A DNA stretch of 64,000 bases from Tomocerus qinae (taxonomy: Eukaryota; Arthropoda; Collembola; Entomobryomorpha; Tomoceridae): assembly GCA_020055645.1 (NCBI GenBank), contig CM034546.1:33046001-33110000 (forward strand), given 5' to 3'. Under the pieces are notes generated by a model. The model ran no database searches and had not been told where the DNA came from. It worked only from the letters and a program-made list of their open reading frames with translations. Position numbers and translations under genes: made by a program. Positions 1-64,000 of this stretch are shown piece after piece (position 1 is the stretch's first letter; each line of letters opens with the position of its first letter).

Positions 1-2707
1 AAACAGTTCCTAAATAATACGTGCAGAATACAGCTATTTTGTAGAACTGAAAGTTTGGATCAGGGAAATAAAATTCCTTCAAAAGTTGGAAGGTGCCGTA
101 GAGACATACAATACAACAGTTAAAAAAGTTAAATAACCAGAAAGTTAGTTGGAATCGATTTCGGGTAAAACTAAGAATCAATTTTTTTCTGTCAAATGAA
201 TATGGGGTCAAGTAAAATTTATCGGAAAGCAGAAAAATTAATTTTAAACCAATTTGGTAATAAAAATAAAATTTCTGTGAAAAGAACTTTCCTACTGAAA
301 TGTAACTCAGTTTAGCCATTGACTCAATATTTATACTGGAATCAAGACTTTTTGTCGTAGAGTAAATGACAACTTAAGTTCGTTTTAATCTTATATATAC
401 AGCCACTCATTTAAAATGTGTCTAAACTTACTATAAACGTGTAGAGTTGATTCATACTTTAAAATGCAATTTAAACAAACATCACAGCAATTTATGCCAC
501 CAAGCTGTACGGACATTTAAGTAGTATAAGTCCAAATATCATTTCTTGGAGTAGACTTCGGTTGAGCTTTTGATTGTCCCCAGGGTACAAACTACCATTT
601 ACCACTTACCAGTGGTTTCATTTAATGTTTAGCGTTAAATACTAACTACCTTCCAGTTGATGATAAATTGTATAATTGGTAAAAAATAGTTTTTTGAATT
701 TCGTCCAAAAATTTGAATGAAATTTAAGTAAGGGTAATGTATGAAATAATTTAGAAGCTAGCGATTGCTGTCACAAATAAGAATTTGGCAACTAAGTTAG
801 GCAAAACTAAATCGGACAACGATGCTATCATTTCCCGACTAAATAATTAATCACGTTTTAATTGCCATATTCTTTCTAATGAACTTGGCTATACCAAATG
901 GACAAATGTTGTTTAAATAATGTGAAGTTTCACTGTGTTTTCACTGATTATTAATATATATCAATTCGATGTATTTTAGAGAAAATATTTTAATGTACCT
1001 TTTGTGTATGTACATGTATCAATTTATTGTCATACCATTTTTACCATTCAATGAGTTCTTACCACTGTGATGGTAAAATACCCTAAAAATTGGTAAATTC
1101 TGCTCACTGGTTTATCAATTCAAACGTGACAGCAGACAAGCATTCACGTGCCTAGAAGAAATACAAAGCAGAAAGGCCAAAAGTAACTCCTTGCAACGTG
1201 ACTAAAGAAAGTAAGTATTTTTATATAGAGGCTAAAGTCGAACTATCAACAGAAGCAGCCACGTTTTGCACAGAAAGACTGATTAAACTACTCGCCCGCC
1301 TTCGGACATGGTTAATATATGCATTTAAATTAAATCTTACAGCCCCACACATTCTAAATATTGTTGAGCTTATACAGAAGACTGACCTCGTTCTAAGTTT
1401 TTCATAGTTCTAGGATATTTCATCAAAAACATTTTCGTAAACTACGTATATGACGTAGTCGTAAATAATGTTTTTGACATCGACATTGTGTCAATCGACA
1501 TTCATGCAGAGACAAATTAAATTGAGATCGAAATTAGTTACTACGTGACTGTATGTGGAGTTAAACTTTGTGAATATATTGTCTAAACAATAGAAGTTAT
1601 TGGACATTCAAATCTGGATTGAGATCGGTAAATTTATAGACTAGGCTTGTAGGAGAAAAGGCCTTTCTCTGCTTGAGCCGTTAGTCAATACTGCTTCTCG
1701 TTCGTCGTACTTAGAACCAAAATTAAAATTATAGCTTTCTTTTGAACATAAATGAAAAAATTGACTTTTAAAGATTCCTATGACAGCGAAAATTAATCCT
1801 TGAATTACTTAAATTGAATTGAGTTAGTCATCGGAACAAAATTGATGATAACTAATGCGCATTATTATAGAATAAGTATTACTTCCTTACGAAAATGCTT
1901 TATGTGTAAAATTTACGAAAATATTTTTGATGAATTCTCCCGGAACCTTTAAACCACCATTTGAAATTCAATTTATTCTAACATGGCATCAACAGAAGCA
2001 AAATCTTATGTATGTTCAACAGAACAGAAATATTTCTGGGAATAAAGTCTAACCTTACCGTTCCACGAAATCTTGGTTCCGCTTTTTTTATTTATAGCTA
2101 AGACAGAAGTATTGGGGCATTCGTAGCAGAAATAATAAGAACATTGCCCTAAATTAAGCTGCGATTGTAGATGCATACTGTTCTTCAATTGCTAAGTTAT
2201 TCGGCAGGAGAGTAATACAACGGTATAAGGTAGAATTTAAAATCTAATGTGTATAATGCTTGTAGAATTAACCTACAATTCTACCTAAAGATATCATTTT
2301 TCTTTTACTTGTTGGTGATTTCATTTTTCATGCACATTTATAGGATAATGCTGTAATTTACAAATAATTAAATTGGTCCAATGAAAAATTTAGATCACCA
2401 TATTTTTATATAGAGGCTGAGTTTGTATTACAGAAAGACTCTCTGCTGCGTCTGAGAAAAATGCTAGAGGTTTTACTATTACGGCTGACTCTAAGAGAGA
2501 CGAAAGCTTGGCATTTCAAGGGATTTCTCCCTTCCGGCTTAAGACGGTATTTATTAAATAAAAAAATTTGAATTTTGCAATTGAATTCATAATATGTTTC
2601 AATATTATTCACTTCCTTCATTCACATTTAAGACACTTGAATTCTAAAACAGTTTAGGTACTCTGCTTTCAACTTTGTAAACCAGTCGTATAGGTTTGCA
2701 AAGTACC

Positions 2708-2744
2708 AGGTTTTCATACTACCAACTTGGGAGTATGAAAACCT
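2708..2744. repeat. Perfect 13-bp inverted repeat (hairpin)
   Basis: AGGTTTTCATACT at 2708-2720 is followed after an 11-base loop by its exact reverse complement at 2732-2744. No gene flanks it closely, so a terminator or regulatory role cannot be argued. It may be the core of a small foldback transposon. Confidence 0.7.
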
Positions 2745-3180
2745 CTATTACCTTTCTTGAACTATTGATCGTTTGGGTGGTTCCGCCTACGTTACAATTA
2801 ATTCTTGTAGGTACATTACATTACGTTTTAATGTAACGTCCATATAAAATACACGTACTTACATTACATTAACTAACTCTAGCATAGCAGTTGCTAAAAG
2901 CTCCTTATTGCAAACGTTTGTATTTGTGAGACTTTGAAAAAATTTGGAATACGGTTTAAAAAATTATGCCGTTTTTCGCCGTCATTTCGACACATTCAAA
3001 AATGTATTCCACAGATTCGGTTTACAGATTTATTCATTCTGTATATCAAAAATAAAGAATTTTACTACAGATTGGGATATTTATGAAGTCAATTTCCACA
3101 GAAGAAAAAATATATTAATCTGCTCTGGAATTTAACTTTATTAAAAAAAACTATTTTTTATCACACCAAACCAAAATAGT

Positions 3181-3360
3181 TACCTAGGTGCTTATATTGG
3201 GACTGGGATCAGGTAGGCTGGTAGTCAGAAAAGCAAACAATTAAAATCAGATGTTTGCCAGTAAACCAAGGGTGAGATAGAGCCTTACTGCTACACAAAT
3301 AAAATAAGAAAAAAATACTACCAGCCTACCTGATGCCAAACCCAATAATATCTCCTAGGA
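3181..3360. mobile_element. MITE-like foldback element
   Basis: Two arms of about 44 bases (3181-3225 and 3317-3360) are imperfect reverse complements. They share an inner perfect block ATCAGGTAGGCTGGTAGT and end in the palindrome CCTAGG on both sides. The roughly 90-base centre has no ORF. Size, terminal inverted repeats and lack of coding fit a miniature inverted-repeat transposable element. No clear target-site duplication was seen, so the superfamily is not assigned. Confidence 0.6.
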
Positions 3361-4368
3361 AATTATATTGCACCAAACCCTGCATGAAATATGATGCCGT
3401 CATGCAGCATTTGGTTGCATTATCTTTTAGCATTTTTGCTTGATTACTATGATTACTTATCTCTTGACGTCTTGCAGTAGTTACATTTACTAAATCAAAA
3501 AAATATATCCAAGCGATTAACGGATACTATACTATAATTTGTATAAGTTACACTGTTTACTTCCACGTTCCACATAAAAAAATGCTTCATAAATCAAAAA
3601 TCAATTGATACTTTTAAAATTTATTGTCCATTAAATTGATCATTCTTTTGAATTGGTGGGATTTATTTCTTATTTTAAAAAAATTGTGTAATAGTAATTG
3701 CTATTATGCCTATTATTTACTTTAATGCAGTCCCGGTTAAACATTTTGGCGCTAAAACACAGCAATATCATTTTGTTTCGTTCCAATAAGTATGTCGTCC
3801 ATAGTAAGAAATAGCTAAAAAATATTTTCATGGAATAAACAAATCTAATTGATATAATAATACAATACGTTCAAATAATATTCATATAATTAAGGCGTGC
3901 ATATAGCTGAAACACGTTTCCACTTTTTGCACTTATTTTAACAGATATCCACATTTGATTATCAAGCTTCGGTTTCTGTCATAAATACTGGAGGGTAAAT
4001 GAGGCTCCCTTTTTTGAAATATTAAAAACGGTGCGATTTTTCAATACTTAGGGATCCGGGATATGAATTTATACGTCTCATATTACACAGTTCAGTTTTT
4101 AAAACAGCTGACGGTAAAGTTTTCAAAAACGAGCCCCATATGTCCCGCCAAATTCGTCCCACTTTTTTACAAGACCAATTTTGACTGTCTATAATATGCC
4201 AATATCTCGATTTTAAAAGTGGATTTAAATGATTCTCCCAATCCCATTCACTTTTACGAAATGAATATAGTCAATAAGGGAAGCTCTATAACAAAACATG
4301 GTTGACTGGAGCAACAATGGCAGCTAAGCAAGCCTTAATGTACTGATTGATAAGAGAGTATTTATACC

Positions 4369-7300
4369 TCAAGGACCATTAACTACTATAATATAGTACA
4401 TAGTGACTATAGTACATACCATAAAAGAGTAAAACAATCCCCCAGCCGATAGAAAATGCCAAACGTCATGATTGTCATAAAATTGTGCCAGAATGCACTC
4501 TTCGTTGTTTGTTCTTGATTCAGCTGGAGAAACTTCCCATTTACTTAAGGGATTCATAAAAAACAAGTAAAGTCCAGGAATCCAAAATATTACGGCAAAA
4601 ATTCCGTATACGAGTGGCTGTAGCTTTACTGTGATTATGGGACACAACGCCAATTCCCCATGAATGCCCTGAAAAAGAAAAATGTAAAGAAATTCATGTT
4701 AATTACACCCAATTGAATCATTTGCAAGCAAAAGATTATTATAATGTAATATAATGTACTTAATGTAATAAGTGTAATAATGTAATTCTTTAACAAATAC
4801 ATTGTTAACGAAGCTAAAAAATTAAAAACAAATATTTCTCCCAATTTTTAGTTTTATAAAAATAGCTGAGTCTTAAAGAGAGCCAAACGGTAATACATAT
4901 TCTTCCACAAACAGATAATTATTCTGAAAGATACTGTAAGCATCTAAGGATTGAAGTAAAAAACTTTTAACGGAGGGTTGTGTGTTTAGTGTTGTGTGAA
5001 TTATTTTTTATTGGATTTATACTTTCATACCACGTATCGAAAATGTTGTGAATGCAATCATTAAGCAATGATTTAGTTAAAATATTAAAATTCAGTACTT
5101 TTTTGCCTGTTTTTAGAATAGGAATTGCTTTTTGTTGTTCAGTACCTTCATGAGTCCGTAATAAAGGACATAGATCCCTAAATTGAATAGTAGGATATAG
5201 AGAACTTGAGTAGCAAAGTTGTCTTCATACAAAACTGTCCAGGTAAGGATTATCATAATGACGTTTGTAATAACAGTCCACCAAAATAATATTTTGTTTG
5301 GATGATGGTCTGTCAAACAACTTAGGCCCTTCTGCAGACCCAAAAGCTCCTTGCACAATGCCAGACCGATTGTAAAAACTGAATCATCGTTTCCCATTCG
5401 TCTAACTAAAATTTTGAACGGATTTAAAATCATCTTTATGCATCGTATGGTTTATATTATGGAAATAATTTTTAGTACTTACCACTATCATACATCAAGT
5501 ATAATTGTGGAAAAAATACACATATGATATGTCCTAAGGAAACTATAATTCGAAAGGCAATACTAGATGATAGCAATCCGAAAACCACGCAAAGGACAAC
5601 AATACCAAGACTGAAGAATATCTATTTCCTGTAAAGTAGAAAATTAATAGTTTCAATTAATAAGCTTTATTAGAGCATATTTTTTCAGTTAAAACTCATT
5701 TAATTGCATGCATAGTATAATAAGGTATAATTGTGATTATAATATACATATAAACCCTATTTGAGTCGCAAGCTTACTCATGAAGTGGATGCCGAAATTG
5801 GTAAACTTTAATGGAGCTAAGCATTGCCATCGCGTACATAAACGAAGTATCTACAGAAACAATGTAAGTTATTGAATCTATTTACTACTCGCTTTGAGAA
5901 TGACTAAATGACATAAATTAAATGGAATTTAAAATAATATACTTAATTATAGTTCAGGTAAAGCTTATAGTTAAAAATAAATTAAAATTACCGAATTGAA
6001 AGTTAGATCTGTTAGGGCATATATGATATCCAGCACTTAGAAAGCCCTCCATGAAAAGCGCAAAGCCAAGGCTGTAGTACAAACCATAGTGTTGATAAGT
6101 TCCATGGCGTGAACCTTTAGTGATTTTTTTGAAAAAGCAACAAACAGTTTTCCCATCATCTTTGTCTACTACTGTCAGTTGTCGAATTCCCACAAAAGCC
6201 ATAAAAAGTGGGCCGAGGAGTATATAACCCATATTTTTGAATAAACGTGGTTAAAGTCCATTACTGGACCAAGCGGAAGGGAACAGAGGTTGTTATAGTA
6301 GCATACATCATTCTCTCCTGTACGGTAAATTATCTGCGAAAATCAATTACACAATAAATTAATCAACCAAATAGTATGTAAAGCAAATGGCAAATAATTA
6401 AGGTTTTTTGATCAGAAATAAATTTGGAAACGAAAATTTTATTTTTGTAGAATTTGAAATGGTTTACCCTTAATCTCCGTATTTGTATACAACTATGAAC
6501 TTAAATTAACAATTATTGAATTAATTCTCTGAAATTTCATGCAACATACCTTAAGATAGTTGATAATTAGTTGAAATACTGGTATACAATAAAATAAAGC
6601 GATCATAGTCAAGATAACGTTCCATACTTTTTTAAGGTGCTTGTCATCAACATTATTATCATCACCAAGAATAGATCGGATCGAAGAAAATTTGTGGTTT
6701 CAAATTTTTTGTAACTGTATAATATAAAATAAAAAAGTCTATAATCTAATAAGAATTATAATTGTAAAACATTAAGACAAGATAATTAATTTACGTGTTT
6801 ATCTCTCGATTATTGTATAGGTATCTGTGCGACAAGGTGAAAATCACTACTGTCAAAATCAGAAATGGGATATAAGAAACAAGAGGCAAAAACGTAGGCC
6901 AAGCATATTCATTTTGGTGAAGTGTTCGTTCAACGACAAAATTAACAGGTTTTCCTCGGGTTAAATCCGATCGTGGGCCAGATTGATATCCTTCTACGTT
7001 TTTGCAACCGTCATCTTCGATAGTTACGGAAAATACCAATATAACACCGTCAGAAAAGTCTTTTTTCTGAAATAATTTCAAAGTAATTATACATGCATTT
7101 ATAAAATAACAATTTTTGAATTTTAACACAATTTACTTGTATTTATTTAATTATACCTGTATTACTGCACCAGCTTTGTGGGTAACGGTTTGCCAGAAAC
7201 CAACATATTGTATATTTGACTCAAGATCAAAAATTGGACACTTAAAACAAATATAAATGTATAAAACCAGTATAAAACATTTAACTCTATTTACATAGTT

Positions 7301-8527
7301 ATAAAAATCAACATATATAAACTCTACATACATATCAACTTTACTAAATTAGCATAAACAAATTATCATTATCACACAGCATGTGTAATGTTTACTATAT
7401 AAATGTATATGGTATATCACTGTGAATTATCATAATAATATAGACAAATGAAAATAATGTAAATGTAATGGTAATTAATGTTTTAAGCTGCACATACACA
7501 CATATTATAATAATTCATGTTTAAACCTACCTTTGGATGTTGCATTGACATTATCATACAATTAAATACGTCTGACGTCACTTTTACCGTAACCACTTCA
7601 ATATCATCAGGGAAGTTAAAGCGAAAGTATTGTGGAGCAGTTGGAGAGATATACATTTCAACGTTTTCCCCTATTCTTGTAATTCATAAATGTTAAAATG
7701 AATTAGAATTTTTCTATAAGTTACTGATTAAATTTAAATGCTTTAAGAAATTTTTAGTACTCCGTAATGAAATCATGATCGAGATTAAGACGCGCGGAAT
7801 ACGTTATATTTTCTACACTACAAGTAGAAAAAACAACAATGATTGCCAGAAGATCCACATGGGCATCTATGCAGAGTGTACGAGCTCCTTGGTAGTAGCT
7901 ATAAAGAAATGTAATCGATTTAGATCCGCAATAATGAAAATAAAATAATATTCTATTTAAATTTGTAGTAGATTCAAATATTCATTGTGCTTATACCTTT
8001 CGTTTGTGTTTTCAGTGAACTGTGGCAGAACCAAGGACATAACTTCTTTGCCATTTTGTACAGCTATGATTAAAGGGCAACTGGAATCGGAAATGGGTTC
8101 ATTAATTTCAACTTCAATCCTGAGGTTGGCTGACTATGTACAAAAAGTAATTATTCAAATTATACTTTACTTCGAAATTGAAAATTAACTTTAAAAGTAG
8201 AACCTATACAGGTGTGTATTTTTATAAATAATTTTTTATATTAATTGTTTAATTAATATTATTAATAATAAATATTATTATAATTATAAAACTTCATTAT
8301 ATTACATAAATTATTTTTATAAAACTATAAATTTATATTTTTACCTCTACATTTCCAATTTGATTCGTGTCATTATCAAAATAGTATTCAATGGCATGTG
8401 TAACAGTTGCATTTGTATTAAATGAGTACGTAGTATTTAATTCTCCAGCTTCTGAAATTAAGTGCAGTGCAATGCTGCTTTGCAAGAAGGTCACCAGTAA
8501 CAAAACTCCAATAGTTCGTGACAACAT
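4369..8527 (-). CDS. SID-1-like systemic RNAi transmembrane channel, 12 exons (frame breaks present)
   Basis: SID-1/SIDT proteins are multi-pass membrane proteins that take up dsRNA or cholesterol and nucleic acid. Exons read by eye (minus): 8345-8527, 7997-8133, 7761-7898, 7531-7675, 7157-7240, 6795-7066, 6550-6714, 5992-6333, 5778-5850, 5483-5628, 5146-5433, 4369-4668; about 757 codons, normal for the family. Exon 1 gives a signal peptide (MLSRTIGVLLLVTFLQSSIA). The ectodomain includes CPIFDLESN and WQTVT. Family hallmarks in the membrane part are YYNNLC..PLG, GYILLGPLF, GYHICPN..NFQFDTSFMY, CPIITVKLQP, PAESR.N...C and HD(V)WHFLSA. Almost all borders are GT-AG. Oddities: a one-base shift in exon 7 (A run), another in exon 8 (A run near 6237), a TAG at the exon 9/10 junction, and a shift near 5407 in exon 11. 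It is either a decaying copy or carries assembly indels. The C-terminus is short and its last exon is uncertain. Confidence 0.9.
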
Positions 8528-10343
8528 TTTAAAACAATTTTAAAAGATGCTCTAACTTATCACCAAAATATTATTTAAATGATAGTGGAAACTGATCGAC
8601 TGAATTGCTTTTTGGGGAGTATGTTACATTATTTTTGCAAATTGAAAGTTTATATACTGCCATTAATTTGTATTGTATACAGTTCACCTTCACCTATGCA
8701 ATGTTATGTTGCTTTAAAGATGTTAAGTGCTTATATCCACCTGTAAAATCAAAATGTGGTAAATATTTAGTTTTTTATAATTTTATCGTTTGTTGTATTG
8801 AAGGTTAACAGTTATAAATGACTGAAAGATTACTTACCTAATCTAAAGTATGCTTTTATTTCCCAAACTGATGATCCTATTGTATGTAACAGATTACATA
8901 CAAAAATGTTATCTTATCTGTACATCCAGGGAATAAATTAATGGTATTAAATACATACTTACATTGTGTAGCAACCACTTATATCTGTGAAGACATTGAT
9001 TAGGTATATAATACCTGCTATATATGTACAACTAAGTGATTTTAGCGGAGGATGACATTCTTAGCTTTGAACTTTAATTGTGCAAAAGGTTGGGCAATTA
9101 CTTTCAAACTTCAATAAACTTTGCTCGGGTTGGGATACAGAAAAAACCATCCAAATTTCATTTAGCATGAAATAATGCATTTTGCCTATATGTATACATG
9201 TATAATATTTTGTCACTGGGATATCTTATCTAACTCAGAAACAGAAACTGAATGAGCTCAAGAATGCAAAATGCATTTGACAATAAAAGTAAATCATTGT
9301 AAGGTTATCGTTTTAAATACTAAAAGCAGCCCGACAAAGAACACCTCGGAATCAACTCATTTGTACAACACCAAAAATGGTAAATTCAGAATATTATTTC
9401 TCAATAAGCAACCTTGAATATATATTCAGTACAATAACAGTCTATTATAATAAAAGGTTGTTTAACAAATGTACTACTTTCTCAATCTGAATAAAAACGA
9501 TGAAATATCGTTACCAATATCATGTGCTCACTTTTCTTTGCAATCAGTCTAAGGAAAGAATTCGTAGAAAAAATGATATAAAATGATCTACAAAGATTTT
9601 CTTAGAGTTTTGTAATATAAAATTTTATATATTATTTTTTTAAATAAACATTAATTAAGATTTAAATGGTTTTACTTTACCTTCATCATCTGAATTATTT
9701 AAATAAAAATATAAAAATCAATTGGTGTTTTTAAGGTACTTTCAGACATAACATGATTAAGTTAATCGATTCTTCTAACTGCAAAACTAACCAACTGAGT
9801 TAAATTATTGTTTATATGCTACTAAAGCAACGTATGAGAAATTTATATGAGCCATTATTAGGGATACGCTCTAGATTACATAATATTAAAATGTTAGCCT
9901 GATGAACTCTATAATATTTTTGCACAATATAAAAAAAGACAATTTCTTCAAAAAATTTTGGTTATAATTGATTAATTAATTTCGATTTTAGTGATTATGC
10001 TCGAACAATTACGTAAAATAGTCTATTGATCACGTTTGAAGTGTTTCATGAAAGCATAATTTGTATGATATATTGGATAAAAGCTGCTCACAAAATTGAA
10101 GATTGGTTTTTATGCCATCTTTTTTTAAAAAAACAAGTTCCAATCCATAAAATATTAGTAATTCAGGCTCGATACTTGAAATTGTAATATATATAGACTG
10201 TATATATGTTATAATGCTATAATCTCAGCCGTTTAGCAATTATCAATCAATTATAACGGATTGGCCAAAATGACCCAAATGTACGGATATTTCTAGTCGA
10301 CTATCATCTCTGAATATCACACAAGTTATAAAAATAGTAATTT
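8528..10343. other. Intergenic between SID-1-like gene and zinc-finger gene
   Basis: This stretch lies upstream of the SID-1-like gene and downstream of the next minus-strand gene. It is AT-rich with short homopolymer tracts and no supported gene. A 67-codon ORF at 8605-8808 has no domain, signal peptide or splice partners. Confidence 0.6.
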
Positions 10344-11764
10344 TTAGGATTTTTTCTTATCATGGAGTTTTAAATGTAGGACGAGATGTTTAGGCGTAAT
10401 CGTACCCTGTCCACATATTCCACATCGGTATTTGTAGTCATTTGTATGTGTTTTTTCGTGGGATTGTAAAGTATCTTTTCTGCTGAATGTCCTGGTGCAA
10501 ATTTGGCATTGAAATGGTTTTTCTCCAGTGTGCATTCTCATATGATTAGTAACTTTACTTTTATCACGAAACGTCTGGCCACATTCTTCACATTGATGTT
10601 TATACTCCTTTCTATGAACACTTTTTACATGGTCGATCATATGGTACTTATCAGAAAATTGTTTTTTGCAATTCGGTTCAGTACACATAACTAATTTGTC
10701 CTTGATGTGAACGTTTTGTAAGTGAACCAACATTTTAGATTTTTTGACGAATCCTTTGCTACAAATATTGCAGCGAACTAAACCTTCTCCTCTAGGTTGA
10801 TGAAGCCTTTTGTGTTCAACCATATTGGCCTTAAATCTAAACTTCTTGTCGCACACTTCGCATTTGAAAGGCTTTTCACCCGTATGGATCATAAAATGAC
10901 GTTTTAGCTCAGTATTGGTTAGAAACGCTTTCTGACAAGATTTGCACTTGAACTTTTTTCGTTTGGTAGCCAAACAACGAGAATAGTGACGAGTCAATGA
11001 ATTTTTATCTAAGCATTCCTTGTGACAATCTTCACATTGAAATTTACTGTTTTTCTTGTCAGTCGAGTAGGATTTCTTCGTAACAGAACCCAAAATAGGC
11101 AATATATATTCACTATCAAATATTCAAAAGATTGGAGTTAAAAACAGAAATTATTTATTGTTTATCTAAATTTAAAAAAAATCGATTTTAAAACTTACCC
11201 GACAAAATCATCATTTGTACTTTCCGGGCAGTTAGGAAACATATCTGTGGCATCTTCTTTATCAGCAGCTTTAACTGCATCCAAATTTTGTATTCTAATT
11301 GGTCTACCACTTCTTGGGTTTTCATTTTCAGGTACAATTAGTTTACCACCACTTTCAAACTTCAGCCCTACGAGGTTTAAAAAAATATTTTAAACCTGTT
11401 TTTGAGCCATTTTATTTTACTTCATTAGTCATTAGATATCAAGTTTAATTTTGAAATACTTAGAAAATTATGTTTAACTATCTAAATATATTTGTAAGTA
11501 TTTTGTAATAATAATAATTTTTTCTTTGTTCTTACGCAACAATTTTACTCGGACTTCTCTAAGATTTACAATTGACTTTGTAACCCAGCAACTTTCTTTT
11601 GAATTCGCAACTTCGGGGTATGAGGCAGGGAATAATTTCAAATCTCCTTGTGTTATTTCCATATCATGTTGTTGATTCAAAAATGGTCTTGAAAATTCTT
11701 TGACGTCAATGTCTTCGGCTTTTATAGTAGAAGTTGTCACGCCATTGCTTTCGTCTGGATCCAT
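10344..11764 (-). CDS. C2H2 zinc-finger protein, 3 exons, eight fingers
   Basis: A probable nuclear DNA-binding regulator. Exons: 11536-11764, 11199-11367 and 10344-11112, joined at GT-AG sites (donors CGTAAG and GGGTAAG; acceptors CGTAG and GATAG), give an open frame of 388 residues. The start is the ATG at 11764 (MDPDESNG); further upstream the frame has no ATG. The N-terminal 150 residues are acidic and Ser/Thr-rich with no recognised domain. The C-terminal half holds eight finger units, beginning with a C2HC-like unit (CEDCHKEC...C) and including linkers of the HTGEKPF type between fingers 2-3 and 6-7. One finger has the longer CTEPNC spacing typical of TFIIIA/GLI-like fingers. The target DNA cannot be inferred. 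Confidence 0.88.
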
Positions 11765-11833
11765 AATTATAGAGTTATTTGTAATTTTAGGTCTTAGGCA
11801 ATTAGCAATTGTCCCACACCAACAGTCCGGCAA

Positions 11834-14282
11834 TCAACTGCACACATGAAATGACAAAAAAAGAAACATTGTTATAAAGTACACTTGGTTTTCGATTTTT
11901 ATCGGAAGATATATACTAGTTCATTTTTTCTATATTCGAAAACCAATTTTTATCACGTCATGGTCAAATGGTCATGAACAGGAAATATGAAATCGATATA
12001 ATATGTAATAGGGGTTTCTCACAATTGGTGACCGGTCACCAAATTAACATGAATAGATATTGAAATGACTCCTATACCTGTCTGTGTTATCCTGGAGTTG
12101 TGAGAAACTTGATAATGTGATTATCGGAATGCACAGGCTGGGATCCGATCGGTACTCGATAATTAAGTGAGAAACGTCTATATGATATAATAAATTTTAT
12201 TTTGCTTTCGAGTAATTATTATTCAGTCATTCTCTTCTGTCGTCATTGAGGTTTTGAATATACGGTAACTATTATGTGAGATTTCCGTAAATCTAGTACA
12301 ACTTATCTTGTGTCTTACCATTTGAAGTCTTTGAAGAAGTCACAGTCGCGATGAAATTATGAGTTTTGTTTTTACAGAAGTCACCAAATCTTAACCGAGG
12401 AAACAACAGGTACTGGTAATTCGTAAAAATATTTTTTACCGCACAATTCCACGCAATGGATTGGGTCTCACTTCAGTCAATCCATGTATGTTCCACACTC
12501 TCATTCATTCGTGTCGTTTTGTCTCACTCTCGCTCAAAGAGCATGGAATCGGCGAGGAATTGTGGGGCTACATTTTGGTTTTATTGTTATTTTAACAACA
12601 TATATTGGAAAATAAATTTTGGTCTAAAATGTGGACTTTTACTATTAAATACAAATTAAAGCTTCACAAAATTATACAAAAGGAGGACAATATCATTATA
12701 TTTAATTATTATCTTTAATTATTCTATTCTTCAATTAGATCTGTTAAGCTACTTGGAAAAGTTATGCTAATAATGTATACGATCGAAAATATTGATAAAA
12801 TGCATAAAGCCAATATTTCAATTCGATATGCTGGACATTTCTAAGTGCAGGGCCAATTCATAAAAATGTAATATATTATTAGAAAACAACATATCAGCGA
12901 CAGGGGGCTCGTATCCCGGTGGCTACTCTGTCTGCGACCCTGTTAGAAAATAAAAAAAACTTTTCAAAAATCGCCAAATATTTAGCTGGCTAAAGTCTAT
13001 TGTACACAAAAGGTTGAATTTTTGAAACGTGTTATTTGCCAGAGATAAATTCTATGTTTATAAATAAATACATGCGTCTTTATTCTTAAAAAATACATAA
13101 TTATATCGTATACTACTAAAAATATATTTATTATAACTATTTTAGCTAATAGTTATATAGTTAATAATTTGTAACTATCAGCATAATATTGGTAACCTTA
13201 ATGAGTTCCTATTATAAGATTAATGACAATTACTAAGTTAATTTATGAAAGGTAACAATAGTAGCATTTCTAGAATTCCGTGAGTTACTCACGACTCATA
13301 ACTATTACTTTCGTTTAGAATGGAAACAAGAAAAATAACAAAATAGATGAAAATGTTGCACCAATATAGGTAATACTGGTTGATATTTACTTATCCTTGA
13401 CTTTCTCCGTTACTTTCCCGCGAACATGGACATCGCTTAAAACATTATTTTATTTGAAAAATTTGGATTTCGGACGAGAGCTGCTGGTAATGGGAATATA
13501 TTTAATAACGGTTATGTTATTAGAATTGAATACATACTTATTTGAAAAATAGATTATGAAAAAACAAATTTGTCCCAACAACTCCCGACGGTTGATACGA
13601 TTTTCAGAACTTCCAATCAGGTATATCGTATATAAAATATTATTTGTTGTTTTACCAAATAACTACTATTAAAAATAAATTGTTTTGACATTTGATTAAA
13701 ACCTTGATACCCACCCACAAACAATTCAATTAGTAAAAAAGATCTCAATCATATTTTAGGACGAAAATAGTTGGATGTTGTTAACAGAAGCCCCAAAAGA
13801 ATGAAATAATAAAATTCTTTTGAAATTAAAATGTTTGATTTAGGTGCTTCGGATTTTAAACAGCAATTTCGGTCTTCTATGACACTTTCTAAGGGGTGTG
13901 TTATATTAACCCAGTTGATGACTATGGGGAGAGGTAGAGCAGCATACCAAAAAATTTAAATTCGTTACGAAAACGTGTGGAAATTAGTAATATTTTTTGT
14001 GTTAATATATTTTACTATCAATTCAAAATCTATAATATTTTCCGAGTATAAAATTAAATGTTGATATGGCAATTAAATTATATTTATCGAAACCCAGAAT
14101 AAGTTTCCTTATTGACATTAATCCTTTTCATCTTGTCCAAATAGGTCTTTGGCTCTTACCTAAAATTAAAATAGCAGCCGGATGTGATGGTTGCTGATAA
14201 ATGACAAATAAATTGCTAAAATGCTCGAAAAATTAGAAAACTAACCTTTTGTACTTCGACAAATTCTTTAAATATTGTTAAA
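11834..14282. other. Intergenic between two divergent zinc-finger genes
   Basis: The flanking genes diverge (minus at left, plus at right), so promoters for both should lie here, but no clear TATA or initiator could be chosen. A palindromic repeat block lies at 12014-12175. A small ORF at 12456-12659 has no support. Confidence 0.5.
12014..12175. repeat. Palindromic repeat block with three inverted arms
   Basis: GTTTCTCACAATT at 12014-12026 overlaps a perfect 18-bp palindrome TTGGTGACCGGTCACCAA at 12025-12042. The reverse complement of the arm recurs as AGTTGTGAGAAAC at 12096-12108 and TTAAGTGAGAAAC at 12163-12175. This looks like a small foldback or nested MITE; no coding potential. Confidence 0.55.
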
Positions 14283-16181
14283 ATGGAACAAATCATTGAC
14301 AACGGATATGAAAACTATCAAGATCTGTTTTTCATGCCACCTGCGTTGGCAATGTGTCCAAAATGTGGTGCTCAATTTGAAGAAACCTATTTTAACCAGC
14401 ACGTGGAGGAATGTTCATTTGGAAATGAATTTACTCAAGAAAACGTAATTGCTAATCCAATCGATATGGCGTTATTACCACCGGAGGTACGTGTACTGGA
14501 AAATGATGATAAACTTTTACAAACTGTCAACATCCCTGGTCCTCAACTGTCATCTGTTCTATTTCAACAACGAAATGAATCAGAAATTCCTTTAAATAAC
14601 GATAGACTGAACATCACTGGTCCTCAAGTGTCATTTGCTTCATTTCAACAACAAAATGAATCAGCGACTCCTTTAAATAATGATAGAACTGGTTCTCAAG
14701 TATCATCTGTTCCAATTCAACAACAAAATGAATCAGAAATTCCTTTAAATAATGATAGAACTGGTCCTCAAGTATCATCTGCTCCAATTCAACATCAAAA
14801 TGAATCAGAGACTCCAGTAAACAACGATAAACTCTCATGCCCTGTCTGTAATGCTAAATTCCAAAAAGTTGACAGCTTGAAGCGTCATGTGATATTTAAG
14901 CACGAGAATCCGTCATCTTTTACGTGCGAATATTGTGAAAAGAAGTTTAGTTATAAAGAAGGGTACAAACGTCACGTAAATTTTATTCATCTTAACCCCT
15001 TGCAATATACATGTAATATCTGTGACAAGAAATTCGCGTATTTTGAGAACCTGACTCGGCACACCGAGACAATTCATAAGAACCCGTCTTCCTATAAATG
15101 CAACTTGTGCGATAAAGCTTGCAATGTAAAATCCGTGCTGGACATTCACATTCTCCGAATGCATACCAATGCTCGCCGATATAAATGTGGATACTGCAAT
15201 TATGCAACGATGGAGAAACAGTATTATATAACACATAGGAAAAAGTGTGCTATCAAAAATAATATAACTGTAGTAGAAACAGACGATGAGTTGCTGAATA
15301 AATGTGAGACGAATGACATGTCCTGTTCAGTATGCCAAATGATTTTCCCTGACGTTAATTCTCTGCTTGATCACATAAAAGGACACAATAGTAATCAATT
15401 AACATCTGAAAAAATTCCACCAAAGCAGAAGAAAATTATCAAGAAAGAATTACAGTTTGGAGACTATCAACCGTAAAAAACAATTTCAATCCAATTAATT
15501 ATTAATACTTTTTACTTCATTGGCAAATAAAATGCTTTTTAATATTTTATTGTCATTGTTTCAATATTTTATTGTTTATATATTTCAATAATTGTATTGT
15601 TTAAACTAAAACATGTGATTTTTATAACAAATGATTAAAATAGAAAAGCATAAGGTATTATTTTCCATTTTATTCTACAGAGTAATATTAATAGCCTTGA
15701 TTTTTATTTCAGAAAGCTGGAGAAAACTTCAAAACCAAAAACCAAAAGGTTACCTAAGAAACCTCGCACACAAATGATAAATAGAAATCCGCCCATTAAA
15801 AAATTAATTGTTAATAAACAACAATCGATAGACAACCATATTGTCGAACAATTTAATAGTGCAGTGATGAATAGTAACATTATACCTGTTATTCCTGGAG
15901 CTGGAGAAAATATTTTTCAACCCAAAGATTGCTTGGAAAGGATGGAGGAAAATGACAATTTCACTACACAATCTGATAATGTTTATTCGAGTGAAAATAA
16001 CATAACTGCTCCTGCAGTTGTACCTCCTGTGGACATGAGAGCAGCTTTGACGAAAGCACTATCAATTTTATACCAAAACATTCTAGTGGAAGAAGATTTG
16101 GAGAAATATCGGTGCAAATTATGTACTATCACTTGTTTAAGTGCCCACGCATTGGAAAATCATATGAAGAGACATTTGTAA
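14283..16181 (+). CDS. C2H2 zinc-finger protein with Gln/Asn-rich tandem repeats, 2 exons
   Basis: Exon 1 (14283-15472) is joined to exon 2 (15713-16181) by a GTAAAA donor and a TTTATTTCAG acceptor, giving 552 residues. Exon 1 read alone stops one codon past the donor. An N-terminal C2HC finger (CPKCGAQF...C) is followed by four tandem 24-27-residue units (consensus GPQVSS.PIQQQNESE.PLNND). Then come six fingers (CPVC, CEYC, CNIC, CNLC, CGYC, CSVC types). Exon 2 opens basic and ends with one more finger (CKLC...H...H) at the extreme C-terminus. It is probably a nuclear DNA-binding protein; the repeat region is likely disordered. The ATG is preceded by TTAAA, an acceptable insect start context. 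Confidence 0.87.
14538..14834 (+). repeat. Coding minisatellite, four 72-81-bp units
   Basis: Four units in frame inside the zinc-finger gene each encode about 24-27 residues with the core QQQNESE.PLNNDR. The middle units are nearly identical at DNA level, which suggests recent unequal exchange. The long antisense ORF across it is a shadow of this repetition. Confidence 0.85.
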
Positions 16182-17540
16182 TTCCAAATCTACACCTTAT
16201 GAACCTGAATTTGTGGATTAATGTAGATTATGATTTTTTAATGAATTATATTGCATGAATTTTGCTTGTCTTATGGCTAAAAATATTTTTCGCATTTATT
16301 GTTAGATTTGTCCTATTTTAAATTAGTATTCACGATATCGCGATTTTATATTTATAAGACTTATTGCATTAGTATAGGAATAATTATAAATATGCCCCAT
16401 CTATATGTTTTTGGAAGTACGCATATTTACATTAGCTGTGAATCCACAAAGTACATTTTGATTTGTGTATGTGTATGCTTTCAGTAGTCAATGAATCATG
16501 ATACTTTTTAGTAAAAATTAGTTTTTAAATTACCTTACTAGTAGTATATAACATGTGCAATAAATTTATGCATGAAATGAAAGTACAGGACAAGTATTTA
16601 TTAAATTATATTACATAAATAAGGTAACAATTTTCAAAATGCAGTACTTAGCCAATATTTTAAAATTCTGTTGTTAGTTCCGCATTTAGTTAAGCATAGA
16701 TTATAAGTATTTTATTATCTAAAAACCATTAGCCTTACTTAATTAATAATTAATGTAATAGCTTTATTAATAGTTTGAAATCCTTTCACATTGGTGATTT
16801 TTACTAAAAGCCGATTATATTTACCATTATAATTTATATTGGGATATACAACGAATAATAAACTTCGGTGTGCTGTATACAATGTACTAAAACTAGGACA
16901 GAATATTATCCGAGTAATAAATTAACTATTATAATAATGTATAATTAAGAATAAATAGAAAAGTGTAGCTTTATATATCTTGTCGAAAGTAGTATTGTAG
17001 TATCCTCAAACAATAACATAATTTAACTACTTATTTAAAATAAAAATAAGACTTAAATTCGTAGCTGCTCAATTATTTCATAAATTTTTGTTTAAATATA
17101 GAATTACTACAACTTAAATATTTTATATAAGTTAATATATATGATTATAATCAATTCAATACGCTCACAAAAGACAGAAATAAATGCAAATTCACTGTTC
17201 CCAAGAAAAGAAATTCAATTTATGCTTTTATGTAAAACAATTATTAGATTATATGCCATTATTAATATGTAATCCATGTAGTCTCATAATATTATGAAAA
17301 TGAAAATTATTTTCCACTTAATGCTCCTGACCAGCTTCACTCATACGGAGAGATTTTACGACCGGGTTCTAAAAGAACAAAATATAATTTTATCCGTACA
17401 TTTGATTCCATTTAGATTTAGGTATAATTAAACACCCAAACGTTTGGATGTTTTTCAAAACATGAATTCTCTTGTTTCAAAGAATATTTAATTTATTTTT
17501 AAAGGGTGGATTATATCATACCATATTGTCAATGTTTTAT
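16182..17540. other. Intergenic, AT-rich
   Basis: 3' flank of the plus-strand zinc-finger gene and of the minus-strand small secreted ORF (convergent). No supported gene. An AATAAA-type signal for the minus-strand gene lies at about 17534-17539. Confidence 0.55.
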
Positions 17541-17789
17541 TCAATTACCGAATACATCTGATTCAATTCTGGGTTTTTTGGTTGATTTCAAAAGGTTCGA
17601 TAAAGGATGCCTATGATAATACGATTTGCAAGGTCTGTGGGTCGATCCTGCAGGAATATCACTCACACAGACTACGCACTTGTTGGCATTGTTACAGCAC
17701 TCTAAACAACCTGGACACCGTCCGCTCATCGTTTGCTCCACAATTAGTAGAAGATACACAGCAAAATACATTAAATGCATTTTATACAT
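17541..17789 (-). CDS. Small secreted cysteine-rich protein, 82 residues
   Basis: The ORF begins with a strong signal peptide (hydrophobic core MYFAVYLLLIVEQ, likely cleavage near TMSG), then a dense cysteine cluster (CPGC..CC, CVVC, one later Cys) and a basic tail. A possible poly(A) signal (AATAAAA) starts immediately after the stop. An intron cannot be excluded. No family is recognised; it could be a secreted peptide, an effector, or one exon of a larger extracellular protein. The antisense ORFs overlapping it lack such features. Confidence 0.5.
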   Translation of the reverse strand: MYKMHLMYFAVYLLLIVEQTMSGRCPGCLECCNNANKCVVCVSDIPAGSTHRPCKSYYHRHPLSNLLKSTKKPRIESDVFGN

Positions 17790-19156
17790 GGGGACTTTAT
17801 TTATCGTTCAAAAATTAGGATCTCTTCAAGTTTTTCAGTCTCTTCACACAATTTCTGTTCACGTTCGCCGCCTTTATTAATTTAGATTGATCGTTGATAA
17901 TATTGGTGTAAATGCAATTACAAAATACACAATATATGAAAAGTTCGTTTAAAAAACGTCAATGCATTTATTCTACTGTGAATCTGTTCTTTAAAAATTG
18001 CTTTTAACTGTCTGAATTAAAATAACAGTTATTCCAAAACCTAAATTTGATAACACTTACCAAACAGAACAATTCAAAAATTAAAATCCAAAACTAGCAA
18101 CTTTTTAATTTGTGCTTTGTAAATAATTTATGCAAAATCTTTGACGTCCTAAGTAAGGAAAACGTTATTTAGAGTTTTGTCTTTTCTGAAAAACATGAAA
18201 AACTACTATTTCCTATCCACATTTTGCATGTTATGCTCTAATAAGCTTTTATTGGGTTTGTGTTGACCTGACCATTTTAAATTTTAGTTTACTGTCGAGT
18301 TAGATATTAAAGTAAATGTTATGTTGCATCACAAAAATTCTTGCGTATTTGTCAAAACTGACAAAAATAGATCGACATTTTCAAAACGAACTTTTCATGT
18401 ATTATTCCGTATGTCTAGTTTAATAAACTCAAAATAAAATATATTTTTATTAAAGCCGAGGATAATAAGTAATTTTCTTTCGCTATCTAGAACAGTGTAA
18501 ACAACTTAATGACTAATATTTGAAAAATATATATATTTCTCGTTTTTATTTACCTTATAGATCAAAAATAGTAAAACTGGACTTTCGTAGACGGTCTCTG
18601 GCTATTAAATGATGTTTTTAGGGAATTCGATTTTTCTACTGCAGGATTAAAGGTAAATTATCATTGCCTACAAATATTGTTGTTGAGTTGATTAATATTA
18701 ACAATTAATATGAGTTCAGGTGCTACAGCTAATGTGGATTTACTACCGTTAGCCATTTATGGTTCAAGAATAATTATAACTGATTATTACATGTTCCCCA
18801 ATGTGACCGTGTTACCTCCTTAATATGCATGGGTATTAATTATTAACATAATAATATTGTATTGTTACTGGCCTGCAATTTGATGTCTACTGCAGTTATG
18901 GTAATAATAATAATAATTGTACTAAAACTGTTGTATTGATGTTAATTGACAAAAGGTGTTGACTCAAATAAAGAAATTATTCGATTAGATGAAATTTGGA
19001 TCTCTGAAGTAGGTAAACGATTTAAAAAAGACTAATGTGTAGATAGTATGCAGGGCGAGAACTGCCGCAGTGCTCTTGGCAAGGTAATATCGCAGTGTCC
19101 CATGATATGAGTATTCTGTCTAGGGCATCCAAACCGAGTTTCAGACGGGTTGAAAG

Positions 19157-19191
19157 CCCGGGTTATAACCCGGGTTCGAGTCAACTCGAAC
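19157..19191. repeat. Two abutting GC-rich palindromes
   Basis: CCCGGGTTATAACCCGGG (19157-19174) is a perfect 18-bp palindrome. It abuts GTTCGAGTCAACTCGAAC (19174-19191), a stem of 8 bp with a 2-base centre. The half-motif ACCCGGGTTCGAGTTATTAC recurs at about 19210. In this AT-rich sequence such GC-rich symmetry is striking. Confidence 0.75.
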
Positions 19192-19352
19192 TCAGTTTTC
19201 AACATTGGAAACCCGGGTTCGAGTTATTACTTTCTGCCGGATGAAGTAATTCAATTCTCATACAAATTTAATTTTTAACGTGTTTCTATGCTAGCGGAGG
19301 GAATATTGATAACAAATCGTACCACTTGTATTAAAAATTAAACCTTTTGGCT

Positions 19353-19505
19353 TCCAAATACATGTATGTCATGTAGTCATATAAACAAGTCACTTCTCCC
19401 AAATAAATGAATGTCATGTAGTCATATAAACCGGTCACAGTTCTCAAATACATGACATACATGTAGTCATATAAACAAGCCTCTGCTCCCTACTACATGA
19501 CATAC
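19353..19505. repeat. 45-bp tandem repeat, about 3.3 copies
   Basis: The motif ATGTAGTCATATAAAC recurs at 19371, 19416 and 19461, spaced exactly 45 bp, within a longer unit that ends in CTCCCAAATACATGA-like sequence. No coding. Confidence 0.8.
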
Positions 19506-20894
19506 ATGTATTCCTAGATTCTACTATGCCCTAAACTGCCAGGCATAATATTATATATACAAAATTCGCCAATTGTATCACCTGTAGTAGGTAGCTGGTA
19601 GTACCCCTAAGGTTTCTTTCATTTCTTGCTAGAAATAAACTTGAAACAGATATGATTTTTCAAAATTTTGGACAAAAAATTCGGGATCAAAGTTGCACAG
19701 GTAAAGAATTTTGAAATGTATTGTTTGTTTTCCTAGCAGTGAAACCAATGAGTAAATAGATTCAATTCACTATAGCCTATGTTGGTACATTGTACTTTCC
19801 ATTACGTCAGTAACATAATCAGTGAATTTGGGGCTAAATACTTCACAGTAAATATGGTAGCGTAGGTTAATTGGCATTTACCATATCTTTAGCTTGGGAA
19901 CGACACCTTACATGGGTATTTTTCGTCAAAAAATAACATTTGACCTTTGGCATCTCATAGAGGTCAACAATTTTGAAATAAGTTTTCTCCTTGTAAACCA
20001 TAACTCTATAAGGGATTTATTATTAATCGGGCAGAATTTTGATGAAACAATTCCTTGTATGAAAATCTGGCTATTTCGAAATTTACTTCGTAATTTTTAA
20101 AGGGAAGAACAATTTTTCACAATTCAAATAAAACCGCGATACAACGATTGATGACTTTTGTTTCAAGTTTCATCCAAATTGAGCCGGTAATTTCGGAGTT
20201 ATATCATATTCCGATTTTTTGGGGGTAATTTACATAGCCACTAAATTACTGAAAAATGAATTTTTTAACCAAAGATGTTAGTTAATAATAATAAAGTGCA
20301 GAGAAAAGAAGAACTAAAAATGCCTTTCGAAAATCTACCTTTTTTTCATTTTCCTATATCAAATATAATTTCTGTCTGCTATTTTTAAGTTGATTGAACA
20401 GCAAATATTTTATATGGATCTTTTTATCACGCATTTATAAAAATTTGGTGATAAATTGGTTTTGCCTACAAAAGGGTGATTTCACAAAGCACGGTATTAT
20501 CAAAATAATTCTGTCATTAATGTTTTAAATTTCTGGAAATATTTCTTCACTATTTATTACCCAATTTAAAAGAACACCATAATTAACAATTTATTTAAAA
20601 TCATCCATTATTTTGAGATCCTCTAGGGAGTGGGTCTGCAACTTTTGTGTAACTTTTGAAGTCGCCGCTAATGACAGCTGGAATTTTTTTCAAAAAATGA
20701 AATACTTATGTCAATTTTAAAAATATGTACAGAACGTCATTAGGTTTAATGTTTCTTCGACTGTTTAATGAAATTTGCATTATGAAGGTAAATTTTTGGT
20801 GTCATCTACTATTTAATTTAGGGTACTTTTGGGTATCCCAATACCTAAAATTAGGCCGAAAATGTACAAGTATGCGGAACACGCCTAATCATGT

Positions 20895-21130
20895 CCGCTT
20901 AGTTTAGCTGCTAACCTGGTATTTACGGTAATATATACCTATAAGAGTAATAGTGGTTTGCCAGCCCCACCCTAAGTATTAAGGACATAATTGGGTACTT
21001 AATTAGTATAAAAACCCTTCCCGTTTATCATTATAACACGGACATTACATTGTAATAATTATTATCCTCTCACTGCTCTTCACAGCCCAACCTCTTCGAT
21101 TCTCGACCCTTATCTCTTAATAAATAAATA
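20895..21130 (+). repeat. Possible solo LTR remnant
   Basis: The arrangement parallels the LTR cluster at 40.4-46.7 kb: a GCCCCACCC block, a GTACTTAATTAGTATAAAAA TATA-like tract, an ACACGGAC motif downstream and AATAAATAAATAC at the end. Homology to that family is plausible but distant. Confidence 0.35.
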
Positions 21131-21616
21131 CTCAAATAGCCAAAACACTATTCAACAGACCTCCAGCTTATTTAAAAAACATCTGTTGTCTTAGCACATA
21201 TTTCTGTCGACCGAACAGACTAAAGGAAGAACATTCCGTAGTCATAGGATTGTGTCCATTGTATGGCCGTGGCAACAGTCAAAGAAGGGAATAGAGAAGA
21301 GAAAGGATAGGAAAAAAAACTCCATGCTCCGAAGAGCCGACTCCAACTCAATGAAGCGAGAGTCTTGCAGACCCAAACAGGGACGTGTCAACTGTATGAC
21401 GATCCCACCCAATAACCTCAAGATTATATTTAAATAAGTAACTACTAGAAACACCCCTAAATTGGCATACACCGACTACACCACTACCACTTCGTCACAA
21501 AATTATGATTATGTGAATGAAACGTTGAAAAGTGAGTTTTTTGGTGTCATTGAAAATATTTAGCACAAAATGCAATCATCAAAGCAAATAAATCAAAACT
21601 TATCCACTAATCCATT

Positions 21617-22000
21617 CAGAGAATAGAATAGAATAAAATATTTATTGCGTTTCCAGTGAGACGCAGCTCATCACACAAAAGTCAGTTGTAATGCTATTTT
21701 AAGAACGATTTAGAATACTTTAGTATGAGTTCACATAAGACGATTGTTTCTGCATATAAATATTTCCAGATTACAATATAACGGTAAATGTAAGGTAGAT
21801 ATATGATGAGGGAAAGAACACACTACTAAAGCCGTTTCTGATGCTATATCAGTTAGGCTTTTTATAAATGATATATGTCTGTGATCACATGTACATTATA
21901 TAACGAATAATCCATATTCAGCACGACGACATCAGTGTCATATCCAAAGTCAAGAGCTGATACTTCATATACACCAGTTGTTGTACATTTAGAGCCACGG
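21617..22000 (-). mobile_element. SINE copy, 5'-truncated, minus strand
   Basis: Read on the minus strand it starts inside the body (GGTGTATATGAAGTATCAGC) and passes a motif shared with the other copies (GGATATGACACTGATGTCGTCGTGCT). It ends in TGGAAACGCAATAAATATTT followed by TTCTA repeats. The body matches the copies at 22122 and 49562; the segment ATAGCATCAGAAACGGC is shared with 26211-26290. Confidence 0.65.
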
Positions 22001-22121
22001 GTGTAACAATGGAATGGAAGTAAATGGTTGAATAAAAAAATAGCATAGATTTACTTACACTTTGATACCATAGAAAACTAGAAAGAAACTACTAATAATA
22101 GTTAAATTTCATTCTTCATTC

Positions 22122-22300
22122 GGGCGCACAGGTTAGTCGAATGGTGTAAAAATCCATTCGTTTAACTTGTGTTGGGGTTTCATTCCCCAGTGAACTCGGT
22201 GCACATGAAGCTTTGGCTTTGGATATGGCACTAACGTTGTCGTGCTCAATGTGAAACATTTCTTCATATAAGATGAATGTATTATTAACTACATCGGTAT
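22122..22300 (+). mobile_element. tRNA-derived SINE, head and part of body
   Basis: The head GGGCGCACAGGTTAGTCGAATGG resembles a pol III A box, and GGGGTTTCATTCCCC is a B-box-like stem and loop. The body (GGATATGGCACTAACGTTGTCGTGCTC) matches the inverted copy just to its left, so the pair forms a natural foldback. It is truncated before the A/T-rich tail. Confidence 0.6.
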
Positions 22301-23254
22301 ATTGTATTAAGTCGACCTTGATGGAGACTTGATTAACTACTTATTCAGTAGAAGCTTTATTACCACATTTGCATTGGTTGCAGTAATGCAAGCAATGCAA
22401 ATGTAGTAATAACGTTACTATTTATTAAGTTGTAACTGACGTCAATGTAAACTTAATTGCTGCGTCGACATTTATGCAACACTCAGATAATGCAAATTTA
22501 AGTAACGGCTTCGATTTCATGTGAACAAATCGTGATATTCTATTGCCAACCAAGCTCAGTTTTGATAGGTTAACATTGTTAACATTAACATAGTTTTGCA
22601 TTCAAGATGAGCAGTTTTCGGCAGGTTTGATAAATATAATTTTACATTCAAGGTAAGCAGTTTTTGTCAGGCTTGATAAATGTATTGGGACAATCATCAT
22701 TAAATAACACCATTTAAAAATGCTGATGCAATTTTTTCATAATTAGACTAATGCATAGAAAGGAGGAATAAAAGGAGTTTATCGAAGCTCCTATCGTCTT
22801 TGCATAAATAGAGCAACGATCAAAGAAATTTTATTTATTTATTCGCTAGGCTCCACAGGTTTGCAATGAGGAAATTTTTATTGCAATTGGCCTTTGTTCT
22901 ATATTATTTTTGTTGTATTTCGACAAAATTATTAAAAAAGAAAATAAAAATGTATCCACGATATAAATTTGAATTGATAAGTTTATTATTCATTCTCACG
23001 GTGAACAATCATACATTGATCATTACAGGAGAATCAGGACACGAATTCTATTTCAAAGGAGTGGTTAGACGAGCATAACTATCAAAGTAAATATAAAAAA
23101 ATAGATACGATCGTTATTTTTTTTAAAACCCTGACAATTGTTTAACATTAGAGGTTTTAACGGTAAGGATATATATTTACATATTGATATGTATATTTAC
23201 TAAAAATTAAATTGCTATTTGATCTATTTTATTTTAAAATTTTAGCTTGGGGTC

Positions 23255-23469
23255 CGAATATTAAAAATTCGTGGACTTCTAAAAATTGCATTTGAATGTA
23301 ATTTTAGATACAAATCTTGTCCTTGTCCAACTCTGTGAAAAAAAAGAAACAAATAGGAAAATTTTAATTCAAGAAGGGGGGTTTTTGCTTCCATTATTGA
23401 TAACCCTTTACTATCCGCAATCGAGGAATTAGCAGGAAAAGCTATAAGTAAGAATTTAGGGATGTAGCA
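23255..23469 (+). pseudogene. Polinton small core-protein-like remnant
   Basis: A lysine-rich stretch followed by LIQEGGFLLPLL resembles the C-terminal QxGGFL-type motif of the small basic virion protein coded by Polintons (adenovirus core-like). It is broken: after the motif the reading must shift frame to continue as LLSAIEELAGKAISKN. The identification rests on this motif and on the neighbouring polymerase. Confidence 0.5.
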
Positions 23470-23472
23470 CAA

Positions 23473-23595
23473 ATGTCTAGAAAAATGAAACTTATCCCTA
23501 GCGAAGAATACGAAAAATTATATGAAGAGAAATATAACAGAGGGAATGATGTTGATAAGTCTTCCAAACTTAATATTAAGTTACTATTTCACTAG
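23473..23595 (+). pseudogene. Short ORF of Polinton type (MSRKMKLIP...), 40 codons
   Basis: It starts four bases after the stop of the core-like remnant and reads MSRKMKLIPSEEYEKLYEEK. Polinton gene clusters commonly have an ORF opening this way after the core protein. It is probably truncated; no function is assigned. Confidence 0.4.
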
Positions 23596-23750
23596 TAACT
23601 TATAATCTTTTCAATGTATTCAAATCTATATATGGTTATAACCAAGGTTTTTGATGAAAACTTATGAATATTTTATGAATTTTAGTTATTTTTAATCCTT
23701 TCTCGACATAATACTTAAGATTTCTGTAATGAGTGATTTAATCTATCTTA

Positions 23751-24365
23751 TCAAATAAATTTGGTACTAATTTTATTTTGTCTACTATTATATTTAATAT
23801 TTAATTTCTCAATAAGTTGCTTTTGATAAGGACTTAATAATGTCTCATCTATAGACATTGTCTCTGGGGCTAAAGGGAAATCATTGCCTCGATCATGTAA
23901 TGCTTTATTATGTTCCAAATTACACATTACATAACCCATATCACTCCTGTTATCTATTGTCATAACATCAAAAGTTTCCCTTTCTTTTTTGTTAACCAAC
24001 GGTAGTAGGAATGTGGTAAATAATCACTAAGGGCTGGGGCATAAAGATTATTTACGTCGTACATAATAATATATGATTGATCCTCTAGGTGACATTCTTA
24101 ATTTATAAATCTATTATTTGCGTTAGCTTCTCTTTTAGTTATACAACTTATTCTTCTACGAATCATTTTATCTCTTTCAGGTTTCCTAATAACTAACGGT
24201 TTACTCATGTAATTTAACCTATTTAACTGTTCAGAAATAAACATTAATTCATCCATTAATTTTTCAATACAATTATCACCTCTGTATGTTTTTCGAGATA
24301 TAACTTTCCCATCATTTCTTATAACAGCATAATCATAACTATAATAATGCAATTCATCAGTTCAC
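23751..24365 (-). pseudogene. Protein-primed family B DNA polymerase fragment (Polinton pPolB)
   Basis: The first part (24098-24365) contains YRGDNCIEKLMDEL, typical of the exonuclease region of Polinton polymerases. The second part (23751-24058) contains YDVNNLYAPALSDYLP, LHDRGNDFPLAPE and LLSPYQ, the start of the polymerase domain. A TAA follows the first part (about 24098), and the two parts sit next to each other although several hundred residues normally lie between them. An internal deletion therefore removed most of the exonuclease. The palm and thumb are missing. It cannot be functional. Confidence 0.75.
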
Positions 24366-24421
24366 AAAAATCAGCATTCGCACTAAATCAGATAAATGGA
24401 GATCTTACAACTTACAAATGA

Positions 24422-24428
24422 TATAAAA
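24422..24428 (+). promoter_or_regulatory. TATA box of the 24.5-kb secreted gene
   Basis: TATAAAA lies 58 bases before the ATG at 24486. The homologous gene at 39.4-39.8 kb has TATATAAA at nearly the same distance from its ATG, which supports both. Confidence 0.6.
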
Positions 24429-24485
24429 GAACTCAACTTAACATTACTAGCGACAAATTAAAAACCTGCTCACGATAGCTACAAG

Positions 24486-25037
24486 ATGAAGGTAAATCAC
24501 TTTATTTAAGCAGTAGTAAAAATAATTTCATTATAATTACCTTTTAAAACTTATGCCAGTTGTATTGTTTGCAGTTGCTCACACTGGTTATCTTATGCAT
24601 GGTCTCAGGTGTCATGTGTAAATACAATTTACGCAACTAGTCTTGTTGGTCAAAAGTTGCGATATGTGTCAACAGGTAGACGATAAATATTATATCATCA
24701 CTCACAACAACATCTACTGCATGAAAAAACAGCATGCATACTTTTTGTTTCAACCAACTCTTCAAGGTAGGTTATTGATTTCCTTATTTATTATATACAT
24801 TCATATATTAAATATATACTTAGTCTGACTATGTCATTTTTAGGACGGGCAATTATTTGCCCTGAAACTGCATGTTCAATGTTGTTAATATTGAACACTT
24901 CACATCCCATCCCTCATCATGTTTTATCAACTTCGTGGGATGGGGAGTTCACTTTTCGTTGTAGCTATGAGGAAGATACTAACATATCTTACTCATGTCA
25001 ACTTGTTACTATAATAAATGTGTACATGAGTGTTTAG
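24486..25037 (+). pseudogene. Secreted six-cysteine protein gene, 3 exons, frameshifted
   Basis: Exon 1 codes only Met-Lys (24486-24491, donor GTAAAT). Exon 2 is 24560-24766 and encodes a signal peptide (LYCLQLLTLVILCMVSG) and CDMC. Exon 3 is 24844-25037. Intron 1 is phase 0 after codon 2 and intron 2 is phase 1 after QPTLQ, exactly as in the homologue at 39376-39845. Shared features are a C-x2-C, a fourth-helix-like YIITHN..YCMK, FQPTL.G, then RAIICPETACS and six conserved cysteines. The total (407 coding bases) is not a multiple of three: the signal-peptide frame hits a TAG at about 24638 and the rest continues one frame over. It lies 60 bp from the Polinton polymerase remnant. The family is unknown. 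Confidence 0.6.
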
Positions 25038-25040
25038 TCA

Positions 25041-25214
25041 ATACGTAGATAAACTTATCATACGAGTAATATTTAATTTTCCACGTTAACATCTGAAGGA
25101 ATAAAATAAAACACGTACAAACTGCAGATAAATGTACTCTGTTCTCTCATACCTTAATATACTCTTCTACTTACACACTGCACTATATAATCACATATCC
25201 AAGTTGATAAACAT
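25041..25214. repeat. Direct repeat, copy 1 (pairs with 25844-25960)
   Basis: Shared blocks: GATAAACTTATCATACG, AACATCTGAAGGAATAAAA, CTCTTCTACTT and CACATATCCAAGTTGATAAAC. Each copy lies just 3' of a small gene (the six-cysteine gene and the two-finger gene), as if a cassette had been duplicated with its flank. The second copy has an internal deletion of about 55 bases. Confidence 0.75.
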
Positions 25215-25432
25215 AATCATTATCATTATCATCGTAATCATTCAGTGTATAGGCAACATTGAATGAGAGTAGATATCATTACTGATTTGCCTACCTACAT
25301 CATAGTCGTCAATTTATACAGACATACTTTTATTATTGTGTACTGACTGTTGTTCTTCATTTCTGTGTAATTAGTTTGCACTTTTTTTTTAAAAACTATC
25401 CACTTTCAACATCAAATCACTAAACAACAAAA

Positions 25433-25724
25433 ATGTTCATCTGTGATTTTTGTCAAGCTTCTTTCATCAAGAAAGAACGTCTTGAGAACCACGTACGTCG
25501 CCACACGTGTGAGAAGCCGTTTAAATGTACCTTGTGTCGTTGGTTGTGTGTTGGTTTGCATCGAAACAAGAGTGTCAGAACCACATGGACCACTGTGTTT
25601 GTTCGGTAGGTAACATTCAATCTAACTTATAACGATATGATATAGTGCTTAATCTATCTATTATACCAATACTTATTTTTATTTTTACTCGCAGCTCCAT
25701 CAGTACACTAACTGTAAAAAATGA
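25433..25724 (+). pseudogene. Small C2H2 zinc-finger gene, 2 exons, frameshifted
   Basis: Exon 1 (25433-25605) begins MFICDFCQASFIKKERLENH, a full finger (C2..H..H), followed by TCEKPFKCTLC, the first half of a second finger. One frame over, the exon continues with the second half (SKQECQNHMDHC), so there is a one- or two-base shift near 25545. The donor is GTAGGT; the acceptor CTCGCAG leads to exon 2 (25695-25724) with a short tail ending NCKK. A possible AATAAA follows at about 25766. The full product would have had about 67 residues: a two-finger mini-protein, not a typical cellular zinc-finger gene. Confidence 0.5.
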
Positions 25725-25843
25725 AAGCTTACAATGAACGTATGTACCATCATCATTCAAGATAATAAAGTTTTTGTCTTTTGATAAGTGCTGTTCTGCT
25801 TCATTTATTTAATAACATTTTTCTCCATTATATGGCTACTGCC

Positions 25844-25960
25844 GTAGATACATAGATAAACTTATCATACGTGTAAATATTTAATTTTCCATTCTAACAT
25901 CTGAAGGAATAAAACTCTTCTACTTTACACTACATAATTACATATCCAAGTTGATAAACT
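25844..25960. repeat. Direct repeat, copy 2 (pairs with 25041-25214)
   Basis: See copy 1. It starts about 120 bases after the stop of the two-finger gene. Confidence 0.75.
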
Positions 25961-27501
25961 TCGTAATCTCATCAATGTAATCTTTCTATGTATAAGCATG
26001 CATACAACAACATAGCCAAGTCAAGCATTATACATATCTGCTTAATGTTATAGGAAACCAATGATGGTTGGTGCCAATGCTTCGGATCGTTGAGCTAAGC
26101 TAAGCAATAACATCTCATTATTGACTCTTTTGTAGCTTTATAAAAACTTAAACTGTTGATAAACAAGTCATATCCTTCAAGTACAATTTTGCAATTCAAA
26201 CCACTGTGCATAGACATATATCATTTATAAAAAACCTAACTGTTATAGCATCAGGAACAGCTTTAGTAGTGTGTTCTTTCCCTCATCAGATATAATTATT
26301 CATACATTTGTCAAATAGTTAATGCTTATTAGAGTCAGTTTTTGCTTTCTAACTAACATAACAGACATAATTATTTATAATCCTAATATTTGCTTCCAGA
26401 CTTAAAAGGTAGAGCGAGTAAAAAGGATTTTCATTCATTCATTGGTCCAAGAGCGTAACCTAAAGGAGTTTGACATATAATTATATAGGTTATGTAAATG
26501 CTCCTTTTTTGTATATCAAATAATTCATGAAAATTCTCCCTAGTTACCTTTGCGCTCAACTAAATTTTGTGTGCGCAAGGGTTTATGAATCAGGCAATTA
26601 AAGTAATAAAGATTCCTTTTCTCCATTTGGGTTGTTGCACACACTACACTAACTATCCTCCTCCAGAGAATACTGTGTGCCATGTAGCACAAAGCCCGAA
26701 GAATATTTACAATATACCCTTGCCCTACACAATAGTCTAATTTTATCCAAAGATACACTCCAATTTAAAATTCATTCAGAGTAGCATCACATAATAGGAA
26801 TTCTTTTTTCCTTCCTACCCACCTACCATAAAAACCTAACCTAGTTTATTATAATGTAACCTAATTTATGGATGACACGGAAACTAGAAAGTCGTTGCTA
26901 CTACTCCCTCATATATTAATAAATACTTTATACCAACCAGAATTAGAAAAAGTTACGCCAAAAGATTTTTATGCCAAAAGATTTTTATGCCAAAAGATGT
27001 ATGCCCAACCAATAAAATATCCGTCACAAACAAATTACAATTTATTATTAAATTATAATTCCCCAATTCTAAAAAAACTCTTTATCTTAACCACCAAACT
27101 TAACCAATGCACTCATAATGAATAATAGTTCCGACACTCCCACAAAAATTGGCATTTGCGAGTAGTTTTGACATATATATACTCAAACCATTTATGCTCA
27201 AACCATTGCAATGAGGAAGTAAAGAGACATAATTCCAGAAAGTGATGAGGAATCTATAATGGAAATGAGACGAATGTAGGGTTTGAGAGCTCTTCTTCCA
27301 CCATAACCGGTCTCTAGAATTCAGATGGGCCACTGAAGTTAAATTGAGGTAAGATAAAATATCTACTAAAGTTAGTTATATACATAGCAATTAAAGTAAT
27401 ATAGAAGAAAATGTCCTACATAATGAAGCTAATGTATTTTAGAAAACTTTATTAAACCCACTACCATGAAAAGTAGTACTCCCCAGTCCTGCAGTCCGTG
27501 A
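25961..27501. other. Intergenic with SINE scrap and short tandem repeats
   Basis: 26211-26290 matches the body of the SINE at 21617-22000. At 26952-27003 the unit TGCCAAAAGATTTTTA is repeated three times, which creates an accidental 85-codon ORF. No supported gene. Confidence 0.5.
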
Positions 27502-27833
27502 CAGGTTATCTACACTGATGATGAAGACGAATATGAATCTCACGGGCGAAAGTGGTCCCAAATATGGATCTATCCAATGGTTCATTCGAAGAATATATCA
27601 CAAAGTTACATAAGGATCCACCACCCAGTCCAACAACTTTAGATCGTCCATCAACTTCTGCAGCAGCGGTACGTCCACCGCCTTATTCACCACAGGATGA
27701 CGAATTGTATGAAGAGCCAGGAGACAATGAGGGTAGAGACGATTCCCCACAAATTATTATCCCAATGCAGAATTCAGCAAAACGATATTTGAAATATTAT
27801 CTGTCTGGTGTATGTACACGTGCACGTACATAA
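27502..27833 (+). pseudogene. Proline-rich PPPY-motif ORF fragment
   Basis: Two frames abut: an acidic stretch (IYTDDEDEYESHGRKWSQ) at 27502-27560 and, one frame over, an ORF from the ATG at 27564 (MDLSNGSFEEYITKLHKD) with PPPSP and PPPYSP motifs and an acidic tail. PPxY is a WW-domain ligand seen in viral late domains and in many cellular proteins. No family is recognised. A shift between the two parts and the lack of a proper start for the first suggest a broken gene, perhaps a mobile-element structural protein. Confidence 0.35.
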
Positions 27834-28033
27834 TGTCGATTTGTTAATTCCAATTCTAAGGTTGGTTTCTGGGCCAACTCTTAGGCTGGCCGACGACTTC
27901 TGCTTTATTGGCCCAAATCCCGTCGGGGACGTAAGCTGGCAGACGACGTAACCTCGAATTCCCTCATCCCCACAAATCGGCCCACCCGTCAACCTACAAC
28001 CGCCAAGCGTCATACCATATTACCATTTTTAGC

Positions 28034-28220
28034 ATCCAAACTATACCATACTACTACATCATTATTCAAACATCTCAACCGTTTTAGCAAAGTATGAATT
28101 ATTAAAAAATTTTAGTTATGCCTTTTGGATTGAAAATGCATCAAAGCACGATGCTAATATGCGATATTTTATAAACATACACATCTGTCGTTCCTCAAAT
28201 ACTAGTTCAAAGTATAGCCT
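28034..28220 (+). other. Open frame cut by the BEL insertion
   Basis: After a TAG at 28031 the frame is open for about 62 codons up to the exact start of the 5' LTR and has amino-acid-like composition (KYELLKNFSYAFWIE). It may be the interrupted part of an older element or an exon. On the far side of the 3' LTR (from 40390) a short stretch YKYMIDEIL then a stop is seen, so continuity is unproven. Confidence 0.25.
28216..28220 (+). repeat. Left target-site duplication AGCCT
   Basis: Five bases directly before the 5' LTR; the right flank has AGCAT at 40390-40394 (one mismatch). BEL/Pao elements duplicate 4-6 bp. Confidence 0.55.
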
Positions 28221-28635
28221 TGGAGAATTATGTATCATTATGGATGGTAAATCATGCAATAATTACGTGCACATAAGTGACGTAATTATTATCTTAAGTA
28301 GGTAAAATATTCTGCTTAGGTAAGCATGTCGATGTAACCAGGGAATTAGGTCAAGCCTTTTCAATGGATTAGAATTACGTAATGCAATCTTATGTAATAT
28401 TAAAATAGCAATAAGTAAATGCAAGTACCTTAAGAAATTATGTAATAATTTAGGTTAAATTTACTTTTGTTCTATTAATTATTATGAAATGGGGTTACGG
28501 ATTATTATATAAATATATGTACTTTAAGCAAATAAAGTTAGTTGTAAACTGAGATTCTATTTGTGTAGTCTTTTCATTTACTCTCATAACAACAAGACGT
28601 AATAGTTCTAGTCGACGAGACTCTATAGGCGTTCA
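28221..28635 (+). repeat. 5' LTR of the BEL element
   Basis: TG...CA ends. It contains ACGTGCACATAAGTGACG, a TATATAAATATATG TATA-like tract (absent from the 3' LTR) and AATAAAGTTAG as a possible poly(A) signal. After the LTR, TATTAGCTCCCCTAGC would be the primer-binding area; the tRNA was not identified. Confidence 0.92.
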
Positions 28636-29454
28636 TATTAGCTCCCCTAGCCCGTACCCGGTGTCCGTTTTTTCTTTTTCGGGCCGGCAGGCACGCAGTG
28701 TATTTCAGGCATACTGCGACGAGGAAAACCACATAATTCTATGTATTAATAGTATACTAGAATTCGACGGGTTTCTATTGCTAAAGTAAAGGCAGATAGA
28801 CCTCAGTCAGTAAAGTTACCAGTGCACGGTTACTTTACATACTTCACCGACAAGTAGATAAACATTTGATTATCAGTACGGAGAAGTTTAAAAGCTGATA
28901 GCAGATATAAAAAACATAAACAAGTTTTGTTACGCTACAGCAAACAACGGCAGTGTGAGTGAACGAGTGCCACAGAGCAAAAAATCAGCCTGAGGCAAAG
29001 AGAAGTGAGCGTGCAAACAGAATACTCTCTTCTCAATTCTCCTTCTCATTCGCTCGCAACTCAACATTCGTAGTTTCAGAACTTTTTAGAAACACGAATT
29101 TGTGAATTTAAAATTCACATAGTGATGACATTTATTATATGAGAAATATGAAATTAGGTACCAAGATAGTTCAGAATATAGCCGTTGAAACTGTACTATC
29201 TAGAATTTCATAGGTCAATTGGGTAGGGCTATAGGCTGTTCCAAAAAGGGCAAGTTTTTAAAGTTTACATGAGAACCACGCCCAAACTGGACCACCCAGA
29301 ATTTTTTGGCTAATTTTCTCAAAACAGTCTTCACACAAGGATATCGGTGTCAAAGGAAAAAATTCCGAAATTCCTACTTTAAAATCCGATGAATCAGACC
29401 TCGGATATTTAATAAGAGAAAGAATTCTTTTTGTTTACTTATACGTAAGTTTAA
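28636..29454 (+). other. 5' leader of the BEL element
   Basis: No ORF of note. It has a conserved leader (AGTCAGTAAAG, CAGTGTGAGTGAA) that is also found, decayed, at 44080-44815, which confirms it as part of the element. TTTAAATCTCTGCTCAG at 29450-29466 looks like a 3' splice site and may define the start of the first ORF exon. Confidence 0.6.
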
Positions 29455-29895
29455 ATCTCTGCTCAGTTTCGGTTAGCACAAATAGTTCTACAATACGCAA
29501 AAAAGCCGAATCCAGGAGATTTAGTTTGGTTTGAGTTAACAACAAGCACACCTCCTAGCTGGGATCTTGACTCAAATCATTCCATTACGATATGTGGACA
29601 TTGTAGCCGACCGCTGCAAGGGCATCCGACTGCTGGTTATAAGAAAGTTAACTCTATCTACGTGTGCTACAATTGTGAAACGAATACAAAACCTATTCCG
29701 CCGCCTCGCACACAACCACAGCAGAAAAGGATCATTATTTCTGCTGACTTACAATTTTGTTTCCACTGTCAACAATATACCTTGGCCTTTTTAACTACCC
29801 AAGTTTCAACTGGACAATATTTATGCCAAACCTGTCATCCTAATCCCACTGCATTACAATTAGGGGGATCAAATATAATTCAATGGGTCCCTTAA
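29455..29895 (+). CDS. Zinc-ribbon ORF upstream of gag
   Basis: The frame is open from 29455 and has no early ATG; a good splice acceptor at 29466 suggests that the coding part is an exon. The product (about 143 residues from the acceptor) has GDLVWFEL, then paired zinc-ligand motifs CGHC...CYNC and CFHC...CQTC with a proline-rich linker, i.e. two four-cysteine zinc ribbons. It ends with TAA at 29893-29895, three bases before the gag ATG and in the same frame, so read-through would give a Zn-Gag fusion. This is not a standard BEL domain. Confidence 0.5.
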   Translation: MSAQFRLAQIVLQYAKKPNPGDLVWFELTTSTPPSWDLDSNHSITICGHCSRPLQGHPTAGYKKVNSIYVCYNCETNTKPIPPPRTQPQQKRIIISADLQFCFHCQQYTLAFLTTQVSTGQYLCQTCHPNPTALQLGGSNIIQWVP

Positions 29896-29898
29896 GTT

Positions 29899-31638
29899 AT
29901 GAGTGGTAGTGACGATCCAGACAAGAGAAAAACTAGGTCTCAATATAAGGCTCCGGATCTGAGATTTTCTGACATTGGCAAAAATCCTGACCAAGTTGCC
30001 AGGGAACAACTGAAAAGACAAAGGGAAGCAGAAAAATTAGAACAATCAACGAGTACAGCAGATCAAACTACTGTAGTTTTTTCCGAAACTACTGAAGCGG
30101 ATCAAACTACAACAGATCAATCAACTGTAGAGTTTCCAGAACAAACTACCACAGACCAAACTGCGGTTGTAGTTCCAGAAACTTCTGAAACCGAGCAAGC
30201 AGCAAGTGAGTCAGAAAAAGACTCCGAAACCACTTCCAAGGTAACTACACAGCGGGAGGAAACTCTTTTTGACTTATTTGGTCAAGTTATAAAAAACGAA
30301 TTAGAGTTTACCTCAGAATCCTAGTACTAGCCAATTCCATTCCCTCACTCCTTCTCCGACCCGAGACGAAGCGAGAGCCGAATCTGCAGAAAAAACCAGG
30401 GAAGAAGAGGTTGGAACTGAGGCTGAACAAATACTCTAACTGCTCGCTGTAATGCTATAACAACACGGATCACGGCTCATAGTGCCAGCCCTCCTACGTT
30501 ATTGACCACAGCCGAGATAGAAGTGTTATTGGATCGTATGAAACTGCTTCAGACGGATTTGATTGGTCATGGCACCTTGATGTACAGCAGACTTACTGAT
30601 GTCACGGTACCAAGTTTGGCAGACGCTATTGTCACTTATGATGCCTTGAATGACAACTTCACGGCCTCAAAAATCACCCTGCTTAATTTAAAAAAGGCAT
30701 TGGATTCATCATCCGGTCAGGGGCTAAAGCCCCCGAAAATAGAACTTCCCACTTTTTATGGAGACCGGAGTAAGTGGGTTACATTTAAAAATTCCTTTGA
30801 CTCTTTGGTGATAAAATGTGACAAATATTCGGAGGTAGACCGGATGAGGCTGTTGTTTCAGTCCCTGACTCCACAAGAAGACGAGACGACGAAAAATCCC
30901 AAGTTAAAGGATGCGCTGGGAACAATTTCGGGCTTAGACGTTACCAGCGCGAATTTTAAAATAGGATGGGATCGTCTTTTAGCCAGGTTTGACTCTCCGC
31001 ATTTGATCTGCCACTCTACGATTGCCCCAATGTTCAACAGCTATTCACAGCTGAAAATGAAAAGTAGGACCGAAACAGGAATTCTTCAGATAGTAAATAC
31101 TATCAAAACAATTAGACAGCAGCTAGAAGCTGTCAATTTAGGAGCTGTGCCGTTGGAAGAAGTTATATTCCTACATTTTGGACTCTCTATGCTGGATAAG
31201 GAGACATTAGAGCAGTTCAATAAGCAGCTACCAGCCATTGGATTACCCTCCCTCCAGGCCTCTTTGGATTACTTAACCAAGGATGCAAGCACTATTAGTT
31301 TGACCCATCAGTTTAAAACCGGAGATAATTCGGCAAAACAGAACCCTCCGAAACCCAAGGGAAATTCTCAAGTGCTCGCCGTGCAAACCACGGGCTCTGG
31401 AAAAAAGAATAAAAAGAAAAAGGGTAACCAGAACTCCGGAAATCAAGGAAATAATTCCGGACAATCAAAACCACAGACGGAGAATAAGGGGTCTTCCGGA
31501 CAATCGTCCAATAAATCAAAAAGTTCTTCTCCCGAAAGCAAGAAGAGGAAACCCACGCCGTTTTGTTGGTATTGCAATAAAGATGGAGCCGATCACTGGC
31601 TCAGGCAATGCCAATTTTATCTCATGAAATGGTTTTAG
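29899..31638 (+). pseudogene. Gag of the BEL element (two compensating frame breaks)
   Basis: The N-terminal part (29899-30324) is Thr/Glu/Gln-rich with tandem DQTT-type repeats. The frame stops at 30322; a neighbouring frame carries the next 35 codons (acidic REEEVGTEAE) to a TAA at about 30437. The first frame then resumes and runs to 31638. The second part is typical BEL/Pao gag: LPTFYGDRSKWVTFKNSFDS, a C-terminal basic Lys/Ser/Asn-rich tract, and a CCHC zinc knuckle (CWYCNKDGADHWLRQC). It forms the capsid-like particle. The two shifts make this copy unable to give one continuous Gag. Confidence 0.8.
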
Positions 31639-34600
31639 CTGCAGGGACCACGGATTATGACCTGGAGAAATTTTGGCGCACCGAATTTCCATTTTCCCAG
31701 GAAGAGCAGTTTTGTGAAAAACATTTTTATGAAACAGTCCGTATATTGCCAACTGGTAGAGTCGAGGTATCTCTACCATTTTTGAAATCTCCAGAAGAAT
31801 TAGGGGATTCATTGCCAGCGGCCATGAGAAGATGGTACTCCTTGGAGCGAAGATTAGCAACTAACCCAGAGCTAAGGGAAATTTACTATAAGCAAATTCT
31901 CAGCTACTTGGACCATGGTCACATGGAGCTTGTTCCCAAGGGAGAAATGGCCGCACCAGCTTATTATATTGCACATCACGCAGTTTATAAGCCGGACAGC
32001 ACAACTACACCAGTTAGGGCTGTATTTGATGCTTCAGCAACAACTTCCAGTGGGAAATCACTCAATCACCTATTGGGTAACGGACCTCCACAGCAGCTGG
32101 AACTTTACGACCTCTTGTTGCTATTTATTCGATATAAAGTTGCAGCTACTGCTGATGCTGAAAAAATGTATTGGCAATTCCGAGTTCCCAAGGAACAGTG
32201 GGATTTTCAGCGAATTTTATTCCGGGCCTCAAGAAAGGATCCGATTCAGCATTATCGAATAAAATGTTTAGTGTTTGGAGCCAAGACATCTCCGTATCTT
32301 GCTGTGAAAGGTATGAAGTACTTGGCAGAGACCAAGAAAACTGTATATCCAGCAGGGGCGGGAGCTATTCTTCAATGTTTCTACGTTGACGATTTTTTAT
32401 CCAGCTTTGAAACCGTGAAAGAGGCGGTTAAAACAACGATCGAAATTAAGAAGATTCTGTCTCCAGCTCATCTCAACTTACGGAAATGGTCGAGCAATAA
32501 TGCCGAATTTTTGGCTTCTATCCAGACTTCGGATAAATCTACTCAGCAGCCTATTTTGATGGATGAAAACCCGGAGACAGTCAAAACCTTAGGAATGAGC
32601 TGGAACCCAAAAACTGATATCTTCTTTTACAAGGTCAATATCAACTTGGACAAAAATCATACAAAAAGGACTATACTCAGTGATATAAGTCGGATTTTTG
32701 ATCCTATGGGTTACTTGGCCCCCGTTATTGTCTCATCCAAAATCCTTATGCAAACCATATGGAAGGAAGGAACCGACTGGGATGACGAACCAACGGCAGC
32801 ATCTCTGACAAAATGGGAACAATTCGCAAGCGAATCGCCCCAGCTGGAAAAAATCCAGATACCAAGATGGGTAGGTTTGTCGACTGAGGGCCAGCTACAG
32901 CTTCACGGATTTTGTGATGCATCAGAAAACGCTTTTGCGGCAGTTATCTACTTACGGACTCAGCTTGGATCAACGGTCAACTGCCATCTGGTAACAAGTA
33001 AAACCAGAGTGGCTCCAGTCAAATTGATGACCATTCCCCGGCTAGAGCTCCAAGCAGCGCTACTATTAGCTAAATTGATGCGCCACATTACCAAACTATG
33101 GCAGTTTGGGACGGAGAATGTCTATTACTGGAGCGATTCCAGCATTACATTATCCTGGATACATTCGGATCCCCTACGTCACAAAATGTTCGTGGCTAAT
33201 CGAATCACAAAAATTCTAGATGTATCTCTTCCATTCCAATGGATTTACGTATCCTGGCAAGAAAACCCGGCGGACTGTGCCTCCAGAGGACTCCAACCTT
33301 CTGAATTAGCGGATCACCCGTTATGGTGGCAAGGCCCGGCATGGTTGAAGGACTCAGGGATGACAATTCCAGAATTTAACCCTATCACTTGTCACAACGA
33401 CGAGACGGATGCTGAGTTGAAAACTACGTTGGTGGCAACATCAATGATCAACCCAATCATGGATCGGGTATCCAACATCTCCAGTTGGATACGAGCTGTA
33501 AAAATTGTAGCCATTTTGCTGTCATTATTTCGTCGGAAATCGTTCAAGTCAGCAGGACATTTTTTATACTATGGCTCACATTTAAAGGAAGCCGAAACCT
33601 TTATATTTCGTCAAATTCAGCAGACCTCTTATCCAAAAATTAAAAATGACCCAACCAGCAGTGATCCATATCACCTCAAAAAATTGAGTTTGCTGCGAGA
33701 TAATGATGGGATCATTAGGGTGGGAGGACGCTACCCTACAATGCTAAATAGCAACATTTCCCAGGATACCCAACATCCCATTCTCCTCGCCGGAAGTCAT
33801 CCTCTGGTCAAGCAATTGATGCTGCATACTCATCAAAATATGGGGCATGCGGGAATTAAAAGTACGCATAATCAGCTACGACAACGATTTTGGATTCTAA
33901 ATGCGGCTAAATATTTGAAAACCATTATTCATCACTGCCTGATCTGTTACCGATTCCAAGCATCACCGACCTTACAAAAAATGGGTCAGCTTCCAGCAGA
34001 ACGATTGACACCGGCCAGGCCATTTACAGCGACTGGTCTGGATTTTGCGGGACCATTCCATGTCAAAACTGGCCGCACTACTTCCCAAAAGGTCTACATA
34101 GCTCTTTTCATTTGTATGGCGACAAGAGCCGTGCACTTGGAACTAGCATCGAGTCTCAGTATGAGCTCTTTTCTACTATGTTTACGACGATTTGTCGCCC
34201 GAAGAGGAATTCCTTATACGATATTCAGTGATAATGGAACTAATTTTGTCGCCGCACAAAAATACCTCAAGGACGTCACCATTAATCAATACTTGGGAAA
34301 ACACGTGTCGGAGACAGGGAAAACATTAATTCCGGACTTGGAACTACATCGAATCAAATGGAAATTTTCCCCTCCATTAGCTCCACATTTCGGAGGGATT
34401 TCGGAGAGACCATTGTCAAACAGATTAAGCACTACCTGAAGCGGATGGCGGTTGACGACAGTTATACTTGGGAACAATTGGAATCCATTATAATCTTCGT
34501 TGAATCCATCTTGAACTCCAGGCCAATAAGTCCAATCTCCAATGATCCAAATGATTTGGAACCATTGACTCCAGGCCATTTCCTAATCGGTTCGAGTCTC

Positions 34601-34912
34601 CTCGCATTACCAGAACCAGACTTAGGCCACCTGAAATTGAACACTCTAAACAAATATCAATTGATCACTAGGAGGATGCAGGAAATATGGGCTCAATGGA
34701 AACAGGACTACGTGCATAATCTAATAAAGGCACAAAAATGGAACAAAGAGACTCAAAATCTGAAACAAGGAGACAGGGTATTGCTACTGGAACCGGACTC
34801 CCCTCCGTTAACCTGGAAGGTGGGACGAGTCGTAGAGACAAAACCAGGACAAGATACTCTTGTACGAGTATGTACCGTAGAAACGGACAGCACTTATCAA
34901 GAGAAAAAGTGA
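31608..34912 (+). pseudogene. Pol of the BEL element: RT, RNase H, integrase; protease absent
   Basis: A 943-codon frame (31608-34439) begins right after the gag zinc knuckle. It opens with the pre-RT region (DLEKFWRTEF) and has RT with PVRAVFDASA, LNHLLGNGP and the catalytic YVDD (32382-32393). RNase H follows (GFCDASE, PRLELQAA, YWSDSS), then an integrase with an HHCC zinc site (residues about 742-785) and D812, D875, E933. The frame breaks just after the catalytic Glu (about 34407); the integrase C-terminal part, including LEALTPGHFLIG-like sequence and the W-rich DNA-binding end, continues one frame over (34408-34912). A further TGA cuts the tail, whose probable end (RRAINKLAKLPLE) follows in frame. 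The aspartic protease expected between knuckle and RT is gone. Confidence 0.9.
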
Positions 34913-35071
34913 AAATTGGTGAAAAACTCCAAAATAATCCGAAGGGCTATTAATAAATTGGCGAAATTACCACTGGAACCAGCCATTGAGGAAGTTTCTG
35001 AACAGACCAGGGATAGACCTCGGACCCGCTCCCAGAGCAAATACTATGATCCAAATTGGGTGACAAAAGTA

Positions 35072-37950
35072 ATGCTATTACTCCAGATTTCAGAGCAAGT
35101 GCTAAGTCAAGGCACAAATTCGGTCATGTATTCTAAAAATTACATAGACGATCCGAATTATGTGGAAATCTTCCCGAACTGTACTAATAATTGGATCAGC
35201 ATTCAGGAAATTCCTACTTGCCATAAATATGCGGCCTGGATCCACTTGGACACTGACGGACAAATCTGTGCCCGAAGTAAGAGCTGCTCACATACGCAAG
35301 TAGCCGGCGATGGCCAAGACTGCCAGACTTACTCCAATCATTGTAGAGTTTATGGCAAATCTATCAATGTGGGTAACCTCAAATGTCAGAAGAATCGGTT
35401 ATCCAGTCATCATGAAGTCACCCAACAAATTAAGAATATTAAAACTCACTTGTGTGCTATTGGAGAATATACTACACGACCGTGCAACCACTTCAGTAAT
35501 ACATTCGAAGAGGTACCAGTGATAATAGCGAATGGGCAGCTTTATCCAGTACGGGAGTTGAAAATCCAACAGGATGCACTGCATAAGGAAATTGACTCTT
35601 ATACTTGTGAAGGATCATGCAAGGAGAAGAATTGTTCCAAAGGAGCCTGCATTGGAGATAACGTTTTTTCAATTCTTTCCCTTGTGCAATTAATGTTACT
35701 GATGGAACCGGATGCCACTGCAAATACAATGAAACTGCGGTGCAGCATTATATCTCTACGGGCTCAGCGACGATCGCGCCACATTGTTGGGGACACCTAA
35801 CGTTTCCAGTAAAAAGAGAAGTGGGACCACCGCTAAGCGGAAGCCGTGAGTGTAATAACAGTGTTGTTGAATGTTCAAGGACCGGTCTTCAAATAATCAC
35901 ACCAGGAATAGTTGCAAAATATATTAAGGCGTCAAAAAATCCTGCCTATGTTTCTATTCTTCCGAATTCCGCTAGTACAGAAATAGTCTTTTCAGCTGTA
36001 ACGGCTGCAGGAATAGGAAAAATTGAGGTGGAGATATATTTTGAGAACTATGACGAACCAACCCTAAGATCACTAATATGTCCTAGGATTCCTGTTTGTG
36101 AACTAATCACATGTCACATTTGCCTCGGGCGTTGGATGAACCCATCATGTTACAGTACGTACCATTGGATTATAGCAGCAATGGCAGGACTAGGTTTAAC
36201 GACCATATTTATTCTATTACGATGGATATGGAGTTTGTTTAATTGGTTATCCTGGTGGATCGTATATCCTTGTAAAAAACTGCTGAAATATAGGTTAGCC
36301 CAGAAGGGTAAACGTAAAAAAAGGCAGTTACATCCATCAGATGAGGAAGCTCAATTATTAGTAGATTTAGCACCTCAACCGTACGCTCCGACTACGCAAA
36401 GAGTGAGAAGAAATTCTAAGGCGAAAGGAGCGCATATAATCAACTTAGGCCTCTTATTTCAATTGACTACGTCAGTGTTATCTTGTAGCAATTACGCTAG
36501 TATGAGTGCAAGTAACACAGATCAAAAGAGAACCTGTTCCGTAAGGTTGAACATGCGACTCGCACTCTCACCTATTTCACAAACAAGTTGCGTGAAAACA
36601 TCTGACTCCCGTAATGGTCTACTTGGCACGGTAGAGATACAAACAAAGTCTGTGTCTCTTCACTGTAACAAGGAACTTTTGTATTATGTTCCTCTCGCTA
36701 CAGTCAATTGTCATTCATCCAGTCAATGTTATAATTTATACTCGACAGCTGAATGTAATGGATACAAATGCAGAGACTTTGGAGTAAATGACACGATAAA
36801 GGCATTCTCACATACCTCGAATCAATTAGGATATGGGTTTTGTCAATCTATTCGAATTCCTACATGTCCATGGTGGCTAACCCATGATTGTATATTCTAT
36901 AAGGTAGCATTTGAACCGAAAATCAGCACAGCTTATACTGTGTTCTCTTGCCCAGAATGGACGACGGCTGTAAAAATACAGACCACTCTCCATTTGGGAC
37001 AAGAGATTACAAGGAATGTAACAACATTATATGCAGGCGAAAAAATTAGTATAAAAGATATCGATTTTACATTAATTGCAGTAAGCACGCCACCAGCTCC
37101 TATTTTGGATCAATGCATTATAGAGAATAATAGGCAATACGCTCTGACCCCTTGTAATAAGAGAGGATCAGTAGCTCCAGGAGTTTTAGGAGAGATACAA
37201 TGTAACAGTCGAATTGAAGCGACTCAGGTAGCCAAAACTTGTTTTGCTAGCCAAAATCTAGTGCGGGTTATTCCAGACTCCGAAGGCATCAAATGTCTGT
37301 CTAGTCTAGTGGATCCCAGCAAGATTATGACTGAAAATTTACTGCCCTTAAAACTACAAGGAGGCGTATTAGTGCCAACGAAGAATACAATTGCCTATGA
37401 AAGTTCGGTAGGATCTCTGATAGAAATTCAATTGTCTAGCTCAAATCTCCAACTAGTAAAGGAAGTCGAGGAAGCGCGTTGCGATGCATCTTTCGCCAAA
37501 TTGCAGGGTTGCTATTCGTGTGCTAGTGGTGGTTTATTAACGGTCTTAGCGCGCGTGGACGTAGGTCAGAATGTGGCTACTTTAGAATGTAATTCGGCTG
37601 GGTTATTTATTCCAATACATTTGACACAGGAATTCAAACATTACGATTTAGTAGTAAAATTGGATCTACCTGATATAAATATGATGTGTCAGCTCAAATG
37701 TGCGAAAAACACAGTTGATTTACGTGTTCAGGGTCATTTACAGTATCTACCTGATAACGATGTAAGGACAAGTGAAATGTCGATTGCTTATGACCCAGGT
37801 CCTAATCTTTCCGGATTTAATCTATTATCACTAACAGGCATTAGTTGGACATCGTGGATATATAGAGGGACAATTGTATTTATGGTAGGACTACTGGCAT
37901 TAAGTTTGGCCATTTCCACTATGAAACTTGCGGTTAAGAAACTTCTATAA
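35072..37950 (+). pseudogene. Envelope glycoprotein of the BEL element, bunyavirus Gn/Gc-like organisation
   Basis: It starts at the ATG at 35072 with a weakly hydrophobic leader. A cysteine-rich first ectodomain follows (to about 36150), then a membrane segment (about 36160-36270), a basic cytosolic stretch with KRKKRQ, and an internal hydrophobic signal (about 36430-36485). After this come a second cysteine-rich ectodomain containing GCYSCASGG (37507-37530) and a C-terminal membrane anchor (about 37850-37915). Two ectodomains each with a membrane segment, plus the GCYSC-type motif, match phlebovirus-like glycoprotein precursors, whose second subunit is a class II fusogen; such genes are known in a few BEL/Pao lineages. 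The frame breaks once, at a run of six T at 35664-35669. As it stands it does not encode a whole protein. Confidence 0.75.
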
Positions 37951-38117
37951 AACCCGTATCCAACGCCTCACTGTCAAAAAAGAGAGAGTGATTAGGTCAT
38001 AGATTAAGGAAATAAGTTAAGGAAGTAATTTAAGGATAATACTCACTTTTTCTAAATTGGTTCCACTACCTCAGTATTTACTTAGCCACTTACGTGTACG
38101 CATAATTCCTTTTCGAT
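37951..38117 (+). other. Spacer between envelope and accessory ORFs
   Basis: Non-coding, AT-rich; may hold a splice acceptor or start signal for the next ORF. No clear motif. Confidence 0.4.
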
Positions 38118-38618
38118 ATGTTCCCTCCAGAACAGAAGGAGTTTTCCGAAACTATAGACGAATACGATCCTCCTACAACTCCAATTAGACAAGAACAAGT
38201 CCACACTCCGTCACCAATAAATCCCTTTACACTACTAAGGAGAGAAGAAACACTACCTGAGTTTCTAGACTATTTTTATTCTCCTAGTGCAGTATATGGG
38301 AGAGTGGGGTCCAGTAGTGCATATGACCAAGCCTACTGGGACTTATACTTGTTAGCACAGAGTGATTGGAGATCGATAGTGGCAGAATTACAACGAGTGA
38401 GAAGAGCGAATCGGGATCTTACTCAACAGGTTAATTCCACCGCTACACAAAGAGAATCGGAACTATCACAGGCTATTGAGTCAAAAGACCAAGAAATTCT
38501 CCGACTAAGTGAAACCGTGCAACAACTTAGGGACGACTTGGTACATGAACAGAATAAGCAGGTTCAGTCTGCAGAGAAAGCTTATATTCCGTTAGCAGAG
38601 GATGAATCTTGGGAGTGA
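38118..38618 (+). CDS. Accessory ORF A, coiled-coil, 166 residues
   Basis: It begins MFPPEQKEFSETIDEY with a proline-rich, acidic N-terminus, then a short conserved block (LPEFL...YSP...AYDQAYWDLYLLAQSDW) and a long coiled coil from about residue 90 (heptads of L/I/V with E/Q/R). It ends acidic. No signal peptide or membrane segment. It lies after the envelope gene, where complex retroviruses place accessory genes, and is intact in this otherwise broken element. It is homologous to the next ORF. Function unknown. Confidence 0.6.
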   Translation: MFPPEQKEFSETIDEYDPPTTPIRQEQVHTPSPINPFTLLRREETLPEFLDYFYSPSAVYGRVGSSSAYDQAYWDLYLLAQSDWRSIVAELQRVRRANRDLTQQVNSTATQRESELSQAIESKDQEILRLSETVQQLRDDLVHEQNKQVQSAEKAYIPLAEDESWE

Positions 38619-38723
38619 TAAACTAAAAACCAGTTTTCGTTGTGAATTCATGTGTAGTGAATACGTTCTTTCATCTCACATTTATTTTCCATTAAGTAAT
38701 ATCTCAAGCTAAAAATTTTCATT

Positions 38724-39165
38724 ATGCCTCCTATACGCCGTGTAGTGTCACGTAATGTACCTATTATACCAGGACAGAATCCAATAGATTCGGTCCAGGA
38801 CACTACAGGAGTCAACTCCAGAGTTTTTAAGAGAAGAATATTCTCCTGAGACGATATTACAAACAATGGCTCCAAGTGAGGATTTTATGAGAGCTTATTC
38901 TAATTTACATAAATTGGCGCAACGCTCCTGGCGGGCTATGGTCGTCGAACTCATGCGACAACGAAGAAAGATAGCTTCTCAAGATAGGAAGTTGAAAGCA
39001 TCTAGTTCTCAGAGAGAAGCGGCTACAGTCGAGGAATTGGCAGTTCTCCGGGTAAATATGGAGAAGCTAAGGGAAAGATGCGAAAACGAGGTAGAAAAAA
39101 GAGAGCATGCCGAAAAGGAATGGACAAATATACTAGAGTTTATGAACGAAGACAATCCGGAATAA
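38724..39165 (+). pseudogene. Accessory ORF B, coiled-coil paralogue of ORF A, frameshifted
   Basis: An ATG at 38724 starts a basic N-terminus (MPPIRRVVSRN). Near 38780-38812 the frame changes to one that runs PEFLREEYSPE..., AYSNLHKLAQRSWRAMVVEL, then a coiled coil to 39165. The block PEFL..YSP......AY..L..LAQ..WR..V.EL.R.RR is shared with ORF A, so the two arose by tandem duplication. Reading only from the ATG at 38866 gives 99 residues, which would omit the conserved N-terminal part. Confidence 0.55.
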
Positions 39166-39348
39166 GGTTAATTATGTCTAGAATTGATTTAATCTAGTAT
39201 ATGACTCTATTCTATGGAATTAATGACACTAGAATAACTATATATCTTAAGGCTCATAGCGTAAGGAGTTTTTAAAATTAAAAATGATATTGTATGAAAA
39301 TAAGTATAATTCAATTAAGTCATTTTTTATTCTGGGTATGGGTTCATT

Positions 39349-39354
39349 TTTTAT
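39349..39354 (-). terminator. Poly(A) signal AATAAA of the antisense secreted gene
   Basis: AATAAA on the minus strand about 20 bases past the TAA stop at 39376. Confidence 0.55.
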
Positions 39355-39375
39355 TGTTCACATTTTTTAAGTCAC

Positions 39376-39845
39376 TTAAAAAACAGTACAATTGTACACG
39401 AAATTACCCATGTCGTCGGTAATTAGAACCAGATGAATGGGGTCTGCCGCCAGGTTCATGGTTAGCAACCATGAACATGAGGTGTAGGGGCAGATTAAGG
39501 CCCGCACTAGAAATAGAATTGTAAAATAAACACAGATTAATTTTAAAATTCTAAACCAAGTTATATATGTAAGTCTTACCTGCCAGTGTGGGCTGGAAAA
39601 AGAGGGGGAGATAAGCCCTCTTAAGGCAGAAGAGCTCATTATGAGTAACTACGAAATATCGTAGTCCTTCTGAGTCTGTTTGACAGAACTCACAACTCCT
39701 CTCAATGAGGCGACGGGTGTGAAAAACCGCACCGGCCAACCCCACTAGCAGAAGACACAGCATAATAACCTGAAAAAAGGTATAAAATTAAAATATTAAT
39801 TCATGGTCCTTAACTACTAATGAGTTAATCAGGTTTTACCTTCAT
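39376..39845 (-). CDS. Secreted six-cysteine protein, 3 exons, antisense inside the BEL element
   Basis: Exons: 39840-39845 (Met-Lys only), 39580-39769 and 39376-39506. GT-AG introns of 70 and 73 bp; total 327 bases, 108 residues, no break. The product has a signal peptide (MKVIMLCLLLVGLAGA) and then six cysteines: CEFC, FCLK, ICP, TSCS and a final NC. Motifs shared with the broken gene at 24486-25037 are C-x2-C, VVTHNE, FFQPTLAG|, RALICPYTSCSWLL and D..(E/N)F at the end; both intron positions and phases agree. It has its own TATA box (39904-39911) and a poly(A) signal just past the stop. Antisense orientation means its introns would survive the element's RNA stage. The family is unrecognised. 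Confidence 0.75.
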
Positions 39846-39903
39846 GATAAGATGAACAGGTTTGGATTCCTCCAGTTGAATGAACATACGGATAGCCTCC
39901 AGG

Positions 39904-39911
39904 TTTATATA
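39904..39911 (-). promoter_or_regulatory. TATA box of the antisense secreted gene
   Basis: TATATAAA on the minus strand, 59 bases before the ATG at 39845; spacing as in the homologue at 24.4 kb. Confidence 0.65.
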
Positions 39912-40021
39912 GTACTTATTAAAAAGCTGACTAAACAGAAACAGGAAGTATCGTATGATTATTTATCAGTTAAAATGCAGTGTATGCTGGAATTTTTGCA
40001 ACATCATCGGAACTAGGGTCC

Positions 40022-40034
40022 GAGGGTGGGAGGA
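40022..40034 (+). other. Polypurine tract
   Basis: GAGGGTGGGAGGA directly abuts the 3' LTR, as expected for plus-strand priming. Confidence 0.85.
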
Positions 40035-40389
40035 TGGAGAATTATGTATCATTATGAGTGGTATATCATGCAATAATTACGTGCACATAAGTGACGTAAT
40101 TATTATCTTAAGTAGGTAAAATATTCTGCTTAAGTAAGCATGTCGATGTAACCAGGGAATTAGGTCAAGCCTTTTCAATGGATTAGAATTACGTAATGCA
40201 ATCTTATGTAATATTAAAATAACAATAAGTAATTACAAGTACCTTAAGAAATTATGTAATAATTGTAATAATTTAGGTTAATTTTACTTTTGTTAGTAAA
40301 TAAAGTTAGTTGTAAACTGAGATTCTTTCATTTACTCTCATAAACCAAGACGTAATAGTGTCTAGTCGACGAGACTCTTTAGGCGTTCA
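40035..40389 (+). repeat. 3' LTR of the BEL element
   Basis: Nearly identical to the 5' LTR, but without a block of about 60 bases before AAATAAAGTTAG and with a short AATAATTGT duplication. It is followed by AGCAT, the near-match of the left target flank. Confidence 0.92.
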
Positions 40390-40554
40390 AGCATTACAAA
40401 TATATGATTGATGAAATTTTATAGTCACTTTCGTTTACCAAAGAAAGAGGACAATCCTGTTGAACGTGCAATAACACACACGTATGTAGTAAGGTAATAC
40501 TATTAGGTCTTTAAGTTTATAATCCAATTATAATTAATTGTAACACATTTTTTA

Positions 40555-40690
40555 AAACTACTTAATTAGCATTCAGATTATTAATACCTGTATAACTTGT
40601 AGTGGATCTTCAACCACACCCAATCCACTAACACAATCATTAGGTACTTAAGTTCGTCTAATCCATCCCATAGCTGGGATCAGATGCTTA
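40555..40690 (+). repeat. LTR family X, partial copy
   Basis: Contains TTGTAGTGGATCTTCAACCACACCC and TTAGGTACTTAAG, the core of the family seen at 41.0, 42.1, 42.7, 43.2 and 46.6 kb; no TATAAATACT. Confidence 0.55.
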
Positions 40691-40895
40691 AGAAGAGATG
40701 TAGGATTTGAAGCGGATCGCGCAATTTTTATCATTAGAGGAGTACCATGGTGCTCACCAACAACTACCCTGAATGCCCACCACAACATTTGAGCTGTCCA
40801 TTATAATGCAACAAATTCGAAACTGTTCGAGTAGGCTAACTACTTTTCTGTACCCTTGGTATATCACTGTGTTGCATTAGAATGCAATTATTAAT

Positions 40896-41130
40896 GTGCA
40901 AGAACAGCACATTTAATTAATAATTCAATTTAGATTAACTTTTATTATGAATATTTATAACCAAGTTCATTTGCATTTATATTAAGATATACCTACTTAA
41001 GTTGTAGTGGTTTATTAACCACACCCGCACTATTGATGTCATAAGTAGGTACATGTATTGATATAAATACTACGCCGAGAAGTTGTTGCACAATAATAGT
41101 ATTTATACTTTATGTGATGTAACATTATTT
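40896..41130 (+). repeat. LTR family X, copy B
   Basis: Begins TGTGCAAGAACAGCACATTT, then GTTGTAGTGGTTTATTAACCACACCC, TGTCATAAGTAGGTAC and TATAAATACT. The 3' part is degraded. Confidence 0.6.
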
Positions 41131-41954
41131 TAAGGAGTTAAAATCGAACTATGGGTTTCCTGTTTTACGACACTAACTGGAAGTAGTGGTCCTCCTTGTG
41201 ATGTTTTTTACGCAAAGCCTTTCGGTATGAAAGCACAAGGTATGTAGAAAGAGAGGATTATATTTCATACTCGGGGGCGCATGCGTTGACGCTCTAACCT
41301 CGTAGAATACCCGTCACAGACGAGTACTCATATAATCAAAATCATTGGCATTGCATCCTGCGCGCGGGATGGCAGGCTGTCGCCTGCCATCAAATCCGCG
41401 CACAGGATTCCATGCCAATAATTATATGATTCTTTCTTTACGCACAGAATTACTGGATGAAAAACAAAACGTTTGTGAAATTGAAAAAAATAAATCTAAT
41501 GAATAGAAAATTTTCGGCAACAGGATTACTGGAACATGCCAAGCACCAATAATTAAAGGTATGTAATAAATTTTCACGTTTAATTATGTAGAAGGAAGAT
41601 TGGTATAAAGGTTAGTCAAAAATAAAAATTATTTTTAATTTTAACTATATTAGTAAGAGGGTAATAGAGGTTCTTCTTTTGGTTTTTGCAAAAAGGTAAG
41701 GCAGTATTATTTTTGCATATATTATACTTATCATAAGTACCGATCGCTATATAAACAGTCCTATAAGGTTAAATATGATTTTTAGAGGAATGGTACATGT
41801 GTAAGATGTCAAGATGGACACCTGCATCTTGAGAGCGATGCATAAATCTATGCTATGAGACTCGAAACAGTCAACTAAATCGAGCAGTCGAATCAGAACA
41901 TAATTATACCTCCCACAGTAATATAAAAATTATACCAGCAATGTCCACAAAAGA
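41131..41954. other. Unannotated spacer in the LTR cluster
   Basis: No ORF. It holds a GC-rich inverted pair near 41358-41412 (GCGCGGGATGGCAGGC / GCCTGCCATCAAATCCGCGC), i.e. a hairpin of about 17 bp arms, unusually GC-rich for this window. Confidence 0.5.
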
Positions 41955-42300
41955 ATTTGTGCAAGAACATACCACATTCACATGTAACTTTAATAACTTT
42001 AATTACCTTTCAATATACATTTTTATAATCAAGTTATTTTACATTTATATTAATTGTGTACCAAGTTGTACTGGTTCAACAACCACACCCGACTACTGAT
42101 GTCATAATTAGGTATACATATTGGTATAAATACTAGAGCCGTTCCGTTCATTAGACACGGACGAACGGAGTAGTAATAACAATACCAGTTATTATGTAGT
42201 TACTGTAACTCTCGGTTGCTCTCCGCAACCTCCCCTCTTCTACACATCTTTGATTTCTTCATTTAATAAACATTCATTTAAATATTATCAAGTGTCCCAC
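41955..42300 (+). repeat. LTR family X, solo LTR copy C
   Basis: Starts TTTGTGCAAGAACATACCAC. Contains TTGTACTGGTTCAACAACCA, TGTCATAATTAGGTA, TATAAATACT (promoter), the ACACGGACGAACGG motif, CTCTCCGCAACCTCCCCTCTTC and TTTAATAAACATTC (poly(A)). This promoter then poly(A) order is that of an LTR. No internal region is attached. Confidence 0.7.
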
Positions 42301-42545
42301 ATACCAAGTGTCCCACAAGTGTCATCAATGTGAAAAAATCAACATCCAAATGGAAACGGAACCAAGTCACTTAAATATGTAAATATTATGTGCATGCAAT
42401 AATTAATGTGAACTCTAGTCTAATTTATTCTAGGATGATAAAATTTACTGCGGATTGTGCGAGAACATGGCACATTTAATTATCATTTATTGTAACACGT
42501 ATAATTAGAGGATTATGATTAAGATTGTATTGTATAATTTTAGAT

Positions 42546-42900
42546 AGTGTGCAAGAACATAGCACACATCCAATTATCTTTAATTGTAATACAAAATGTA
42601 CTCATTTTTATTAACACCTTAATTTATATATAGATTAAATTGTACCTATAATTCCAGTTGTGGTCTGACAACCACACCCTGTCAACTATCGTCATAGGTA
42701 GGTACTTAATCTAATATAAATACTCTACCCTGCTGTCCATACGACACGGGCGGAGAGTGGAGTAACACCAATCCATTATACAATGTAACTATTGTAATCT
42801 TGGTTGCTCTCCGCAACCCCCCCTCTTCAAACCTCTTACTTTTATCTTAAATAAATCCACTAAATCAAAATTACTACTTTTCGATTACATTCATTCTGCA
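42546..42900 (+). repeat. LTR family X, solo LTR copy D
   Basis: Starts TAGTGTGCAAGAACATAGCA. Same block order as copy C, including TATAAATACT, ACACGGGCGG, TCTCCGCAACC and AAATAAATCCAC. A related start (GTGCGAGAACATGGCACA) just upstream at 42456 suggests a further nested fragment. Confidence 0.7.
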
Positions 42901-43099
42901 CCGTAATAAAATCTATTACAATAGTAAGATAATGTAATGTAATCAGATTTGGTAATGATAAACTACTATCTAATAATTACGTACCGTTACTGTTCTCCTT
43001 TTACTTTAGAATGTAGTTTTATTTAGAACGAAATGATTATTATAAATAGAGGTACGATAAGACTATAATCGGTTCAGTTGACGGGACTGATTACATTTA

Positions 43100-43440
43100 C
43101 ACGGTACATTTTTATTAACTACTTAATTATCATATAGATTGAATTAATAGTTGTGGTCCAATAACCACACTCTGTCTATTAACGTCAGAAGTAGGTACTC
43201 AATCTATATAAATACTCTACCCTCCTGTCCAGTGGACAGGGACGGAGAAGGAAGTAATAGTATAACCATTTCTTACAATGTAACCATTGTAATTTTGGTT
43301 ACTCTTCGCAACTCCCTCATTTATTCAACATCCTTACCTTGATTTTTAAAAAATCATTAAAATACAAATTACTATTCTGCGATCATTTGCACCTGTAATC
43401 TACCCATTACAGCATTATGCAATAAAATATAATTGACGTA
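43100..43440 (+). repeat. LTR family X, solo LTR copy E
   Basis: GTTGTGGTCCAATAACCACAC, GAAGTAGGTACTCAATC, TATAAATACT and the CTCTTCGCAACTCCC block; end less clear. Confidence 0.65.
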
Positions 43441-43689
43441 AAATATTATTAAAATATAAAACTAATCACTAATCAGATAAGATAAAAATTAATACGAAAA
43501 TATTTTTAATATGGGGTATTAGTAGAAATAATAAAGACCACGTTAAAATCCATATTCATTTGTTTACGAACAAGACCCCGAACAATTAGCACGATTAATA
43601 GCACAAAAGCAAGAATATTTAGATACATCACATCAACCTCAACTACTGTAATTGTTGTAATCAACTGTAATCCCATACTTTGACAATAA

Positions 43690-44815
43690 ATGGAGATTTA
43701 CGTCCACAGTTGGTAATATTATCATTAAGCAATATTTATTATGTAAGTAGTTTGTAATAGGACGGAATAATCTATTTGTAATACGTAATATGTAATTTAT
43801 ATTTAGGTACACAGCATTACCTAATAGTAACTATATGTACCTTTATTCAGATGAAGACCTGCAACTTTTCTATTACATAATCTTATGTGGGAAATTACTA
43901 TGTAGACTTACTATCACTATTTAATGAGGTTATATTTTTATATAAATAGAAGTAATTTTGACCTAAATAAAATAGTTTCAAAGGAATATTCTATTTGTGT
44001 ATTATTCTTTATTTGCTCTCATACATCAAGACTTAGTATTTCTAGATGACGAAAAGTATAGGCGTCCAAATTAGCTCCCCTAACGACTGAAACATGTTGT
44101 CCGTCACTTTTTTCGGGCCCCGCAGGTTCGCATTATATTCCAGGTATACTGCCCCGAGGAACACATTTCTTAGTATTAAATAACTTATTAAGACACCGAC
44201 GGGTTTTTACATGTAAGCCAAATTAAAATCTCAGTCAGTAAAGTGAACTTGTGCACAGTTACTGTACATACTTCACCATTAAGTAAATAAAAACTGTCTT
44301 ATCAGCAAGGTGAAGTGCAACACTGATAGCATAACTCGAGAACCAGTTTAGTTACGCTACGGTGAACAACAGCAGTGTGAGTGAATTGAATGAGTGCCGA
44401 CCAGAGCAAAAAATAAGCCTATAGCAAAGAGACAAGAGCAAGCAACTGAACTTCTCTTTCATTTTATTTTCCTTCACTCACAACCCCACATTTGTACTTT
44501 TAGAGCAGACGAATTTATGAATTTCTATTTCATAGTGATGAACCTTATTATGCAAAAAACATTAGATCAGGTACCAAGATTCAGAATATAGCTGTTGTGA
44601 CTGTATTATCTAGAATCTAAAGGGTAGGGCTCAGGACATTTTAAAACAAGGAACTTTAACTTCATTTGACGACCACGCCCTAATAGGCCCACCCAGAATT
44701 TTTGACTAATTTTCGCGTAAAGGACTTCACACAGGGATATCGGTAGAGAAAATTTCCGAAAGTCCAACTTTAAAATCCGTAGTATCAGACCTCGGATATT
44801 TAAAATAACAATAAA
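43690..44815 (+). mobile_element. Decayed LTR and leader of a second BEL element of the same family
   Basis: TTCTATTTGTGTATTATTCTTTATTTGCTCTCA, TATAGGCGTCCAAATTAGCTCCCCTAA and the following 700 bases (TATACTGCCCCGAGGA, CAGTGTGAGTGAATTG, ATATCGGTAGAGAA) match 28550-29430 with many changes. It has no gag or pol, so it is an old truncated copy rather than a solo LTR. Confidence 0.75.
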
Positions 44816-44819
44816 GAAA

Positions 44820-45080
44820 AAAAATTCTCCTATTACCCAGATAGATGGCGATTTGAGGGAAATTGAAAACTCCATAGCTACTTACAATCCTCCTGACATA
44901 CATAAGAGGAGACAATTAATCGAGTGGCTTTAGGTGGAGGTCATTCGCCACCTTTTCTTGGTTATGACCAAGTTATGAGGATACGGTAGAGAGAGTGGGC
45001 AGTGATTTGCCTGACTCTAAAAGAAGTCAGAAAAAGATGGGAGGCAAAAAGTGTCGGAGTAAATTCCAGCTCCTTTAATA
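44820..45080 (+). pseudogene. Broken ORF fragment, unassigned
   Basis: Successive frames read DGDLREIENSIATYNPPDIH, LGGGHSPPFLGYDQVMR and DLPDSKRSQKKMGGKK with stops and shifts between. The composition looks coding and of mobile-element origin. It directly follows the decayed BEL leader but does not resemble the zinc-ribbon ORF or gag of the intact element. Confidence 0.35.
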
Positions 45081-45964
45081 ACTGATAAATTTGTTTATCA
45101 TATAGGATAAATTTTTAATTAATTTATTTTATTTAAAAAATATATATTGTTAAAACGGGTAAAATCAGATGTAAAATATGAATTCATTCATTATTATTTT
45201 GTAGTCAGTTGTGTACGGACAAGCATAGCGTACTAATAAACTCCTTCTAGATTACCTTATAAAGCTCTATATTTCCTTCTCTCTAAAATCAATATGCTGT
45301 CATCCATTTATTTCGTTGCATCATAACATCTATACATAGTTTGAGAGCATCGTTACTACTCATTTTGATGTAAATAAAAAATTGTTGATTGTAAAAATCC
45401 TTTCCTTTATTTAATTGGAACCTGCTTTCGTATAAATTAATAATGCAGGTGCGTAATCTGAAGCATCTTATTTACTAGAAATAAATATCATTTATGGCAA
45501 TCAAATGTCTTATATTAAAACTGACAAAAGACAAACTGAAACTGAACAACATGACAACACTATGCATGCAAAAAGATGTAAGTAAATGTTAGTGAGTGTA
45601 ATAAGCAATTATTAATACAATTTCTATCTTTATTCTACTAGTCGATGTTATTAATATATTAGTCAAATGTACATGTATGTACATTTGAATATGTAACATT
45701 ACAATGTAATTTTCCTGTAAAAATCTTTTGTTCATAAAACAATGTAGTGAGGAACGCCGCGTGTTATTTTCAAAGCTCTTAACAATGAACACAAAGTGTC
45801 AGAACACACTATTGCCCCTGCTGTAATAACACTTTCAGTAATTAAATTAATAATAATTTAAAAGGGAAGTGAGGAGGGTTTACCTTCGAGTGTTGGTTGA
45901 AACAACAAAAATGTATGAGTTCCTTTTAAATGTTTTAATATTTTAGCCCAATCGATGTTATCAT
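45081..45964. other. Non-coding spacer
   Basis: No supported gene. A 67-codon minus ORF at 45589-45792 shows no domain. Confidence 0.5.
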
Positions 45965-46232
45965 CAATGGAGGGGAACGTGAGATAAACAATACGAATTT
46001 AAAAATAAAGTTGCCAATGGGAACAGTTGGGTAGTTAAAATCAAGTTTGGGGTTGGCAAGCTATCATAGATTGTATGTCCTTGGTGGGGTCATCGACGAA
46101 GACTACATTGGACACATCAAAATAATATTGCAAAATAGTTCTAACATAAGATATAAAATTTGTAAAGGTGATAAGATCGCTCAATTATTTACCTATTGTA
46201 TCGATCATTATCTATTGAGCAACAACATTTAG
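45965..46232 (+). pseudogene. dUTPase fragment (motifs 2-4)
   Basis: dUTPase hydrolyses dUTP to dUMP and pyrophosphate. The frame carries LKIKLPMGTVG then an in-frame TAG, SLGLAS (motif 2, normally with Arg/Ser before GLA), GGVIDEDYIGHIKIIL (motif 3, with the catalytic Asp of IDEDY) and CKGDKIAQL (motif 4). Motif 1 is missing upstream, although a splice-acceptor-like TTTTAATATTTTAG precedes the fragment. The stop, and K-S-S in place of the R-S-G type loop, indicate a dead copy. It could stem from a cellular gene or a viral or mobile-element dUTPase. Confidence 0.75.
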
Positions 46233-46234
46233 TT

Positions 46235-46740
46235 ATAAGGCAACTTTAATTAATAACTTTAATTACCTTTTAATGTACATTTTTATAATTAATTCAATTT
46301 ACACATAATTTGGATATAGAATAGAGTAATATAGAGTGTTTATTGCGTTTCCAGAGCGAACTCGTTGCTCTTTTTTGGGTCGCTTAATTTATTTTGAATT
46401 TTGTCATTATATTCTTTTGATTTAGTCTTACATAGCTTTTGAAAATTAGACTTTCCATTGGCACAGTTGTTCTGAGATGATGCTAAAGTCGCACCGACGG
46501 CATTCTCTCTTTAGTTTACTGTATTCAGTTTTGGCTAATTGAGAGTCCTTATCCCACCAGAATTGGATATACCTTTTTAAGTTGTACTAGTTTAACAACT
46601 ACACCGACCATTGATGTCGTTGAAGTAGATATCCACATTATCATCATTATCATAATCCAGCAGGTCTCCGCAACCTCACTCTTCTAAACACCTTTGTTAC
46701 TCTTCATTAAATAAATACTATTAAAATCATATCAGGCCTC
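46235..46740 (+). repeat. LTR family X, copy F, split by a later insertion
   Basis: The 5' part (TTTAATTACCTTTTAATGTACATTTTTATAAT) resembles copy C. The rest (AAGTTGTACTAGTTTAACAA, TGTCGTTGAAGTAGATATCC, GTCTCCGCAACCTCAC, ATTAAATAAATACT) resumes after 46560. Between them lies a 242-base insertion flanked by AATTTGGATATA and AATTGGATATA. Confidence 0.65.
46319..46560 (-). mobile_element. Non-LTR retroelement fragment inserted in an LTR
   Basis: Flanked by a near-perfect 11-12-bp duplication (46307-46318 and 46561-46571). On the minus strand it begins with an open stretch WWDKDSQLAKTEYSKLKREC, which resembles the region between endonuclease and RT in LINEs. It ends CTGGAAACGCAATAAACACTC and then imperfect TCTAT repeats, the same 3' end as the SINE at 21617. 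A 5'-truncated or internally deleted LINE with a tail shared with the SINE fits. Confidence 0.55.
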
Positions 46741-47986
46741 CCTCATCCAATTATTGGCTCCCGCACAGTTGTAGAGTAAACTTGGCGGCCTCAACTCAAA
46801 TCAATTGGCAGAATCTTCCATTGTCTCAGGATTCCGTCTGGGAAAGCTAAAATACTAACGACCAACCGTCAACTCCTATCTAAAAATTCCTACAATAAGA
46901 AAATTAGAAACGAAGAACCAGCCACCTTTTTTCAAGAGTCTTCTGCACCTTATACATCAGAAGACCACTACCTCCCTAAGTAAGCAGATCTGAACCCGTC
47001 CGTCAAGTACATCAACATGTCAAAACCGACAGATGACAAAGTGGCCGATCTACTAAAAGTAACTTCGTACTGTGAGAAATCTAATTACAATCAACAATAT
47101 TTTCTCCACCTGACCCAGTAGAAATTATCTTTTTAATTAAGAAAATAATTGAGAAATTATACACAAGAAGTAGTTTACCCTAATTCAAACTTTTTAACAA
47201 AATAAGTCTAAGAACTTTGCCTGAAGAGAGAATCAGTTATTCTCTGAACTCTTTACATCTTAGAACTCTCTCTCTAAACGCTCGCTAGCTCACACAAATT
47301 CACTTACGATTGACTCACTCTTTAAAATTTTTTGATACAATTTCACATTAAAAGGCACAAATTAAAACATGATTCCTACCTTTCGAGCAAACACGATTCA
47401 AGGAATCACTGTCCATACGGACAAACTCCTACGTTACACTATGTGGTGGAATCTCAATCACATAGAGTTTGTCCAAATTTGTATCATCGATGACAATTCC
47501 CTTTGCTCGTTTATAACATCAAATTCATTATGAATACATAGTATCGAACTTATTCATTAAAGTTATATGACAAGTTGTTTAATCAAAGCTAAGCAGTTCT
47601 CAGTTTTATCGTTTATCGCTTAATTGAATAGTAAATAGTCTATAAAATAGTAAATAGTCTGAGTCTATAAAAATTAAACATGCTCACCTCATGTTTAAAA
47701 TAATTTGGAAAATTTAAATATAAATAAGTGCTGAGCAATTAATATACTCATTGATCTAACTGATGTAATATACTATGTGTAGTTTAAACATATGGAGATC
47801 GGGAAGTTGTGCGAGTCTGCTTTCAGTAGACGATAGTAAGTGGGGAACATATAATTGGACTTGGTAATTATTTATTTTTTATTTTTTTAAACTTATTAAC
47901 GTTGTAGTTTGATAAACGAAATTTAATAAATATTTTAGTAGCCAATTTGTCATTCTTCTTATGCAAGGTGCTAAAGAAAAAATTAG
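46741..47986. other. Non-coding spacer
   Basis: No supported gene. A short direct duplication TATAAAATAGTAAATAGTCT occurs near 47640. Confidence 0.5.
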
Positions 47987-48192
47987 TACTGGAATAAAAA
48001 TGGAATTGCCTCTGGCTCAATAGGTTTATTATATTCCAACCCAATTTTGGCAGCCAATCAAGGAAGTTATGTTGTACCCCAAACAATATCCCCAAACAAT
48101 AATAATTACGCTTCAAAAATTCTCTTGAAAAAAAGGGATTCCCTCTCTCAAAAGAGTCATCTGCTGCGGCAGGGTATGACATAAGAAGGTAG
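47987..48192 (+). pseudogene. ORF scrap ending in a dUTPase motif-1-like sequence
   Basis: One frame reads YWNKNGIASGSIGLLYSNP... SYVVPQTISPNNNNYASK to about 48130. A neighbouring frame ends FPLSKESSAAAGYDIRR then TAG, where AAAGYDIR is the usual first motif of dUTPase. It may therefore be the junction of an unknown upstream domain and a dUTPase. The antisense ORF of 104 codons across it is a shadow. No more of the enzyme follows. Confidence 0.4.
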
Positions 48193-48193
48193 T

Positions 48194-48246
48194 AATAAAT
48201 GATCCAAATTTCATTTTTTAATTTGGTGTTATTTTAGCACTCTTTT
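48194..48246 (+). repeat. Direct repeat of about 50 bp (copy 1; copy 2 at 48546-48596)
   Basis: AATAAATGATCCAAATTTCATTTTTTAATTTGGTG and ATTTTAGCACTCTT are the same in both copies, 350 bases apart. The inner part pairs with itself (CCAAATT...AATTTGG). Confidence 0.8.
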
Positions 48247-48596
48247 TTATCATTCAAAAATAAACAGGTGACAGCCGTGAAAGTAAACGGAATAAAAATA
48301 TATTTGATTGATTTTCGACTTAAAATTATGAATATTGGCATTCCTGGTTTGTTTATTTAATTGGAATTTAATTATGTAAATTAATATTTTAAATCACAAC
48401 GGCAGTTTGACAAAGTATCTGACGAAACCGGTTACTGCTCAAAACCAAATTATAAAATAAAATTATTGGCAAATATTCTAAGGAGTTGGAGTTGATTTTT
48501 CATCCTTGCATCAAAATATCATAAAAATACTAAGGATATCTTGCAAATAAATGATCCAAATTTCATTTTTTAATTTGGTGATATTTTAGCACTCTT

Positions 48597-49324
48597 GTTT
48601 ACCTTTTTTTCTTGTTAGCCCTGCACACTTTATACTCCAAAGGTAAAGGATACTTCCAAGATGATGATGAAGTCGGACAAGATTGTAGTTCTCCATACTG
48701 AATTATATTTATATTCCTCGGATTATGGAGGAAATTTCCTTTCCTTTATTCTCAGCGACAATTGTAAACCTCTCCATCCGTAACATCAATAGATTTTTCA
48801 CTTCAAGACTATATAGAAATATTTATGAAACAAAAGTGATAATAAAAAAAGTTTCAACTTATGTGTTTGTATCTATAAACGGATTAATTTCGAAGTCGTC
48901 ATGAATAGAAAGACAAGCAACATTATAGCTGGTGAAGATTAAAATTATTAACATTCGTGTAACTGATAATAATTGTAAAACCGTCATAAAATCCATTTAT
49001 ATTTCGTGATAGCATTTACTTATTATCATTTTTAAATGCCGAATCTCATATACAATATCAAATCATAATTTAGTTTTAGGCGAAAGTTTATTTATTTATA
49101 TTAAGGAATAAGTGACAGACTGATTCATATGTAGGATGTATTACGATTTTTAAATAGGTTGGTTAATGTGGTTTCCTTTTTGCTAATTTTGAATGTTACC
49201 TTTCCTGACATTATGTTTGGTGAAACAGTGCGAGCTGTAGCTGTGATTGTTTTTACTTATCATGTGTCTTTATATAATCAAGTCACGAATAAAATAAAAA
49301 ACAAAAGGTGTATATAAAGTACCA
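48597..49324. other. Non-coding spacer
   Basis: AT-rich, no supported ORF. Confidence 0.5.
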
Positions 49325-49562
49325 GCTCTTAGCCTCTGGATATGGCACTGATTATCACATGCGATAATCTGATCTCTATCACAGATGAGTTGGAGTAACA
49401 TGTGAATAAGGACTAATAACATATATACATTTTCATAACGAATATTTCATTTCGAGCACCACAACATCAGTGCCATACCCCAAAGGGCTGACACTTCATA
49501 TACACCAGGGCACTAGGAATCGAAGTCCTAACACAAGGCTACTAGCCGGACCTGTGTGCCCA
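49325..49562 (-). mobile_element. tRNA-derived SINE copy, minus strand
   Basis: Read on the minus strand: GGCACACAGGTCCGGCTAGTAGC (A-box region) and GGACTTCGATTCCTA (B box, close to GGTTCGANTCC), then the shared body GTATGGCACTGATGTTGTGGTGCTCG and a second GATATGG-like block. It lacks the A/T-rich tail. The best preserved tRNA-like head in the window. Confidence 0.7.
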
Positions 49563-49689
49563 TGAGACAAGTGAAAAAAAAACTATTACTTATACTAACC
49601 AACCAAAAGTCATTCATAAAAAGCTTTAATCTATATAGCGCCACAGAGCGCCTAAGTTGCAATCCAGTAATTAAGAGATCGGTTACTAC

Positions 49690-50201
49690 CGTTATAGGAT
49701 CCAATATTTAGTGAACCTTAACTATTCATACAGGTTAAAGTACCGTAAGATTAGTATATAAGCAAATCCATTTGTATTCTACAAATCAGTTTACTCTGTA
49801 TATTCAGCGTATTGTTATACTCACTCCTTCTAGTTAATTAATAAAGACTCTTCTCTCTCTTAACCATTTGCCACAACCCCAAGTTATTCTTGAATTACAT
49901 TCATAATTCATAATCCGGCTGTAAATATTATTCCCGTTGTTTTCACATAATTAGAGACATATTAACCACCGAGGTGCGTTACTCGACAAATTCTGAAGGT
50001 TTCACTCCAAAAGGAAGAATGGAACCAAATGCTCAATATTTGTTTTGTGAGTTTTTATTTTTTAAAACTTTGATTAGAATTAGTATTTCTATTTATATAT
50101 TAGTATTTTCTGAAACGAAATTTATTATATGTATTATTGTTCTTTTTCCAGACGACAACCTCGCGCTACATCAAATGAATGAAGATGAGAGCAAAATGTA
50201 A
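49690..50201 (+). pseudogene. LTR-like segment followed by a two-exon ORF end
   Basis: 49690-49870 has TATATAAGC and, about 100 bases on, TTAATAAAGACTCTTCTCTC, in the order of an LTR. From about 49970 a frame reads RYSTNSEGFTPKGRMEPNAQ, then a GTGAGT donor (50047) and a TTTTTCCAG acceptor (50151) leading to DNLALHQMNEDESKM and a stop at 50201. The two parts join in frame. It looks like a broken element gene; no homology recognised. Confidence 0.35.
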
Positions 50202-50202
50202 T

Positions 50203-50611
50203 AATGAGAAGTGGATCTTCCACTGGCATAGAGGCATCAATTGAAAGGGTTGCCAGTGGAAGGGATGACATTATTACTCAAAAGATATTTACCATAGATC
50301 CAGCTTTAACTCACATAGATTTTATTAGATGAAGAAACAAAATATAACCCATAAAAGAGTCCAAATTTGGGGAGTATACAGAACAGTGTATTAACCTCAA
50401 TCACACTGAGGCAATACAAATGTATATTTTGCTTGAATCAAGCTCTAATAGAATGCCAAAAAGGCTTAATAAGTCCATTTACGATAAGGTTAGAATGCCT
50501 CACGATAATGAAGTAAGGGCTTTTGCAAAAACTACATTTTATAATATACAGAAAGCTACAGAACAGATGGAACATAAGAAAATCATAAGAAAATCATCGG
50601 GTCTTTTATAA
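50203..50611 (+). pseudogene. ORF with two internal stops, unassigned
   Basis: ATG at 50203 (MRSGSSTGIEASIERVASGR). The same frame stops at 50329 (TGA) and once more shortly after, then is open to 50611 (ESSSNRMPKRLNKSIYDKVR...). About 135 codons would result without the stops. The composition is like a real protein, helical and charged. Its place directly after the preceding ORF end suggests one element. Function unknown. Confidence 0.4.
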
Positions 50612-51567
50612 ACCTTGTATATCAATTTTATTTTCCCAGATAAATTATTGGGCACTTAATTCTGAAACAAAACATTGTATTCTTCTTTCCTATGCTGTTT
50701 TATACTAATTGTTTACAGATAGTTACTTAAATTTATAGATAACTGAAAACAAGTTACAAAATAAGGTACATAATATTCCATTATTTATTTGTAAATACTT
50801 TACTTCTGATATTAATTGAATTAATAAATAAATAAAACTGTTATGTTAAGTAGCTATATATTTGCATTTCATCGTTCAATTGTATACAATGAGGACTTTA
50901 TTTGCATTTACTATCGACAAAGCAATTAATTCATATGAGAGAATGATAAAGAGCAGTGAATTCTCCAATGAAAATGTGCATAGTCCACTCTCATTAATTT
51001 TGCTAATAGCTGAATGAGTGTGTGAAACAACACTGTTTTAATCAAGTGTTTGCTGATTGCTTCTGGACTAGAACAAAAATGATTATCGAAATGCAATGCT
51101 GAATAAATGATTATTGCATAATCTGGGACTGTAGTTTGATTCGCCAGTATTCGTTCATACCGAAAGAATGTTTAAGTATATATAGACCTTTGCTTTTATA
51201 TACGAATATATACAAGAAAATCTTCGTAACGAAGAAAATTATTTATGAGAAATAATTAAACCGCTGGAACTCGGAGTTATTTATCATTTAACTATTAAAT
51301 TTTCCTTATTTTACCATATTTTTATTAGTAAAAATTAGAAACTTGGGTTGGGATTTAAAACGACGGGATTATTTAAAATAATGTCTATTTAAAAAAAGGT
51401 CGTATTGAGGGTGGGCATTGGGGTGGGTATTGTTATCGTATTGAGGGTGGGCATTAGGATGTGCACCCACCTCCCCGAAATCCAAGAAAAGGGAATTGTT
51501 TTCTGGCCTATTATATTGCCCCCTCCAAAATCGACTTTTAAATACGGTACTGATTTACATTGATGGG
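50612..51567. other. Non-coding spacer
   Basis: AT-rich, no supported gene. Near 51400 the phrase GTATTGAGGGTGGGCATT is repeated within 40 bases. Confidence 0.5.
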
Positions 51568-51572
51568 GTAAT
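51568..51572 (+). repeat. Target-site duplication GTAAT (left)
   Basis: Identical to GTAAT at 54815-54819 after the 3' LTR; 5 bp as is usual for Copia elements. Confidence 0.85.
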
Positions 51573-51924
51573 TATAGCAGGAATTTCTGCTTATAAGATT
51601 CCTTTAAAGTTATTACTCATTCATTCTACATACCTATTAACATTGTCTATATATAAAGCACTGCGTGTGCATTCCTTGTAATTACACCAAGTACGCATTC
51701 CTAATGTTAACCTATGTAGATTATTATGTTGCCTATGTCGGCGGATTTCTATTTTATGACACCCTGTTTGTGACCTTACTACTACTTGTAATAATCATTA
51801 TTAATACCTTGTCATTGGATGTCTGTATAAATACCCGACCCTTTCGTTCAATAAAGTCAGATTGATTCTTAGATAACTCTTCGAACATCTCATTAGTTCT
51901 TGGTTCCCCCCATTTCACACAACA
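51573..51924 (+). repeat. 5' LTR of the Copia element
   Basis: Starts TATAGCAGGAATTTCTGC, ends CATTTCACACAACA. TATAAATACCC followed by TTCAATAAAGTC gives promoter and poly(A) signal 20 bases apart. Confidence 0.9.
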
Positions 51925-52100
51925 CGTTCTAAGCACAATAGCTCTACACCACTACGACGAGCTGACAACCCGAGAAGACCATAGATGCACCCTTGAACAA
52001 CCGAATAATGTTTTGGCCAGACCGCAGGAGAAGTAGACTGGACACTCATCAATAGCCGCTGTAAGACGCCAGAATTTGATTGGAGAAGTCCCTGGAATTA

Positions 52101-52312
52101 CTCGTCACTAGCCGCACCTGTCCGAGGAAGCTGCGTTGCCGTTTTAACTGGAGTCTCTGGAAATCGTCACAGCTGTATCTCGTGAGAGCCTGTTGGTCGG
52201 ATTTCACTCGTCACTAGCCGCACCTGTCCGAGGAAGCTGCGTTGCCGTTTTGACTGGAGTCTTTGGAAATCGTCACAGTTGGATCCCGTGAGAGCCTGGT
52301 GGACGGATTTCA
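52101..52312 (+). repeat. 106-bp tandem duplication in the Copia leader
   Basis: CTCGTCACTAGCCGCACCTG... recurs at 52207 with six or so changes; the two units abut. Confidence 0.85.
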
Positions 52313-53424
52313 TCAAACAACCGAGCCTACACTATCAGCGGAAGTACCGTGGGAAGAAGAAAAACATGATGTCACCAATTAACCACCACGAGGGAAAACA
52401 GATGGGTCAATGGATATCAAATAACCATAGCCACCGACATGTTTGCGGAGATAGACGTCTCTTCTCCAGTTTGGCAAACATCACACACCGTAGGACCACC
52501 CGCATTGCTCCAGGACTGTTGAAGGACGCGAAGGCCATTGGAGAAATCAAACTACGGGTGCTGGCTGGTGGAAGATGGGGGGTACAGACATTAAGGAAGG
52601 TGCACTGCATCCCGAGGTCTCCCAACTACGTGTCCACAATCGCCCTACAATATGAAGGGGTGATTCCTGTTTCTAAAGAACCTGGAAAATTGACGTTCCT
52701 CAACCATTTCAACAAAGAGATTTACTCCGTCTCCGGAGAAGGAGGGAACATGAGGCTCCACACCCCAGAACCGAGAGAAGTTTTTTGCGACAGATGGCAC
52801 GAGAGACTGGGACATTTGGACACCAGAGAACAGCAGAAGGCGATTCGGCTGCAAAACTTCAACCTGGACCACGGCATGAAGGTGGAAAAGGACTATAAAT
52901 GCAGTGTATGTACGTGCGCACTTCTGGGACCATCAATGAGGGACAACGAGAGAGCTGAGGAAGGATGCCTGTTTCTGAATGTCCTAAAGGTTAATCTTCC
53001 GAGCAAGCATGGAAAGAACTACATGCTCCTAATAAAGGAAGGAGGGACGGACTACGTAGCAGCGACTTTCTTTGCGACTTATCACAAGGAACTCATCAGT
53101 GCTGCTGGAATGGGCTTCCACGAGGAGATGAAGAAAGGAGGATCCACAGTAAATAAAATCGTATCTACTGTCAACCTGGACACCCGAACATGGGAGCAGT
53201 TTATCGCACAAAACGAAATCAAAGATGCTAGTCGATGGAAGACCCCCAAACCACTTCTCAACAACATCATCAGGATGGCGTGCAAAATGATGCTGGAGTC
53301 AGGACTACTCGACTCCCATTGGGAAGATGCAATTAGACATGGAGTCTACTTGCACAACCACACTTTTACAACTCCAAGTGAAAACCGGGTTGAAACCTTC
53401 AGTTGGACACATTCGCATCTTTGA
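52279..53424 (+). pseudogene. Copia protease / GAG-pre-integrase / integrase remnant
   Basis: A 381-codon frame. WISNNHSHRHVCGDRRLFSS matches the Copia protease start, but the DSG active site has become NNH, so it is inactive. IGEI and LRKVHCIP follow, then the GAG-pre-integrase motif CDRWHERLGHLD with a CSVC zinc pair. Then comes integrase-like sequence with its central catalytic part missing and the end WKTPKPLLNN..RMACKMMLE..LLDSHWEDA..HGVYLHN. The frame is lost at 53400, and the usual continuation (RIFECNVKFY... YLGHLNNRNYIWV) runs one frame over to about 53700. Confidence 0.8.
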
Positions 53425-53701
53425 ATGTAATGTAAAATTTTATCTTAAGACTTTGGATGGAAACGATACGGAGAAAATGGACCGCAGGATCTACCTTGGA
53501 CATCTGAACAACCGAAACTATATTTGGGTCAAGAGTAGTCACTCTTATGCGTCAATTAGATCCGTGGATTATGTAGAAGAGGCTCTTCCTAATTCTTCAA
53601 AGGTACAGAAGGATGGTCAGCCCATGTTTTCAAAGATAACGGACTCCAGAGAGGAGGTAACACCGGACAAGGAGGGCAATCTGCTAAAAGGATCGCTCTG
53701 A
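53327..53701 (+). pseudogene. Copia integrase C-terminal remnant
   Basis: It overlaps the previous frame. KPSVGHIRIFECNVKFYLKT and MDRRIYLGHLNNRNYIWV are the Copia block (KPsvshLRvFGc..y.. ..GYs...k.YRvw) that joins integrase to RT. It ends with an acidic tail and a stop where RT should begin. Confidence 0.7.
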
Positions 53702-53753
53702 GGGAAGCGTTCATAAGGAAGCGAAGGAGGGAAACTCAGGAGACTGTGGAAAC

Positions 53754-54413
53754 ATGAAGAGTCCAGCCGTTGATGGCGCCGTGTGCGAACCGGTGGATCT
53801 CATAGGCCAGTCTAGTGGAAATTGTGCGCCCTTGTCCACGAGTTCCAGTTCCGCCGAGGATAACAGCACCAACAATTCAATTGGAGATGTTTTGGAGATT
53901 TCCACTGGAGAATCTATATCTACCTTATGGAGTGAGGAAATGGAGCAGGAAAAGCAGAAACAACTTTCTCCCAAAATGGAAGCACTCAACTCTTCCATGA
54001 AAACGTGTTCCGTCATCATAAAAAGAGAGAAGGTCGTCAAGAAACAACCCGAGATCACTTGAAAATGGTTCATCGATACAGAAGCCGAGGAAGCAGAAGA
54101 AGATTCGGCCACATACTCAAAAGGTCCTGCTAACATAGTGGAGGAATATGAGGACGCCCGCCGCCAGCTCAAGTTATTAAAACAAAAACTTAAGGAGCAA
54201 AAGAAGGCAGCCAAAGCTAAGCAGCAGAGTCCAAAAGCAAAGAGGAAAGAGGGATCGACCCAGAAAGAGAAGAAGCTGAAGGAGCGTAAGACGAAGGAAC
54301 GTGCTCCTCGCCACACAGAAGAAACTCCTTCATGCCTCTTTGGTTACGCCGAAGATTGCAATCACAAATGGATTTGTGATTGCAACTCCGACATGAATGA
54401 CCAGTGTTTGTAA
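53754..54413 (+). CDS. Charged ORF occupying the RT position of the Copia element (one stop)
   Basis: The first part (53754-54062) is Ser/Asn/Glu-rich. After a TGA at 54060-54062 the same frame is open from 54063 to 54413: acidic, then a Lys/Glu coiled coil (RRQLKLLKQKLKEQKKAAKA) and a cysteine-rich end (CLFGYAEDCNHKWICDCNSD). It is not RT. It could be a remnant of the gag-like or connector part moved by deletion, or a captured sequence. The long antisense ORF here is a shadow. Confidence 0.4.
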
Positions 54414-54436
54414 CTAGAATAACGTTTAAAGCTATA

Positions 54437-54442
54437 GGAGGG
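54437..54442 (+). other. Polypurine tract of the Copia element
   Basis: AGGAGG directly before the 3' LTR. Confidence 0.7.
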
Positions 54443-54814
54443 TATAGCAGGAATTTCTGCTTATAAGATTCCTTTAAAGTTATTACTCATTCATTCTACA
54501 TACCTATTAACATTGTCTATATATAAAGCACTGCGTGTGCATTCCTTGTAATTTCACCAAGTACGCATTCCTAATGTTAACTTTATTACTTTGCTATGTA
54601 GATTATTATGTTGCCTATGTCGGCGGATTTCTATTTTGTGACACCCTGTTTGTGACCTTACTACTACTTGTAATAATCATAATATTATTAATACCTTGTC
54701 ATTTGATGTCTGTATAAATACCCGACCCTTTCGTTCAATAAAGTCAGATTGATTCTTAGATAACTCTTCGAACATCTCATTAGTTCTTGGCCCCCCCCCC
54801 CATTTCATACAACA
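54443..54814 (+). repeat. 3' LTR of the Copia element
   Basis: Same as the 5' LTR with a 12-base insertion (TTTATTACTTTG), an ATAAT insertion and a longer C run; followed by GTAAT. Confidence 0.9.
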
Positions 54815-54819
54815 GTAAT

Positions 54820-56670
54820 ATGTAAATTGACGGAGTGATTTAAGATTATATATTATGTCCTTATAATATTAATGATATAATGAAACTCAGGCGCTGATGA
54901 AAGGACTATAAACATTTACTTTAATTTCGCTGTTTGGTTAAATGATGCTGAATTTGGTACACTATTATTATGTTGATTCGCTAAGTATTGTATTTTTCCC
55001 CGTGCATAGGATGTTGTAGAAAAGGCAAGCAATTTAAAAAAAATTTAAACTGTTAACACTCATGATCTACCGTCCCCATTAAGTGGTTACACCCATTTCC
55101 CGTTCGGAGAACGGGCCTATTACTGTTTGGAAATACTGTCTAAAGGGTTCGTTCACTCTAATTCATTTAAGTAGCATCACCAGTTTTCTGATCGCCAGAG
55201 TAAGCAGGAGAAAGGTTTTCCTAATTGACTTAGAGAATCGTTTTAACTATATCAGAATTCGATTCCAAGTACAAACATGTTAACAAGTCAAGATACCCTC
55301 ACACAGAAAAGAAGAAACTAGATATTTAAGTTACAATTCATTCAAATTATTTATTTGAAAGCAAATAGAATAGAATGTGAAAGCGAATAGATAAGTTAGG
55401 CAGTCAAATGAGCAAGCACGTATCCAGTAGGGGGCGGGGAGGCAGCAGCATACTCTTAAACCCAAAAAAACAAAGGGTTTTTCCCCAAAATACCCGGAAA
55501 CTGTCAAAATCAAACGTTGTTAAACTGATTTTGGTGGCCCCTCTTCTGTATTACTAATTTTTTTAAATTTTGGTGCTATGTAGCACCGTGAATAGTCAAG
55601 TTGCAATTTTTTCTTTCGTAAACTCAAAATGGTTCGATAAGCGACAGAAACTGAGTGAAAATGTATTTTGTTACGGATTGTTTAATATAATATTGAAAAG
55701 TCGCTAATAAAGTGATTTTGATCTTTGAATTTAACAAACAAACAGTATTATATTTACAGACAATTAGTAAATGAAAGTAATTCAAGTACTGAACAGACAA
55801 ATTTGATAGACTTTTATATCTTGGCGTTTGATATAACGAATTTGTTATAGTAAAAAAACATGCCCTCATAGATGGTTAAAATGTCTTGATAATGTGTTAA
55901 AATATAACCGTGTAAAAGAACAGGGAGTAGTGACGTCACGCTTTTACGCTTCGTTATCTTAAAATAAATAACAAATTTTAACGCGTTTACCGCTTTAACA
56001 TCGATATAACAGATAGAATTTGAATATACCTATTTCTTACGTTAGGTACATATATAACAATGTCTAATATCTTCACAGCGATTAAAAATAGCTATTAAGC
56101 TAGTCATTTATTTCATATGACATTCACAGCACAGTCGTATACATTTGTATGGTACGTTATAGAAAACAGAGGGGAATTGTATGGAAACAATCTTATTTTC
56201 CGTTACCAAAATAAATTAAAAAATTTTTAAACCGGGTTTTTATATTTCCCAAATATTTTCAGCGCAAAATTTTGTGGCCAATGTAATTTATTATATGTAG
56301 CCATGGCCGCAGGTAGAAACAATTCGGGGGCACACCAAGAAAAGCATTTTAGCGATTTTTTGTTGAATAGAGGGCTGAGGGGGTTGTATCGGTGCTCTGG
56401 GTTGTCTCCAAACTTAGTCACGACTATGTTTGGCACAAATTAGCTACTTCTGAAGAAAAATAATTGGCTTTACAGAAATTAATACCATTGTATTAAAACG
56501 AAAATATTATTTGAAACTTGAATATAAAATATTACCATATTGAATAATATACCAGAGTTTACAATAAACGATGAAAGCTTCAATGAACAAGTATGTCTCA
56601 AATGTGTAGAGTAAATGTGAGTAGAATTTCAAATATTCAACGACTGTACAATTAATATGACCTAAATAAA
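54820..56670. other. Intergenic, no supported gene
   Basis: Downstream of the minus-strand ZAD gene. A perfect stem GGTGCTATGTAGCACC lies near 55572. Short ORFs on both strands lack domains. Confidence 0.5.
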
Positions 56671-59600
56671 TCAAATAGTGGTTTTCAGATGAGGTCTTTT
56701 AAGATGTTTTCTCAAATAATTAGGAGCGGAAAAGCTTTTACCACAAATTTCGCATGTGTAAGGTTTCTCACCCGTGTGAAAATTAGCGTGTGATTTTAAA
56801 TATGAAGATTTTATGAAACACTTGCCACAAATGTTACATCGGTATGGCCTTTCCTTGGTGTGAACTAGCAAATGTGCATTTAAATTACCAGCCTGAACAA
56901 AACCTTTACCACACGTTTTACATTTAAAGGGTTTTTCTCCTGTGTGAGTTCTAATGTGTTTCGTTAAATTACTAGAGCTTGAAAATGCACTACCACAAAC
57001 ATCACAGACGAAAGGTCTCTCGCCTGTATGTGACATCTGGTGATCTTTCAAATGGCTAGTTTTTGAATAATTTTTGCCGCAGATGTCACAGCTATATGGC
57101 CTTACTCCGTTGTGCGTTATTATGTGATTTTTTAGCTTTCTAGGGTTAGTAAAGGGTTTTTGACAAATTTCACAAGTGAAGCTTATCTTTTCTTTCCGCG
57201 TCGTTTTCTTTTCTGGACCATCATATTTCCTCTTGACCGCTTCTTCGATACAATCTTGTCCGGATGGATTAGCGTCGTTATGCATTCTTCGAATATGTTT
57301 TCTTAGATTAGTCGACAAAGAACAGGATATGCCACAGATGCCACAAACATACGGCCGCTCCCCCGTGTGAATTTTTGAATGATCTTTTAAGCCGCTTATT
57401 TGTCCAAAGCATTTTCCGCATGTGTCACATTTGTGAGGTTTTTCTCCACTATGAGTTTGCACGTGCCTGAGTAATTTACTGGCACAAGGAAAAGATTTCA
57501 AACAAGTTTCGCATTCCAAAGAATCCCCTTCATAATAGTCCATCTCCTTTCTAGAACGTACACGTTTGATAACATTCTTTATGGACATATTTGTGGAATG
57601 ATGGTTTGATTCAGTGTTTTCAATTGGCTGGTTCGGCGATGAATTAAAAAGATTCCCCTCCTGAAGGTTGATATCACATTCATTCTCAAGATCATCTGAA
57701 ATTAAATTAAATATAATTAGACACCAGATTTAAATTGTTGACTGCTTATATTTTATACAAAAAATAATATTATGAACATACGTAGAGAGGGGGCAGGGGT
57801 AAAAAAATTTAACCGAAGTCATTCATAAATTCATATAACCAACGCATTAAATACGAATTAAATACTTTTACTGTTACTAAAGTTATATTATCAGCATCGT
57901 GTGCCAGTACCATATAATTTAATTAAAGGAATTGGAAATAGTAATTTAATTCAGTGTAAGTTGATTGATGAATAATTAAGAATATTACGTTAAATATGTT
58001 TTCAATTTGAAAATAAGATAATGAAAGCCGACGAAAAGCACCCAGCATGAGTGGCGGCTCTAGTATTTGCAAAATGTTCGCACAAGGCCATAATAATAAT
58101 AACTACCGCAGGGTCACCCGATTTTCTTCAACCACTTTAAGTATCCTGACCAGTAAACGCGATTTACCAACCGGTGCCCTTCGGACGCCTCTTAGAAAAT
58201 GCTTTCAACAGTCATACAACCGCATTTTGAGGTATCATAAGTGCACAGCTAACAAATTTACGGTTTTTTGAAGAAAATGATACAAAAACGACGTAAAAAA
58301 CGTATTTTGAAATAAATATTCGTAGAGATAAGCGAGAATATCAAAAGAAGGTATAAATTTGCGTGAAGCGCGAGAAAAATTAGAAATTCAACTTCAAAAT
58401 TTATCAATTGGCAAATTTTGTGTAATTTAGCTTAACGGTAACAGTTGAGAGAAAGAAGTTTGCTTTTGTCCTCCATTGATAAGTGATTGATATGCTTGTC
58501 CATCGGAATTGGAAGTCATTTTTGATAGCTAAACTGGATAAATCAAAAACGAACATTGAAATTCGCGCAAAGGGCGTGAAAATTTCGATATTTAAAATTA
58601 TTTGAACGCTAACAATTTGTGTTCTAATGCTTAAGGATGAAATTATTCAATTGGTACCGATTTTTGCTCATTTAAGTATATTTAAGTATTCTATTTTATA
58701 ACCACCGTTTTAGATAGAGCAATAAATTTACCTGCCTATATATCTATGTATGTAACTATGTGTGGTAGGGTGAATAGCGGGAACAAATAAATATTTGTAA
58801 TTTTGACACAAATAAATATTTGTATGTCCAATACGCATGATCATTGCATACCTTTCGAAATTGAGTCCTGCTCCGGGGGCTACTAGTCTAGTTTTAAAAT
58901 ACTTGCAAGTATTTTAAGTACTAGTGAACCCAGCTAAATGGTGTGCACCTAGAACTCAAGAGAAATTCAGCAGGCCACCCATCACAGTAATAAAAACAAT
59001 TCCGAAAATATCATCGGTATTTCCCTTAAGTTATTATGTTAACTTTGTAAATACAATATTTTAAATATACTTTAATTTTCTACAGCGGTTGGAAAAATGC
59101 CAACTTTCTGTTCAAAAGGAAGTTCCTAAACAAAAATAATAACTGTAGGTAGATCCAAATACACTACCAAATACAGGCAATAATGAAAGACTCCATTTTT
59201 AATAAAGACTCCAAAAAGTTCAAATTTAAAATCAGAAAAATAAGATTCCCTAGATTTTAGAAAAATGTACAAATCCAATGAGTACACTATACGAATAAAT
59301 AGTGGTCCTCAGTTATTTAATTCTGCAAAAAGGTGTACAAACTGGAACGAAGGAATAAAGGGGGCAGTAAAAAGTAATATCAGCTCTATTAAAAAATGGG
59401 ACATAAATTTGTCGATATATAGAGCAGAACCAATTTGGATTAGTGGTTTTGAAATATGCTAATTAATATGCCTAATATTTTGAAATGTCCCCTTTCGCTA
59501 ATCATCTCCATTCAATCACCAATAATCATCTTATGTAAATTTCTATTATGTTTTGATGTTATAATATTTTGAAACGACTCATTTCAGTGATTAAGAGGAA

Positions 59601-62600
59601 GTGGCATGCATACGCATCTTGCTTTTAAGGAACGTGCATATATTACGTGTGCAGTTGATGGGAGGAAAAGTTACCCAAAAGTGTCACAGTAATAACTAAC
59701 CAAATGAATAATTTCTAACAGCTATAACAGATAAGCTTGAAATAGATAATAGGTTAAATAGGTACCAATCAGCGGCAGTGTTCAGCACGCTATATGACCA
59801 AATTCAGTCACCAGTGTTCAAATCAAAAAAATGACAACGCGTATCAGTTCCATTGTCAATATCAGTCAGATCAAAATATCAATAAGAAGCTGAGAATTTT
59901 TCCTTTTAATGAAGAAACAGCAGATGCACTTAGCTTGTGTCTTTATTTCTTAAATCAAATACCAGAATGAACTAAAATGGTGGTGAATGTAAATCGTAGC
60001 GGTCAAAAAGGAAAATTACAATTTCACCACTCACAACAGAGCAGAGCACTTTACACGCATTCGAAATTGCTGAAAGTTAGGGTGGATTAGTATGAAACCA
60101 CTCGCACTTATTTCGACAGTTTAGAGGAAGTGAACATGCGCATTTTTGTTTCTAGGGAATGTGCATATATTACGTGTGCAGTTGATGAGAGGAGGAGGTA
60201 CAAAAGTGTTGCAGTCAGCACTTGCGTTGCACATGGGAGAGTGGGTTTTGCGTTATGCAATAGTCCTACCACACATACATATATAGATACATAGATAGAT
60301 TGGTAAGTTTTTTTCCTTCTGTGTTTATTATATAGAGATAGGGTATAATTTAAGTATTATACTTGCCATTTAAGTATACCTGGTAACCATGACTACCGAA
60401 TATGCAATTACTGAATTAATGTAAAGGTTTGAATGTCAGTGTTCAGTGAATAGCCTGTTAACGTTTGAGGTGTTTTGCAAAAATGCCTAAAATGACTATT
60501 TTTAGCTCCAAAATAAAATATCTATTGCCAAAAAATAAATATATGTATATGGCCATGGAACTGAGTAAATCATCATTGATTTGTTTGAAAATTCAAGCCA
60601 TTGTTTTTTGGCCTAACAGCTAATTTAGGTATTAATTTCGCACTTCTGGCTATCTATTCAAAACTGTTTATAGCCACCTAAATTGGAAATTGGAACCTAG
60701 AAGAAAGTATGAAAAGTATGCATTAAGACTCAAATAATTTAAAAAAGGACATACTTAAACCCTTTTTTCTCCTTAAATATATTATTATAATTGTTTTGCT
60801 GGAATTAAATAGCCAAGCATTTATCAAAAAACTAATATTAATAATAGTAAAATAATATTAAATTATTAAATTAATATTAAATTAAATATTAAATTCAAAA
60901 CTGTGGAATTGTTCCGAGCTGCGAAAGAAATTTTACCGCTCTAAAAAGTTAAATATAATTTAAATTTTTTGGATGTTATAATTAATTGTTATTGAAAACA
61001 ATTTCTACAACAGACAAAAGTTATTCTTTTAATATAAGATTCTAAAGCTCTGGTAAGGTGCCTACGAAAGCGCTATTGAGACATTTTAGCTTTGGAATAT
61101 TTTTATCTATTTAATCGAAAAATCGAAAGTATTTAAAGTTAGAGATTACTGGAACTTTAACTGACTACATCTACTGCAACTGTGTAGTTTTGGTATCGAA
61201 AAATGCAACAAATTTGTTGACTGAAATCGGATTAAAAATTTCTGGAAGGTGCTGCATTCAAGTCAGCCTGTTGGGAAAGCCGCCTCACATTCAAAACACT
61301 TTTTGGAGCGATTATCCCCAAAATTCATTTAATCACTGTTAATGTGAATTCGAAAAGTAAGTACCTGTTACATTTGTTGCAGTTATTCCCTTATTACCAA
61401 GGATATCAATATTATGCTTGCGTCTCAAATGAGCATGCAAACCTGAGGTACTTCCACCTCCTGTTTTAAGGACCTTTTGACAATTTTTGCATCTTGCAGT
61501 AGAATTCTTGTATTTTGTAAAGTAAAACCAGACAGATACTTTGGTGGAACTTTTTTTCAGTTGCTTAGTTGTATAAAGGCTGCTTGAACTTTCTAGTAGA
61601 TTTTTATTGCGTATATCACCGCCTAGAACAATAATACCATATTGAGAATTAGAAAAATATTCATTTTACATTCGAATTACGCAAATTTAATGAATAATGA
61701 AAACATTTTTAACCACTGCAACTTAAATGACAATATTAAAAGCATCACTCTACACTTCTTTCTTAAATGCAGGGCAATTAACATGAATATTCACAGATCT
61801 CAGTAACCACTACATTATTTGGTATTACGGAGACCTAACCACATAACTAATTGAATGCCACTAATAAAGATTTCTCAATGTTGTGATTATATCATCAAAA
61901 AATGAATTTTTGATTTAAAAACTTGCAAAAAATGATAAAGTTATTAATGATTAATAATTCTTGTAATCACTGAGATGGGCTAAGTTATAAGTCGTACTTA
62001 ATAATAGTTCTTGTCCCAAAAACAATTTACAACAATAGGAAAAGTAAATGCTAACAAAATTGAAACGACTTGGGGATTGATCAATTTTTTCAAAAGTTAT
62101 AAGCTATAAGCAAAAGAGAAAATGACTTTTATATCGGTAAATCGAAAAGAAAATTATTGCTTTAATCAAAAAAGACGCGTTTGCAGTATCCCTTGTAATA
62201 TTTTCGAATCGATCCGAACGCTGGTGGAAAAATTCTCTTGGAAAGTAAAATAATGCTAAATATTTATTAATGGGCTAAAAAAACATTTTGATTATTTCCT
62301 TCCCCATTTACTCTCTGTTATAGTAAATTTTCGGCTTCAGATTTTTCCACCAGCAGATCTGAGCTAAATATACTAATCCACCCTGTTTGTAGAAATAACA
62401 ATAATTAGTGTATATTTTGCTACTTTATACGCTTCTAAATTTGAAAGTGGTTTACCTGTCTCTCTGTCTGTATTGTTATTGACGGTTACTTCACTCTTTA
62501 CAGGAGACTTTTCAACGGTATCGTCATCTTCTGTGAAACAAGAGCTCATAGGAGATACAGGACAGCTAAGCAAATCGACATTTTCACAGGTATTGATGTT

Positions 62601-63718
62601 TTGATCTGGTTTCTGTTTCAAATTCACCGAAGCATTATTAAAACGGGGTGACGCTGCGAGAAAATGACAATTATAAATTAATGTCTGCTATTTTTAAAAT
62701 CATATTAGTTATTCATAATGATTTTTTAAGACTCAAAAGTTTACCTTTGCTAACATAAGATCTTACAATTTCCCTCACTCCACATTTTTGTTCGTCTTCA
62801 ACATCATTTTCCTCAGAGTTTACAGACATAACGATCGTACTTTTAATTTGGGATTGTAGCTTTTCGTATCGTTGCTTCAATATTAAAATTTGATCAAAAA
62901 TTCTTCGGGATTTCTCTACCAAAAGGAGACATGACGGACAAACACGGTACCAAAGACTTGGATCCCCAAAATTTTGTAAAAAATTATAGCAGATGTCTTC
63001 AGGTAATTCCAAAATTTTCCGAATTAAAAAGATTACTTGCAATTGATTCTTGATGTTCCCATCTGCATTGAACAATGCAAAAATCATATTTAAATTCATC
63101 ATTCATTAAATAAATAATTTTGAATATCAATTTTAAATTAGTTTTATACATACTTTCATTTTCTTTCATAAAATAATGCCTTGTGGAAATTTAGACGTGT
63201 TTTTAATTTAAACTAAATCTGCCGAACTGAGGGGTTGATGACATGTAAATCACGTATTTAGAAGGGGTAACCCACTTAAATCTACAATCTACAGATAAAG
63301 GGGTTTTTATGTTGAAGAAGATTAAAAATCATAAATTTTTCGCGCTTCGCGCAAAAACGTATTGTTTTATCCAATAGATTGAGTGCCCTAATTTGTTTAA
63401 TTCATGAAATACTCATTTTTTGGTAATTAGCACCCCCTAGATCCAATTTCTAGATACGTCCTTGTTCATGTTGTATCGTAGTAGTACCCCATTTTTACTG
63501 TCTTTGTGCATATGAATGACATGATATTAAACTTTTGATATATAAAACAATTAATACACTAAGAAACAGGTCTAACTAAAGTGGATTCAGCCGAAGGACA
63601 AAAGAAAAAGAGAAATTTTACCTTCATAATCCGAGCTAAATTGCAGTGAGGTTTTCTCCGTTTCATTTTGCTCTGGTAAACAATATTTAGAGCAGGTAAG
63701 ACACTTTAAATCGCCCAT
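56671..63718 (-). CDS. ZAD + BED + nine C2H2 zinc fingers, 5 exons
   Basis: Exons (minus): 63622-63718, 62745-63062, 62456-62653, 61365-61622 and 56671-57695; all GT-AG, all introns phase 1; 631 residues without a break. The start is MGDLKCLTCSKYC; C-x2-C here pairs with VCPSC about 60 residues on, with ILELPEDIC between: a ZAD dimerisation domain split by intron 1. Exon 3 is acidic and Ser-rich (probable linker). Exon 4 holds a BED finger (VSVWFYFTKY, CKNC, TSGLHAHLRRKH). Exon 5 starts with a linker and has nine C2H2 fingers, most joined by TGE(K/R)P linkers, ending HLKRPH. ZAD-C2H2 proteins are arthropod nuclear regulators; the added BED finger is unusual. Intron 4 is 3.7 kb and carries repeats. 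Confidence 0.93.
57696..61364 (-). other. Intron 4 of the ZAD gene, 3.7 kb, with repeats
   Basis: Non-coding. It contains an inverted repeat pair (58733-58775 and 60265-60313) around a pair of direct repeats (59574-59690 and 60098-60215), and CGCG-containing stretches (58360, 58565) similar to one at 63335. Confidence 0.6.
58733..60313. repeat. Region bounded by about 45-bp inverted repeats
   Basis: TACCTGCCTATATATCTATGTATG...ATGTGTGGTAGGG at the left matches the reverse complement of CCTACCACACATACATATATAGATACATAGATAGATTGG at the right. The 1.5 kb between has no long ORF but has an internal duplication of about 115 bp sharing CATATATTACGTGTGCAGTTGAT. It may be a non-autonomous DNA transposon. 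Confidence 0.45.
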
Positions 63719-64000
63719 TATTTGCTTTCCGTTTAAAATTATACTGCATCACTAATGACTGATGACGAGACGAAACCCGAACAATTTTTAACTGTTTTTC
63801 GGCTAATCATAAGCAATACAATATGTAGTTGTTCAAATTCCGCGGGTTAAACATTCCATCTCAAGGAGAACAGGATAAGGCTGTCTTCAGGCGTTCTTTT
63901 TGTTGTTAATCTCCTTTCCGATATTTTTTGCGATATTCATACTGTTTTAAATTATTCAAGTATTTTATTATTATGATAAACCATTTAAACTGTCGTTGAT
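63719..64000. other. 5' flank of the ZAD gene
   Basis: It should include the promoter (minus strand). No TATA box at a convincing distance was seen. Confidence 0.4.

What the first reader, a model, noticed from the sequence alone, without database searches (positions are those of the whole stretch)
39376..39911. Complete intron-bearing secreted gene carried antisense inside an envelope-bearing BEL element, with a homologue beside a Polinton
Seen: between accessory ORF B and the polypurine tract, on the minus strand, lies a full unit: TATA box, three exons with GT-AG introns (70 and 73 bp), a 108-residue product with signal peptide and six cysteines, and a poly(A) signal. The same gene, with both intron positions and phases conserved (after codon 2, phase 0; after QPTL.G, phase 1) and the same TATA spacing, occurs broken at 24422-25037, 60 bp from a Polinton polymerase remnant. 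Known: genes transduced in sense lose introns, and antisense cargo keeps them. Inference: a small secreted protein (immune modulator, effector or anti-host factor) is being moved by, or serves, two unrelated mobile elements. I know of no description of such a cargo family.
Basis: partly seen in the sequence, partly recalled or inferred. Interest (0 to 1): 0.88.

Follow-up and report, generated by a model that had tools for sequence, protein, structure and literature searches.

The report
Spliced antisense gene inside a retrovirus-like element
A retrovirus-like jumping element carries, on its reverse strand, a small complete gene with introns whose protein looks secreted and is kept almost unchanged from copy to copy, so it appears to be a working part of the element rather than an accident.

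Summary
Confirmed and extended. At 39911-39350 (minus strand), before the 3' LTR of a BEL/Pao element with a phlebovirus-like envelope, lies a three-exon gene: TATA box, GT-AG introns, 108 residues, AATAAA. In the genome of origin it sits at the same place, antisense, in two other insertions; one has identical LTRs and an exact 5-bp target duplication, so the introns travelled with it. A divergent element (envelope 64% identical) has it beside env; a fifth, decayed element lacks the gene body. Among the three open copies exons are gapless, introns carry indels and dN/dS is 0.05-0.06: a protein gene under purifying selection. The open copies found are all in these elements; six relatives lie elsewhere and are broken or carry a stop. 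The one at 24.4 kb lies inside a 4.5-kb element with terminal inverted repeats and an exact 6-bp duplication; another lies next to the same repeat at 17.04 Mb. That this is a Polinton was not confirmed. Transcription, splicing, secretion and function are inferred. Closest known: antisense extra ORFs of plant LTR elements and HTLV-1 HBZ; a self-promoted, two-intron, apparently secreted version is new to me.

The parts
28221..28635 (+). 5' LTR of the BEL/Pao element (TGGAG...GTTCA)
   Evidence: 96.8% identical to the 3' LTR over 344 aligned bases, with indels
30502..31638 (+). gag-like frame (DUF1759)
   Evidence: Pfam PF03564 E 1.4e-10
31608..34912 (+). pol: RT (below the Pfam cutoff), Pao peptidase A17, integrase zinc-binding, DUF5641, split over two overlapping frames in this copy
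34916..37950 (+). envelope: Phlebovirus G1 (Gn-like) and G2 (Gc-like), split over two overlapping frames in this copy
   Evidence: PF07245 E 1.9e-62, PF07243 2e-5 (below the Pfam cutoff)
38118..38618 (+). accessory ORF B, 166 aa, coiled-coil-like, no family
   Evidence: found in 4 of the 5 related copies whose region was read (in one of them with stops); absent between env and gene in the divergent C3:39.640 copy
38806..39165 (+). accessory ORF A, diverged tandem relative of ORF B (31% aa identity)
   Evidence: same distribution as ORF B
39350..39355 (-). AATAAA poly(A) signal, 20 nt after the stop; one at 17-20 nt in all three open copies
39376..39506 (-). exon 3 of the antisense gene, with stop codon
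39507..39579 (-). intron 2 (73 bp, GT-AG, phase 1)
39580..39769 (-). exon 2, with the signal-like segment and three of the six mature cysteines
39770..39839 (-). intron 1 (70 bp, GT-AG, phase 0)
39840..39845 (-). coding part of exon 1 (Met-Lys)
39904..39911 (-). TATATAAA box 66 bp before the ATG (65-67 bp in the three open copies)
40018..40034 (+). purine-rich tract before the 3' LTR
   Evidence: similar in the other two copies
40035..40389 (+). 3' LTR; flanks AGCCT / AGCAT, a possible target duplication with one change
21805..26288 (.). 4.5-kb element with terminal inverted repeats (85-nt arms at 21799-21883 / 26209-26293, 93%), flanked by an exact 6-bp duplication GATATA
24422..25034 (+). 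broken relative of the gene inside that element (TATA, Met-Lys exon 1, both introns; stop and frame change in exon 2)
45735..45929 (-). second decayed relative (end of exon 2 and start of exon 3, intron between them kept, early stop)

Best explanation
The gene is a resident accessory gene of a lineage of envelope-bearing BEL/Pao (belpaovirus-like) elements. It is read from its own TATA promoter, next to the 3' LTR, towards env; its transcript is spliced twice and encodes a signal-peptide-bearing, six-cysteine protein of about 92 mature residues. Because the genomic RNA is the opposite strand, the introns are not recognised in it and survive packaging, reverse transcription and integration. I infer that the secreted protein acts outside the producing cell in favour of the element (for example on host defence, or on re-infection through the element's own envelope). 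Gene, location, selection and recent mobility are shown here; transcription, splicing, secretion and action are inferred.
For: Same gene, same place, same orientation in three insertions whose 3' flanks do not match, one with 411 of 411 identical LTR bases and exact 5-bp duplication AGTAG. dN/dS 0.05-0.06 with dS 0.21, 1.11 and 1.21, slightly below env (0.08-0.09 in two comparisons). Of 60 differences between two copies, stop codon included, 45 are third-position (p 8e-11). Exons gapless, introns with indels, TATA, ATG, splice ends, stop and AATAAA kept. Divergent element at C3:39.640 Mb: gene antisense about 0.1 kb from an env 64% identical, introns at the same positions, intron 2 in phase 1, six cysteines kept. 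No sense-strand frame over 44 codons overlaps it in the window copy. Strong N-terminal hydrophobic segment.
Against: No RNA or protein data, so splicing and secretion are unobserved. Only three open copies were found, in one genome, so selection rests on three pairwise comparisons. The gene was not detected near the other env places of the genome (33-49% identical), whose downstream DNA I could not read. One of the five closer elements lacks the gene body. No homologue in proteins or Pfam and only chance matches in PDB, so function is a guess. In the C3:39.640 element the gene's upstream part shows no clear TATA, the start of exon 2 is out of frame, and ORFs A and B are not between env and gene.
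Confidence: 0.82

Rival explanations
1. The gene is a host multigene family that happened to be trapped in the elements, and its conservation reflects host use rather than use by the element.
For: Six of the 11 places with a relative are not visibly attached to a BEL element; introns and promoter look like those of an ordinary host gene.
Against: No open copy was found outside the elements: the relatives at C1:24.51 (frame change), C1:25.92, C1:17.04 Mb and window 24.4 and 45.8 kb are broken, and the weak C2:40.56 hit has a stop. Two of the six lie at the same TIR element. The gene keeps its antisense position after env across elements whose env differs by 36%. The search scores only its best candidates and works exon by exon, so a strongly diverged host gene could be missed.
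Confidence: 0.12
2. What is selected is the antisense RNA (a regulator of the sense genomic RNA or a source of small RNAs), not a protein, as is discussed for antisense transcripts of other retroelements.
For: The unit covers the sense 3' region; antisense transcripts with regulatory roles are discussed for retroelements (PMC7264820, passages; PMC10186651, passages).
Against: Selection follows codons: 45 of 60 differences at third positions, 9 amino-acid changes where 36.7 are expected, no frame shift in three copies, six cysteines kept at 51% protein identity.
Confidence: 0.05
3. The gene is a genuine accessory gene of the element, but it is translated from readthrough or LTR-initiated antisense RNA and works inside the cell; the hydrophobic start is a membrane anchor.
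For: HTLV antisense genes start in the 3' LTR (PMC10186651, passages). Secretion rests on a hydropathy plot only.
Against: Conserved TATA box 65-67 bp before the ATG in three of three open copies; an even number of cysteines after the hydrophobic start fits an oxidising compartment.
Confidence: 0.15

Closest known systems
Antisense additional ORFs (aORF-3R) of plant LTR retrotransposons, e.g. maize Grande gene23 (PMC7264820, passages read)
   Same: Extra gene between the last sense gene and the 3' LTR, antisense, kept in many copies; gene23 is transcribed from its own upstream promoter.
   Different: Those are mostly plant elements; the Grande product is nuclear; the word intron does not occur in the main text of that review. 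Here: BEL element with envelope, two introns, signal-like start, six cysteines.
HBZ of HTLV-1 and other retroviral antisense genes (PMC10186651, passages read)
   Same: Antisense protein gene near the 3' end of an enveloped reverse-transcribing element; HBZ and APH-2, -3 and -4 RNAs are spliced.
   Different: HBZ is expressed from the 3' LTR and is a nuclear bZIP factor; no Pfam domain was found in the present protein.
Belpaoviridae with Gn-Gc envelope, e.g. Atlas virus of hookworm (PMC9094657, passages read)
   Same: BEL/Pao element with phlebovirus-like envelope.
   Different: Atlas is described as one Gag-Pol-Env frame without introns; the words antisense and accessory do not occur in its main text.
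Penelope elements of bdelloid rotifers that spread intron-containing genes (PMC3846280, passages read)
   Same: A retroelement moving intron-bearing genes; the authors discuss antisense templates as a way to keep introns.
   Different: Those are host genes copied in trans by another retroelement class, not a resident conserved gene of an LTR element.
Polinton/Maverick elements
   Same: A broken relative lies in a TIR element with a 6-bp duplication, which fits Polintons (recalled).
   Different: No Polinton protein was confirmed in it; the element is 4.5 kb.

Membership tests
BEL/Pao LTR element with phlebovirus-like envelope | LTRs, Pao-type pol, Gc-like fusion protein | tested here: met
   A17 peptidase E 8e-53, Phlebovirus_G2 E 2e-62, paired LTRs
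Antisense accessory gene of LTR elements (aORF-3R type) | antisense, between env/pol and 3' LTR, kept in independent copies | tested here: met
   present in 4 of the 5 related env-bearing places; the fifth lacks the gene body. In the C3:39.640 place the LTR side was not identified
Antisense accessory gene of LTR elements (aORF-3R type) | coding under purifying selection | tested here: met
   on three open copies
Antisense accessory gene of LTR elements (aORF-3R type) | antisense transcript shown | not testable with these tools
   no RNA data
HBZ-like retroviral antisense gene | antisense start in the 3' LTR and bZIP-type nuclear product | tested here: not met
   TATA-ATG unit lies outside the LTR; no Pfam domain; signal-like start. 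The real transcript start is unknown
Polinton/Maverick (element at 21805-26288) | terminal inverted repeats and 6-bp target duplication | tested here: met
   85-nt arms 93%, GATATA on both sides; that these define Polintons is recalled
Polinton/Maverick (element at 21805-26288) | protein-primed PolB, integrase, capsid genes | tested here: inconclusive
   nothing above chance in Pfam/PDB for the pieces tried; genome search with PF03175 did not complete

The most novel reading that the evidence does not exclude
A portable family of intron-bearing, self-promoted genes for small secreted proteins is shared by two unrelated mobile elements, an enveloped BEL retroelement and a TIR DNA element of Polinton type, having passed between them as DNA; it serves as an extracellular accessory factor, and antisense placement is the device that lets an RNA-copied element keep a spliced gene.
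Probability: 0.45. Interest if true: 0.88.

Novelty: new variant of a known kind. Interest (0 to 1): 0.8.

Why it matters
Retroelements are expected to lose introns. This one has kept a two-intron gene intact through at least one very recent insertion by carrying it backwards, and selection on the protein is about as strong as on its envelope. It extends antisense accessory genes, known from plant retrotransposons and deltaretroviruses, to an enveloped BEL element, with a product that looks secreted, which would be a new kind of accessory factor for such elements. The related gene inside a DNA element makes exchange of accessory genes between unrelated mobile elements directly testable.

Tried and rejected
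Chance frame: rejected by codon-position bias, placement test and gapless exons. Overlap with a conserved sense frame: rejected, the longest sense frame over the gene in the window copy is 44 codons. Derivation from the element's own envelope: a short stretch aligns with env at E 0.076 only; treated as chance. A BEL relic around the 24.4-kb copy: no gag, pol or env match there at E up to 1; the copy lies in a TIR element instead. Protein relatives elsewhere: none (ORF B); Pfam none (12, 113); PDB only chance matches (57, 112). Viral contigs with pol: none (its note says records of this genome or a near one may be left out). Two hundred kb around the window gave only chance-level matches to the gene (E 0.12 and 0.99). 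A polymerase identity for 23754-24361 was looked for by Pfam and PDB and not found.

Led nowhere for technical reasons: the genome-wide searches for the TIR and for Pfam PF03175, meant to settle the Polinton question, were asked many times and never answered. Structure prediction was not asked for, because its stated rule admits only proteins read letter for letter from DNA and this one is spliced.

Full report
What is there. A BEL/Pao element lies on the plus strand between LTRs at 28221-28635 and 40035-40389. It has a DUF1759 gag, a pol with RT, A17 peptidase and integrase motifs, DUF5641, and an envelope matching Phlebovirus G1 and G2 (RT and G1 match below the Pfam cutoff). Two related coiled-coil-like ORFs follow (38118-38618, and 38806-39165 at 31% identity), then the antisense gene, a purine-rich tract and the 3' LTR. 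In this copy pol and env are split over several frames, and the LTRs are 96.8% identical over 344 aligned bases, with indels, so it is not new.

The gene. The product has 108 residues, a strongly hydrophobic start (14-residue mean hydropathy 2.8) and six cysteines after it. It matches nothing in Pfam or the protein collection, and only chance entries among PDB sequences.

It belongs to the element. A DNA search of the genome found three copies: this one, C1:35343115-35343652 (93%) and C1:10082455-10082978 (78%). Both others lie at the same place and orientation, after env and ORFs B and A and before an LTR, and their 3' flanks do not match. The copy at C1:10.07-10.08 Mb has LTRs identical over 411 of 411 bases (the single mismatch is the first base beyond the LTR) and an exact AGTAG duplication, so the gene came in with the element recently, introns included. 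The 5' end of the 35.34 Mb copy was not found in the stretch read (L006).

It is under selection as a protein. Among the three open copies dN/dS is 0.06, 0.05 and 0.05 with dS 0.21, 1.11 and 1.21; env gives 0.08 and 0.09 in the two comparisons made. Between the window copy and the 10.08 Mb copy 45 of 60 differences, stop codon included, are third-position, and 59 differences cause 9 amino-acid changes where random placement gives 36.7 on average, never below 24 in 5000 trials; 77% of the random placements create a stop. Exons have no indel; both introns do. These are three sequences from one genome, so the estimate is firm in direction, not in its exact value.

The wider family. A protein search of the genome gave 17 matches at 10 places; one more lies in the window at 45.7-45.9 kb, making 11. 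Five are tied to BEL elements: the three open copies; a relic with stops about 0.1 kb from an LTR fragment at C1:25.924 Mb; and a divergent one at C3:39.640 Mb, about 0.1 kb from the end of an env 64% identical at the protein level, with both introns, six cysteines and 51% protein identity, but with no clear TATA, the start of exon 2 out of frame, env with stops, and no ORF A or B between env and gene. Six are not visibly tied to BEL: C1:24.512, C1:25.920, C1:17.036, C2:40.561 (weak, E 0.25), and window 24.4 and 45.8 kb; they are broken by stops or frame changes, and at C1:17.036 exon 2 was not found. No open copy outside BEL elements was found, which speaks against an ordinary host family; a diverged host gene below the search's reach is not excluded. 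By env DNA there are five related places: four have the gene, and the fifth (C3:39.628 Mb) keeps env, ORFs with stops, the upstream part and LTR but lacks the gene body, which I read as a later deletion. By env protein there are 69 matches at about 45 places (my count; 61 of 91 candidates were scored); those other than the five are 33-49% identical, and no gene was detected beside them, but their DNA could not be read.

The second carrier. The broken relative at 24.4-25.0 kb lies within a 4.5-kb stretch bounded by inverted repeats (85-nt arms, 93%) with GATATA directly on both sides. The copy at C1:17.036 Mb, 88% identical over 43 residues of exon 3, has the same DNA between gene and repeat end and the same terminal repeat about 1 kb outside the gene; outside the repeat, and inward of exon 3, it does not match the window. 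So the family is found in a TIR element at two sites. A 6-bp duplication fits Polintons (recalled), but no Polinton protein was confirmed, and the genome search that would settle it did not complete.

Modules move separately. Across three copies, env is 90-94% identical in all pairs; ORF B is 94% between the two outside copies but 65-66% to the window; the stretch with ORF A is 87% between window and the 35.34 Mb copy but 64-68% to the third, and the gene follows the latter pattern. Recombination between co-packaged genomes would explain this (inference).

How it likely works. Shown: location, structure, selection, recent mobility. Inferred: the unit is transcribed from its TATA box towards env, spliced twice and translated into a secreted disulfide-bonded protein; sense genomic RNA carries the introns backwards, so they are not removed. 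That antisense templates keep introns is discussed for Penelope elements (PMC3846280, passages). Why a retroelement would encode a secreted protein is open; acting on the host's defence, or on re-infection through its own envelope, are my guesses, at perhaps 0.4 and 0.2.

Comparison with the literature. Antisense extra genes before the 3' LTR are known from plant elements, among them Grande gene23 with its own promoter and a nuclear product (PMC7264820, passages), and spliced antisense genes from deltaretroviruses (PMC10186651, passages). Enveloped belpaoviruses are known from hookworm (PMC9094657, passages). Extra ORFs of bdelloid LTR elements were also looked at (PMC5408684, one passage; no intron is mentioned). 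I found no description of a spliced, signal-peptide-bearing antisense gene in a BEL element in eight full-text searches, of which I saw the listings and the passages named; most subscription papers are not in that library.

Noticed in passing
window 36300-40035 with L004, L005: Neighbouring modules of the three elements have different histories (env, ORF B, ORF A plus gene), a mosaic that suggests recombination between element lineages.
   Followed up: partly
window 38118-39165: Two tandem, diverged coiled-coil-like ORFs without any known family, found in 4 of the 5 related copies whose region was read.
   Followed up: partly
window 43923-44803: Fragment 72% identical to the LTR and leader of the element; a decayed gene relative lies about 1 kb further (45.7-45.9 kb).
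   Followed up: partly
window 52279-53424: Copia-type pol fragment (Pol_BBD, gag_pre-integrs, both below the Pfam cutoff) in a 48% G+C stretch of a window that is mostly 30-36% G+C outside the BEL element.
   Followed up: no
window 10344-11102, 14283-15476, 56671-57588: Several C2H2 zinc-finger frames, probably host genes; a zinc-finger-like piece, judged by eye, also lies between gene and repeat end in L040.
   Followed up: no
genome, about 45 places: Large population of BEL-type phlebovirus-like envelope genes, several with long open frames and two about 10 kb apart (C1:84.989 and 85.000 Mb) with the same score.
   Followed up: no
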